From NCBI GenBank assembly GCA_964017185.1, contig OZ024879.1:29360956-29424955 (forward strand): DNA of 64,000 nt. The letters are read 5' to 3'. Below are positions 1 to 64,000 of the stretch, in pieces. Numbering within the stretch: the stretch's first letter is position 1; the number at the start of each line of letters is the position of its first letter. Below the pieces are notes generated by a model. It did not search any database and was not told the DNA's origin. It worked only from the letters and a program-made list of their open reading frames with translations. A program made the translations under genes and the position numbers. The stretch is from Rugalucina vietnamica (lineage: Eukaryota > Mollusca > Bivalvia > Lucinida > Lucinidae).

Positions 1-1
1 A

Positions 2-320
2 CAAGAACTGGCTTCAGCTGGAATTAATCTGAAAGTTCGTCAGGTTGTTGACATTGACGGTTTCTACAACATGGCCTGCGACAACCTGGAGTACATGAAG
101 TGCGGGAGACGCATTCTCAGTTGAAGTCACGCTATACTGTCTCAGCTCGACATTGGTCACAGAGTGCAATTCCCATGCATTCTCACCGCCAAACATGATT
201 GAAGTCACGCTATACTGTCTCAGCTCGACATTGGTCACAGAGTGCAATTCCCATGCCTGTGACTACAAGATTTTACGCTTCATGGGAAATAGGATTGGGG
301 AACAGGATGGGGGGGCGGTT
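2..320 (+). pseudogene. DUF6729-like gene fragment, broken, with an internal 78-bp tandem duplication
   Basis: The frame beginning at base 2 is open to the window edge and reads ELASAGINLKVRQVVDIDGF, then FYNMACDNLEYMKCGRR. It continues as SHAILSQLDIGHRVQFPC after a TGA at 122-124, where I expect Trp. Bases 121-198 are repeated at 199-256, so the QLDIGHRVQFPC segment occurs twice and both copies carry the TGA. The second copy lacks the CILTAKH coding part and the following ACDYKILRFM segment lies in another frame. From memory this resembles the central domain (DUF6729) of large uncharacterised proteins expanded in fish, cnidarians and molluscs. Function is unknown. The two in-frame stops and the shift indicate a dead copy. 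Family assignment is from recall, not a search. Confidence 0.5.
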
Positions 321-445
321 CTGTGCCGCCACCTCTCCCATTTCTTTAGAGGAATGGAAAACAAATTTAATCTCAAATGGATATGGCAAATGGATAAGGC
401 AAGAAAACCAAAAAATGAGCAGTGCTATTGACACAATCGTAGAAC

Positions 446-585
446 GAATACAGTGTAGGCTTACGATATGTTTCATGGTATAAAGTACCTGATTGATAGT
501 TTGGTTTTTTCCCACCTCGGTTTTTGGAGTGGGAATCTTTTTCTGATGGCGCCTTTTCCTGATCTTTGCCTACTTGTACCTTTTT
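446..585 (+). repeat. Dispersed repeat C, single arm
   Basis: Matches the right arm of the element at 14846-16391: GGCTTACGATATGTTTC..., CCCACCTCGGTTTTTGGAG and a terminal CCTACTTGTACCTTTTT. TTAA follows the terminus directly, as at other copies. Only one arm is present. Confidence 0.75.
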
Positions 586-593
586 AACTAACG

Positions 594-1110
594 GTGTAAC
601 AGTGATGGAAACGGTGATATTGACACAATCTTAGAACAGTGATACTGACACAATTTTCAAACACAGTTGTGGCTTTAACTAACAGTGTAACAGTGATAGA
701 AACAGTGGTATTTACACAATCTTAGAACAGTGAGACTGACACAATTTTCAAACACAGTGGTGGCTTTGTTTGTTTGTTGAGGCTTAACGTCCCAGTAAAC
801 AATTTTTCAGTCATGTTGGGACGCAGCCAACTCTTCCTGGGTTTAACCAGTACTGTAGGGGGTTAATACGTCTTGCTCAAGGACAAAGCACGGTGATGTC
901 TGTGGGGAACAGTGGTGGCTTTATCTAACAGTGTAACAGTGATAGAAACATGTTGTTGGCTTAAACCAATAGTGATAGTGACACCAAAAAATGCAGTTAA
1001 ACAGTGAAACATGCTGTTGGCTTAAACCAATAGTGATAGTGACACTCAAAAACGCAGTTAAACAGTGAAACATGTTGTTGGCTTAAACCAATAGTGATAG
1101 TGACACTCAA
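594..1110 (+). repeat. Short tandem repeats (about 120-bp and 62-bp units) with a nested retroposon
   Basis: Bases 594-767 hold two degenerate units containing GTAACAGTGATAGAAACAG, CACAATCTTAGAACAGTGA and ACACAATTTTCAAACACAG. Bases 923-1110 hold about three 62-bp units with GTTGGCTTAAACCAATAGTG starting near 950, 1012 and 1074. The array is split by the retroposon at 768-908. No coding potential. Confidence 0.75.
768..908 (-). mobile_element. Small SINE-like retroposon with 14-bp target duplication
   Basis: Read on the minus strand it ends GGGACGTTAAGCCTCAACAA followed by ACAAAC, a tail like those of other SINEs here. ACAGTGGTGGCTTT at 754-767 is repeated at 909-922, a perfect 14-bp target-site duplication, so insertion was by target-primed reverse transcription. 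About 141 bp, probably 5' truncated. It interrupts a tandem array. Confidence 0.7.
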
Positions 1111-1710
1111 TGGCGCTCCCCATTACCGATTTGCTCATAGCAATTTCTGGTAGTAAATCTGGTAATTCTGACCAATAAATGTCTACAGCGCAAAATTTTG
1201 GCTACCAGGTTTGCTACCACCTTTCGTCCAATCAGAATGGATGTTACTGCCAGGTTTCATACAAGATGGTGCCTTCCATTAAGTTTTAAGTTGTGGAAGA
1301 ATTTATCATAGCGTTTCTATTTTTTCCTTGTAATAATTCAATTTATAGGTGAAAGTGACATTTCAGCTTTTGGTATGTTATATTTGCAGTAAACCTATGC
1401 TAATTTTATGTGCCTGTGTGCAGAAATTATGCCAAATTGAGATGGTGCATTTTTTCCCGAAGCACAGTGACATGCATTATCTCGAAAAGAGCCTTACAAA
1501 TTAATGTCAAAGACTCTCTGGTTTATAATTTTGATGTGCTATATGTGCATTCTAGCATTTTTCTTCGCTGGGCTTTGTCCTGAAGATTTTAAGATATAGT
1601 AGATTTTAAGTTAGCAATCATGCCCCCCTTAGTAGAGTTGCTTATGTAATCCCGTGGCCACTTTTTGTTAATCAAGGTTTCTATATACCAAAATGTTCGG
1701 TTTGATGAGT

Positions 1711-2940
1711 AGATTTCAAAAATGTTTCCTGCCATTTTTTCTGTTGACTTTCAAGGTCAAGGTCAAAGGTCAAAGGTCACGGCTATTAAATATATAGGGC
1801 ATATGACTGTATCTTAATTTATGGCCGATCTTCCATGTGAATATGCTGCAAACTGGAAATTATCGAAAGTAAATACATTTTAGCAATTGGCAAGTGCAAT
1901 TTCCAAATGACCTTGACCCTTCCATTTGAAAGGTCAAGGTCATTTACCCAAAATTTGCCCCAAAAGAACGCAAAATACGCAAAATAACTGCGCGCGTGCT
2001 ACAATAGGCATGAGGGAGGTTGAATTCAAGACCTTTAATATGGTAGGTATTCTTGTAGGGTTCGATATGTATGTAAGTTGCAGCGTTCGTCCAAATGAGT
2101 TGCCATAGCAACGAAGGTTAATGACAGGACATGGTATGACTTTTGAGTGCTGTACATATTTAAGGAAAATGGTTAAGTTTTGGAGTTGCTTATATTGTTC
2201 AATGAATTTTAAGACAATCATGATTAAGTGTTTGTTTTATTTTTTAGATTTCAAAAATGTTTCCTGCCATTTTTTCTGTTGACTTTCAAGGTCAAAGGTC
2301 AAGGTCAAAGGTCACGGCTATTAAATACATAGGGCATATATGACTATCTCTAAATTTATGGCTGGTTTTCCATGTGAATCTGCTGCAAACTGGAAAATAT
2401 CGAACGTGAATACATTTTAGCAATTACCGAGTGCAATTTCTAAATGACCTTGACCCCTCCATTTGAAAGGTCAAGGTCATTTATCCAAAATGTGCCCAAA
2501 AAGAACGCAAAATTCGCAAAATAACTACGCGCGTGCTATGACAGGCATGAGGGAGGTTGAATTCAAGACCTTTTATATAGTAGGTATTCTTGTAGGGTTC
2601 TATACTGTATATATGTAAGTTGCAGCGATCCATCAAATGAGTTGCCATAGCAACGAAGGTTAATGGCAGGACATGGTATGACCTTTGAATGCTGTGCATA
2701 ATTAAGGAAAATGGTTAAGTTTTCGAGTTGCTTATCTTGTTTAATGAACTTTTAGACAATCATGATTGTAATATACCAAAATGTTTGTTTTATCACTTAG
2801 ATTTCAGAAATGGTTCCTGCCATTTTTCTGCACATTTCTTAAGGTCAAGGTCAAATGTCACGGTTCTAGAATTTATGGGACCGACAAAAATATTATCATT
2901 CGCGGTTGCTTGTCTGCGTACATTTGATATTAGAACAGTT
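1711..2940 (+). repeat. Tandem ~540-bp units with AGGTCA arrays
   Basis: Unit starts at 1711, 2246 and 2799 (spacings 535 and 553), the third truncated. Each of the first two units carries AAGGTCAAGGTCA-type runs near its start (1753-1780, 2287-2314), an inverted pair TGACCTTGACC ... AAGGTCAAGGTCA about 200 bases on, and TTGCCATAGCAACGAAGGTT. The small reading frames here do not show conserved coding. Confidence 0.8.
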
Positions 2941-5630
2941 TAAAAAAAATGGCCCCAGTCCATTTTGAGGCTTTAGACCCCATTGAGACTGTACTGTATG
3001 CATGGAAATTATCAAGTGATATGCCAAAAAAAGCGCTCAGACAGCTTGATCTGAGAAAATTCCTACTATGTAACTTTATAAATAAAAAAGTTATGCAGAT
3101 ATATGATGTAAGGTGATTAAGATTTTAGTGTGACATTTTTCAATGAAGTCAAATTTGAAAGCTATCATACTGCATCAAATTAAGAAATAGAAATTGAAGA
3201 GATACAAAATATAAAACATATGAATATATAGATAAAAATAATGAACAGCATCACCACTCTGGTAGTTTCGGATTTTTGTATCACCGCACGGAAATCCACT
3301 GTGGGTCTAAAAGTAATGATTGTAAGATTCCATAATTATTGGTCAACAATTGTGGTTGTCATTTATTTTCTTACTGTTTATACTAAGCTCAGGCCCCAAT
3401 TCAGTTATCATAACAATTGAGTCCTCCGTCAACCCACCCATCATTATTATTCATTTTTATACTGACCATTCAAATCAGCACATTCGCTAACGGTCAATGA
3501 CGGTTAGACAACACGTGGGTTAGACAAAACAAACCAACACATGCTTTTTACCGGTAAATATAGGTGCAAAAACACAATGTTTGTCTAAGGAAATAGAGGT
3601 TGGCGTGGTTATACCTTGCTGGCGGAGGAGTCAATTGGTTTAGCTCTGTCACTTCTTTACATTTTTACGAGTGTTTGCTTAGAAAGTAAGGACTATAAGA
3701 TTTTTTTTCCACTTTACAGCTAAATATTCGAAGAAACGCCATCATTTTTAAGAACCATTCTTCATATTTTATTGATTCTATTCAAAGTTTTAAAATAGTG
3801 GTATAACGGTACAAATAAGGCCAGATTTGTCTGCAAAATAACACTAGTGTTATAAGCCAATGTCCCACTTTGGGGCCATTTTTTTGAAACTGCCCTTTAA
3901 CTAGGTAAAATCTTTAGCACATACCTGACCGTATTTTTTTATGTCACTCTCATATGGCCTTGAACTATTTATTTGAAAGGTCAAGGTCATTTCACTCACA
4001 TATGTCGAAAATATACGCAAGAATCTTATTTTACAACGTAATTACAAAGCCAGAGCAAGATAAGATAACTTACAGCGACCAATTATGTTATGTATTTTGA
4101 TGGCTGTAATATGAATCTCACTTTTATCTTTATTCTAATTGTGTTGCCATAGGCAACCAAGACTTTTATCAACAAAACAATATGGATTTTTCATAAATAT
4201 TTCGACAAGATTTTAGTAGAATTCGATGGATATTTACAAGCATGACTAAGGTACTACAAAATAATTGTTTCAAAAATGATTTCTGTCTATTTAGCTTTGA
4301 TCACTATAGGTCAAGATAACTGACCAAAGGTCACAACCTCAAAATATTATACCAGCGTTTATATCATTGGTTATCATGCGGCTACAATTCAATGTATATA
4401 TCGTTATATGGTCGTAAATACTAATACTTAGACATTGCCTTTTGAACTTATTGTAAGTAATGCAAGTTATCTAATTTACATATTCACGAATTTTAATGTA
4501 AACATTAATAAATGACAGAAAAAATCGTTAACAATACATAAATAAACGAATTTCAGACCCAAACCATCAAATTATCATTGTGACACTTTATTATAGAACC
4601 ATATCATATGATATATTTATTGATGTTGTGGGCCCAAAATGAAAACAATCTCATTTACATATTCATAAATGTTAACAAAAAAAAATCGAAAATCGAGGAT
4701 AAACGAGGGAAAACTATAGCCATTGCAAGGTTTTGGGTGAGTTATAATATCCATAATTATATCCCTGAAACCAATTTTCATGGCTGCCAGTGTGGTCAGA
4801 GGGACCACCTTAATGCCATAAAGGTTGTCCTTAACAATGCACACTTTTGCATAATGCAACATTACATAGTTTCCATACCCACCCTAGTGTGATTCTAAAG
4901 ACTACGCTGTACTCACAAAAAATATTCAAATACCAACAATAGCATGCTCTACAATACTTAAATTGGTCTGATAGTGAAGCATGGACTTAGCAGTTTAACC
5001 TTAATACCTATCATACAAATTATTAAATTTGCATATTCATGAAAATTAATAAAACACACAAAAATTGGAGAAAAAATCTTGGAAAAATATGGGGTATACG
5101 CACAAAATCACTTGTGTCATAGCTGTTTACATACCCAGTATGCTGAAAGAAGTATCAATTGAATGCTATTGCAGTGTACTATGACACTTAAGTCACATAC
5201 ATGAATGATCTGATTTTTAATTTCATGAATTTTAATGAAAACTTCATAAATAGTAATGAAAAAGTGGGAAAATTAAACGGGTAAACCTACAACCAAAAGC
5301 CCTAACATGCTGAAAATGGAATCAAATGATTGCTAGGGTAAAATTTTATCATCCTGTACTACAATATATAAGTCATTTGACTTTTTGTTTTATGAACATT
5401 AACCAAACCTTTCGAATTCACGGGAAAATTACGAAAAATAAGGCGGTATACACAGAAAATCAACTGTATCTTGGTTTCTGATAGACATAGAGAGCTATAA
5501 TTGGTATCAAATGATTGTTGTGACACTTTTCTACAATCATATAATCTGATATAATCGTGTATAATCTGCGTACTCGCCAAATTCCGCAGTTGCAACTTAC
5601 CACTAGCAATTGAAACAGGTAGATATACCG

Positions 5631-6160
5631 GACTGTATACACAGTATCCAAAATCTGCATCTACACAGTTACATAATAGTCAAAATTTACCTGTGTCTAC
5701 ACGGTTGCTGTTTAATGGTCTCTACACAGTAGCCTGACTGGTAAATTCAAGCACATTTTTTCTACCAGGAAAGTTTCTGTGTGCTACCAGGGCTAGGGAA
5801 AGTGTTTGGGGGTCTTGGCTAATAGAATTTTGTAGAAAAGTGACGATATTTGCTGTTTAAAAGACAAAACGTCGCCACAGCCTTATCGATCTCCGATTGG
5901 ATTTAAAATCACGTAAGCCACCCACTCATTTCGGCCATATTCTTGCTACAATGGCAAGACTGCAAAATGGCAATATCAAAATCCTAAAATCTGATTTTTT
6001 TTCTATCCTGACAGTGTCTGAGATGGGCCCCTAGCATTGAAAATAACTAATATTTTTACAAATGAAAGGCGATTACAAATTCCCTGTTTGACTCGTCGCC
6101 ATCTTCAAACGATCGACACCGGTACCAAAACACTCTACATGAGATCACGTATATGACTCT
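5631..6160 (+). repeat. Dispersed repeat B, copy 1
   Basis: Homologous to 15575-16125 and, inverted, to 13326-13885. It starts with repeats of TGTCTACACGGTT/CTACACAGTT, then GTGTGCTACCAGGGCTAGGG, GCTAATAGAATTTTG, and ends with CGCCATCTTC...GATCACGTATATGAC. It lies inside the larger 1630-7413 element, so it is probably a later insertion. Confidence 0.75.
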
Positions 6161-7482
6161 GTTACTACGTACCATAGGATAAAAGGACAATGTCTAAGCT
6201 TTAAAATGAGATCTGATTGAGTGGTCTAGGATAAATAATAGCGGATATATGACCAATTTTGTATGCACATGCCCATGCTCAAAAATCGTGTTAATGGTTG
6301 CTATGGAAACCATGCATTTTTTTATAGTGCAAACAAATTTATCTTTATGAACAAAAGCATTTCTGGGGTCCCAATGAACGATTTTGCACCCATTAAAATC
6401 ATCCTGGGGTGCAAGGTAGGTCAAATTAGCTCCAGGAATACCACGGTGGTTTTCTTGTTTGTTTTTTTTTCAGTGATTTTTTTATGTTTTCATTAATATT
6501 CATGAATATGCAAATTAGATAATAATATGCAAATTAGATAATTTGCAAATGTTACCATGAGATGAAAGGGGTTTCTCTTTGCTTTGATTTGATACCACAT
6601 TCAATGATTTAAGGCAAGTTGTTGCTGACATATGATTAATCTTGTTTATATATATCCCCGTTTCGGCGCTATTTTAAAAGTGGGTCATGGACGGGGTGTT
6701 CGTTGTATCATTCGACCATTATCATTTGACCTTGACCTTTAACAGTAAAATTAAAGTTGTGGGGATTGTTTATGCTAGTAATAAATGCATTAAAACATTT
6801 TCATTTATCCCCATGTTGATTCAAAACCACTACAAAACTAATAAATAATTAAATGGTTAAGCACTTAAATGAGCTATTAAAATCCTTCAAAATTCACGCT
6901 AAGGCTACCATAAAGTGCTGTTGCTATGGCAACTGTTTGTGACATGGAGGTGCAAATGACTAATATACCAACCCCACAAATATTCAAGATACCATCTATG
7001 TCAAAGATTCATTCTATATACTGCTGACTTTGTAATGCGCCGATAAATAAGCCGTATTTCTGTATTTTTTCTTACAAATTTGGCATAAATGACCTTGACC
7101 TTTAGAATTTGGTTTTCAAGGTCACTTGAAAGTGACATCAAAAAGTGTCGAAATGTGTTTACTATCAATTACACTAGTTTTGTACTTTTCAAAAACATTA
7201 TCTCGGTCATAATTATTGATATTGTAAGTCACACCATTAAGCCTTAGCCATGACATTTGACCTTTGACCTTGACCTTGAAAGTTAATAGAAAAAATAGCA
7301 GGAAACATTTTTGAAACCTACACATGCAAATGAACATTTTGGTATATAAAAACCCTGATTAACAAGAAAAGTCCACGGGAGCATTTTTCGTTACATAAGC
7401 AACTCTACTACCTCCCCCCTCTGACGCTGAGCTTCTTTCCTCTCATTTTGTTGTTGCTGTAGCTGTTGGGTCCAGTTTGGAG

Positions 7483-7508
7483 TGTACAAACGGCACTGAA
7501 GACTCGTG
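7483..7508 (+). pseudogene. Tiny DUF6729-family-like scrap
   Basis: Reads VQFGVYKRH before a stop and matches the VQFGVYR segment of the pseudogene at 10291-11782, including the bases GTCCAGTTTGGAGTGTACA. Too short to be more than a hint of another copy. Confidence 0.25.
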
Positions 7509-7926
7509 AAAAAGAACAACTGCATGGATGCACCCGATACACTTACTGTCATTCGCCATCGGTTTGACAATCGCCCCTTATTGGCATGACCGTCGTGCAG
7601 ATAAGCGGCGTTATCACATTCTTAGACCTATATTTCCAGCGATAACCCCAAGTTTGCATATGTGATAATGTGTTCCCTGCCCTCTGAATATCAGCATGGG
7701 CGGGCTGATAACCGGAAATCATGACATGTATTTTGAACGGAGAGAGGTTATAATGCCCGCATGCGACGTTGTCGCGCCACGGTATGTGACGTCAGGTTTA
7801 GTGAAGTTACGTCATTGTCACGTCATATTTTTGCTGCCGTTTTCTTTTTCAACACAGACATAAACGTTTTTCGCATTTCTAAATAAAAATCTTTGGAATA
7901 GAAGATTAAGAAGATGTGATAAACGG

Positions 7927-8024
7927 ATTATAACATGGGCATTTTGGTCATAGCCCATAGTATCAACCCTCGACCATTATCTTTGATACTGTGGGCGATA
8001 ACCAAAATGCCCATAATCTGTAAT
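7927..8024. repeat. Imperfect 40-bp-stem hairpin
   Basis: The left arm (7927-7966) with GGGCATTTTGGT and AGTATCAA pairs with the right arm (7983-8024) with TTTGATACTGTGGGCG and ACCAAAATGCCCAT across a ~16-base loop. Probably the core of a small foldback element; no matching ends were identified. Confidence 0.6.
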
Positions 8025-10260
8025 TATCCACATGATAGGGATGTAAAATGAGTATGCGTAAATAATAAAGTAATTCTCGTAACCTAAATAATAAAAGAAG
8101 GTGGTTATCCAAATGAATAAACAACCCTTGATTTAATAACTGAGTATGGAATCATTTCAGTAACACAAAACAAGCATTTACATTGAAAACTACTGTGATT
8201 CAGTTGACATCAGATGAACAAGGATCAAATCATTATTTAGTTTTCCTATTCATAATTAACAAAAATGTTAAATTCGAATGTATCACAATCACTAAACACA
8301 TAATTAATTTATTTAATGGCAAATTAATAGTTTAATGCATAACTCTCATCTGCATCGTGCCGATAGCCAACACCTGTAGCATTGGCTTGCCGATAACGCC
8401 AGTGTTATTGACAAGACATTCGTGCCAATGGCCACAGCCGTTCCTACTACTTCACCTGCCATTTGTAACCACTACTCCGACCCGCACCACGGGAAAGGGC
8501 AGTGATTATGACTTTTCAGCTTTCAGTGCCCTGCAGTTGTCCCACACCTAGCACGGCTATCTCCAACCCTTCCCCATGTGGTAGTGGGCAGTGGATACAT
8601 ATGACTTATGCATAATATGCAGTATGAAAAGTTTTCCGTCGCAGTTAAATGTGGTTGTAATGTATACATGTTTAATGAAGGAAAGACTTGGCTTCTTGGC
8701 TGTCAGTATTGCCAGAACTGTTGTATATTATTTTGGTATTATTTTTCAAACACATATGCTTCTTCCAGAAATATACATGTAATTTGATTTATAGAAAAAA
8801 AGGAATCTGTAAACAGGTATTTGTTGCATATTTATGAACTAGTCATTTGTAACCATGCGCCCAGCCATCCTACGTACCCCAACACTGTTGAGGGTGGGGA
8901 TAGCTGTGGGATGTTTCCTTTGATTTGTTCCCCCAGTGCAGGGGAACTACCCCACGGTTTGCATTATATTAGCAAAAACAGCAGTGCATTGAGATCATCG
9001 CAGACTGTGGAAAGAATAAGGAGGGGTTTTCCCTATGGGTGCCACCACAGTGCAGAGCTTTTAGCTGTGGTTTGCTTGAACAGTCACCACTGTTAGCCAC
9101 ATAGACATCTACCATTTCTCAGAAGCTGAAAATTGAGCTCAAAACGTAAAGAATAGATGGTCCATACTACACAAATTAATAACAGCATGAATGTCGGTTT
9201 CTACCAAGGCTTTTCCTGTGAACCATGTGAAAACAATTATGTAATTACTAAATAGTTGTGTTGCCAAAAAAAAAAAAGATGAAGAAATTTTATGAACTGA
9301 TTCACCAAAGAACCATTAGAGGTGTGCCGGTTGTGGCAGAATTTATAGACAAAAACAACAACAGTAATGGCTGCGCCCTTGTGGGAGCTTTGTAGTGCTG
9401 GAAACAGTGACTTGTTTCATTAAAATTGTACACATATTTTATCACATATAGAAGATTAGTTAACTGGCATTCTGGTAGTATAATTTCAAGTCCCTGCTTT
9501 TCCATAACTATCTGGGACTGACCTCCTCTGCTGAAATGTCAGCTTACTTCAACTCAGCGATATACTGTCATTGTCCCCGCTACGGAATAAACTGCATTCA
9601 AAGTTGTTCCCCTGTACAACTTAATGAGCAAATAATATGCAAACTAGGTTTATTGCTTGTTTAATATTTCATATCTAGAAGTCTAAGAGGAGGGGGAGGG
9701 GGAGATGGTGGTATATTGCTGCATCGCTTGTGACAGACTGAGATCTAAGCACTAATTTCCTTTCTGAAACACCCCTGGTGGATGCTGAAGTACAATTAAT
9801 TGACATTGTCAAGTTTGGCGTGTCTCAAGTAAACTATTCAGTCTAGCTACCTTGGAACTGGGATGTGGTCTGTTTTATGCAAGACAATTGGTCAGTTTAA
9901 ATAATAAATATGTATGTAAGGTAAATAAAACTCATTGGATTTCAGTGGAGACCGAAACATTTCCAACCCAAGGGTCCGATGTTCCAGTGGAAAATGAAGC
10001 TACATGTTTACTTTGATGATGATGTGTAGGGCTGGAACGATATATTGATACATACTCATTATTACTTTAGTACCTTAATCTGATGGATCGGATCACATCG
10101 AGAAGCTGCGTTAGAAAAGACCGGATCAGAAGAGACTGCTGTACTGTTGTATCTACACCTATATACCTACAATAAAAGGCAAGGGTTCCGTGTGAATTCA
10201 GTAAATTGTTAAAAATCGAGACATTGTGACGGTGCACCAAACAACGATGTGCCTGTGTTA
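8025..10260. other. Unassigned intergenic DNA
   Basis: No convincing gene. Short open stretches at 8357-8551 and 8821-9096 have no recognisable motif, start context or splice structure. 8860-9090 is less AT-rich than its surroundings and might hold an old exon, but I cannot name it. Confidence 0.5.
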
Positions 10261-10290
10261 TTGTGTTATTTTATAATATTTTTCAGAACA

Positions 10291-11782
10291 ATGGCTGATC
10301 TGACGCCGGTCTTTAGAAGGACAGCAACTGGGCGTCTCATTCTTCAGGACAGCCCAGCTGCAATCAGATTTAAGAATCAACCCAAAAAGACCATGGGCCT
10401 CCGAAAAAGGGAGAAGTTGTAAAGAATGAGGCCACAGAGGCAGTAAAGAGGGCAGGAGGGGACGTGAAAAGTCAGATTCAAAGACTTGGCCAGTACAGGG
10501 TCCAGTTTGGAGTATACAGGTAAAACTAAATAGAGTTTACTGGCCCTTTTAACATGTAACATGTATTAAGGTGCACTTAGAGTGTTAGGATGCAAAGATG
10601 TAGCATCTATCTGGATTGTTTTGATATATCTTTATAGTGTTGCTTGGTTGATAGCATACTTTATTACCAGTTGACCAGGGATCTGTCTTTGCTCCATATT
10701 TTTATTGAAACATAAAAAGTTGTGTGTACATCCTCATTTCTATTATCATGCTTTTAAAATAGTTTCTCGTGAATAAGTATGCAAGATAATATAAAACATC
10801 CTAAAAAGTTGATTCTCTATTATAATATCAAATTTTGTGTTTAAACTGGTTTGCAAAAATAAAATTTTAAAATTTATTGATGATGGACAAAAGTGGGTCT
10901 GTCTGAACAAAGAAAATAATGAGTCCATTTTTTTGCTGTGGTACAGTAAGAAAAAACTATGTGTAAGCTTATCTATGTTATCTGATTGCTTTAAATGAAC
11001 CAACAAACTTCATTTCGCAGAGAAATGACCTTCCTCTGGGTGTTAAATAATGCACCAGGATATGCAGCCTGGATGGCACTCGCAGGAGAGGAAGAGCCAT
11101 CGTCATCATCACCAAACTGGGCCAACAAGATGGCAATGAGGCTTTATCTTTGACAATTTGAAGAGGGGAAGAGGGGAAGGAGCTCATGGAAATGAAAAGG
11201 AAGGAGCATGGCGCTAAAGGTAATATATGCTTGTTTGGAAATGAAACATATCATAAGGTGAAAAATCTGATTTTTGCTTGTTAATCTATCTAGAGCAAAA
11301 ATATAGACAGCACAACTGAGTTTTGTTTTGGTTGTATGTGTAAGACCTGCAAAAGATTGTTTCGACAAGCATGCCGTCTTAAGCACATTATGGAAAAGTA
11401 TGGTAAAATTTCAAAGTTTACATATTTGGACTAAATGCATTGTTCTTTTTTTGTTACAATGTGTTTTTACTTTATTGCATATTTCTTGAAGATTGCACCA
11501 AGTTCAATTTTTAGTGTTAAATAACTGACAATGTGTGTGGTGGTAAAACTGCTCTTGAAGTTATTCATATTTCCAAGAATTTTAGATTTTGTCGATAAAT
11601 ATTTAAAAAAAAATGGTGATTTTCTTGCATAATACAGCTTGGCCATTCATTTATACAGGTTATAAGTAAGATAGGTTTTACTGTATGATGTTTGGCATTA
11701 TTTCAGTTCCACCCCCAAAGCCAGACATCTGATGACGACCTAGTCAGAGCGGCAGAGATTATAGAATCAGAACACTTAGCAG
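10291..11782 (+). pseudogene. N-terminal exons of a DUF6729-family-like gene, decayed
   Basis: Three candidate exons. Exon 1 (10291-10519) follows a T-rich tract and CAG, starts MADLTPVFRRTATGRLIL with QDSPAAIRFKNQPKKT, and after a frame change reads SQIQRLGQYRVQFGVYR before the donor AG|GTAAAA. Exon 2 (11021-11219) follows TTTCGCAG, reads EMTFLWVLNNAPGYAAWMAL and later ELMEMKRKEHGAK before G|GTAATA; between them is a TGA and an 8-bp duplication of GAAGAGGG that shifts the frame. Exon 3 (11707-11782), between TTTCAG and GTATGT, reads SQTSDDDLVRAAEIIESEHL. The order SDSPAA...QPK, VQFG.Y, FxWxLENAxGYA is what I recall for N-termini of DUF6729 proteins. Splice sites survive, so decay is modest. 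Family call from memory. Confidence 0.5.
10520..11020 (+). other. Intron 1 of the 10.3-11.8 kb pseudogene
   Basis: Bounded by GTAAAA and TTTCGCAG, AT-rich, with no internal motif recognised. Confidence 0.35.
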
Positions 11783-12900
11783 GTATGTATGATAGAATCA
11801 TGAAAGTTAATGAATTGGTGAATAATCACAGGGGTAATTCAAATGATGCTACCTGTGCTGTTGTCTGAGAACTTTGTATACCCTTACATGCAAAAGCTTG
11901 CTGTCGTCTGAGTGTATCGACAGTCATATCATGTCTCGGATGACAGATTAAGTCAGATTATCTCCGGGAAGTAAGCTGATGTTTACCAACAGTTTTCTAA
12001 TATATGACTGTCGGAAACCTAATAATCATTTTGGTTATATTTATGTGTTTTAGAAGTTCCATAAAATGGAGGCACATCCTGATATGATCATAGCTGTTGA
12101 CTGGGGTATAAAGCAACAAACAAATAAAATTTAATATCACCAGACTCAAACTGACAAACTGTTATATTATTTATAAATATTGAAACAATATCTTTTGATA
12201 GACCCATAGGCTTTAAAAAATCCATTCAATCAATTTGAATGCTTAATCAAACAAATTTATTTCCTTTAACAAAGCTGCCAAATGGTTGGTAAGTATAAGG
12301 AACATTATGATTGTGAGTGTGTATACTATTTCTTCAAAATCTGTGTATTATTTCTGTTGGTGGTAGAAATATAATCAGAATACATGCTAATAATCCTTAT
12401 CCAGTGTATAAAACTGAAGTGACATATCTTGAACTCATATGAATGCACTCTGACTGAAATGATATGCAAATTCAAGAAAGAAAGAAAACGGACAAAATCA
12501 ACAAACTTAGTTATAATCATTGTTATTATTGTGTATAATAGGTACACAGAAATAAGATTTTGAATCCAAAGATTCATGTTTGAATATTCACTCTTTAGTT
12601 GTTTTCCAGATATGGTCACATTCATACAGTGTACATAGATATAAATGAAGGCTGTTTTATGACAATGGTCTTTATTTTATAGACCGTCCAATTCAGTGAT
12701 CCATTGTAAAAGATGCAAAAACTGCTACAGAACTCGAGTTATGGCACAATATTACAAGTTTACATAACAGGGACATAGATCTGCTTTTATGTAGCAGCCT
12801 AATACAGCTAAACAAAGCCATTACATATTTACTATAACTGCTTTCACTCCTGGCTTTTATGTACACTTGCTTCTACTAATTTGAGCTATCTCTTAATATT

Positions 12901-12942
<42 letters not shown>

Positions 12943-13325
12943 CATAAACTCTTCAGGTAATATTTGTTTCAAATTGAAATTCTTAACAGCTTAATTAATG
13001 GCAGCATTTATAGATAACATTTTGGAATTTCAGGATACATTTTGTACTTTATTCCCATAGACTGAATCGCTTACATTCTTAACTTAGGAAAGTAAGTTGC
13101 AATTTTTAACGTAACAGTCCAACCTGCTTTAAAGACAGAATGGGGCGCAATTGATCTGAACATAGTGAAACACTGTAGGTGACAGCACTGTGTTTGTTCT
13201 TTAAAGATTTAAAGTTGTTGAGCATTCATTAAGTGAATACAAAATTTATAAAGGAGTCATACCTTTATGTATTTTAAGCCGTGTTTAACTACATGCATTA
13301 TTTAAGTAAATTAATGATGATATAT
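11783..13325. other. Unassigned AT-rich DNA with a truncated retroposon and a microsatellite
   Basis: 12058-12130 is a 5'-truncated copy of SINE-like repeat A (CCATAAAATGGAGGCA ... GCTGTTGACTGGGG, tail ACAAACAAATAAA). 12903-12940 is a (GT)n run. Nothing else is recognisable. Confidence 0.6.
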
Positions 13326-13885
13326 AATCACTGTCATGTACGTGATATTTTTTGGCACTAGTGTAGATTATACCAAGATGGCGGCGACAGAAAGTGGGAG
13401 ATCGTAAGTAGCCTTTCATATGTAAAAAAAATCCGGACATTTTAAATGCTAGTGACTCGTCTGAGACACTCCCACGCTCGGAATAAATAAAATTTTACGA
13501 TTTTGCTATTGCTTTTACACAGGCTGATCACATAAGTAAGTATTTGGTCGAGAAGTGTGGGTGAATTGCCGATTTTGTAATCCAAGCGCAGATCGTCAAG
13601 GTTTTCAAGACATTTTGTCTTTTAAAAAGCAAATACCATCAATTCTCTTCATAATACTATTAGCCCAGTCTCTGAAACACCATCCCTAGCCCTGATAGCC
13701 CACAAAACTGCAATGGAAGGAAACACCTGAGTTTGAAATTTTTACTCGGGCAACTGTGTAGAGACCAGTGTATTTTTTGTCAGCAACCGTGTAGACACGG
13801 GTGGATTTTGAGAAATTTGTAACCGTGTAGAAACGGGTTTTTGGAAACCGTGTAGACACGGTTTTTAGTCTTACGCTACCCATTA
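13326..13885 (-). repeat. Dispersed repeat B, copy 2
   Basis: Reverse complement of the copies at 5631 and 15575. It contains GGTTTTTGGAAACCGTGTAG and several CCGTGTAGACACGG-like units at 13750-13870, plus ACCAAGATGGCGGCGAC at 13373-13389. With the copy at 15575 it forms an inverted pair about 1.7 kb apart. Confidence 0.75.
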
Positions 13886-14412
13886 TAATTGGACCGACTC
13901 GAAGAATGCATAACATACATGTAGTAATAAATTACAGCCATTAGCATGCTAAATTTGTGATAAATCTAATATTTGTCATATAATCTTTGTTGTTGTTTTT
14001 TTTTTCTTTCATGGAACACGTTTCAGATGTATAGAGCTGTAGGTCTATATCCAAATTCAAAGTATAGTTTCCCGTCACACGACGTGATATAGATTCCTGT
14101 CACATGTGACCTGACGTTGGCGGATACTTCCGATGGATCATAGTATCGTCATTTTTTTAATCGCATCACCCCTGGAAAAAGATGGCTGTGCCATCGAAAC
14201 GTCGGGAAGGAAAATGTGATAATCAAAGAAGACTTTTTCTTTTTGAATGTTACTACTACTGCTACCACTACAACAACTACTACTACTAAATAATTTGTCT
14301 TCTCTGTACTTATATCAATGTATCAAACGCACTCATCATTTAGTGCCCCCCTCTCTCTCTCCCTCTCATGGGTGGGCGATGCAACTATCCCGTATGTGGC
14401 GAGGGCACAAAT

Positions 14413-14414
<2 letters not shown>

Positions 14415-14474
<60 letters not shown>

Positions 14475-14637
14475 CATGATGGAGAATATCGAGGCTCCAG
14501 AAACAGCTCCTTGTGTAGAACTTGTCCCGTCCTAGCCCTAATCCGAAAATCCGAGTGCAAAGCAGGTATCGAACACGGTACCTCTCAATCTCGGAGCGGA
14601 CACTCTATCTACTGAGCTACCGAGGCCGGTTTGAGAT
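14415..14637 (-). mobile_element. tRNA-derived SINE with adjoining (CT)n(GT)n
   Basis: On the minus strand 14637-14570 reads GGCCTCGGTAGCTCAGTAGA, with box A TAGCTCAGTAGAT and box B GTTCGATACC, like a tRNA head. About 90 bases of tRNA-unrelated body follow and then run into (GT)n and (CT)n at 14415-14472. Too diverged in the anticodon arm to be a working tRNA. Confidence 0.65.
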
Positions 14638-14845
14638 GTATCTATTATAGTTCATACCAAAGGTTAAGATGGCATGGTGCAATATTTCTCATATGCTATG
14701 GGTTACATCGGTACTGATATTCTGACTTGAAAATGGTTTGGACGTATTACCATGTAAATTTTAATAGGCTTAAGTATCAAAACTAATAATTTAATAGATG
14801 ATGATTAATCATCACTAGCCAAATGTAATGGGCAGTTTAAATGAA

Positions 14846-16391
14846 GAGGTACAAGTAGGAACAGATCAGGAAAAGGCGCAATCAGAAAAAGAATCCCACT
14901 CCAAAAACCGAGGTGGGAAAAAACCAAACTAACAATCAGGTACTTATACAATGAAAACATATCGTAAGCCGAATGAGCAGCTATTTTCCCAATAGGTGAC
15001 CACTCAGTTAGCTAAACTTAACTAAAAATATGAAAACACACACAAGGCGCCAGCAGCACAAAAATTTTAAACACCAAGACATAAAACAAAAAGAACCACC
15101 ACAGAAGTATCGCCTTGGAACGATCAGTAACAAAAAGTTACTGGCGGGCTTAAACCGGTTTTACATGGCCATGACCTCACCCTCAGCTTCTGCAATGGTT
15201 CATAACATTTAGATAGTTCTTCGGTCCTCGTGGTGAATCTCTAACTAGTCAATGAATCATCAAGAACAAGCAAATAAATCACGATAAACATCCTGATGAA
15301 TCAAAATGCAGGACTCACAGATTGAGTAAGCTGCCCGACAATGGAGATCACTGGGTGCCAAATAACTTACTAAATCCGGAGCAAAAGAAAAACACCAGTT
15401 GGACCCCAGTGGGCCAAGCAACAGACAAGAAGCTCCGGCCCCAACCAACTAAAATGAATAGCTTTAAGTCGGGGCCATCATAGAGTCTGACGCCCGACCC
15501 ACCGGCGTGCAATTAAAGAAAGCAGCATAGTTATCAACCATGATTGGGTTAAAATCTAAACGAGTTTAAATTGAGTCAAACCGTGTCTACACGGTTTCCA
15601 AAATCAGTGTCTACACAGTTACATTTTTCTCAAAATCCATCTGTGTCTACACGGTTGCTGACAAAAAAACACAGTGGTCTCTACACAGTTGCCCGAGTGA
15701 AAATTTCAAACTCTGGTATTTTCTTCCACGACAGTTTCTGTGGGCTATCAGGGCTAGGGATGGTGTTTCTGAGACTGGGCTAATAGTATTTTGAAGAGAA
15801 TGGTCGATATTTGCTAATTCAAAGACAAAATATCTCCAAAACCCTGCTGATCTCCGCTTTGATTACAAAATCGGCAATTCACCCACGCATCTAGGCCAAA
15901 TACTTGCTAAAGTGATCAGACTGCATAAAGGCAATAACAAAATTGTAAAATCTAATTTATTCTGAGCATGGGGTTGTCTCAGACTGGTCACTGGCATGTA
16001 AAATGGTATTTTAACAAATGAAAGGCTACTTACAATCTCCCAGTTTTTTCTGGCCGCCATCTTGGTATGATCTACACTAGTGCCAAAAAATCTACAGGAT
16101 ATCACGTACATGACAGTGATAATGAATGGTGGTTATTTTGTTTTATGTCTTGGTGTTTAAAAAAATTTTGTGCTGTTGGCGCCTTATGTATGTTTTCATA
16201 TTTTTAATAAAGTTAAGGTAACTGAGTGGCCACCTATTGGGAAAATAGCTGCTCATTCGGCTTACGATATGTTTCATGGTATAAGTGCCTGATTGTTAGT
16301 TTGGTTTTTTCCCACCTCGGTTTTTGGAGTGAGAATCTCTTTCTGATTGCGCCTTTTCCTGATCTTTGCCTACTTATACCTTTTTAAACTC
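14846..16391. mobile_element. Repeat C element with long inverted arms, interrupted by repeat B
   Basis: The left arm (14846-15205) begins AGGTACAAGTAGG and carries CCACTCCAAAAACCGAGG, CGTAAGCCGAATGAGCAGC and CATAAAACAAAAAGAACCACC. The right arm (16131-16391) is its reverse complement, ending CCTACTTATACC. The interior has a unique segment (15206-15570) and repeat B copy 3. Four other single-arm copies exist in the window (446, 37078, 59592). Copies begin next to TTAA or TTTAA, which would suit a TTAA-targeting element, but no target duplication is proven. No reading frame beyond chance length, so non-autonomous. Confidence 0.65.
15575..16125 (+). repeat. Dispersed repeat B, copy 3, nested in repeat C
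   Basis: The 5' part has four copies of a GTGTCTACAC(A/G)GTT motif in about 100 bases (15582-15690), then GTGGGCTATCAGGGCTAGGG and GGCTAATAGTATTTTG, and ends with CGCCATCTTGGTATGATC and ATCACGTACATGACAGTG. It lies between the two arms of repeat C, so it probably inserted there. Confidence 0.75.
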
Positions 16392-16489
16392 AAAGCTGTG
16401 AAATGTTGAGAGACCTGCCAACACAAGAGGCCAACCCACCAGTATTCTGTGATATAGAAGTGTTTAAGTCGGTCTCTACTTTGTTTCAG

Positions 16490-16567
16490 GATCAACTAGA
16501 TCACCAAGTGGACAGTCTAAACCGCCTCTTTCAGTAGACAGCAGCCAGCACTTGTCATCACTTCCAG
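16490..16567 (+). other. Candidate Ser/Pro-rich internal exon
   Basis: TTTGTTTCAG precedes and GTAACT follows a 78-base open segment reading STRSPSGQSKPPLSVDSSQH. It would join in phase to the end of the 11707-11782 exon (both phase 1), so it may be a further exon of that decayed gene. Short, low complexity, unsupported by homology. Confidence 0.25.
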
Positions 16568-16716
16568 GTAACTAACAGAGACAATAAATTGATTATAATC
16601 ATAAGATTTGCTATGAGCAAATCGGTGATGTCGCCATGCCTGAATTTTAGAAAAAAATATACATGATAGGCTCAATCGTCTTACACTGGGCTTCTTTATT
16701 GTAAAACCCAAGAACA

Positions 16717-16956
16717 GGTCAGTTGTTCCACACAGAGTGGACTTATACCCAGGTAGATGTCAGTTGTTCCACACACTGTGGACTTATACCCAGGTAGAGG
16801 TTAGTTGTGCCACACACTGTGGACTTATACCCGGGGAGAGGTCAGTTGTGCCACACACTGTGGACTTATACCGAGGTAAAGGTCAGTTGTTCCACACACT
16901 GTGGACTTATACCCAGGTAAGGTCAGTTGTTCCACTCAGAGGGGACTTAAACCTGA
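16717..16956 (+). repeat. 40-41-bp minisatellite, about six units
   Basis: Units of about 40 bases with CAGTTGTTCCACACACTGTG and GACTTATACCCAGGTAGAGG start near 16717, 16757, 16799, 16841, 16882 and 16922. The 94-aa open frame across it is a by-product of a period near a multiple of three. Confidence 0.9.
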
Positions 16957-17162
16957 GATTCTATGTTTTCAGGTGCATATATTGTCGATCGAGAATTCCC
17001 GAATGTAAAAGAAAACGGTAGTATTGAGGAAGAAAAAAATGAAAATACGAAATTCCTATCAATTTTAACAAAGGGGGGGGGGCGATTCTATTGATTTAGT
17101 CATCGTGCGCCGTGCGAGTCGTTCCGCTCTAAAAATAATCAATGATAATCGGACATCCACCT

Positions 17163-17318
17163 ATGGCGGCAGTAACAAGTATCCTCGTATTGCTTTGGGC
17201 TTGCCATGGCCTGTGTTTTGCTAAGCAATTGAGAAAGAACGAGTTCTTAATAATTAAAAAAGAGATCAGGAATTACACCTACATCTTAACTTTAAAGACC
17301 TATTTTCCTGTCTTTTGA
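17163..17318 (+). CDS. Possible 51-aa protein or first exon with signal peptide
   Basis: ATG at 17163 opens MAAVTSILVLLWACHGLCFA, a short polar start, a hydrophobic core and a small-residue C-terminal end, as in a secretory signal peptide with cleavage expected after ...CFA. Then come KQLRKNEFLIIKKEIRNYTY and a stop at 17316. It may be exon 1 of a secreted protein, with a donor I cannot place, or chance. No partner exon was recognised. Confidence 0.25.
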   Translation: MAAVTSILVLLWACHGLCFAKQLRKNEFLIIKKEIRNYTYILTLKTYFPVF

Positions 17319-19280
17319 GAGTCATTAGATAAGGGACTGTGCACTAGAAAACCTAGTGGCCTGACAATGACTCAGAATACAGGTAGGGGCCAAAAGCAGT
17401 AGAAAATCAATATTAATTGCAGAGGGAGGCAGTTTTATTGCACAGGTAAACCAATTAACAGTGGAACTACAAGTATTATCCTCTAGGGGTCTCTTGATTA
17501 CCCCCTACATATATGTGATTTGCCAGGATCATTAGGAGTCATTAACAGAATAAACAGTGGTAACAATATAGCTCCTTCATAAAATTAAGTCTTTACACTC
17601 CTGTATCCATCGCCAAAAAATAGCTCCAATGGAGCTGAATGAGCCTGTAATAAATCTTAGAAAATATCTTGTAGCTTTCAGATTTTATCATCATTATCAG
17701 TAGACTGTGAAAAGAGCAATTAACAGTCTCCAGATGTCCGATATCAGATTTCTACAAGTTTCTTTTTTTTTTTTTTCTTCAACAATTTGTGTTAGAAGCT
17801 AGTGGGTACTAATATATATGGGTACTCAAAATTGGGGGTATTTTGTAGCACTTTTAAAATTTTTGAAACTATCCTTTTTTAATTTCTCAAATTTTGGGCA
17901 GTTTCAATTTCTGGTCTTCAAATTTGTTGGTACCCAAAAAAGTGGGTACTCAAAAGTGTGAATATAAAGGAAAATCAAATCTTGTAGGCACCTAGAATTG
18001 GTGGCAAATAATAAGATATAGATATTTTAGAGATGTTACCACACAAAGTTTAGGTAATTGAAATATTCAACGAGTCTTCAAATTTGAGTGTATTCGAAAT
18101 AAGTGGGTATTCAAAAGTACATATAAATTTTTGTGGATATTGAAATGTTGGAAACTAATCTTGTTGTTACACAAAGCATTGATAAATTATGTTTGGATAA
18201 AGCTGGTTCATGAAATTTCGAGTCAAGACTTGAAACCGTTAGTACGAAATTGTTGTAGTCTTGGGGTACTCATAAGTTCGTTGGTGTTTATTTGTATGTA
18301 CGTGTATGCCTAAATTGTGGAATTTCACACTGTTGGTGGGTACTCAACATGTGGGTACCTAAAATATGTTGATAAAAATGCAGAAAGTATGCACATGCAT
18401 ATGTATTGAAATCCTTAATATTAAAAAAAGCCACCTTAAAATCTTTATAGACTCGGATCAGCGTTTCATTTAGTCTAATCAGGCGCTGCATCCCTTTTTT
18501 GATTTTGAAACAAAGTCAAAATCAGAGGCAAATGATAATATTTCATCTAATGCTTGAAACAAACAGGTGGCCACTATCTTTTTTCGCATTGCTACAAAAG
18601 AAATTATCTTCTTTATAAGAATTTATTGTGACAAGCTAAATGATTAAGAAAAACAACAAAAACTCTGAAAACTTGCGATGGATATAGAAGTGTTTAAGTA
18701 AATTCTCTTGTTGTTAATTGCGACATAAGAATACGCATGTGGTTATACATTGAATATGTCTGAGGGCCGTAAAGATTTGTTAGGATCAAAATGAAAATTA
18801 ACACACCGCTACAAACATGCTTTTTAGTTTATAAAAATATAACAGTCGTGGATGACCAGAGTGACGTCATACCAATTATATTCATTATAAGCTCTGATAA
18901 TGCGAACCGGGAGCTCCAAAATGTGCGTTTTCTTGCTAGTTCTGATATTTTCTGGAGTTTAATCATTAAATGCACCGGGTTGAAACAGATATGGCCCTTA
19001 GTGCCACTTTTGATTGTTAAGGCACATCACCATAGCAATATAGATCTATACACGTGTATTCTTTCAAAAAGACTAAGCGCGTCACTGATGTTTGATTTCA
19101 ATGTCTTCAGACCAGGCTACCTTGAGCACTACTCCATCCGCTACTGTACAACCATAGATTAATGTCCAATACTATCTGGGATTCCGGGTCACCCACTGAT
19201 CCGGTAAACAGTTATCCAAATCTGCCGTATCTCTCAGAAATTTCTCAACTTTTGACAAAGACATTAGGTCTAATTTGAGT
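17319..19280. other. Unassigned AT-rich DNA
   Basis: 17810-18360 carries loosely repeated GTGGGTACTCAAAA at irregular spacing. A 123-aa open frame at 18791-19162 lacks any motif, splice signals or composition bias and I do not call it a gene. This is the left flank of the 5.8-kb transposon. Confidence 0.5.
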
Positions 19281-19310
19281 TGTACGGTCATTCTCAATAA
19301 TAAGGTGCAC
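19281..19310 (+). repeat. Left terminus: TGTA duplication and 26-bp TIR
   Basis: TGTA at 19281-19284, then the inverted repeat starting CGGTCATTCTC. Similarity to the right end stops exactly after GTGCAC. Confidence 0.9.
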
Positions 19311-19862
19311 AGGACAGTAAAAAATGGTCAAATATATACTGTTGAAAAAACAATTAGTTTGATCATATTTGAAGTCAAAAATGTACATGCTCTATGTCTG
19401 TAAAACAGTTTTTACAAATAGCAAATGTTATACTTTTGGTATGAGTCCAAACTGTGGTACCCTAAACCTAAAAAATCGAGGCAAAATACATCCGTTACAT
19501 AGTACCCCTCTGATAAAAAAGAAGTGGGTATTCTGTTAATCTTTAGAGACATGATAGTGTATCTCAATATTAAGTGCACTAAGAACAAATTATAAGTTTG
19601 TCATGACTCAGCGTCTAACAAATCATTTCTTTCCCTATAAATGTCAGGTGAAATCTGCAGGTGGTCGCATAATCTTTTCGACCTTTGGCATACATAAGAA
19701 CGGAAACACTTTCAATTAAAATAGATCTTAGTATGATACTCTCAATACATCCAGTATTTTCGATTTCGCCACCTACAGGAAAGACAAAGCACAAAACGGG
19801 TTGGTTACCAATTGATCTAAAGTACCTGTCAAACACTATTTCATTTAGATTTCAACCCATTC

Positions 19863-20924
19863 GGTAACGAAGGTATCGAAATTTGTGTATGAGACCATCT
19901 CCTTTTCTCTCTGTCAGAACCTTATGTAGTTAAACAGTACTTGATTTTGATTTGCCTATACGTATCATATCTTTGAAAATTGCAAGTTAAACTGTAATAA
20001 AGTGCTTTCTTCACATTATTTACAATGAATTACTGGAAAATATAGAGAGCCAGGCAGATATTGTTTTTTTTTTTTTGTATTAACTATAATGCAATTCACA
20101 AACTGTAACTGTTAATTAAACAAAACTCTATAAAAAATACAATTGGAATACATTTTTCTTTAAGCCATCTACAAATTCATTCTTAATTAATTACATTCCA
20201 TTGTAACGAATGTATCAGAGGACACTCAAATTAAAACTATGAATAAGGTATATCAGTGAGGCTTGAATTTGATCAAATATGTTCTTAAGTTCTGTAAGTC
20301 CCAAAAGAGATCACAAAAAAGGTTGCTTCTCTTCTCAAAACATTACGTATATTGACAAATGTAACTGGTAACGAAAGTATCATGAATAGCAATCTCATGC
20401 TAAATAACAATCGATAAGAACATAAACCACATTTCTTACAATCGTTACAGTGTTTATTCAAAAAAGGCATCTAGTTGCTTCCATAAGCAGTCAAGTTCAC
20501 TAGCCTAAATGCATTATTTCATGGTAACGAATGTATCAATGCTTTTCATTTGGTGTAACAGCAACATAAATTGTATCTTATCAAGATACTTTATGTAATT
20601 TCACCATAAATCTAAAACAGAGGTACTATTTATCATATGACGTTGCATCTGAGAGTGTGATTAAAAAGCAATTACAACGTGATATAAGATAATAAATATG
20701 ATAAATAGAAACAAACATTTGTGCTAATTATTACTGCATTTATTAAACTCGTTGGAAAAAATGGTACAATGTTCAGCAAAGCCTCGCATCTTATCATTTT
20801 GTCCAAACACGTTTAATAAATTCAATAATGATGAGCACTGTAGTAAGTTCCTCTATATTAGCATTATCTTAAAACAGTCATCTGTTCCAATAGAGCCACG
20901 AAGGTATCGTGCTACCGAAAGTGT
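19863..20924. promoter_or_regulatory. Left array of GGTAACGAARGTATC motifs (candidate transposase-binding sites)
   Basis: Forward copies at 19863-19877 (AAGG variant), 20202-20216 (TGTAACGAATGTATC), 20367-20381, 20523-20537, and degenerate ones at 20895-20908 and 20912-20924, the last ending at the transposase stop codon. All lie within the element and outside its gene. Subterminal repeated sites bound by the transposase are known in several DNA transposons such as Ac and Mu; that role here is inferred. Confidence 0.75.
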
Positions 20925-23495
20925 TTAAATCTGAGTAAAACTTTTGAATAGATTATCAACTAGTTCACTGTCACTTTTGTTGAGCTTAAACAGCCGACCA
21001 GTTTTACCGACTTTCTGTGGCTTTTCAATTTTACAGATTAGATCCTTTTCTCTGATCCAGAGTTTGTCTGGGAAATTTGGCCATTTAAACAAAGCCTTAG
21101 CCTTCTCCATAAAGTTTATTTGGCAGTCTCTGTCTTCTCTATCTATTTCATCCACTGTTCCTATATACCACCTCTTTTCATATATGGCAGCAACATAATC
21201 ACCTACATTAATGCTAGAGAATACGTTTTCTTCAATCTCCATCTCTTCATTCTGAGCCTCCGCATTTGACATTTCTACGTCATCTTCCTGATTACTCAAG
21301 ACAGAACTGTCTTTCTGTCCTTCTTTCTGAACACTCTTTCTACGTACGAGAGCATGTGTGCCTTCAGATAGTTTATGATTCTGTTTTATAATACACCAGG
21401 ATGTGCAAAACGACCCAGTTATGCACTGTTGACAGTAACATGATGTTTCTCTTGTTCTGAAACTGTTATCCTGAAAGGCAATAGCATGAAGTTTCATAGT
21501 GTTTTTAACCTTGCTTGCGTCAACAGAACTGAATTCTTCTGCTTTCTCTGTACATTTTTCCTTACTGACAAAGAGGAACGCTACTTCTTTAATGCTCGAA
21601 CAGACACCCCATTTGTAAAAGTCCTGCGCATCCTGGATAGTAGCATTGCCCTGGCGCACCGCTTCATCAGCCATCCGTTTTGTGAGACCACCAATTCCGT
21701 CGCACGCACTCTTGCCGTGACCGGCTTCAAAGAAGTTCCACTGTGCATCACAATTATAGATTTCTTGATGTTTTGATAACATGTCAAAAATGTATCGGTT
21801 TCTGTATTGGCTTGATGGACTGTCAGTCCAATAATGAATTCTTTCTAGCTCAGGATCAAGTTTTCTAAGTTCAGGAATAACAACATCCAGAAATGCACAT
21901 ACCGTACTAGCTGAGTGTCCTAATTCATCAGAAACAACAACATAACTCTTATGCATAAGTTTTTCATCTTTCTTCCAATATACTACAACTGGGTGTAATG
22001 TAACAGCCGTTTGTTTCCAGTATGCACACGTTGGTTCATCAACATATCGACAAGAGTAATTTTCAGCGAAGTCCATCTGGACAATCATATGATGTTCTTT
22101 TAAATTCTCCTTGTTTGCTTTTAGCTGATGAAACTGAGCTCTTAGACGCGCTACATGCTCAGAAAATTCTTTAACCTCTCTCTTAACTGTTGCAATGAAC
22201 GTTTCTCTGTCCATTTTCACCTCAACAATTTTCATTTTCATGCGTTTCTCAGCTATCTCAACCCTTTTCCAAGTTTTAAAAGAAACTGTATCTTCAGTAA
22301 TGCAATCTGTGATAGAATCAAGATTGTTCTCATGATCAAGAATACTTTCAGGATTTTCTCTCAGTTTAGCTCCTGCCTTTCTTAGAGCCTGAATTTTTAG
22401 CGCCATGTTTTGGTGCCTTAAACACTGGCATGCATTTCTTGAGATAAATCTAGCAAGATAAATGTTACTTGGTCGAATGCGACAAAACGTTGCAAAAGAA
22501 ATTTTCAGAGATGGATTTTCAGCACAAAATTTCTGATACAGATTCTGCATGTAATCTGTCAAAACTTTTATTTGCTTTCTTGTACCGTTTTCTGTTTTTG
22601 AATCTGCTTTGCCAGGCTGAGTTCTACTGTTGTCTTCCCTACTCAGAAATTCGATGACCTTGTGCTTGATCCGACTTGAAACACTTTGCCTTACTTCTTT
22701 CCTAGCAGACAGAGTCTTTCCTGAACTCTTTCCCAGTGCATTTCTGGACAAGCCGGTCTGGCGGCTGATAGCTTTGATGCATTTATATTTTTTTGCTAAT
22801 TTTCCAGATATAACTTTATGTATAACTGAATGCTTCTTCTTAGAGCTTTCTTTCTTGGCTGCAGTTATTTCTCCGATCAGAACATGACTTGTTATTAATT
22901 TTTTCTTAACTTTATCTCTGCTGCTTGGAGTTAGGTTTATGCCAGAAATGTCTTCTTCAGCTTTTCTCTCTGGAGTACACAGTTTACTCTTGCTTTTATC
23001 AACTTTCATTCTCTTATTTAGCCTCTCTATCTGCTTGGTTTTGCTTTTAAGCCTTCTCTGCAATTTGATCTGATCTTCCTTTAATTCTCTTATTGTTTTA
23101 TGGGCTCTAGCCAATGCTCGCGCTCTTGCCTTTTTAGCTCCTTTTTCTTTTGCAGCCATCTGCACTGATGGCAAACTGACTATCAACCGTTGTGGAGAAC
23201 GATCTTCAGGAGCTGGAGTTGTGTCCATCACATTACTTGCATAACCACTTGTATCTTCGTCACTGGATTCATGAATCCATAATGCTCTCAGCCTGTCTCT
23301 CTGTCGCTGTCTAGAAAGCCTGTTTCTTATCTTATTTTTCTCATTTCTTTCCTTCCGTGCTTTACTATTTAGCAATTCAGCTGGTATGTAAGATTTACGA
23401 GCCCTTTCTCTCTCTCTGGCATTATATTCATCTCCGAGTTTGGCCTTTAGTCTTTCTCTGTACGCCTTTTGAATTTCTGCTCTAGTTTTTCCCAT
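20925..23495 (-). CDS. DDE-type transposase, 856 aa, intact
   Basis: Start chosen at ATG 23495 (MGKTRAEIQKAYRERLKAKL), because TTTCTTTCCTCCAG|G lies directly before it and makes the 10-residue upstream extension intronic. Residues 1-75 and 115-165 are basic and coiled-coil-like. 236-258 (KYKCIKAISRQTGLSRNALG) looks like a helix-turn-helix. The catalytic core has MDFAENYSCRY (D475), HYWTDSPSSQYRN (D558) and QWNFFEAGHGKSACDGIGG (E590), giving a D-82-D-31-E pattern. A Cys cluster follows (C686, C688, C691, C697, C701, CYCQQC...). 763-825 (VGDYVAAIYEKRWYIGTVDE) resembles a Tudor/SH3-like fold. From recall, WNFF..GHGK..DGIGG proteins are common uncharacterised animal ORFs. Expected to bind the element's ends and cut and paste it in the nucleus. 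No internal stop. The triad is my inference, strengthened because D and E positions recur in the relic at 37.7-39.6 kb. Confidence 0.9.
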   Translation of the reverse strand: MGKTRAEIQKAYRERLKAKLGDEYNARERERARKSYIPAELLNSKARKERNEKNKIRNRLSRQRQRDRLRALWIHESSDEDTSGYASNVMDTTPAPEDRSPQRLIVSLPSVQMAAKEKGAKKARARALARAHKTIRELKEDQIKLQRRLKSKTKQIERLNKRMKVDKSKSKLCTPERKAEEDISGINLTPSSRDKVKKKLITSHVLIGEITAAKKESSKKKHSVIHKVISGKLAKKYKCIKAISRQTGLSRNALGKSSGKTLSARKEVRQSVSSRIKHKVIEFLSREDNSRTQPGKADSKTENGTRKQIKVLTDYMQNLYQKFCAENPSLKISFATFCRIRPSNIYLARFISRNACQCLRHQNMALKIQALRKAGAKLRENPESILDHENNLDSITDCITEDTVSFKTWKRVEIAEKRMKMKIVEVKMDRETFIATVKREVKEFSEHVARLRAQFHQLKANKENLKEHHMIVQMDFAENYSCRYVDEPTCAYWKQTAVTLHPVVVYWKKDEKLMHKSYVVVSDELGHSASTVCAFLDVVIPELRKLDPELERIHYWTDSPSSQYRNRYIFDMLSKHQEIYNCDAQWNFFEAGHGKSACDGIGGLTKRMADEAVRQGNATIQDAQDFYKWGVCSSIKEVAFLFVSKEKCTEKAEEFSSVDASKVKNTMKLHAIAFQDNSFRTRETSCYCQQCITGSFCTSWCIIKQNHKLSEGTHALVRRKSVQKEGQKDSSVLSNQEDDVEMSNAEAQNEEMEIEENVFSSINVGDYVAAIYEKRWYIGTVDEIDREDRDCQINFMEKAKALFKWPNFPDKLWIREKDLICKIEKPQKVGKTGRLFKLNKSDSELVDNLFKSFTQI

Positions 23496-23525
23496 CCTGG
23501 AGGAAAGAAATAAAACAATTCTCAC
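23496..23525 (-). other. 3' splice site just upstream of the transposase start
   Basis: On the minus strand TTTTATTTCTTTCCTCCAG ends at 23497, with exon base G at 23496 and ATG at 23495-23493. A pyrimidine-rich tract plus CAG suggests a 5'-UTR intron whose donor lies towards the right end of the transposon. Confidence 0.55.
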
Positions 23526-23595
23526 AGAAGACGGACGTGAAGAAAATTCGACGGACGGACGGACGACGGACTGATGTTACAACCAGCAAAATTAA

Positions 23596-24880
23596 GGTAA
23601 CGAAAGTATGATACCTTCGTTACTATTGTGATGCAGGTATGATTGGCATGATTACATGCAGTAGTTGCATAATCATATAATAAGATACGAATGAAACATG
23701 AATATCAAATGTTGACATAAAGAGTGTTCTATTGGTGGCCGTTTAAGATAGATGTACTGATGGCTATAAAAGTTAGTATTTAGTACCTAATTGCACTAAA
23801 TATACCGTTTCCATTCAGCCCAAATAAAATGACTATTTTTAACAAATCTGTGTGTATGTAGGCGCTGTTGCAATTTTGACACTTGAATTTATTTCGTTTA
23901 CGCAATATCAAATTAGTCTACAAAACAAGTATTTCGAAAAGCAACTCAGTAGATCGTTATATTTCATGATACCTTCGTTACCATGCCGTAACGAAGGTAT
24001 CCACGTGAAATCAACCATAATAGTCTATACAGAGTGCACAGAAGTGACATATGGTTTTCATATAAGAACTGGCGATACTTTTCGATATGTAAGACAATCA
24101 ATATTGTTGTGTATTTCACCCAAAACGAATAATTTCTTACCTGTGAAGTAGGCCTGTCTAATAAAATTCTTCTTCAGTGGCGATTTTTACTGCAGTCTCC
24201 CAAAATAAGGACACAAGGGTTATGCTGTGACATCACAAGTTTTTGTGACGTCATTAATGGCATTCGGCCATAAAATGGATTCGTTTACAGGCAAGTTCGT
24301 ACTTTTTGGTAACAAATGTATTGGTAACGAAAGTATCGTAAAGAACTTCGAGGCGCATTTAGAAAGATATGTGAACAGTTGTATAAAATATCATGCCCGT
24401 TGCTTAATCTGCAGCATACAGAGAGTTTTTACATGATATGGGATTTAGTTAAACTTTAGTATAAGAACTGTACGGACCAGGTAACGAAAGTATCACTGAT
24501 TTTATAACTTGTAAACAAACAGTGCGTTTTAATATGTATTTAGCGAAATGAAAGATTCACTGTCCTGGGTTAGTTTTATTTCGGTACAGCAACTATTTCG
24601 CTATAAAACGGACGCTAAAATGCAAGTCTTACAGGATGTTTCTTTATTTTACTGCCGCATGTCAAAGCCATATATAAGATTTATAAAAACGAGGCGACAT
24701 TTTTCAAGGCTATATAAAATGTACTTCTAAGTAGGTCTATAGACAGCAATGACAACCGACGCTATCCTGGGAAGTGATTGTAACAAAGCATAAGCTTTGA
24801 CTGGACCTACCTACCGTTCGAGAGGAATGATTAAGTTATATTGCATAAGAACTCGTAAGGCGACAGGTAACGAATGTATC
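23596..24880. promoter_or_regulatory. Right array of GGTAACGAARGTATC motifs, including two inverted pairs
   Basis: Copies at 23596-23610 (forward) and 23610-23623 (reverse, overlapping), 23968-23982 (reverse) and 23987-24001 (forward) making a 15-bp-arm hairpin with a 4-base spacer, 24308-24322 (degenerate) abutting 24323-24337, 24480-24494 and 24866-24880. The last two and others sit next to ATAAGAAC. This flank should also hold the transposase promoter, so binding here could autoregulate transcription; that is inference. Confidence 0.75.
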
Positions 24881-25033
24881 GTTCGTAGTGTTGTTTGGCC
24901 AGGTTTGTCAACAATAATATTGAGAATCAAGATCTTATTTGTATGCAAGATGTATTCGTATGAATTGTTTGTTATACAGTATAAACTTGACCAGATGAGG
25001 CCGGCGTTTAATATAATGTACAGGCGACATAGA

Positions 25034-25063
25034 GTGCACCTTATTATTGAGAATGACCGTGTA
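25034..25063 (-). repeat. Right terminus: 26-bp TIR and TGTA duplication
   Basis: GTGCACCTTATTATTGAGAA then TGACCG ends at 25059, the exact inverse of 19285-19310, followed by TGTA. Confidence 0.9.
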
Positions 25064-26829
25064 ATGTCTATGATATGGAATAGCTCTCAACTCAAAGATA
25101 CTGAACAAGTCTTGCAATCCAATAAATCTTAATATCAGCAATCCATCATTTTTGTCCTGTAACAAAAATATACCATATAGACTATAGAATTGCTGCAATT
25201 CTGATATGAAGAAACACAATTCAAATGTTATATTCATGAAAAACTATTGAATTTTTTTGTGATTCACATTCAATGAAATGGTACCCTCGATTCCGGTTGA
25301 TGCGATTGGTTAAACAGTCATAAGTCGGAATAAAACGGGGATTTTGATATCACACCGTATTAGCGGCAAAACAGAACGCCCTATAAGATCGCAGAATGCC
25401 GACCTTTTTGACAGGCCAATGTTGCGGGTAAGGTTATCATTTTATTGTTTTTCATGGGAATTGAAGGCATGTCAGCAAAGGTGAGTACGCCATTTCTTAT
25501 GAATAAGGATGAAAAGTTTGAACTGTTTTCACAATTTTGATTTGGGTTTCCCACACATGTCCAACCTAATGGAGTTAGTCTAGCCACTGGTTCACCAAGC
25601 TGTCCCTTTATGTCATGATATGAATAGTGAAGATCTTGATAATCAATTCCTTTCAGCAGATCGACAATTGTTCTTGAACCAAGCTCAGGAAAATCAAACG
25701 CCTTCAAATGTTCATATTTAGCTGAATGTTTACTCCACTGAATCACGTTCATATCGCATGTAACCCTTTCTGCAGTGAACGTATACACTTGCTGTGTATC
25801 GTTCGATTTCCATTTTTCACGATCACTGGCACTGTTATTAGTACGCAAAGGTCTGGTTTGTGAGACCTTGTCATTGTGTACTATTTGGCCTCGTGTCCAC
25901 CTCCATGGACCTCTTAAATGACGTTTCATTCTTCTCAATGAACTTTGATTCCTCTTATCTTTATGAAGAAGGTTAGAGTGGATTTCTTTGCAGCCACTGA
26001 CACCACAAACCTTACTCCTTGGACATTGTTGGCCGATATGGGAGTCGCCCAAGCACCGATAGCAAAGACGAAACCCCATCTCTGAGACACATTTAGCTTT
26101 CGAAAGTCATTGCATTCCCATATGCCATGAGATCCACCACAATGCTTACACACGAATTGTCTTTTTTGTCTTCCCTGATTCGATTCCCTAGTTGTGGTAG
26201 AAGACTTGTCATTGGCAAAATTTGTATACTGAGTTCTCCTTTTGGGTTCTGAATATTTGCTTGAGTCCTTTTACGTCAACCCTCTTATTGTTTCAGCTCC
26301 TATAGTCTAAAATTCTGCCTCTTGAATGACCCAGTAGCGTAAGATCTCCACTGATTCTTCCTAACTGTTTTCAAACACCCATCGATGATATCTTGCAAGC
26401 AGTTGTTCAGGTAATTTTCTTTGAATTTTCTGATATAACGATCCGTTACCCAGCTCTTCCACCCTATCCATTTCTTTTAAGTTAACTATTGCGGTGTCCA
26501 GTAAATCTGCGAATCGTTCTATTACTTTCATTATATAGCCACTGTTCTCATTCAATGGTTTGTTAAAAGATTCTATTTCATCTAGATATATTGCTACCTG
26601 ACGTCTCTGACCAGCGAATTTTCTGTCCAGTCTCTCTTTCGCTGTCTCATACTCGACCGCAGAATGTCCCAGATTTTCAATACATTTCAAGGCCTCACTC
26701 GATAGATATTGTCTAAGTTGTAATAATTTATACTCTGCTGTAGCCGGTGCCTTATCAATACATGCAACAAAGGCTGCTTACCATGGTTCATATCGCCTTT
26801 TGTCGCCAGAGAATACAGTTGTTTAAGTT

Positions 26830-27817
26830 GTTATACCCCTGGCATTTATGCCGACGGGTATATAGTTTTCGCTTTTCCGTTTGTCCGTTCGTATGTTCGT
26901 TAGTTCGTTCGTTCGTTAGTTCAGTAGAATTTGCGTCAAAGTTTTGGTTAAAGTTTCTCTAGTGGTGTATATCTCATGCAGTTATAGTCAGAAACCATTC
27001 ATATTTGGACCATAGGTACCCTATAGGGTTTGCCTTGTTTCCATGAGTTTGGACCCCAGGGTCCATGCCCGGGGGTGGGGTTAGAGATCAAAATCTAGGT
27101 CACCTTTGATTTGCGACAAAGTTTTGGTTAAAGTTTCTCTAGTGGTGTATATCTCAAGAACCATTTATCAGAAATCATTCATATTTGGACTTAAGGTACC
27201 CTATAGGGTTAGCTTTGATTCCAAGAGTTCGGACCCAGGGTTCATGCCCGGGGGTGGGGCTAGAGTTCAAAATCTAGGTCACCTTTAATTTGCGTCAAAG
27301 TTTTGGTTCAAGTTTCTCTAATGGCGTATATCTCATGAGTCAGTGTTCAGAAATCATTCATATTTGGACTTTAGGTACCCTATAAGGTTTGCTTTATTTC
27401 CGTGAGTTCAGACCTGAGGGTCCATGCTCGGGGGGTGGGGCTAGAGTTCAAAATCTAGGTCACCTTGAAAATGTGCTATTTACATAGTGTTTTTTTCTTC
27501 TCTAAGTTCATATATTAACAAAGACTTATAGGAATGTATTCCTATTTGGATCATAGATTCCCTTTAGGGTTGAATTAAATTCCATGGCACCAAACTCTAG
27601 GGGTGGGGCTTGAGGTCAAACTCTAGGACATATTTATAAAATACAATAGTTACCAAGATTCTATATCTTGACAACCATTTGTCAGAAAGCATTCATGCTT
27701 ACAACATAGGTACCACATAAGGGTTAGACCCAAGGGTCCATGCATGGGGATGGGAGCGGGATGTACCCAAGGGTCCATGCATGGGGTGGGGGTGGGACTT
27801 GAGGTCAAGGTCTGGGG

Positions 27818-27860
<43 letters not shown>

Positions 27861-28245
27861 TAAGAATGACACTCTATGTTCATTCCAATCTAGGACTGAG
27901 GACCTGACCCACAATGTCCGTGTATTATGTCCTAGATTGAGTATACACGTCAGCTCTGTATACTGCTGTAAAATAGATCTGTCATTCTAAAACACCACTC
28001 CCTCATGTATGCAATGTGCTTTACAGTGCTTATTTCTAAAGTGTACTTGATAAGTGTACTGTCTTTCATTGGGGATTTGAGGTTCAATGTCAGGGGTGAG
28101 CATGTGCAGGGTTGTATAGGTAGGGGGTAGGGAGGGAGCTTTGTGGCTACCAGCCGGGGGTATACGTGCCTCTCAAGGCACTTTTTCTAGTTTCCACATG
28201 TCATTACCCAGTTCTTTTACTTTAGAACATATTTCATTACGGTTT

Positions 28246-28282
<37 letters not shown>

Positions 28283-28815
28283 ATTCAGTTTTACGTCCCT
28301 TTCAAGCTTTTTCACTCATATCGAGACGAATCAATCGGCAGGTGGGGCGAAAACCGGAGTACCCGGGGAAAAACCACCTGACACACCCGCAAGCAGAACT
28401 TGGCTTGTCCCACATGTGACTCGTGCCCCGAGCGAGGCGCGAACCCACAGCGGTGAGATGATCGAATGATTAAGAGCACTGAAGTCAGCGACCTTAACCA
28501 CTCGGCCACGGGGGCCGCCTGGTTTTCTTAATGACCTTGAAGTGCCAATGTGACATTATCAGATAACCCATAGGTACCTCCTGACTAATCTCACAATTTT
28601 GCTTTACTGTCACATTTTCAGACATTTTCACAGTCACAAAGGGTTTTTCGTTTGGATATATTTGGGGACAAAATTTAAACTTGTTCTCCGTGTTCGGGGG
28701 ATGGGGGTTTGGGATCATGTGCCAGGGGCCCTGTGTTTTTTTTTTTATTTCAATACAGCATTTGTGTCCATGGGGGTCTTCGTTCAATCCCTGTATCGAA
28801 TGTGTATTCCAATCT
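26830..28815. mobile_element. Tandem-cored non-autonomous element (Helitron/pearl-like?) inside the Bel/Pao fossil
   Basis: Begins with TACCCCTGGCATTTATGCCG and GTCCGTTCG/TTCGTTAG runs, then ~179-bp units with GTCAAAGTTTTGGTTAAAG, TTCTCTAGTGGTGTATATC, CATATTTGGAC and GGGGGTGGGG, starting near 26935, 27114 and 27293 and fading to 27820. Poly(T) at 27820-27859. Bivalve pearl/HINE elements have such tandem cores; the match is architectural only. Confidence 0.55.
28250..28520 (-). mobile_element. tRNA-derived SINE, full length, 9-bp target duplication
   Basis: On the minus strand it starts GGCCCCCGTGGCCGAGTGGT (box A region), with box-B-like GTGGGTTCGCGCC, then ACAAGCCAAGTTCTGCTTGC, GGTGTGTCAGGTGGTTTTTC and GAAAGGGACGTAAAACTGAA with a poly(A) of about 30. 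GGTTTTCTT at 28241-28249 and 28521-28529 is the target duplication. The same family occurs at 51629 and, truncated, at 63733. The head is most like tRNA-Ser/Leu. Confidence 0.85.
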
Positions 28816-29453
28816 GATTCTTCACTTCCTGTTCCCCACATGACGCCACTTTGATAGTTTAGGTATTCCTTTCTTAATGATCTTAGAGAATGAATCCTCA
28901 ATACTGTCCATTTCGTCGGCGATTGTTTATGCTCGAACGCCATCCATATCTTTGTAAGGTCCATAGAGATCATAATAAATGTTGAACAACTTCTCTTGGA
29001 TTATACTCAGTTTTTCTCGTTGATCTTTAATTTCACGGCGACTTGGAAGTTCAATATCACCATTCAATAAATCACTAAATTTATGCAAGTTTTTCGTGAA
29101 TTCGGCTTTGGACTTCGCCTTCTCCTTTTTAATGTTTCTAACTCCATTACGGAATAGCTCTTAAAGCTCGCTCTGCTACCAAAATATAGTCTGAAGGCCG
29201 GTACTACGATTAAAATCTAACAACCAGTTCCATTGTCGATTTTTTTACCTTCAGCAACCGGAACAAACAAAAACAAACAGATTATATAATAACACGTAAC
29301 CGATTTGATTATGACCGTTGAAACTGACATGCAAAATTTTTAAATGTAAAATTTTAAAATGTCATTTTATTATCACAATGACCAAAAGATACCAAAAATA
29401 AAATAATTTTATTTATCTAAGATGTTTCGATTTTCTCGATACTCCTCCATAAC

Positions 29454-29765
29454 GGGCCCCCGCCCATTGGGGCCTAAAGTAATAGATGGACTGCTAGTGC
29501 CTCCAGGCAAAGATTGTACGATGCTGACTGGCTATCTGATTACTGGTTAACCGCTTAGGTCTGAGCCTGCCCAGGAAAAGTGGCTCCAAGTCGAACCATC
29601 TGCACATATAAGCCAGTTTGGCTTTGTTGGATGGTTATATTTAAAGCACTTGTTGGATGTCATGACATCCTCATTTTGGGTAAGAGTGCCATAAAGTGGA
29701 GGCAACGTCCCGACATGACCTAAGGTGTTAACTGAGACGAAAAGCATCAATTCAAGCAAATTCAA
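29454..29765 (+). mobile_element. SINE-like repeat A, full length, 13-bp target duplication
   Basis: From GGGCCCCCGCCCATTGGGGC to a tail with GAAAAGCATCAATTCAAGC. ACTCCTCCATAAC at 29441-29453 and 29766-29778 is a perfect target duplication, so 312 bp is the whole unit. Shared landmarks: AATAGATGGACTGC, GGCAAAG, ATTACTGGTTAACCGCT, CTGCCCAGGAAAAGTGG, CATATAAGCC, GGAGGCAACGTCCCGACATG. No clear pol III boxes and no reading frame. Confidence 0.85.
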
Positions 29766-29802
29766 ACTCCTCCATAACAAATAAAATAAAACTGATATCC
29801 TT

Positions 29803-30110
29803 CATGAGCAGTGCGCATATTAATGAGAAAAGGGGGTGGGGCATACCGCGGTTTCGGCTACTTAAGCCTCTTCAGAGACCCTTTTATTTTGGCAAAATGG
29901 GAGACAAAGGGACACGCCGCAATTTTGCAACTTTCAACAGGATAGTCGATACAAAGACGTGTATTGTTCAAACAGAGCGAAATATATAAAACATGGGTTG
30001 GAAAACGAATCTAACCGAAAATGAATTTCTATTTCTGAATTCTCAGAATATCCTTTTCGATCTCAAAGGATCAAAAGGAAAATATAATCTGCACTATGGA
30101 TGATGTACGG
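29803..30110 (+). repeat. Dispersed repeat E, copy 1
   Basis: Shares GAGCAGTG, ATTAATGAGAAAAGGGGGTG, CATACCGCGGTTTCGGCTAC, TCAGTGACCCTTT-like and CTCAGAATATCC segments with 49163-49455 and 60160-60365. No coding. Confidence 0.7.
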
Positions 30111-31590
30111 GGAGACTTTATACGGCCGCCACACGGCACAACACCAGCTGCAGTAATAGCAAATGCCATAGTCTTTTTTACACACTGGAGTAAATTTAAA
30201 TGTATATTTGGCGCATGCAAATTGGACTTCAGACGGTTATATTTTAACCATTTATGACTATCCTGGTCAGAAACCCTATAGACCTGTTTCCTGGTGCCAC
30301 GGCTTATATATGAGTGTAAACTAGGACTAAACTATAAACAACTAAACATAAACATATTTAACTCAAGCTGACCAAATAATAACTAGCTAAACAAAAACAA
30401 ATTTAACTCAGTTTGACCAAATAATATCTAGGCTTAGCTAACTTGTTAAAATTAGGCATATACCTAAAAGTGTTTCTCGGGCCCCTCTATCATCTTTCTG
30501 TTTCAATTGTCCCTCATCCGTCCTTTTTTTCTGACTAAAAGAAAGAAAAAAGCAGCCTCATCCGCTTTTGTTGTTTTTTACAGATGTCAAAATTGCAATT
30601 TTAATATTTATGTGTTTAATTCGTTTTAACATAAGCTTTATTGGCAAAAGTATACAAAAGCGTTTCAAAATAAATTATGAACTTAATTTGTACATAGAAT
30701 CCTTAATGTGATGCAAATGGTGTAATGTGTAGTAGTGAATACTCAGTTTTGACCATTTTGCACAAAATTATTTTTTTGTTTTAAAAAATGGGGCCACATT
30801 TTGTTTTGTAGAAATAGAATCAAATAAGAAAAAACTGCCTCTCTCATCTTTTTTTTTCTCCGAAATAGAAAAAATTCTATTACTTTTTTGACAAAGAATC
30901 GGAACAGCACTACACATTGTGTTGCTGTCGAGTCATTTTCAAAAAACGTCAGTGTTAGGAGAGTGAAAAACAACATTACATTATTTCTCAAAAGCGATTT
31001 TAGTCTACTCTCCTTATACTAACATAGCTACTGGGCAGAAAATATAAAATGCAAGCTTAACTACATTCTGTTATAAAAATTAAATGTTGTGGGGTAAATA
31101 TAACACTGGCATCTTGAGGATACTAAAAAGTCGAAACAATTGCCATAACCCCACGTAGCTCTGAGGGGCTTTAATTTTAATAACCTCCTTTTCATAGGCA
31201 AGTTATATATTTTTTGGTGTCAAACGTCTGAATAAAAAGCATAGGTTTTTGTAAAATCTACATGTTTCGCCTTATCATATCCCTTCTTAAAATTCCTGCC
31301 ATCTAGATAAAATTCTTCATGTAATGCAAGTTCAATGACAATTCTCAGCCTCATTTCACATGGCGAAACATCAAAGCCGAAACACTACCTGTTGCAGTCA
31401 ATCAATCTCCATCTGCTCTTACATGTACTGTTGACATTAAAGTTCCCTATGTGACACCATCGGGATAAATAAGCAATGATGTTTGATCAACGCATAGTCC
31501 TAGTACTTCAATACTAGTATTTTGAGGTTTTTCGATAATTTCTGGCATATTAATATTTGCACATTGTGTTAAGTTCTTGAAATGTTTTGC
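30111..31590. other. Unassigned AT-rich DNA
   Basis: No repeat, RNA or credible coding sequence recognised. Confidence 0.5.
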
Positions 31591-31598
31591 ATTTTTAG

Positions 31599-32404
31599 TA
31601 GGGATGTCAACGAATGCCGAAATTGGTATTCGAATATTCGCATAGGATATTCGAATATATTCGAATATTCGAATGATATACACATCTATGCCCAATAACG
31701 TGACCCATTACGATGCCTTACTTGGTGGTACATGTATTGAAATATGAGGTACATGTATATGCATGGTACCGTATCTGGGCTATACCAATGGCGCCATGTA
31801 AGAAAATCAACAAATTTTGCACAGAAACCTAGACAATCTGGAAGTGTTTAATAATGACAAATCTCTGGGGTTCTGTCTGAGAAAGCAACGACACGCCATT
31901 ACTGTCAAGCCAAGATTAAGTTCTGCATGCATGTCGTTGATATCCGCCACAAAGAATGCTTAGGGTCTATTGTAATTGTGTGGCCTACATGTACTTTGTG
32001 AAAGGTCTCTTGTGACTGTGTTGTTCCTAAAGGATTGAGTTGTCAATCTATCCAGCCATCTTAAGTTTTCACATGACACAGCTCAAATTGTAGGACTTTC
32101 ACACCTTAAAAACATTTATTCAAAGCAAGCAATGCTTTCTTCTCAACTTAAATCAACAAAGTGTCACTTGAATCAACAAAGTGTCAAACTGTTAATTGAG
32201 CAATCTCAATTTGCAAGTGTGTTAAAATGTTGACCATCTTGAATTACACAACAGACACTCAGGATTACTGGTCATATTATTATTCGACCTTTGGTCTTAA
32301 ATTTGAGTCCTCCTTTAAACTGATACATATCAATGTTGCAGGTTAGAAAATTATGCGAATATTCGAATCCAGAAATCGCATTCGAATATTCGTTGACATC
32401 CCTA
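31599..32404. mobile_element. Non-autonomous hAT-type element, 806 bp, 8-bp target duplication
   Basis: TAGGGATGTCAACGAAT at 31599-31615 is perfectly inverted at 32388-32404. ATTTTTAG flanks both ends (31591-31598 and 32405-32412), an 8-bp duplication as in hAT. Both ends carry iterated ATTCGAATATTCG (31627-31675 and 32352-32391), candidate subterminal sites. No transposase, so it depends on another element. Confidence 0.85.
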
Positions 32405-32410
32405 ATTTTT

Positions 32411-34650
32411 AGCTCACCAGAGCCATTAGGCTCACAAGGTGAGTTTATAGGATGGCCATGATCCGGCGTCCGTCCGTCCGTCGTCCACCATTTTCAAAGA
32501 TCTTCTTCTCTGAAACCGCTTGGCCAATCAAAGCCAAATTTTATATGAAGCATATATAGGAAAGGGGGAATCAATGTGTTTATAAATAATCCAGGTCGCA
32601 TGACCAAGATGTCCGCCATGCCCATATATGGTAAAAACCCTTCAAAATTATTCTTCTCCGGAACCACTGGACCGATTACAACGAAACTTGGCATGAAGCA
32701 TCCGGGACTAGAGTACTACAATGTGTTTATAAATTATGACCTTGACCTATTTTACGGCAAGGTCAACAAAGGTCGCCCATGCATTTGAATGGGGAAAATT
32801 GTTAAAATGTTATTTGAAAGGCAAATCTTGCAGGAAATGGGCAAATGGACTGAAGGAAGGTAATTCTGAAAAAAAAAAAAAATTGGACCCCAGGGGTTGG
32901 TCTGCCCCCACCCCGGGGCAATATACATGTATATTATAAAACTATTCAAAGATCTTCTTCTCTGAAACCACTTGGCCAATCAAAGCCCAATTTTATATGA
33001 AGCATCTATGGGAAGGGTGAATCAATGTGTTTATGAATAATCCAGGTCACATGACCAAGATGGCCGGCATGCCCATATATGGTAAAAACCCTTCAAAATT
33101 CTTCTTCTCAGGAACCACTGGACCGATTTCAACGAAACTTGGCATGAAGCATCGGGGACTAAAGTACTACAATGTATTTATAAATTATGACCTTTGGATG
33201 ACCTTGACCTATTTTACGGCAAGGTCAACATAGGTCTGCCCCCACCCCGGGGCAATATACATGTATATTACAAAAATATTCAAAGATCTTCTTCTCTGAA
33301 ACCACTTGGTCAATCAAAGCCAAACTTTATATGAAGCATCTATGGGAAGGGGGATTCAATGCGTTTATAAATAATCCAGGTCACATGACCAAGATGGCCA
33401 CCATGCCCATATATGGTAAAAACCCTTCAAAATTCTTCTACTCCGGAACCACTACACCAATTTCAACGAAACTTGGCATGAAGCATTGGGGACTAGAGTA
33501 CTACAACAACGTGTTTATAAATTATGACCTTGACCTATTTTACGGCAAGGTCAACATAGGTCGCCCATGCATTTGAATGGGGAAAATTATTAAAATGTCA
33601 TTTGAAAGACAAACCTTGCAGGAAATGGGCAAATGGACTGAAGGTAGGTAATTCTGAAAAAAATTTGGACCCCAGTGGTTGGTCTGCCCCCATCCCCGGG
33701 GCAATATACATGTAAATTACAAAACTATACAAAGATCTTCTTCTCTGAAACCACTTGGCAAATCAAAGCCCAATTTTATAGGAAGCATCTATGGGAAGGG
33801 GGAATCAATGTGTTTATAGATAATCCATGTCACATGACCAAGATGGCCGCCAAGCCCAAATATGGTAAAAACCCTTTAAAATTCTTCTCCTGAACCAATG
33901 GACCGATTTCAACAAAACTTGGCATGAAGCATTGGGGACTAAAGTACTACAATGTGTTAATAAATTATGACCTTTGGATGACCTTGACCTATTTTACGGC
34001 AAGGTCAACATAGGTCGCCAATGCATTTGAATGGGGAAAACTTTTAAAATGTCATTTAAAGTGAAAGTATTGCAGGAAAGGGGCAGAGGACTGAATATTA
34101 ATGATTCTGAAAAAATTGGACCCCAGGGGCTCATTTGCCCCAGCCCCGGGGCATTATACATGTACATTACCATAATATTCAAACATCTCTGAAACCGCTT
34201 GGCCAATCAAAGCCAAATTTCATGTGAAGCATCTATAGAATGGGGGAATCAATGTGTATATAAATAATCAAGGTCACATGACCAAGATGGCCGCTATGCC
34301 CATATATGGTATAAACCCTTCAAAAATCTTCTCCGGGACCGGTGGACCGATTTCGAAGAAACTTGGCATGAAGCATCGATGACTCAAGTACTACAATGTA
34401 TGTATAAATCATGACCCTGTGATGACGACCTATTTTAAGGCAAGGTCAACAAGGGTTGTCTATGTATTTGAATGGGTAAACTGTTAAAATGTCATTTGAA
34501 GAGGAAAACTAGTATGGACAGTATATTGATTATTCTGGAAAAACTGGCCCAAGGGCTTCATCTGCCCCTATACTGGGACTTTTTTCTATAACATTCGTAT
34601 ATACAGCAGATCTCAGGTGAGCGTTTACAGGACCATTGGTCCTCTGGTTG
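32411..34650 (+). repeat. Element D: ~450-bp tandem units with hairpin-like ends
   Basis: Starts AGCTCACCAGAGCC and GTCCGTCCGTCCGTCGTCC, then units opening with AAAGATCTTCTTCTCTGAAA near 32496, 32947, 33284, 33733 and 34183 (one short). Each has CATGACCAAGATGGCCGCC, AACGAAACTTGGCATGAAGC, TATGACCTTGACCTATTTTA and CCCCGGGGCAATATACATG. It ends ATCTCAGGTGAGCGTTTACA with GGACCATTGGTCCTCTGG. The small reading frames merely repeat with the units. Copies: 39757-41322 (minus), 63823-63905 (fragment). Confidence 0.85.
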
Positions 34651-34695
34651 CAGTTTATTGAGGATCCTGTTATGCTTCATTTTATCCTTTTCTAT

Positions 34696-34921
34696 ACCCG
34701 TTGGAAAGATTTTATCATTTCTTAGACAAGTAAATCTGTTTTATAAAATATAATTTTTAAATCACCAATCTTATTATTTCATATATCGTTTCTTTACAAC
34801 GACATTTATATCTTACTTAGTGTTACTTTTTAATACGAGTTCAATATATTTTAACGTTTTACCTTGTTAGACGCTAATGACCCATCAGGGTTGATGCGTC
34901 GTTAAACAACAAACAAACAAA
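34696..34921 (+). mobile_element. 5'-truncated LINE copy 3 with 14-bp target duplication
   Basis: 226 bp matching the last codons and 3' UTR of the two full LINEs, from ACCCGTTGGAAAG to the ACAAACAAACAA tail. TTATCCTTTTCTAT at 34682-34695 and 34922-34935 is a perfect target duplication. Severe 5' truncation is typical of target-primed reverse transcription. It has the 3' stem-loop at 34870-34900. Confidence 0.92.
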
Positions 34922-34935
34922 TTATCCTTTTCTAT

Positions 34936-35755
34936 TCTGCTCCTTCTCTTCCCTTGTTCCTCCATGGTATTTTGATTGTCCTTTGTTGTGTCATTTTTCA
35001 TTGTAGATGCTCCACTTTTGTCATTTGTTTTCTTGTTGGGCTCCACATCTGATGCAGATTTAGAAGTTAATTTGTGTGCTGCGAATGAAGCATCTCTAAA
35101 TGAGCATTGACTATTTGGCCTGTAAATGCCTATACTTTAGCAGCACAGAACACTATTATTAAGCTCCTGATGGTGATCCTTTATGTAAAGGACAATACTT
35201 CAATGCCTAGAAAAGATATGCATGCTAAGCTATTTGCATAGTTTGTCCATTATTTAGTTAAAATCTAAGTTCCAGTGGGGATAGGGGTCGAAACTTCATA
35301 AAAACAAAACAATTTTGTATGTTTCTGTGTAAGAGTGTGTAACCGACAGATACATGCAGGAATCTTGTAAAAATCGCCAAAATTGTTTAATGTCTTTGTA
35401 ATATGGAAGATATTTAGGAGGTGCCTGTATAGCATTTGTACATTTGAAACATTAGATTACCTTATTTGCTATAAAGTTATAAATGAAAGTGGCACAAACT
35501 GGAGTTTCCAGTCTGAAATTGATTCCTAAATTTTTCAAACGTGCCCGTTGCTTGAAACATGGGTTATTTCGAAGCAGTTTTTTTTTTTATCTTTACATGC
35601 AAATGTGTAATTACTCTGGATGAAAATTTTATGATAAAATCTTACGAGATGACCATGGCCAATGTTGCATAACAAATATATAAATCTGTCCTGTTTTATC
35701 TATCTCCACAATTCAGCATAACATACATGTATGGTCCTTGCTTGTCAGTTTGCTA
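34936..35755. other. Unassigned AT-rich DNA
   Basis: No gene or repeat recognised. Confidence 0.5.
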
Positions 35756-35757
35756 CT

Positions 35758-35932
35758 GTATATTTGAGGTTTGACGTCCCAGTGAACATATTCAGACATA
35801 ACCAGAAGGATACACCACTTCCTGTTACTATGGAAAGCAAATTTTATGTAGTTTGCTAGATGACACAACCCACTGCTAGTGGGGTTCGAACCCAGGACCT
35901 TTCGATTATGAGACCACTGCTGTGCATAATTA
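35758..35932 (-). mobile_element. tRNA-derived SINE, minus strand
   Basis: On the minus strand AGCAGTGGTCTCATAATCGA, then GGTCCTGGGTTCGAACCCC (perfect box B), and a 3' end CACTGGGACGTCAAACCTCA. The tail ACGTCAAACCTCAAATA resembles the other SINE tails. Confidence 0.65.
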
Positions 35933-35939
35933 TGTTTTG

Positions 35940-36430
35940 AAAAATTTTGACTGATTAATTGAATTGATGCTGTACGTCCCATGCAACAGCTATGGTCATA
36001 TCGGGACTTTGCCTCCATTTTATGGGACTTTGTCCAAAATTTGACGCCGTGGCATCCACAAAAAGCTTCAAATATAACCACCCTACTAAATCAACAAGGT
36101 AGAAGCCTCCGTGATGCAGTGGTTATGTCACTCGCCTTGTAAACCAGGGGTCGCAGGTTCGATCCCGGGCTTCTCCAGTCCGTCGGATGGAACTATTAAC
36201 CGAGGTCCCGGCTCTATGACCTTAGCTGTTGGTGGGACGTTAAACCCGAATCAATCAATCTAAACCAACAAGGCTTATATGTATGGTTGGTTTGACTTGA
36301 ACCACTTTTCCTGGGCAGGCTCAGAAATGAGTTGTTAACCAGTAATCGGGTGGTCAGTCAGCAGCAAAGAAGCTTTGCGTTGAGGCACCAGCAGCCCATC
36401 TATTTCGTCGGGCTCCAATAGGCCCACAGC
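35940..36430 (-). mobile_element. SINE-like repeat A, minus strand, split by a tRNA-SINE
   Basis: 36274-36430 holds the 5' part (ATAGATGGGCTGC, ACTGGTTAAC, CTGCCCAGGAAAAGTGG on the minus strand) and 35940-36099 the 3' part (CCATAAAATGGAGGC, GGGACGTACAGCATC). The 36100-36259 SINE sits between them. Confidence 0.75.
36100..36259 (+). mobile_element. tRNA-Thr-like SINE inserted in repeat A
   Basis: Head GCCTCCGTGATGCAGTGGTT with an anticodon arm CTTGTAAACCAGG and box B GGTTCGATCCC resembles tRNA-Thr(TGT). The tail is GGTGGGACGTTAAACCCGAA followed by (TCAA)n. CTAAAYCAACAAGG at 36086-36099 and 36260-36273 (one mismatch) is the target duplication. The acceptor stem does not pair well, so it is not a working tRNA. 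Confidence 0.85.
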
Positions 36431-37075
36431 CCCACCCAACCACCCTTGGAAATCTATCTTGTGGCTATCTGTTAGTGTTTAACTGAAAACCCTGTCCTCA
36501 TGACTGATGATTAAGGTTTAATTAAACAGAGATAACATCTATGTAGGTAACGGCAGGAATATATTAATTGTGTATTTGTACAGTATGTTTCCAAAATATT
36601 GTAACACATATTGCACAAATCATTTTTGCCTGTACCCAAATTATGAAAATTGGTTTTGCAGCATCCCGGTTCAACTTATCTGCAGTTACAATATTGTATA
36701 TGATTGCTCTTTTATATTGTTTTCATTTTGATAACTTTGTATCTGCTAGTTTTGCCTGAACGAGAAATTAGGACTGATAAACATATTTGGGCTTTCGTTT
36801 TGGGGCTCAAGAGTATTGTTCCCCCCAAAGAGCCAGCACGCCACTTTCATATATTGTGCGGATAATGGCAAGACATATGTAGGCAAAAGCTTCTGTTGGC
36901 TCTCAGGGGGGAACAGTACTTTATAAAATTTTCCCTGATTCTGTATATTGCATACCAAAAATGAATGTCCCTGTACAAAAGATGCATACTAGGCCATCAA
37001 AAATGAAACACTGTTTTTTTTCTATCACACAGCAGCTAACACGTGAATAAAGAGAACGATGGCCAACTTTTTTTC
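36431..37075. other. Unassigned AT-rich DNA
   Basis: No gene or repeat recognised. Confidence 0.45.
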
Positions 37076-37077
37076 TT

Positions 37078-37440
37078 AAAAAGGTACAAGTAGGCAAAGA
37101 TCAGGAAAAGGCGCAATCAGAAAAAGATTCCCACTCCAAAAACCGAGGTGGGAAAAAACCAAACTAACAATCAGGTACTTATACCATGAAACAATCGTAA
37201 GCCGAATGGGCAGCTATTTTCCCAATAGGTGGCCACTCAGTTACCTTAACTTAACTAAAAATATGAAAACATACATAAGGCGCCAACAGCACAAAAAAAA
37301 TTTAAACACCAAGACATAAAACAAAAAGAACCACCACAGAAGTATCGACTTGGAACGATCAGTAACACAACGTTACTGGCGGGCTTAAACCGATTTTACA
37401 TGGCCATAACCTCACCCTCAGCTTCCGCAGTGGTTCAGTG
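37078..37440 (+). repeat. Dispersed repeat C, single arm
   Basis: Over 300 bases closely similar to 14846-15205, beginning TTAAAAAGGTACAAGTAGG and running to CCTCACCCTCAGCTTCC. A second arm was not found. Confidence 0.8.
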
Positions 37441-37874
37441 ATATACAAGAAATAAGAAAAATCATATTAAGAAAATACTAAACATAGATACCAACGTTTA
37501 ACATGAATAACGGAAAGCAGAGTGAGCAGCTATTGAAGGTATTAGGTGGTCACAGTGCTAGCTTGGACAGAACAAGTAAAATGCAGAGGGCTAAGTGAAC
37601 AGCCAAATTAAATTCGGGTGGCCACAAACCATAGTCATTTTTAAATGGAAATAATCAACGATTCTTTGTGAGTTTCACATGGTGTTAGGAGGCAGCTCAC
37701 GTCTCTCACTTCTGTAGGGTTTACAGTGGCAACCTGGTGAAATTTTTAGAGTTCCTTGCACTGTTTGGAGAGTTGGTCTTTGAATATGTTTCTCTAATCT
37801 TTCAGTTGTTTTGGCATCACCCTTATAAATCTGAATTCTGGTGCAAACGCCAATGACCCTTTCAACAAAATTTT

Positions 37875-38104
37875 GAGCCGTCTCGTAGGAAAACCAACAA
37901 TCTGCATATGCGAAAACAAAGGCGCAGATCAGCTTCGCAGTAACTGCGAAGCTGATCAGCGCCTTTGTTTTCGCAACACGGATAGAACAACTCCTCTACT
38001 TTCTAAATCCAAAATTTCCAGTCTCTAGCCATCTTTTATGCTTGTACAGGCCGGTTTGTGTCAAGCCAGTTCGGAAACCACGTTTGATTTCCCACGAGGC
38101 GGCT
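37875..38104. mobile_element. Miniature foldback element with 65-bp palindromic core, copy 1
   Basis: Ends GAGCCGTCTCGTAGG and its near-inverse CCCACGAGGCGGCT. The core at 37910-37974, GCGAAAACAAAGGCG ... GCGCCTTTGTTTTCGC around CAGCTTCGCAGTAACTGCGA, is almost a perfect palindrome. Copy 2 is at 49522. It lies within the transposase relic; ATTTT next to both ends may be its duplication. Confidence 0.75.
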
Positions 38105-38112
38105 AAAATGTA

Positions 38113-39024
38113 CGAGGGGGGTTCAGAAAGTTCTGTCATATGTGTTATAACTTTGTTAATAGACATAATAGGTTGCTGTATTATACCTTGATTGAAAGGG
38201 CAACATTTCTCCTTTATAATGATACCAAAACAATGCACGAAAAGAAATAAATACTTCGAAATAGACGCCTTGAAAGACACCAGGGGTAAACCACTGGCAC
38301 GTTTTCTTAAATTTGTGAATAATATCTAAAGAAAATCGACTTCGAAAAAATATAATCCATGTAATATATTTTTGAAACATAGATGAATATATCCTGCAAA
38401 AATCAAAATCATTCAGCTGAATTTAATTGAGTTATAGTAAAATGAAATACTGAAATTGGCTTGTTGTACATACATTAAAAATACAGTTTAAATTGAAATG
38501 ACATTTATTGACATCTACACGTAGTCCAGGGAGCTTAAAATGCATTTAACCATTTTATTGTTTCATCCTTGTGTGCTCTATAGTAAACTTATAAAAAAGC
38601 AAACACATATAATGGTGCAGCGGTGCCAGAAACGCTATAGGGGTACGTATTTTAATGACGTCATATACATTGCTTTATTATAAAGTCAGCATAGCATCGA
38701 TAACGGCAATTTTTGTCACATTGCTTTTCTAAATATATTATTACTTATAACTGTAAAGTTGGAGAAAATTTGATCGGAAGTTATAAAGATATAACGCATG
38801 AAACGCACACAATAATATTCACAAATTCAAGAAAACGTGCCAGTGGTTTTACCCCAGGTGTCTTTCAAGGCATGTATTTCGAAGTATTTATTTCGTTCGT
38901 GCATTGTTTTGGCATCATTATAAAGGAGAAATGTAACCCTTTCAATCAAGGTATAATACAGCAACCTATCATGTATATTAAAAAAGTTATAACACCTATG
39001 ACAGAACTTTCTGAACCACCCTCG
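38113..39024. mobile_element. Tc1/mariner-like miniature element, 912 bp, ~220-bp inverted repeats
   Basis: Ends CGAGGGGGGTTCAGAAAGTT and inverse AACTTTCTGAACCACCCTCG, each flanked by TA. The arms (38113-38330, 38805-39024) match for about 220 bases (GCCTTGAAAGACACC, AAACCACTGGCACGTTTTCT). No transposase inside. It interrupts the relic at 37.7-39.6 kb. Confidence 0.85.
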
Positions 39025-39756
39025 TATTAACATCAAGCACATCCTGATCCTGCTTCACCAATTCATTAGCCGACCTTTTCACTGAGCCACCTATTGCAGG
39101 TGGTATCCCTTTTCCATGACCGGATTCATGGAAATTCCAGCTAGCCCCAGTAAACCCAAGGTGATAAAGTCTGTTGCCAGGGAAAAAAAGAGCCTTTCTG
39201 ACGATACTGAGTGCTAGGCCCATCGCTGAAATAAATTGCAGGGAACCTTGTCTTGATTTCTTCCAACATAATATTGAGCTATGCACAAACAGCTGCAGGT
39301 CCATGGATCAGAAATTCCACAAAAACTGACTGATTACGTGCTCCAACCTACAGCAAAGTATCCAGTATGTAAGGAAATTGTGGCTTGGAAGCCCCAAAGT
39401 GCATTTCGGCCACTTCTTTGCCATATTTTCCGACGTAGTTCTCAGCAAAAATCAAATTTAAGGCAATTGTTTTCTTGACAGACCTTTGATGAAAGTGTCA
39501 TAGTAACCTCTCTTTTTTAGATCTCGGTGTGTCTTTAGCCGTATCCTTTTCTTCCGAGACATATGTAGAAAGGTTTACATCCATTCTTTTAAATTACGCA
39601 CCAGAACAATTTTGGGAATGCGCTGTACTGTATTAAAAATGCTATCAATGACTAGATGAAAACTACAAGTGCTGTTCTTTACGAGAATAAAACTACAACC
39701 ACATTCTTCTCTAAATGACATAATAAAACAATAAATGGTAAAAACAAGATTAAACC

Positions 39757-41322
39757 AGAGAACCAATGGTCCTGTAAACGCTCACCTGAGACCTGAGTTA
39801 TATACCTATAAACTTGTTTGACTAGAATGGTAATATACATGTATATAACCCCAGGGCAGGGTCAGAGCAACCCATGGAGTCAATTTCTTTTTTAAATCAT
39901 AAAGATTCAGTCCATTTGCCAATTTACTGCAAGTTTTGCCCTTCAAATTACACTGTAACAATTTTCCCCTAAGTTGACCTTGCCGTAAAATAGGTCATAG
40001 TCATTTATATACTTCCTAACGATCCTTCACATAAACTTTGGCTTTGATTGGCCAAGCAGTCTCAGAGCAGATGATGTTTGAATATTATGGTCAGGTACAT
40101 GTATATAGCACAAGGGCAGGGGCAGACATACCCCTGGGGACATATTTTTTTTCATTAACATAAATATTATGCCTATTTGCCCATTACCTGCAAGTATTGC
40201 CCTTCAAATCATATTTTAACAATTTTCCCCATACAAATGCTTGGGCGACCTATGATTACCTTGCAGTAAAATAGGTCATCCCAGGGTCATGATTTATACA
40301 AACTTTGTAGAGCTCTATTCATGCCAAGTTTCAAAATCATAGGCCTTCTGGTGAAGAAGATTTTTAAAGGTTTTTGCTATTTATAGCCATGGTGGCCATC
40401 TTGGTCATGTGACCCTGATCACTGAAATAAACTTTCATCCATAGTGCAGATTATATTTTCATTTAAGTCCTTTGAGATCAGTAAAGATATTCAGAGTGTT
40501 CAAAACACTCACGTTTAGAAACATACTTCTAAGCAATGTTTAAAATATTTGACACCATTTTGGAATGTATCTTTGATTTAGACTCGTGTAAATTTTTCGA
40601 AATTAAAGTATAAAAGTCTGGCTTTCGTTGCCGGATTAAATAGGGCTACTGATGAGGGTTCATTACCCGAAATTGCGCAATATAGTCCAAACTTTCTCCC
40701 TTTGAATGTTTTTACTGCTTCCAAAGGATCAAACTTATATTTTATTTCATTGCCCCTTCCTAACAATGCTCCACATATAGTTTGGCTTTGATTGGCCAAG
40801 CTGTTTCAGAGGAGAAGATGTTTGAATATTATGGTCATATACATGTATATAGCCCCGGGGCAGGGGCAGACAAACCCCTGGGGACAAAAATTTTTTCATC
40901 AACATAAATGTTCTGTCCATTTGCCCATTTCCTGCAAGTTTTGCCCTTCAAATCATATTTTTACAATTTTCCCCATTCAAATGCATGGCCGACCTATGTT
41001 GACCCAGAGTTATGATTTATAAAAACTTTGTAGAGCTATGTTGCCTGAAGCTTCATGCCAAGTTTCAAAATCATAGACCTACTGGTTCTGGAGAAGAAGA
41101 TTTTGAAGGTTTTTGCTATTTATAGCCATGGCGGCCATCTTGGTCATGTGACCTGGACCATTTATACAAACTTTCGTTCCCCCCTTCCTAAGGATGCTCC
41201 ACATGAAGTTTGGCTTTGATTGGCCAAGTGGTTTTAGAGGAGATGTTTGAAAAGTGTCAACAACGACGACGGAGCTTGGGTATACTATAAGCTCACCTGT
41301 GAGCCTTCGGCTCAGGTGAGCT
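39757..41322 (-). repeat. Element D, minus orientation, with capped hairpin end
   Basis: Reverse-oriented ~450-bp units (GCGGCCATCTTGGTCATGTG, TTTGGCTTTGATTGGCCAAG, GCCCCGGGGCAGGGGCAG). It opens CCAATGGTCCTGTAAACGCT and closes at 41290-41322 with AGCTCACCTG TGAGCCTTCGGCTCA GGTGAGCT, a nested hairpin (8-bp outer, 6-bp inner stem). It is more diverged than the 32.4-34.6 kb copy. Confidence 0.8.
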
Positions 41323-41324
41323 AA

Positions 41325-42335
41325 AAAAATTAACTACGACACTCATAAATGTAAAGCTTTGATGAAATTCATATGTGTCCATATTTTTTCGTTTTGAATA
41401 AGATAAGTCTTGTAATCTTTGGGACAAATGTATGTCAAAATTGAAGCACCTGTAGCCATATAAAACAATTTGAAATACATTTGTTCATATCGTTATACAG
41501 TAACAGAATGGAGTGTGCCCCAAAATACCTAGAGATACATCACAGTCTTTGTCACAGAGTAGACATACATCAGAAAAATGGTAAGAATTTCAAAAGAGAA
41601 ACATCAAATGGCAATCCACTGTACACGAAAAAAGTCAGTATTTGGAGTTGCAAGAAACAGACTAGAAATATTCAATTATACTGAATACAGTCAAGACGAC
41701 TTGAATTATATTAGTTTCATGTTACTAAACGGAAACAGTATTGTACCGAAAGAGTAGTGATTTGTAATTTAAATAAAATTTTATGGCAATATTCATTGAC
41801 TAGATAATAAGATGCTAAAAGTCAGTTTTATGACCCCAACTTCGAAGAAGTTGAGGGGGCATATTGGTTTGGGTCTGTCCGTGCAGTCAGTCAGTCTGTC
41901 TGTGATGCGTGAGCACTCGGTCAGGAACCGTTAGAGCTAGGATCTTGAAATTTGTATGTAGTTTGTATATGAAAATTAAGAGGACCCGTATTTTTTCTTT
42001 CAGGTAAATTCAAGGGGCTAGGGGCCCATTCTATGAGAGCTTTCAGGTAAATTCAAGGGGCTAGGGGCCCATTCTGTGAGAGTTATTTCCCTTTTTAATT
42101 CTTGATAGAGTGAACAGATAGTGGGTACCTTGTGTGCGCAACTTCTCCTACAGTTTTATTCCGTTTCTTTTGAAACTTTAAAGATGTTGTGACCATGCTT
42201 TGAAGATATGCATGTGGTTTGGATATAATCCTCAGATTAATTTTTGTCAATTTTTTCGCAATGTGAACTTAGCCATTTTTCGGTAGACATAGAGTATTTG
42301 TAAATGAAGTCCCCTTTCTGCGCAAATTCAATTCC
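41325..42335. other. Mostly unassigned; edge of another repeat at 41833
   Basis: 41833-42110 starts CCCCAACTTCGAAGAAGTTG with GTCTGTCCGTGCAGTCAGTC, the style of other GTCCGTC-bearing repeats here, and contains a direct duplication AGGTAAATTCAAGGGGCTAG. The rest shows nothing. Confidence 0.45.
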
Positions 42336-42339
42336 GTCT

Positions 42340-42990
42340 TGGTCAGCGAATAATCATCTGCACAAAATGATAGGTTCTCAGGCTTGACCCAATCTGCAGG
42401 GCTCTACGCCTAAGTCTGGCCGCATACTTTGATTCCTCATCCTTCAAGAATGTAGAGGGAGCTCCAGCAAAAAGAGTAAGCGGGTCATATAGAAGATAAC
42501 TATATCTGTCCCTTGACTTTGATTGGGTAACAGCAATGGGCTTAGGAGGGAACCTTAGGGTATGGCTATCTTCTGTGGGTGCTAGGGTGGGAGGTGGCAC
42601 ATAATTTATATTTGTACCAATAGAAACGCCGTTTCACTTTCTTTTGGGTTTTACTAGTACCTAAATGACCGGCTGTATGGTGGTCATGCAACTCGGTCAG
42701 AACTTCTTCGCGAAGGCTCTTAGGTAACACATTTTCAAAGAAATGAGTGTCCGTCTTGGTGTCAAAATACTTTCTACACAAAACGCCAATCAGTTACACA
42801 AGTCGAGGCCAATGGGACCAATAGGTTTTCATCTCGTCATCCATATGTGAAATTTCAAATCACGTGGGACGTTGATTTTGCTCTACTCCTTTGTACAGGA
42901 CCGACAATCCAGGGTCAAGGACCTAAGCTTGTCGCCATTTCTCTTGATTCGGGTCACTTGCACCCTATATGAAGCACCCTTCTTGGACCC
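42340..42990 (-). mobile_element. Fossil Ty3/Gypsy LTR retrotransposon, integrase-region scrap
   Basis: A virus-like retrotransposon fossil on the minus strand. It holds an integrase zinc-binding (H2C2-like) region, with short adjoining stretches. No LTR, reverse transcriptase or gag was found. A small broken remnant, probably old. Confidence 0.55.
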
Positions 42991-43883
42991 ATCCTAAAAG
43001 AAACCAGAACATTTATATTGTGGGATTAATCTAAACAAAAGGGTCCTGTAAAATAAATTATACCGACCACTTTTACAGCCATTTTGCTTATACAGTGGAT
43101 GTGCTTACCTCTGTTTTTAATGTTCATTGATTTTTACATGTTTATTTATATTTGTTTTAACTATTACCGATTTTAAACCTGGAATTATTCTACTTAAATT
43201 AGTCCACTGATTTGACTGTCATTACAAAGAAGGCCCGTACCGGACCCGGATTAGAATAGGCCGGTCGCTCCCTCATGCGGAACCGTAAAACCCGGTCAAA
43301 AGAGGTGCCACCTGTTTGCCGTGGGTGGATACCCGTAAGCCGGAGAAGAGGATCCTGGAGGTTGAGGGACAGGCCAGAGATCTTCACCTGTCTCAACACG
43401 CCTCTTTGGCCTCGGATTCGGTGTAAACGGGAGGCCGTGGAGGCTCGACACGGTCAATCGGCTGCCATGCCTTGCCCTGAGATCTCTTCTTCCTTCTAAC
43501 TTTTTCAGTATCGAATGATACTCAACCGTGTTCCAACTTTCTTCATTTAATCATCCTTTTCCCTATATCTCAGAAGGCGGTGGTGTAAGGGTCAATCGAC
43601 GGGCTTGTTTTTCGGTATTTCTGGGTTACTTGGGTCTAGGTTGATAGGCAGGGTGGGTACAACGTCTGAATGTTATTTCGGTTTTCTTTATTAGACATCT
43701 GACTTAATATTCATTTGTTGTTAAAGCTTGGGTAGTCTGAAGTACTTTGGAATCTTGCACGGCGAGTATGACGGGTATGTAGCTTTGGCGCTGGAAACTG
43801 GAGAGCCATTTCCGTATAGCGTCCCCTTGTAGGGCTCCAAGGAGGGTGAAGCGCATAGCCGTCGAGACTTAAAACTAAAAAAA

Positions 43884-45107
43884 ATGGATTCAATAGCACA
43901 CAAACGACAACGACCGGACTCCGACGACGATATAGACGCTTCGACACTGTTTAGAGCACAAGAAAATTTTCCAAAGTTTATTATTATTGAGTCAACAAAC
44001 AAAGAAACACAAGTTACATCACTGTCACCTTTCGTTATTGAGAAACAAATTGAATCTATGATAGGTACACCAAAATCTGTGAAGAAATTAAAAAACGGAA
44101 CATTGTTAGTAGAAACAACAAGGAAAATGCAAACAGATATTCTTCTAAAATCAAAAAAGTTCTTCAATCTACCAGTAGAGGTTAAACCACACAAAACTCT
44201 AAACTCTTCCAAAGGCATAATCAGAGACAGAAATCTCAAAGGAGAATCGGAAAAGAACATACTCGAGTACTTGGAAAATCAAGGTGTTACAGCAGTAAAA
44301 CGCTTCACAGTTAAAAAAGGACAAGACACAATCAACACGAATACACTTCTTTTAACATTTGACTCAGTTGTACCACCTAAATCTCTGAAAATCTTTTATC
44401 AAATTATTCCTGTCGATCTGTACATACCAAATCCTTTGAGATGCTTTAACTGTCAGAAATTTGGACACCATGAGGACAAATGCCCAGTTGACCCCGGGTC
44501 AGTCTGTGAAAGATGTGGTATGGGAAACCATGACCATCATACAAATCACTGTAAAAACCCCACAAAATGTGTCAACTGTGGCGGAGCGCATCTATCACGG
44601 TCAAATGAATGCGAAACATGGAAGAAGGAAAAAGAAATCATGCGATTGAAGATAACAAAGAACTTGACATATCTTGAAGCTCGAAAACAACTTGAACAGA
44701 AGCCTGAATTTAGTTTCTCACATATAGTCAAATCACTTGCTGCCAAACCAGAAACCAAAACAGCTGCTACACAATACAGTGTCGAAGACTGTAAGATTAC
44801 AGAGAGTTCAAAAGTTCTCATTGCGAGGAAACCAAACAGAAACAATAATTCTCAAAATCAGAACGTAACATCAAGCAAATCTCTGTCAGAACAAGCCAAA
44901 GTTAGTTCAAAACCAAACCAACCGAGTACAAACGCAAAACCACATTCTGCATCCAGTAGGGTGCAGAAGGGATCAGATGATCCCGTCCAACAGTATAACA
45001 AATTTGGAGCTCTGGCTAATGACGATGCCATGGAGATGGACGAGGTTGCCTCGCGCCCTGGTTCCCGTGGCCATCGTCCTCGGTCACCAATCACAGCTCC
45101 AAAGTAA
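43884..45107 (+). CDS. LINE copy 1 ORF1: nucleic-acid-binding gag-like protein, 407 aa
   Basis: Open throughout. Residues about 60-180 look like the RNA-binding fold common in LINE ORF1 proteins, followed by three Cys/His knuckles: CFNCQKFGHHEDKC (187-200), CERCGMGNHDHHTNHC (208-223) and CVNCGGAHLSRSNEC (229-243). The C-terminus is Ser/Asn/Lys-rich. It packages LINE RNA in the cytoplasm (family role). The first ~185 residues are encoded by DNA about 20% different from copy 2, mostly at third positions. Confidence 0.93.
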   Translation: MDSIAHKRQRPDSDDDIDASTLFRAQENFPKFIIIESTNKETQVTSLSPFVIEKQIESMIGTPKSVKKLKNGTLLVETTRKMQTDILLKSKKFFNLPVEVKPHKTLNSSKGIIRDRNLKGESEKNILEYLENQGVTAVKRFTVKKGQDTINTNTLLLTFDSVVPPKSLKIFYQIIPVDLYIPNPLRCFNCQKFGHHEDKCPVDPGSVCERCGMGNHDHHTNHCKNPTKCVNCGGAHLSRSNECETWKKEKEIMRLKITKNLTYLEARKQLEQKPEFSFSHIVKSLAAKPETKTAATQYSVEDCKITESSKVLIARKPNRNNNSQNQNVTSSKSLSEQAKVSSKPNQPSTNAKPHSASSRVQKGSDDPVQQYNKFGALANDDAMEMDEVASRPGSRGHRPRSPITAPK

Positions 45108-45169
45108 AAGTTTCCAGTCTACATTTAAACAAAAGGTCACGCATTTAAATCTCCTCTCTAAATTATTTA

Positions 45170-48100
45170 ATGGGTAGCAAATATAATATAATACAATGGA
45201 ACTGTCGAGGTGTAAAACCACGTTTTGAAGAACTACTACTTCTTTTGTCACTACTTAGACCTTCTGTTTTCTGTCTTCAAGAAACTTTCCTCAAACCTAA
45301 TGACACGTTTACTTTGAAAGGCTTTAATATTTACAATCACATACACTTGGATTGTCTAAGAGCATCTGGTGGAAGCTCTTTACTTGTCCATTCAACATTA
45401 CCACAACGTCAAATTAAACTTAAAACGGATCTACAAGCGGTAGCTGTTTCTGTTACACTCGAGAAAGAGATAACTTTCTGCTCAGTCTATATCCCTCCCT
45501 CTTATCTTTTAAAATCTGAACAACTTACTTCTTTACTTCAACAGCTTCCTTCACCCTATATGTTGGTAGGTGACTTCAATGGTCACAATGTGCTTTGGGG
45601 TTGTAATGACAATGATCCCAGAGGAGAATTAATCGAGGATTTCATCACGAAAAACGACATTTGTTTGATGAATGATAAATCTAACACTTATCTAGATTCT
45701 GGTAAAGGCACATTCTCATCCCTTGATCTTTCACTCTGTCACCCCTCTCTCTATCTTGACTATGACTGGTCTGTTTGTGAAGATCAACGTGGATCTGACC
45801 ACTTTCCAATTTTGATTGAAAGCGTTCAGACTCATGATGAAGCCCATAATCCCAAATGGAAATTGAATAAAGCAGATTGGGATTTATTTCATACTTTATG
45901 TAATGAGTCCCTTACTGATACTTTTCTCTCTGATTCTTCTCATCCTATAACTGACTTCACCTCTTCTTTAATAAATATATCTGAGAAATGTATCCCCAAA
46001 ACCTCGACGAACCCAAAGAAAAGTAACCCATGGTATAATGACGATTGTAAAGAAGCTATCAAACAACGGAAAGACACTTTGTCGAAGTTCTGCAAGTTCC
46101 CAACGCATGCAAATTTAAATAGTTATAGGAATTCTAGAGCAAAAGCCCGTCGGACTATAAAGTCTGCAAAACGCAAGTCATGGAGAACATACGTATCGAA
46201 TTTGAATTATAAAACACCCACTAAAAAAGTTTGGGACATGGTTAGGAAAATATCCGGTAAATCTAAATCTGCTTCTTATCACCATCTTAATTACAATTTC
46301 AACAATGCGAACGAAACAGCTTCCACAAAACAAGATATAGCAGATACTTTGGCATCACAATTTTGTTCAAATTCCTCAACCAGTCATTATTCGGAGGAAT
46401 TTCAAAAATATAAGAAAGAACAAGAAAAGACTAAGTTAAACTTCAAGTCCTCAAATAATGAAGAATACAATACTCCGTTTAATTTGGATGAACTAAAAGA
46501 CGCCATCAGTAAAGCCCATGATACAGCAACAGGTCCCGACGAAGTTCACTATCGAATGTTAAAACATCTTCCACCAAAATCACTTCTTGCTCTCTTAGAT
46601 ATATTTAATGATGTGTGGGAAACTGGAAAGTTTCCCGAAAGTTGGGAACTAGCCACTATAATACCAATTCCTAAACCTGGAAAAGACCATGCAGAACCTA
46701 ACAGCTATAGACCGATAGCACTTACAAGTTGTCTTTGCAAAACTTTAGAGAGAATGATAAATTTGGTTGGTACTTAGAAAGTAATAACCTAATATCTCCT
46801 GTTCAGTCGGGCTTCCGTTCTGAACGAAGTACCAACGACAATCTAGTAAGACTGGAAACCTTTATTCGTGATGCCTTTGTTGCAAAAGAGCATGCTGTTG
46901 CTGTGTTTTTCGACTTGGAAAAAGCTTATGATACCACCTGGAGACATGGTATTATGCGAGATCTACATGATCTCGGAATACGAGGCAGATAAGCTACATT
47001 TATCGAAAATTTCCTTGCGGATCGTTGGATCCAGGTTCGTGTTGGATCGACTTTATCCGAAAAGTTCGACCAAGCACAGGGTGTCCCACAAGGGAGCATC
47101 TTGTCTACAACATTGTTCAATATTAAGATAAATAGCATAATGGATTGCTTGGATCCTAAAACAGATGGATCATTATATGTAGATGATTTCTGTATGTGTT
47201 ACAGGTCAAAAAGTATGAGAACTATCGAAAGGCACTTACAGCAGTGCATCAACAGAATAGAACACTGGGCCTTACATAATGGTTTCAAATTTTCCAAGTC
47301 GAAAACTCAATGTGTACATTTTTGTCAACTACGGAAAGTACACAATGATCCCGAACTTTATTTATATGGTTCTCTTATTCCAGTAGTTGAAGATTTTAAA
47401 TTTCTTGGAGTTCTTTTTGATCGTAAACTTTCTTTCATTCCACATATCAAGTACTTAAAAGCCAAATGCCTGAAAGCGTTGAACTTACTGAAAGTATTAT
47501 CACACACAGACTGGGGTGCTGATCGCACTGTCCTTCTCCAGCTATACCGTTCCCTCATTCGTTCAAAATTAGATTATGGATCCATCGTATATGGCTCGGC
47601 AAGACCATCATATATCAGTTCTCTTGACACAGTGCATCATCAAGGCCTAAGATTAGCTCTGGGTGCTTTTCGAACATCACCTGTACAAAGCCTCTATGTC
47701 GAGGCTGAAGAGCCATCTCTATATTTACGACGAGAGAAACTTGCCCTACAGTACGCCATTAGAATTGCTGCTAATCCATCAAATCCAGTTCATAAGGTGT
47801 CTTTTCCGCCATATATTTCTGAAGAAGTCGTACAGCTTTACGAAAGTAAACCAAAGGCTATCCGGTCCTTTGGTTTACGGGTTGCACCACTTTTAGAATC
47901 AGCAAACATCCAAAAAGATAAAATAGAAGAACATTTTGTTTCAGAAATACCATCATGGTGCATTAGAAAACCAGAAGTTAATTTGACTCTACATACAGGG
48001 AAAAAATCCGACTCAAATCCACACCTTCTAAAAGAAAGTTTTCATCAACTACAATCTCAATTTATTGACTATCAATGTATTTATACTGATGGTTCAAAAG

Positions 48101-48873
48101 AAGAAAACAAAGTTGGTTGTGCTTATTTTACAAACGGCAATTGCAAAACATTACGTTTACCTGATGGCTCTTCAATTTTCACTGCGGAAGCTAAAGCTAT
48201 AGACTTAGCTTTAGACTTCGTAAATGAAAGTAACTTAAAGGACAAATTTATTATTTTTTCTGACTCTATGTCAGTTCTACAGGCCTTAAACCATACATCA
48301 TCCAAAAACCCTCAAATACAAAAACTATTAATAAAACATCATACCATCTCGGAATTGAAAACAATTATCTATTGCTGGGTTCCCAGTCATATAGGTATAT
48401 ATGGAAATGAGAAAGTTGATAAGAACGCTAAAGAATCGTTAAATCTAGAAGAAACCGTTTTTAAAATTCCTTATGTCAATTTTAAACCTTTTATGAACGA
48501 GTACATCTCTGACAAATGGCAAACAATCTGGAATGGAGCGAAGTTTGATAAATTGAGGGAAGTCGAACCGATCGTTAAACGACCAAAAGCAATTCATAAA
48601 CTTTCGAGACGAGAAGAAATCGTTCTTGCTCGTCTCCGAATTGGTCATACAAGAATAACACATTCCCACTTATTAAAGCGAGAAGATGAACCTAAATGCA
48701 TTGGCTGTGATACACCATTCACAGTTAAACACTTTCTTTTAGAATGCACTGACTTTGCAGCAGAGCGAATTTCTTGTTTTCAAGCTAATAACTTGAAAGA
48801 ATTGTTCAAAGATGTACCCGTTGGAAAGATTTTATCATTTCTTAGACAAGTAAATCTGTTTTATAAAATATAA
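45170..48873 (+). pseudogene. LINE copy 1 ORF2, broken by one frameshift and one stop
   Basis: Endonuclease and the start of the reverse transcriptase are open to about 46760. There a 7-base deletion relative to copy 2 (46762-46771 area) shifts the frame, and TTA has become TAA at 46990-46992. Beyond it YVDD, the thumb region, RNase H and the C-terminal CX2CX7HX4C knuckle remain open to 48873. Only two lesions in 3.7 kb mean recent death. Confidence 0.93.
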
Positions 48874-48989
48874 TTTTTAAATCACCAATCTTATTATTTC
48901 ATATATCGTTTCTTTACAACGACATTTATATCTTACTTAGTGTTACTTTTTAATACCAGTTTAATATATTTTAACGTTTTACCTTGTTA

Positions 48990-49045
48990 GACGCTAATGA
49001 CCCATCAGGGTTGATGCGTCGTTAAACAACAAACAAACAAACAAA
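48990..49045 (+). promoter_or_regulatory. LINE 3' stem-loop and tail
   Basis: GACGC-TAATG-ACCC-ATCA-GGGT-TGAT-GCGTC folds as two stacked stems, then GTTAAACAACAAACAAAC. Identical in copy 2 (59346-59376) and copy 3 (34870-34900). Probably the template recognition site of the LINE reverse transcriptase (inference from other LINEs). Confidence 0.7.
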
Positions 49046-49162
49046 CATTACAAAGAAATATTGGGGCATAAAGTTAGGTAATGATCATGTGACTTTTATT
49101 TTGCTTTTTTGTTCTACTTTCAGATAGTTAGCAAGATCTTGAATAACAATAAACAGATCCTT

Positions 49163-49455
49163 TCAGAGCAGTGAGGATATTAATGAGAAAAGGGGTGGGC
49201 CATACCGCGGTTTCGGCTACTCAAGTCTCATCAGTGACCCTTTAGATTTGGCAACATGGAGCCAAAGAGAATTGCAGTTAATTTGAAACTTTCAAGATTA
49301 TAGTCAATACAAAGACTAGTATTATATAACTGGGACCAAATATATTAAACATTGGTTAGAAAATATATCTGAACCGATCATAAATTTCTGATATCTCAGA
49401 ATACCCTTGCTGATCTCAAAGGACCTAACGGAAACTATAATCTACATTGAGCACT
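49163..49455 (+). repeat. Dispersed repeat E, copy 2
   Basis: Contains GAGCAGTGAGGATATTAATG, CATACCGCGGTTTCGGCTAC and TCTCAGAATACCCTTGCTGA; see 29803 and 60160. Confidence 0.7.
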
Positions 49456-49521
49456 CTTGTAGTCTATAAAGCTTGTTGTAACTCTTTATTAGCAAGTCAA
49501 AGAATTTGCAAATACACCAAT

Positions 49522-49752
49522 GAGCTGCCACATGAGAAAACCAATGATTTGCCTAGGCGAAAACAAAGGCGCAGATCAGCTTCGCAGTTACTTCGCAGTT
49601 TCAGCGCCTTTGTTTTCGCTAATCGGATAGCACAATTCCTCCTCTACTTAACTCCAAAATTTCAAGCTTCTAGCCTGCTTCTGTAGCTGTACAGGCCGGT
49701 TTGTGTCAGACATGTTCAAAAACCATATTCTTGGTTTTCCAACAGACGGCTC
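49522..49752. mobile_element. Miniature foldback element with palindromic core, copy 2
   Basis: Same ends and core as 37875-38104: GCGAAAACAAAGGCGCAGAT at 49557 and GCGCCTTTGTTTTCGC ending 49619, with the loop partly rearranged. Outer ends GAGCTGCCACATGAGAAAAC and inverse GTTTTCCAACAGACGGCTC. Confidence 0.7.
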
Positions 49753-50495
49753 AAATGCAAGCGACTTCAGAGTCTACAGAAACCTACATAAAGTCATTGG
49801 AACTCCATCCAAAACATTTATATACATCATATGGCATGTTGTTTGTTTGTAATTGATGCGTCAATCAGGATAGCGTTTAGTACCTTTTATCATTTTCGGA
49901 CTCAGGCAAATTGTCACTTGTGACAAAAAGGGCACAGTTTTGTCAATTTTCAATGTTCTTGTTGTGCGTTCTTATCACCTTTCATCTCAACACTTGTTAT
50001 CAGAAAAATGCAAAATCGAAATTAGAAAGCTAAATAAAAATGCAATGCGACTGGGAACCAGATACCATATGGGTACCTGCCCATGCTCGGGCTAAGGATT
50101 GGCTAGGGCGACTGCTGGCTCAGGCTTGGCTAGGGCGGCTGTAGGCTCAAGGTCGGCTAGGGCGGCTGCTGTTCTAGCTTGTAGAACTAAAGTGGATAAA
50201 ATAGCTTACATCAAAATTTTAAATATTTCCTTAGCAGCCAAATCATAAACATATGTTTATTCGATCCTGCCAGTTTCAGTGATGAAAGGCAAATTACTGT
50301 ATATGTAATTGGTGGTTATGTACATTAGTTCAGCTCATGTTTGGTCAGCAGGTCATTTTTATCCATCGTTACATCATGATTTCTCTTAACATGCAATATA
50401 GCATGCAATACAGCCTGCATATACGTATTATTGCAGTATGATTTGGAGATTCTCTCTTTATCAATAAATTAATTGCTAAGTACCTTCTACAATAT
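49753..50495. other. Unassigned DNA
   Basis: 50100-50170 has three imperfect repeats of GGCTAGGGCGGCTGCTG-like text. Nothing else recognised. Confidence 0.45.
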
Positions 50496-50497
50496 CT

Positions 50498-50688
50498 AGT
50501 TCTGCTGGCTAAGCGTGACAAATGGAACCGTTGCACACTTCTTTGGGGCCTTCTTCCCATTTACCACCACCTGGAACCGGAATGTGTAGGCAGAGGCAGT
50601 ACATCCAGGGCCCCTAACGTGCTCTTGAAGCCGCGCATCGTTTACCCAAGTGCACCAACTGGCTTCTGGGGGTCGTATGTGCACCTTC
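50498..50688 (-). other. Candidate terminal coding exon, unrecognised
   Basis: The minus strand after ...AATGAGAAG reads VHIRPPEASWCTWVNDARLQ, EHVRGPGCTASAYTFRFQVV and VNGKKAPKKCATVPFVTL before a stop. It is clearly GC-richer than the flanks and has coding-like composition, so it may be the last exon, or a fossil exon, of a host gene. I do not recognise the family, and the upstream acceptor is weak. Confidence 0.3.
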
Positions 50689-50901
50689 TCATTATTATAA
50701 ATCATTATTATAAAGCCGGAGTACAGCTTCTCTCTAAAATGAAAATGTATACTTCCCTTTTTAAGATTTACAATTTTCATTACAGTTGATGTTATACAAG
50801 TATTTTTTTCTTACAACATACTTTTGCATTCTACACTGTACAGACAAACCACCGGAAAAAATGGATATTGTCAGAGGTTTGCAGTTCCTAAAATGCCTTC
50901 A

Positions 50902-51177
50902 GGGCCCCCGCCCATCGAGGCCTAGGAGAAATAGATGGGTTGCTTGTGCCTCCAGGCAAAGCTTCTTATCTACTGACCGACCATCTGATTACTGGTTAAC
51001 CGCTCATGTCTGAGCCTGCCCAGGAAAAGTGGTGTAGCCAAACCATCCATACATATAAGCCTCATTGGCTTGGTTGGATGGTTATAATTCCTAATGTTGG
51101 GAAAAAGTCCCATAAAATGGAGGCAACGTCCCAACATGACCATTACTGTTAAAGAATCAATTCAAACAAACAAATAA
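50902..51177 (+). mobile_element. SINE-like repeat A, copy
   Basis: GGGCCCCCGCCCATCGAGGC ... CTGCCCAGGAAAAGTGG ... GGAGGCAACGTCCCAACATG, tail AATTCAAACAAACAAATAAA. A middle segment is missing relative to 29454-29765. Confidence 0.8.
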
Positions 51178-51628
51178 AAATCAAATGCCATTAAAAGTTG
51201 AAAATTTACAAATGATTTTATAGTCTAAATCAAGCCTGATAAGGGCTTTATTTTATATTTATTGTGGAAATGATTGAAAGAGTAAGCAATGCAAAAACTG
51301 TATTGCTTGAGCTGACTTGAGTTCTCATACGTAAAATGCAATTGTAAATGTCACTATTGGAGTGCTTTAAAGTGTTTTCTTTTCAATTATGATAATTATT
51401 TATGCCTTTAAGTATAGTAGTGGTTTATTATAGTAGTTGTTCAGTATAGCCTGTCAAACCAATAATCAGGTTGGGAAAAAATCGATTTCGGGCTTTTTTA
51501 GCCCATTTGGTCTATGACAGAGCTAACGGTCAATATAAAAGCGAGAATTTCGTGCGTGTTTGTATCTGCTCGGCATATACACAAAGAGTCGCACAATGGT
51601 AAGTGTGTTCCGATATTCTTTATATTAG

Positions 51629-51877
51629 TGTGTAGGATGCCCCCGTGGCCGAGCGGTTAAGAGCGTTGTTTCTTAATCACTCGATCATCTCACCGCTGGT
51701 GTCTGGTGTGGGTTCGAGCCCCGCTCTGGCCACATGTGAGACAAGCCAAGTTCTGCTTGCGGGTGTGTCAGGTGGTTTTTCTCGGGGGTTCTCCTGTTTT
51801 CGCCCCACCTACTGATTGGCCCGTCTCATATGAGCTGAAATAATCTTGAAAGGGACGTACAACTGAATTTAAAAAAA
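51629..51877 (+). mobile_element. tRNA-derived SINE, full length
   Basis: CCCCCGTGGCCGAGCGGTTA head, box B GGTTCGAGCCC, body ACAAGCCAAGTTCTGCTTGC and GGTGTGTCAGGTGGTTTTTC, end GAAAGGGACGTACAACTGAA plus poly(A). ATATTAG at 51622-51628 and 51878-51884 is the likely target duplication. Same family as 28250-28520. Confidence 0.85.
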
Positions 51878-52061
51878 ATATTAGCGTATATGATTACATA
51901 TAAAAAGTAATTAAAATGTGATTCCACTGTTGCCATAAAATTACGAAAAGTAAATTCCGTTTTCCAAAATTAAAGAAAATATATTAAAATAACATCTTCG
52001 AACTGTTTCATATGCCGATTATTCTTCAAGGAATAAAACAGGAATAAAACATAGTTGCTTT

Positions 52062-52370
52062 GGGCCCCGCCTATTTGGCCTAAAGAAATAGATGGGCTTC
52101 TTGTGTCTCCAGGCAAAGCTTCTTCGCTACTGACTGACCGACTGATTACTGGTTATCCGACCAGGGTCTGAGCTTGCCCATGAAAAGTGCTTTCATGTCA
52201 AACCTTCCATACATATAAGCCTTTTTGGCTTGGTTGTGTGGATATTTCAAGCAGTTGTTGGATATCATGACATCCTCATTTTGGGTAAAAGTCCCATAAA
52301 GTGGCGGCAACGTCCCGACATGGCCTTGGCTGTTGACTGGGACGTAAAGCATTAATTCAAACGCTTCTGT
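52062..52370 (+). mobile_element. SINE-like repeat A, copy
   Basis: GGGCCCCGCCTATTTGGCCT to GGGACGTAAAGCATTAATTC, near full length, no poly-CAAA tail. Confidence 0.8.
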
Positions 52371-52725
52371 CTGTAAAAAGGACATCGCATCTGTCTTGGA
52401 GCGAAGATAAATGTCAATTCAACATCTGTCATCTACGACTTCAGCCAATCCACGGTAGAAAAGAAGAGACATAACATTGATCTAGGTAAAAGTCTGACAC
52501 GGTTTCCGCTATTTTTCTGATTCCTTCAAACTAATCAGTTTTTGGACATCAAAACTTGCTTAAATGTTAAAAGGAAAATGTAAAAGGAAAATGTGGTATA
52601 AGGTTATACACAATAAAGCATTATCATGTTATTTTAGAACCGATTACACCCTGATCAGTCTTCACTCAGACGCTGAAACACTAGAAGCGTGGGTTGGTGT
52701 ACATACGGAATAATCTCAGTCATTT

Positions 52726-53010
52726 TCATTACGAAAACTTGCCCATGCAATAAACAGAGATTTTTTAGCTTAAAAATTTGAAAATTTTCAGCTGAAAAAT
52801 TTTGATATTTTTCTTATTTTTGCTCAAAACATTGATTGTGGGTACACGTTAGCTCGCGGTTCTAACGAGTACCCACAATCTATGTTTTGGAGCAAAAATA
52901 AGCAAAATAGGCATACCCCTGCAAACCCCAGTTTTGCTATATAAAAGGGGTTTAAGGGGGAATACATGTCACGGACATGTTTTCCTGATGATTATTATTT
53001 GAAGGTCGGG
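52726..53010. repeat. Foldback repeat F, copy 1 (partial)
   Basis: Starts CATTACGAAAACTTGCCCAT, then a hairpin around 52830-52895 (ATTGTGGGTACACGTTA / TAACGAGTACCCACAAT), then ATACCCCTGCAAACCCCAGT and CACGGACATGTTTTCCTGAT. Corresponds to half of 59992-60832. Confidence 0.75.
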
Positions 53011-53319
53011 TGATGAAATTAAAATCATTTTACTAGCCAGCTTCGATATCCAACTCTTCGGTATCTTAGTACATCCTGTTGTAATTTTTGCTGTTTTTTG
53101 TTTTGAACACTTTATAATATTCATTATGACTTTTGCAGGAACAAGGCGCGTTCTGGTAGCTAGAAAGGCCCAGTGTTGTTAAACACAGCGACGTGGACAA
53201 TAAAAAAAGATACGCCGTACAAAGTGACAGACTATATGATGAGGAGTTCCTCATAGAAAATAATGCATTGTTCAATTTGCCAGAATCTGAGCAGTAAAAT
53301 TGACTTAGGGTGAGAATAT

Positions 53320-53581
53320 GGGGCCCGCCCCTTGGGGGCCTAAATACAAAGATGGACTGATTGTGCCTTCAGGCAAAGCATATACACTACTGACTTACCA
53401 TCTGATTACTGGTTAACCGCTCAGGTCTCAGCCTGCCCAGGAAAAGTGGTTCAAGATTCATACGTGTAAGCCTTTTGTTGCTTAGTTGAATGGTCATATT
53501 TCAAGCACTTGTTGGATGTCATGACGTCTTCATTTTGGGTAAAAGTCCCTAAAAGTGGAGACAACGTCCCAACATGACCGT
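53320..53581 (+). mobile_element. SINE-like repeat A, 5' part, split by LINE copy 2
   Basis: GGGGCCCGCCCCTTGGGGGC to CAACGTCCCAACATGACCGT. It resumes at 59398 (CCAACATGACCGTGGCTGTT) after LINE copy 2 and ends near 59450. Confidence 0.85.
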
Positions 53582-54232
53582 GGCCCGTACCGGACCCGGA
53601 TTAGAATAGGCCGGTCGCTCCCTCATGCGGAACCGTAAAACCCGGTCAAAAGAGGTGCCACCTGTTTGCCGTGGGTGGATACCCGTAAGCCGGAGAAGAG
53701 GATCCTGGAGGTTGAGGGACAGGCCAGAGATCTTCACCTGTCTCAACACGCCTCTTTGGCCTCGGATTCGGTGTAAACGGGAGGCCGTGGAGGCTCGACA
53801 CGGTCAATCGGCTGCCATGCCTTGCCCTGAGATCTCTTCTTCCTTCTAACTTTTTCAGTATCGAATGATACGCAACCGTGTTCCAAATTTCTTCATTTAA
53901 TCATCCTTTTCCCTATATCTCAGAAGGCGGTGGTTTAAGGGTCAATCGACGGGCTTGTTTTTCGGTATTTCTGGGTTACTTGGGTCTAGGTTGAGAGGCA
54001 GGGTGGGTACAACGTCTGAATGTTATTTCGGTTTTCTTTAATAGACATCTGACTTAATATTCATTTGTTGTTAAAGCTTGGGTAGTCTGAAGTACTTTGG
54101 AATCTTGCACGGCGAGTATGACGGGTATGTAGCTTTGGCGCTGGAAACTGGAGAGCCGTTTCCGTATAGCGTCCCCTTGTAGGGCTCCAAGGAGGGTGAA
54201 GCGCATAGCCGTCGAGACTTAAAACTGAAAAT

Positions 54233-55456
54233 ATGGCTTCCTTAAATAACAAACGACAACGACCGGATTCCGACGATGATATAGACGCTTCGACACTGTT
54301 TAGAGCACAAGACACTTTTCCAAAGTTTTTACTCATTGAATCAACTATTAAAGAAACACCAGTTACGTCACTGTCACCATTTGTGATTGAAAAGCAGATA
54401 GAAAGCATGATAGGTACGCCAAAATCCGTCAAGAAATTAAAAAATGGAATGTTGCTTGTGGAAACAACACGAAAAATGCAAACGGACATCTTATTGAAAA
54501 CAAAAAAGTTCTTTAACCTATCAGTAGAAGTGAACCCGCACAAATCTTTGAATTCTTCGAAAGGCATCATCAGAGACAGAAACCTCAAAGGAGAGTCAGA
54601 AAAGAACATCCTGGAATATTTAGAAAATCAAGGTGTAACGGCAGTTAAACGTTTTACCGTTAAGAAAGGACAGGAAACCATCAACACCAATACTTTGCTA
54701 CTTACTTTCAACTCAGTCGTCCCACCAAAAGCAGTCAAAATTTTCTATCAAATTGTACCTGTTGACATATACATACCTAACCCTTTGAGATGTTTTAACT
54801 GTCAGAAGTTTGGACACCATGAGGACAAATGCCCAGTTGACCCCGGGTCAGTCTGTGAAAGATGTGGTATGGGAAACCATGACCATCATACAAATCACTG
54901 CAAAAACCCCACAAAATGTGTCAACTGTGGCGGAGCACATCTATCACGATCAAATGAATGCGAAACATGGAAGAAGGAAAAAGAAATCATGCGATTGAAG
55001 ATAACAAAGAACTTGACATATCTTGAAGCTCGAAAACAACTTGAACAGAAGCCTGAATTTAGTTTCTCACATATAGTCAAATCACTTGCTGCCAAACCAG
55101 AAACCAAAACAGCTGCTACACAATACAGTGTCGAAGACTGTAAGATTACAGAGAGTTCAAAAGTTCTCTTTGCGAGGAAACCAAACAGAAACAATATTTC
55201 TCAAAATCAGAACGTAACATCAAGCAAATCTCTGTCAGAACAAGCAAAAGTTAGTTCAAAACCAAATCAACCGAGTACAAACGCAAAACCACATTCTGCA
55301 TCCAGTAGGGTGCAGAAGGGATCAGATGATCCCGTCCAACAGTATAACAAATTTGGAGCTCTGGCTAATGACGATGCCATGGAGATGGACGAGGTTGCCT
55401 CGCGCCCTGGTTCCCGTGGCCATCGTCCTCGGTCACCAATCACAGCTCCAAAGTAG
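54233..55456 (+). CDS. LINE copy 2 ORF1: nucleic-acid-binding gag-like protein, 407 aa
   Basis: MASLNNKRQRPDSDDDIDAS start, an RNA-binding-like region (about 60-180), three CCHC-type knuckles at residues 187-243, and a disordered Ser/Asn-rich tail with SRPGSRGHRPRSP. Same length as in copy 1. About 21 differences from it in the first 190 residues but only a handful afterwards. The stop lies 62 bases before ORF2 in another frame, so ORF2 is probably reached by reinitiation or an internal start. Confidence 0.95.
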   Translation: MASLNNKRQRPDSDDDIDASTLFRAQDTFPKFLLIESTIKETPVTSLSPFVIEKQIESMIGTPKSVKKLKNGMLLVETTRKMQTDILLKTKKFFNLSVEVNPHKSLNSSKGIIRDRNLKGESEKNILEYLENQGVTAVKRFTVKKGQETINTNTLLLTFNSVVPPKAVKIFYQIVPVDIYIPNPLRCFNCQKFGHHEDKCPVDPGSVCERCGMGNHDHHTNHCKNPTKCVNCGGAHLSRSNECETWKKEKEIMRLKITKNLTYLEARKQLEQKPEFSFSHIVKSLAAKPETKTAATQYSVEDCKITESSKVLFARKPNRNNISQNQNVTSSKSLSEQAKVSSKPNQPSTNAKPHSASSRVQKGSDDPVQQYNKFGALANDDAMEMDEVASRPGSRGHRPRSPITAPK

Positions 55457-55518
55457 AAGTTTTCAGTCTACATTTAAACGAAAGGTCACGCATTTAAATC
55501 TCCTCACTAAATTATTTA

Positions 55519-58500
55519 ATGGGTAGCAAATATAAAATAATACAATGGAACTGTCGAGGTGTAAAACCACGTTTTGAAGAACTACTACTTCTTTTGTCAC
55601 TACTTAGACCTTCTGTTTTCTGTCTACAAGAAACTTTCCTCAAACCTAATGACACGTTTACTTTGAAAGGCTTTAATGTTTACAATCACATTCACTTGGA
55701 TTGTCTAAGAGCATCTGGTGGAACCTCTTTACTTGTCCATTCAACATTACCACAACGTCAAATTAAACTTAAAACGGATCTACAAGCGGTAGCTGTTTCC
55801 GTTACACTTGAGAAGGAGATAACTTTCTGCTCAATCTATATCCCTCCCTCTTATCTTTTAAGATCTGAACAACTGACTTCTTTACTTGAACAGCTTCCTT
55901 CACCCTATATGTTAGTAGGTGACTTCAATGGTCATAATGTGCTTTGGGGTTGTAATGAAAATGATCCCAGAGGAGAATTAATCGAGGATTTCATCACGAA
56001 AAACGACATTTGTTTGATGAATGATAAATCGAACACTTATCTAGATTCTGGTAAAGGCACTTTCTCATCTCTTGATCTTTCACTCTGTCACCCCTCTCTC
56101 TATCTTGACTATGACTGGTCTGTTTGTGAAGATCAACGTGGATCTGACCACTTTCCAATTTTGATTGAAAGCGTTCGGACTCATGATGAAGCCAATAACC
56201 CCAAATGGAAATTACATAAAGCAAATTGGGATTTATTTAATACCTTATGTAATGAGTCCCTTACTGATACTACTCTGTCTGATTCTTCTGATCCTATAAC
56301 TTACTTTACTTCTTCTTTAATAACTATTTCTGAGAAATGTATCCCCAAAACCTCGACAAACCCAAAGAAAAGTAACCCATGGTACAATGACGATTGTAAA
56401 GAGGCTATCAAACAACGAAAAGACACTTTGTTGAAGTTCTGCAAGTTCCCAACGCATGAAAATTTAAATACTTATAGGAATTCTAGAGCAAAAGCCCGTC
56501 GGACTATAAAGTCTGCAAAACGCAAATCATGGAGAACATACGTATCTAATTTGAATTATAAAACACCGACTAAAAAAGTTTGGGACATGGTTAGGAAAAT
56601 ATCCGGTAAATCTAAATCTGCTACTTATCATCATCTTAATTACAACTTCAACAATGCGAACGAAACAGCTTCCACAAAACAAGATATAGCAGATACTTTG
56701 GCATCACAATTTTGTTCAAATTCCTCAACCAGTCATTATTCGGAGGAATTTCAAAAATACAAGAAAGAACAGGAAAAGACTAAATTAAACTTTAAGTCCT
56801 CAAATAATGAAGAATATAATTCTCCATTTAATTTAGATGAACTAAAAGACGCCATCAGTAAAGCCCATGATACAGCAACAGGTCCCGACGAAGTTCATTA
56901 TCAAATGTTAAAACATCTTCCACCAAAATCACTTCAGGCTCTCTTAGATATTTTTAATGATATGTGGGAAACTGGAAAGTTTCCCGAAAGTTGGGAACTA
57001 GCCACTATAATACCAATTCCTAAACCTGGAAAAGATCATGCAGAACCGAACAGCTATAGACCGATAGCACTTACAAGTTGTCTTTGCAAAACCTTAGAGA
57101 GAATGATAAATGTAAGACTTGTATGGTACTTAGAAAGTAATAACCTAATATCTCCTGTTCAGTCGGGCTTCCGTTCTGAACGAAGTACCAACGACAATTT
57201 AATTAGACTGGAAACCTTTATTCGTGATGCCTTTGTTGCAAAGGAGCATGTTGTTGCTGTGTTTTTCGACTTGGAAAAAGCTTATGATACTACCTGGAGA
57301 CATGGTATTATGCGAGATCTACATGATCTCGGAATACGAGGCAGATTAGCTACATTTATTGAAAATTTCCTTGCGGATCGTTGGATCCAGGTTCGTGTTG
57401 GATCGACTTTATCCGAAAAGTTTGATCAAGCACAGGGTGTTCCACAAGGGAGCATCTTGTCTACAACTTTGTTCAATATTAAGATAAACAGCATAATGAA
57501 CTGTCTGGATCCTAAAACAGATGGATCCTTATATGTAGATGATTTCTGTATGTGTTACAGGTCAAAAAGTATGAGAACTATCGAGAGGCACTTACAGCAG
57601 TGCATTAACAGAATAGAAAACTGGGCCTCACATAATGGTTTCAAATTTTCCAAGTCGAAAACACAATGTGTGCATTTCTGTCAATTACGGAAAGTACACA
57701 ACGATCCTGAACTATATTTATATGGGTCTCTTATTCCAGTAGTTGAAGATTTTAAATTTCTTGGAGTTCTTTTTGATCGTAAACTTTCTTTCATACCACA
57801 TATCAAGTACTTAAAGGCCAAGTGCCTAAAAGCATTAAACTTACTGAAAGTATTATCACACACAGACTGGGGTGCTGATCGCACTGTCCTTCTCCAGCTA
57901 TACCGTTCCCTCATTCGTTCAAAATTAGATTATGGATCCATCGTATATGGATCGGCAAGACCATCATATATCAGTTCTCTTGACACAGTGCATCATCAAG
58001 GCCTAAGATTAGCTCTGGGTGCTTTTCGAACATCACCTGTACAAAGCCTCTATGTTGAGGCTGAAGAGCCATCTCTATATTTACGACGAGAGAAACTTGC
58101 CCTACAGTACGCCATTAGAATTGCTGCTAATCCATCAAATCCAGTTCATAAGGTGTCTTTTCCGCCATATATTTCTGAAGAAGTCGTACAGCTTTACGAA
58201 AGTAAACCAAGGGCTATCCGGTCCTTTGGTTTACGGGTTGCACCACTTTTAGAATCAGCAAACATCCAAAAAGATAAAATAGAAGAACATTTTGTTTCCG
58301 AAATACCATCATGGTGCATTAGAAAACCAGAAGTTAATTTGACTCTACATACAGGGAAAAAATCCGACTCAAATCCACACCTTCTAAAAGAAAGTTTTCA
58401 TCAACTACAATCTCAATTTATTGACTATCAATGTATTTATACTGATGGTTCAAAAGAAGAAAACAAAGTTGGTTGTGCTACTTTTACAAACGGCAATTGC

Positions 58501-59229
58501 AAAACATTACGTTTACCTGATGGCTCTTCAATTTTCACAGCGGAAGCTAAAGCTATAGACTTAGCTTTAGACTTCATAAATGAAAGTAACTTAAAGGACA
58601 AATTTATTATTTTTTCTGACTCTATGTCAGTTTTACAGGCCTTAAACCATACATCATCCAAAAACCCTCAAATACAAAAACTATTAATAAAACATCACAC
58701 CATCTCGGAATTGAAAACAATTATATATTGCTGGGTTCCCAGTCATATAGGTATATATGGAAATGAGAAAGTTGATAAGAACGCTAAAGAATCGTTAAAT
58801 CTAGAAGAAACAGTTTTTAAAATTCCTTATGTCAATTTTAAACCTTTTATTAACGAGTACATCTTTGACAAATGGCAAACAATCTGGAACGGAGCGAAGT
58901 TTGATAAGTTGAGGGAAGTCGAACCGATCGTTAAACGACCAAAAGCAATTCATAAACTTTCGAGACGAGAAGAAATCGTTCTTGCTCGTCTCCGAATTGG
59001 TCATACAAGAATAACACATTCCCACTTATTAAAGCGAGAAGATGAACCTAAATGCATTGGCTGTGATACACCATTCACAGTTAAACACTTTCTTTTAGAA
59101 TGCACTGACTTTGCAGCAGAGCGAATTTCTTGTTTTCAAGCTAACAACTTGAAAGAATTGTTCAAAGATGTACCCGTTGGAAAGATTTTATCATTTCTTA
59201 GACAAGTAAATCTGTTTTATAAAATATAA
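55519..59229 (+). CDS. LINE copy 2 ORF2: endonuclease-reverse transcriptase-RNase H, 1236 aa
   Basis: APE-type endonuclease, about 1-220: N11 (QWNCRG), E38 (CLQETF), GDFN 134-137, SDHF 209-212. Reverse transcriptase, about 485-770: PNSYRPIALTS, FFDLEKAYD (D584), QGVPQGSILS, YVDD 672-675. RNase H, about 970-1095: YTDGS D976, TAEAKA E1009, FSDS D1034, D1086 in GNEKVDKNAK. C-terminal knuckle CX2CX7HX4C at 1179-1195. All catalytic positions are present, so the protein should nick target DNA and copy LINE RNA in place. No interruptions. A chromosomal promoter is not expected; transcription starts in the 5' UTR (family knowledge). Confidence 0.97.
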   Translation: MGSKYKIIQWNCRGVKPRFEELLLLLSLLRPSVFCLQETFLKPNDTFTLKGFNVYNHIHLDCLRASGGTSLLVHSTLPQRQIKLKTDLQAVAVSVTLEKEITFCSIYIPPSYLLRSEQLTSLLEQLPSPYMLVGDFNGHNVLWGCNENDPRGELIEDFITKNDICLMNDKSNTYLDSGKGTFSSLDLSLCHPSLYLDYDWSVCEDQRGSDHFPILIESVRTHDEANNPKWKLHKANWDLFNTLCNESLTDTTLSDSSDPITYFTSSLITISEKCIPKTSTNPKKSNPWYNDDCKEAIKQRKDTLLKFCKFPTHENLNTYRNSRAKARRTIKSAKRKSWRTYVSNLNYKTPTKKVWDMVRKISGKSKSATYHHLNYNFNNANETASTKQDIADTLASQFCSNSSTSHYSEEFQKYKKEQEKTKLNFKSSNNEEYNSPFNLDELKDAISKAHDTATGPDEVHYQMLKHLPPKSLQALLDIFNDMWETGKFPESWELATIIPIPKPGKDHAEPNSYRPIALTSCLCKTLERMINVRLVWYLESNNLISPVQSGFRSERSTNDNLIRLETFIRDAFVAKEHVVAVFFDLEKAYDTTWRHGIMRDLHDLGIRGRLATFIENFLADRWIQVRVGSTLSEKFDQAQGVPQGSILSTTLFNIKINSIMNCLDPKTDGSLYVDDFCMCYRSKSMRTIERHLQQCINRIENWASHNGFKFSKSKTQCVHFCQLRKVHNDPELYLYGSLIPVVEDFKFLGVLFDRKLSFIPHIKYLKAKCLKALNLLKVLSHTDWGADRTVLLQLYRSLIRSKLDYGSIVYGSARPSYISSLDTVHHQGLRLALGAFRTSPVQSLYVEAEEPSLYLRREKLALQYAIRIAANPSNPVHKVSFPPYISEEVVQLYESKPRAIRSFGLRVAPLLESANIQKDKIEEHFVSEIPSWCIRKPEVNLTLHTGKKSDSNPHLLKESFHQLQSQFIDYQCIYTDGSKEENKVGCATFTNGNCKTLRLPDGSSIFTAEAKAIDLALDFINESNLKDKFIIFSDSMSVLQALNHTSSKNPQIQKLLIKHHTISELKTIIYCWVPSHIGIYGNEKVDKNAKESLNLEETVFKIPYVNFKPFINEYIFDKWQTIWNGAKFDKLREVEPIVKRPKAIHKLSRREEIVLARLRIGHTRITHSHLLKREDEPKCIGCDTPFTVKHFLLECTDFAAERISCFQANNLKELFKDVPVGKILSFLRQVNLFYKI

Positions 59230-59397
59230 TTTTTAAATCTTCAATCTTATCATTTCATATATCGTTTCTTTACAACGACATTTATATCTTATTTAGTGTT
59301 ACTTTTTAATACGAGTTCAATATATTTTAACGTTTTACCTTGTTAGACGCTAATGACCCATCAGGGTTGATGCGTCGTTAAACAACAAACAAACAAA

Positions 59398-59450
59398 CCA
59401 ACATGACCGTGGCTGTTGACTGGGACGTAAAGCATCAGTTCAAACAAGCA
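59398..59450 (+). mobile_element. SINE-like repeat A, 3' part after LINE copy 2
   Basis: CCAACATGACCGTGGCTGTT, GACTGGGACGTAAAGCATCA, tail CAAACAAGCAAAG; continues 53320-53581. Confidence 0.85.
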
Positions 59451-59591
59451 AAGTAAAATGTACTGTGTGCAATACCACTGCTTTATTTTACTTTAAGAAG
59501 CGCGTACATACATGCATGAGTGTGTTACTTAAATACTGTGTCTGCAGAAATAGCGAATCAACCAATTCAGGTGTAAAATAAAACGAAATTA

Positions 59592-59690
59592 AAAGGTACA
59601 AGTAGGCAATGATCAGGAAGAGGCGCAATCAGAAAGAAATTCCCACTCTCAAATCGAGGTGGGAAACCCTTCAAACCTGTACTTACATAG
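59592..59690 (+). repeat. Dispersed repeat C, short fragment
   Basis: TTAAAAGGTACAAGTAGGCA then AGGCGCAATCAG and GAGGTGGGAAA; preceded by TTAA-type sequence like other copies. Confidence 0.65.
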
Positions 59691-60159
59691 TAAAAGTGAG
59701 GGTTGATGAGGTCAGGTGAAAAAAAAATCAATAATACCTATAATTATGTAATCTCAAAGTCACACATAGTGATTTGTACTCAGAATCAACATAATAAAAA
59801 TTATTTTATGATCGTAAGTTAAATACTATTAAGAATTGAGGTTAAGCTACATGTATAATAAATAAGGACATTATTCTGCTTTTACCGAAAATTCCGATTC
59901 AATACAGAGAAGTTTTCGTAATGATATATTGTCTTACCATACATACCAATGCTTAAAATGAGCACTACGAAGACATTGATAAGTGCCAGTTTGCATTACG
60001 AAAACTTGTCCATGCAACATACAGAGATTTTTTGAGTTGAAAAAAAAATAATTCACAGAAAACAATGATATTTTTCTTATTTTTGCTCACAACATAAATT
60101 GTGGGTACACGTTCGAACCGCCTCGCCGAGGCAAAAATAAGAATTAAAAATTAAAACTG

Positions 60160-60365
60160 AGATCTTTTAAGAGCAGTGAACACATGGATGAGCAAGGGGA
60201 TGGGTCATACCGCGGTTTAGACTATTAAAGTCTCGTCGGTGACCCTTCAGATTTGGCAACTTGAAGCCAAAGAGAATAACTGAAATTTTGCAACTTTTCA
60301 CAGGTAGTCAATACAAAGACTAGTATTATCTGATTGGGGCCAAATATATTAAACATTGGTAGAAA
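60160..60365 (+). repeat. Dispersed repeat E, copy 3, inside repeat F
   Basis: GAGCAGTGAACACATGGATG, CATACCGCGGTTTAGACTAT, GGTGACCCTTCAGATTTGGC and AGTCAATACAAAGACTAGTA match copy 2 at 49163. Confidence 0.7.
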
Positions 60366-60636
60366 AATAGGTAAACCCCTGCATACCCCAGTTTTACTAT
60401 AAACAAGGGGGTTAAAGGGGGTATTCATTGCACGGACATGTTTTCCTGATGATTCCTAAAATCCTGTCTGAAAGATATGTTTAAAAGGTGTATCTATGGT
60501 GTTATTGGGAAAAGTACGACTTCATAACAACAGAAAGAGGTATAACATTTCCATCAGAAAAACATGTCCGTGTAATATATATCCCCTTATACCCCACTTT
60601 TATATAGAAAAAATGGGGTTTGCAGGGGTATACCTA

Positions 60637-60749
60637 TTTTTCTTATTTTTGCTCCAAAACATAGATTGTGGGTACTCGTTAGAACCGCCTCGGCGAGGCG
60701 GTTCTAACGTGTACCCACAATCTATGTTTTGAGCAAAAATAAGAAAAAT
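60637..60749. repeat. Near-perfect ~113-bp palindrome with GC-rich core
   Basis: Centre CCGCCTCGGCGAGGCGG at 60685-60701; arms run out through TTCTAACG, GTACCCACAATCTATG, TTTTG and GAGCAAAAATAAG with only a few mismatches. It would form a strong cruciform or RNA hairpin. Confidence 0.9.
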
Positions 60750-61324
60750 ATATAAAATTTTCAGCTGAAAAATTTCAATTTTTTAAGCTAAAATCTCTGT
60801 TTATCGCATGAGCAAGTTTTCGTAATGCGGTTATCATACTGCCTGGATGAGGGTAAAGAAAAAGATACCGCAACAATTTGCTTGAGAATTGGGTATCAGG
60901 AAGATTTGGTTAAGCACTGTAACTATAAAAAAACCCTCAAATATTTATAATTATAGCTATAATAGTGCTAGATGATGCAAGCAACAAATAAGAATTTTGT
61001 CAGTAAAACAAAATCAAACGTTGTGAGGACATTAACTCTCCACCGTAGGGATATCGTTATGATAATGATTTAAACTAATGTAAGATTCATACGTTTTACC
61101 AGTTGCAACCTGTTTTGGGTTTTTTTCTCATTCGTATATGGGACAAGGAGTCCATGTTGACAATGAACAAGTTTGACCCGTAAACATGATGCGCATGCCT
61201 AGAGAAGGGGATATTTCGACATATTGCAAGCTTTTCATAATGTAAAACAATGCAATTTTACCTCAAATCGGGATCCCCTTCCGCTTAGGTCTGTTCACAA
61301 AACAATTTGCCTGCAAGTAAGCAA

Positions 61325-61410
61325 TAACCATATCCATCAGGAAAACATGTCCGTGATATGTGTACCACCTCAAACCCCACTTTTATATAGCAAAACTGGG
61401 GTATGCACAC
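61325..61410 (-). repeat. Repeat F fragment
   Basis: ATCAGGAAAACATGTCCGTG ... CAAACCCCACTTTTATATAG matches an inner arm of repeat F. Confidence 0.65.
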
Positions 61411-63725
61411 TGGTTGGGAGCGTACAGTACACCCGACCTGATGTTCCGAACTGTATAGTGGACTGATCCTTGTTCCGCGATGTCGGGTAAGTTGCAGCAT
61501 TGTTTATTTTTGTGTTTTAAAATAAGTAATCAAAAGAGTGTCAGCTTCATACCAGTAGTTCGAGAAGCACAAATAAAGGGCTTTTCGAAATGCTACTTTA
61601 ATTTTCTAACATTAGTACGATTCTCTTCATTTTCACATTTTTGGCTCAGAAAATCATTATCCTACTTTCGATTTCGAAGGATGCACCGGCACCATTTCAT
61701 CGATATTTGGCACCAGCCTGACATGAAACAGTTGTAATTGCATTACAAATACTTAATGATGTATTTCGGTCCAGCTAATATTAATATTCTAACTTAAATT
61801 CTATACACAATGCCGGGTAAGGGCAATTATTTTCAAACAGTAATCAAGAGGGGTCAAAAACTGTTTAGTATCGCGTGTCGCAAAAACGTTTGTCAGTGCT
61901 GTATGGGGTGTACCGATCATGCTGTATGGCGTGTACTGAATAAACTATTAAGCGGCATCGATGTTTTTGTAGGAAAATCTTCAAATACATTTATGAAAAC
62001 CTCTCTGAAATATGGAATTTTGACAACACACTATTCTTATGTTTCCAACCACAACTATACCTGGGTTCTGTTCTCTCTCTCTCTCTCTCTCTGAATCTTA
62101 TCAACTTGTATTTCATTTCTGTCACCATCGAGCATGTTCCTACCATATACGCCCCTCGTAAAAATAAATTGCTTATAATTAAGCGGTGTGCATAAGATCG
62201 CAAACTCACATGCAACGCATCCGGGGTCACTATTTCACTGTGTCACATATGTATGCTACGTAAGCACTGTTGCTCCAAGTACTAGTATGCCTTTCGTGTT
62301 GCTTTTTATCATTGTAAATTTTACGACAAGTGTATGCCTTACGTATACTGACATCAACAAAAACGCCTCAGTCAATTTTGACACGTCATACTGCCAAGAC
62401 TAACAACTTTGATTATTTTAAATATTAGTCATATCTTTTGCTAACCTTTTACGCATTCGGAAATGCTAAAATGGAATTATTCAGACAGCTGCTTGAAAAA
62501 TGACATGCTTTTGAAAACACACACCCCTCGCAAAATCCCTATTCTGTTCATGAACCAGTTTATCAGGCATCGCTCCTTTCGAGTACTGAAAGCATCCATT
62601 GCAACACCAACACATAAGCCATAGAGTGGAATATCCATACGTGACCATAGATTGTTGTAACACATTTTTTGAAAACCGAATTTCGTTCTCTAGCGTTATT
62701 GACGTCACTGTAGCTATTGTTACTTCTCCAGTCTTTCAGCTTGAAACGAACGTCCCTACGGATAACGTGTTTTTGACGTCTAGGGAAATAAGCGTCAGAA
62801 TACCATTGCTCCATAATTGCCTATTCATTTTAAATAATGCGACAACTTTATGAAAATTAACTCAAGGTATACATCCGAATATAACGGCATCGTTTCTGAA
62901 ATGTTTCATCATAAGAATTCGTTAGCAGAGGAGACGTCGACGTCAAAAAGATTTTGCTACAGAAGCGTCGGCAAAAGAGCTATGGCAACAAAAATCGATA
63001 GAGGGAATCTTATGTCGAACTGAATGATGGTCCCAGACTATGGAGTCACTTCGAATGCCAGACACCGAACAGTATCATTTTTTCGTTTCGTCTGTTTCTT
63101 TTCTTGTGAAAAGTTCCTTTGTTAATTTCAGTATTTCCACTTCACGTAGTCCATTAATGTTACGTTTCAAATTTTGATGTTCTTTAGTTTGTAAAACGAC
63201 TTTGCACGGCTTTCAAGAATTTTTATGTCAAAAACGTCTGTTTAATGACGTCAGAATGCATTTTTAAAAAAACTCAGAGGATATCAGAGGTTAGAACTTA
63301 GCACTTTAGCACCGCTGAGTCCACGCTATCTCCGCCCCCCCCCCCCCCCCCAGGTGCATGGTGCATTACGTGACCCAGGGTTTTGACAGACAAGGTCGAT
63401 AATCCCAGCGGAAGATTATTTTGGAGTTTAATGATTATTTTTATTTTTGACATTTTTGCCTGGTGTTCAATGTTTCTAAGCAAATCATTTTAGTTTTCAT
63501 CCGAGCTCAGAAGTATTTTTATAATTCTGAGATGAAACGGCAAAATATGAATAAATAATTGCGCCAAACGAAGATTCAGATCAGCCTGCGCATCCACCCA
63601 ATATAATCAGATTACTTAATGTGCACTAGAATTGTAGCTTCAGCGCTCGAGCCTCTTCACAAAGACTGATCAGCTTGAGCGACACCCGATACAGTCAAAA
63701 CAACATGCCATATAAAATTACTGGG
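61411..63725. other. Unassigned DNA with simple repeats
   Basis: (CT)n at 62071-62092 and C17 at 63335-63351. Short open frames at 61810-62094 and 62289-62403 (the latter starts MPFVLLFIIVNFTTSVCLTY, signal-peptide-like) have no family match. Confidence 0.4.
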
Positions 63726-63732
63726 GGGCGCG

Positions 63733-63822
63733 GCTCCCGTGGCCGAGCGGTTAAGACCGCTGTTTCTTAATCACTCGGTCATCTCACCGCTGTGTCCGAT
63801 GTGGTTTCGAGCCCCGCTTTTG
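63733..63822 (+). mobile_element. Truncated tRNA-derived SINE
   Basis: GGCTCCCGTGGCCGAGCGGT ... TTTCGAGCCCCGCTT matches the head of the 51629 SINE, then switches abruptly to an element D fragment, GAAACTTGGCATGTAGCATC to GACCTTGACCTATTTTGC (63823-63905). Confidence 0.75.
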
Positions 63823-64000
63823 AAACTTGGCATGTAGCATCAAGGAATGGAGGTTTACAAAATTTATATAAATTATGACCCTGGGATGACCTTGACCTAT
63901 TTTGCGTTCATGTCCATTTCTTTATTTTTTTAACTTTTCATTGCATTCCGGCTTGGTTTCTATTGCGTATTTTATTTTGAAAAAAAAAGAAAGAAAAAAC

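Follow-up and report, generated by a model that had tools for sequence, protein, structure and literature searches.

Sola elements are described in PMC10741241 as transposons with a DDD transposase, a 4-bp target-site duplication, a length mostly of 2-9 kb and inverted ends of 11-1124 bp. They are recorded in bivalves and other metazoans (PMC10294476, PMC10741241), while the molluscan Sola elements reported in PMC10294476 come from bivalves only and the curated Sola1 elements there have a mean length of 5445 bp. Sola1, Sola2 and Sola3 are treated in PMC4455052 as distinct, divergent subgroups within one superfamily, and the target given for amoebozoan Sola2 is the AT-rich AWWT (PMC3627910). 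Among the other groups with which a 4-bp element may be compared, Kolobok and piggyBac are listed with TTAA duplications (PMC9587614), and Ginger proteins are characterised as Gypsy-integrase-like (PMC10741241).

The element described here (Table 1) lies in a 64-kb window, by which we mean the whole stretch of DNA that was analysed. It is bounded by two 26-bp arms that are exact inverted matches of each other, with TGTA directly outside each of them. The original prediction of a complete, uninterrupted DNA transposon with perfect 26-bp inverted ends and an identical TGTA on both sides is well supported by the ends, the flanking tetranucleotides and the open gene, the longest exact inverted repeat of the element being 27 nt as compared to 11-17 nt in 60 dinucleotide shuffles. 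When the window was scanned with up to 3 mismatches, the 26-bp end sequence was found at these two places only (expected number 0.00, from 100 shuffles). Directly past the 26 bp the left and right ends are unlike each other in the 60 bp compared. An imperfect copy of the end sequence is located inside the element, about 277 bp from its left end, with a local alignment score of 26 against a maximum of 23 in 500 shuffles. A candidate inner copy at the right end (score 21) was rejected as being within chance, its score having been matched by 24 of 500 shuffles.

A19284 and T25060 also pair, so the arms can be read as 27 bp long, which leaves a 2-bp GT duplication on both sides. A boundary misread in this way would be compatible with the other readings of the element, but it is considered very unlikely. 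The boundary with 26-bp ends and a 4-bp duplication is preferred because TGTA is the longest duplication match and no extra assumption is needed. A blastn search of the rest of the window with the predicted empty site gave nothing at E up to 0.01. The element as a query against the other parts of the window gave six weak blastn matches, the best with an E value of 0.007 over 22 bp.

Table 1 Features of the element and of the related relic in the 64-kb window
Feature	Position	Strand	Basis or remarks
Left target-site duplication, TGTA	19281-19284		Sequence
Element	19285-25059		5775 bp
Left terminal inverted repeat, 26 bp	19285-19310	+	Exact inverted match to 25034-25059
Imperfect inner copy of the end sequence, TCTCAATATTAA-GTGCAC	19562-19579	+	Local alignment; coordinates from the alignment offset
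Left GGTAACGAANGTATC group	19863-20537	+	Starts at 19863, 20202, 20367, 20523
Transposase gene, 856 aa	20925-23495	-	ATG at 23495, stop at 20925-20927
Tentative Tudor/SH3-like C-terminal region	20997-21236	-	Non-significant matches only
Cysteine cluster CYCQQCITGSFCTSWC	21393-21440	-	C-x-C-x2-C-x6-C-x3-C, residues 686-701
Putative catalytic core	21699-22073	-	D475, D558, then E590 or D599; acidic-residue spacing, numbered from the ATG
Palindrome of two inverted GGTAACGAANGTATC copies	23596-23624		About 100 bp upstream of the ATG; z -4.57
Second palindrome of two inverted GGTAACGAANGTATC copies	23968-24001		Upstream of the gene; z -6.08
Right GGTAACGAANGTATC group	24308-24880	+	Starts at 24308, 24323, 24480, 24866
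Right terminal inverted repeat, 26 bp	25034-25059	-	Exact inverted match to the left arm
Right target-site duplication, TGTA	25060-25063		Sequence
Decayed relic of a related transposase	39050-39590	-	tblastn; broken by stops and a frame change; outside the element

The surroundings of the element contain several other features. About 300 bases to its right begin probable pieces of a BEL/Pao-type retrotransposon (25381-26777, minus strand), within which the stretch at 26361-26777 matches DUF1759 (E 9.5e-7), a domain we take to be the BEL/Pao gag. Two closely similar LINE copies are present at 43833-48873 and 54209-59229. The latter has an uninterrupted ORF2 of 1243 codons matching endonuclease and reverse transcriptase models, while in the former ORF2 is broken into two parts, of which the second matches reverse transcriptase and RNase H; the LINE ORF1 is zinc-knuckle-like by eye and has no Pfam match. 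An Rfam SECIS_1 match at 15422-15489 on the minus strand (39 bits, E 2.5e-4, above the gathering score) suggests a selenoprotein gene upstream of the SECIS on the same strand. By eye, 16720-16950 shows a number of tandem-like repeat units, roughly 40 bp long, with CAGTTGTTCCACACACTGTGGACTTATACCCAGGTA in them. The DUF1759 fragment, the LINE copies and the SECIS match suggest that the DNA comes from an animal, probably an invertebrate and conceivably a bivalve.

The transposase gene occupies an open frame of 883 codons, which gives 856 aa from the ATG, whereas the longest frame in 100 shuffles was 177 codons; the single uninterrupted gene of the original prediction is thereby confirmed. The G+C content at codon positions 1, 2 and 3 is 0.454, 0.371 and 0.334, respectively. 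The ATG has an A at -3 and a G at +4, and AATAAA is found 181 nt beyond the stop. Since the ATG is preceded by a pyrimidine-rich tract ending in CAG and resembling a splice acceptor, an upstream exon is possible. Residues 1-300 include 82 K+R versus 35 D+E, and this basic N-terminal third probably functions in nuclear entry and DNA binding.

The middle of the protein contains a putative RNase H-like DDE/D core, proposed from motif spacing. D475 lies in QMDFAENY and D558 in YWTDSPSSQYR, with 82 residues between them, and there are two candidates for the third catalytic residue, both in WNFFEAGHGKSACDG: E590, 31 residues further on (DD31E), and D599, 40 residues further on (DD40D). No significant match to a family model or a solved structure was obtained in Pfam, NCBIfam, PHROGs or PDB (best E 0.026). 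The two single-sequence structure models were poor, with mean pLDDT values of 34.8 and 50.3, and Foldseek with the second model gave nothing with an E value of 0.001 or below, whether in PDB or among viral models. With E up to 10, nothing named as a transposase or RNase H appeared among the best 50 of 820 matches in PDB or the best 50 of 619 among viral models. Two of the fold matches listed (E 0.40 and 0.62) are to the nuclease domain of a herpesvirus terminase, a domain that is presumably RNase H-like, and they lend no support to the fold. The models and the fold searches are regarded as uninformative, and an RNase H fold is not disfavoured by them.

A decayed relative of the transposase was found about 14 kb from the element. 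It was detected by tblastn at 39050-39509 with an E value of 7e-12 and, under looser settings, over the whole relic with 2e-11; the core alone as a query hit the same place (E 3e-12), while E values below 1e-3 were not obtained with any of 100 shuffled cores, the lowest being 0.011. The relic reads FAENY, SDGPSTQYR and WNFHESGHGK...IGGSVKR, in pieces split by stops and a frame change, and around GHGK 18 of 32 residues are identical to those of the protein. The second D (D558), E590 and HGK are retained, with I replacing the first D and P replacing the third, which may be due to decay. The relationship is beyond chance, and the protein therefore belongs to a transposase family that is represented at least twice in this genome, though the relic has diverged too far to be a copy of the element. 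An alignment of the core with the pieces of the relic placed the short pieces wrongly and was discarded. A foldback element at 38111-39026, whose arms of about 215 bp are 91-94% complementary in three blocks, directly adjoins the relic and may represent an insertion into it. At 37909-37975 there is an almost perfect palindrome, its two arms of 33 nt being 97% complementary around a single central nucleotide.

The relic also exemplifies the decay that takes place in this genome. By comparison, the identical 26-bp ends and the uninterrupted frame of the element would be unexpected after long neutral decay, and it is therefore most improbable that the element no longer moves by itself, being either a domesticated transposase gene or a long-frozen transposon with ends preserved by chance, although only one copy is seen and its ends have no other copy in the 64 kb.

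Relatives of the protein were also sought elsewhere, and none was confirmed among viral contigs (10 stretches with the peptide pattern), prokaryotic genomes (29 stretches), plasmids or phages (3 records, the best of which, at E 0.7, is a purine enzyme); a 98-aa core query gave 4 stretches in viral contigs, none of them confirmed. The peptide-pattern scans (viral, prokaryotic and core) each used six short exact peptides and reach close relatives only. Scans for the HGK motif yielded 9, 20 and 1 viral stretches and 27 prokaryotic stretches. In a tblastn comparison with an E limit of 1, the protein found nothing in the first 56 loci, and the best E value in the 57th was 0.39. By eye, none of them looked related, as judged on the frames of the first nine loci and on the frames longer than 120 codons of the others.

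With no homology to any reference found in Pfam, NCBIfam, PHROGs and PDB, the element might be a DDE/D cut-and-paste transposon of some other or undescribed superfamily with 4-bp duplications, resembling Sola only in its general layout. This explanation is unlikely but has to be weighed seriously, the more so as the E of E-x-GHGK is retained in the relic, which would allow a DDE triad, 31 residues separating its E from the second D, in place of DDD, and as the target described for amoebozoan Sola2 is AWWT and not TGTA (PMC3627910). Were the other superfamily Ginger, the Gypsy-integrase-like protein described for that group (PMC10741241) should be recognisable by Pfam, whereas no integrase model is among the Pfam matches listed at E up to 10, a search in which few matches above about 0.1 pass the HMMER filters. 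Moreover, Sola1, Sola2 and Sola3 are themselves mutually divergent according to PMC4455052, and for this reason the absence of a match says little against a Sola-type element.

The element carries a short repeat, GGTAACGAANGTATC; when up to 2 mismatches are allowed, 12 copies (4 on the left and 8 on the right) are found in its non-coding DNA, which totals 3152 bp. At 2 mismatches no copy was found in the gene or in the remaining 58 kb of the window, and no copy appeared in 40 shuffles of the non-coding parts; when 3 mismatches to one fixed form were allowed, 12 of the 15 matches in the window fell within the element. Ten copies have plus-strand orientation and the other two minus, each minus copy forming a palindrome with a plus copy. 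Shuffled sequences folded as well as the palindromes in 1 of 200 cases for the one closer to the ATG and in 0 of 200 for the other. The repeats are most simply explained as putative transposase binding sites.

The cysteine cluster of the original prediction is present downstream of the core, whereas the proposed Tudor/SH3-like C-terminus gained sub-threshold Tudor-type matches and no significant one in Pfam or PDB. In Pfam, the translation of 20928-21275 matched HAS-barrel with an E value of 0.026 and MORC2 chromo-like with one of 0.029, neither of which attains the curated cut-off. In PDB the C-terminal region matched six sequences at E up to 10, namely a DUF724 protein (the best, E 0.33), four PHF1 chains (E 1.1-1.3) and one dehydrogenase E2 component; the PHF1 and DUF724 regions matched are assumed by us to be Agenet/Tudor domains. 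A reversed and two shuffled versions of the region matched 3, 6 and 0 PDB sequences with best E values of 0.88-1.3, and neither PHF1 nor DUF724 was among these control matches, one of which was an uncharacterized protein. This control is suggestive only, since its E values are near the true value of 0.33, and the Tudor-like C-terminus is best treated as a suggestive lead. If real, it may be a rare case among transposable elements, given that an algal Gypsy element is presented in PMC12477816 as the first transposable element with a Tudor domain to the knowledge of its authors.

Taken together, the transposase would consist of a basic N-terminal third, an RNase H-like DDE/D middle part, the cysteine cluster and, at the C-terminal end, a small region that may be Tudor-like. 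The N-terminal third would bring the protein into the nucleus and onto DNA, and the core in the middle would cut and join DNA. The transposase is expected to recognise the 26-bp ends, aided by the internal GGTAACGAANGTATC sites, to excise the element and to insert it at a target whose strands are cut 4 bp apart, so that TGTA comes to flank it on both sides. Through the two pairs of GGTAACGAANGTATC copies that form palindromes in front of the gene, the protein may also regulate its own promoter. A bolder version, in which the element represents an undescribed superfamily or a deep Sola branch, with a Tudor-like chromatin reader steering insertion towards particular chromatin and transposase-bound palindromes limiting expression, is regarded as distinctly doubtful. 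As a complete and apparently intact member of a little-studied transposon group whose protein has no part significantly matching a solved structure by sequence, the element offers a practical start for testing how such transposases work.

Among known systems, hAT elements (Ac/Ds, Tol2) possess many short subterminal repeats thought to be transposase binding sites, and the short internal repeats near the ends of this element are similar in that respect. However, the hAT duplication is 8 bp long, and here there is no hAT model among the Pfam matches listed and no C/DxxH motif between D558 and D599, the sole C/DxxH of the protein being at residue 358, before the first D. Academ and Ginger elements have duplications of a length similar to the one observed here. 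Kolobok, in turn, has a C/DxxH motif that is without counterpart between D558 and D599, and neither a piggyBac nor a THAP model is among the Pfam matches listed for the protein. Kolobok and piggyBac are alike to the present element as cut-and-paste DDE/D elements with 4-bp duplications, but their duplication is given as TTAA (PMC9587614) and the one found here is TGTA. The original prediction that a 4-bp duplication is typical of Sola therefore fits the descriptions of that superfamily without being exclusive to it.

As regards Sola, the TGTA duplication differs from the AWWT target of amoebozoan Sola2 (PMC3627910), and neither twelve GGTAACGAANGTATC repeats nor a Tudor-like C-terminus is mentioned in the passages on Sola consulted in PMC10294476, PMC3627910, PMC10741241 and PMC12477816. 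Against a Sola-type reading also stand the lack of a significant model or structure match, the poor models, the relic without the first and third D, and the fact that only one copy is seen; in its favour are the ends, TGTA, the 856-aa frame, the ATG context and AATAAA, the repeats, the D/E spacing and the relic. Of the Sola-like identity proposed originally, the agreement with the published general features (PMC10741241) stands, and no significant match was obtained in Pfam, NCBIfam, PHROGs or PDB. The 4-bp duplication is seen here, with the 2-bp reading remaining from a single copy, and the lengths of the ends and of the element are within the ranges given in PMC10741241; D475-x82-D558-x40-D599 is present as a candidate DDD triad, with E590 as an alternative third residue and with poor fold models. 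It is quite likely, on structural features and not on sequence homology, that this is a DNA transposon which moves autonomously by cut and paste and which belongs to the Sola superfamily or is closely related to it; it is of an ordinary kind and well preserved. With its 4-bp duplication, 26-bp inverted ends and size of 5775 bp, which agree with Sola elements as described in PMC10741241, and with its large transposase and possible D-D-D triad, it probably works like a Sola element and probably is one.
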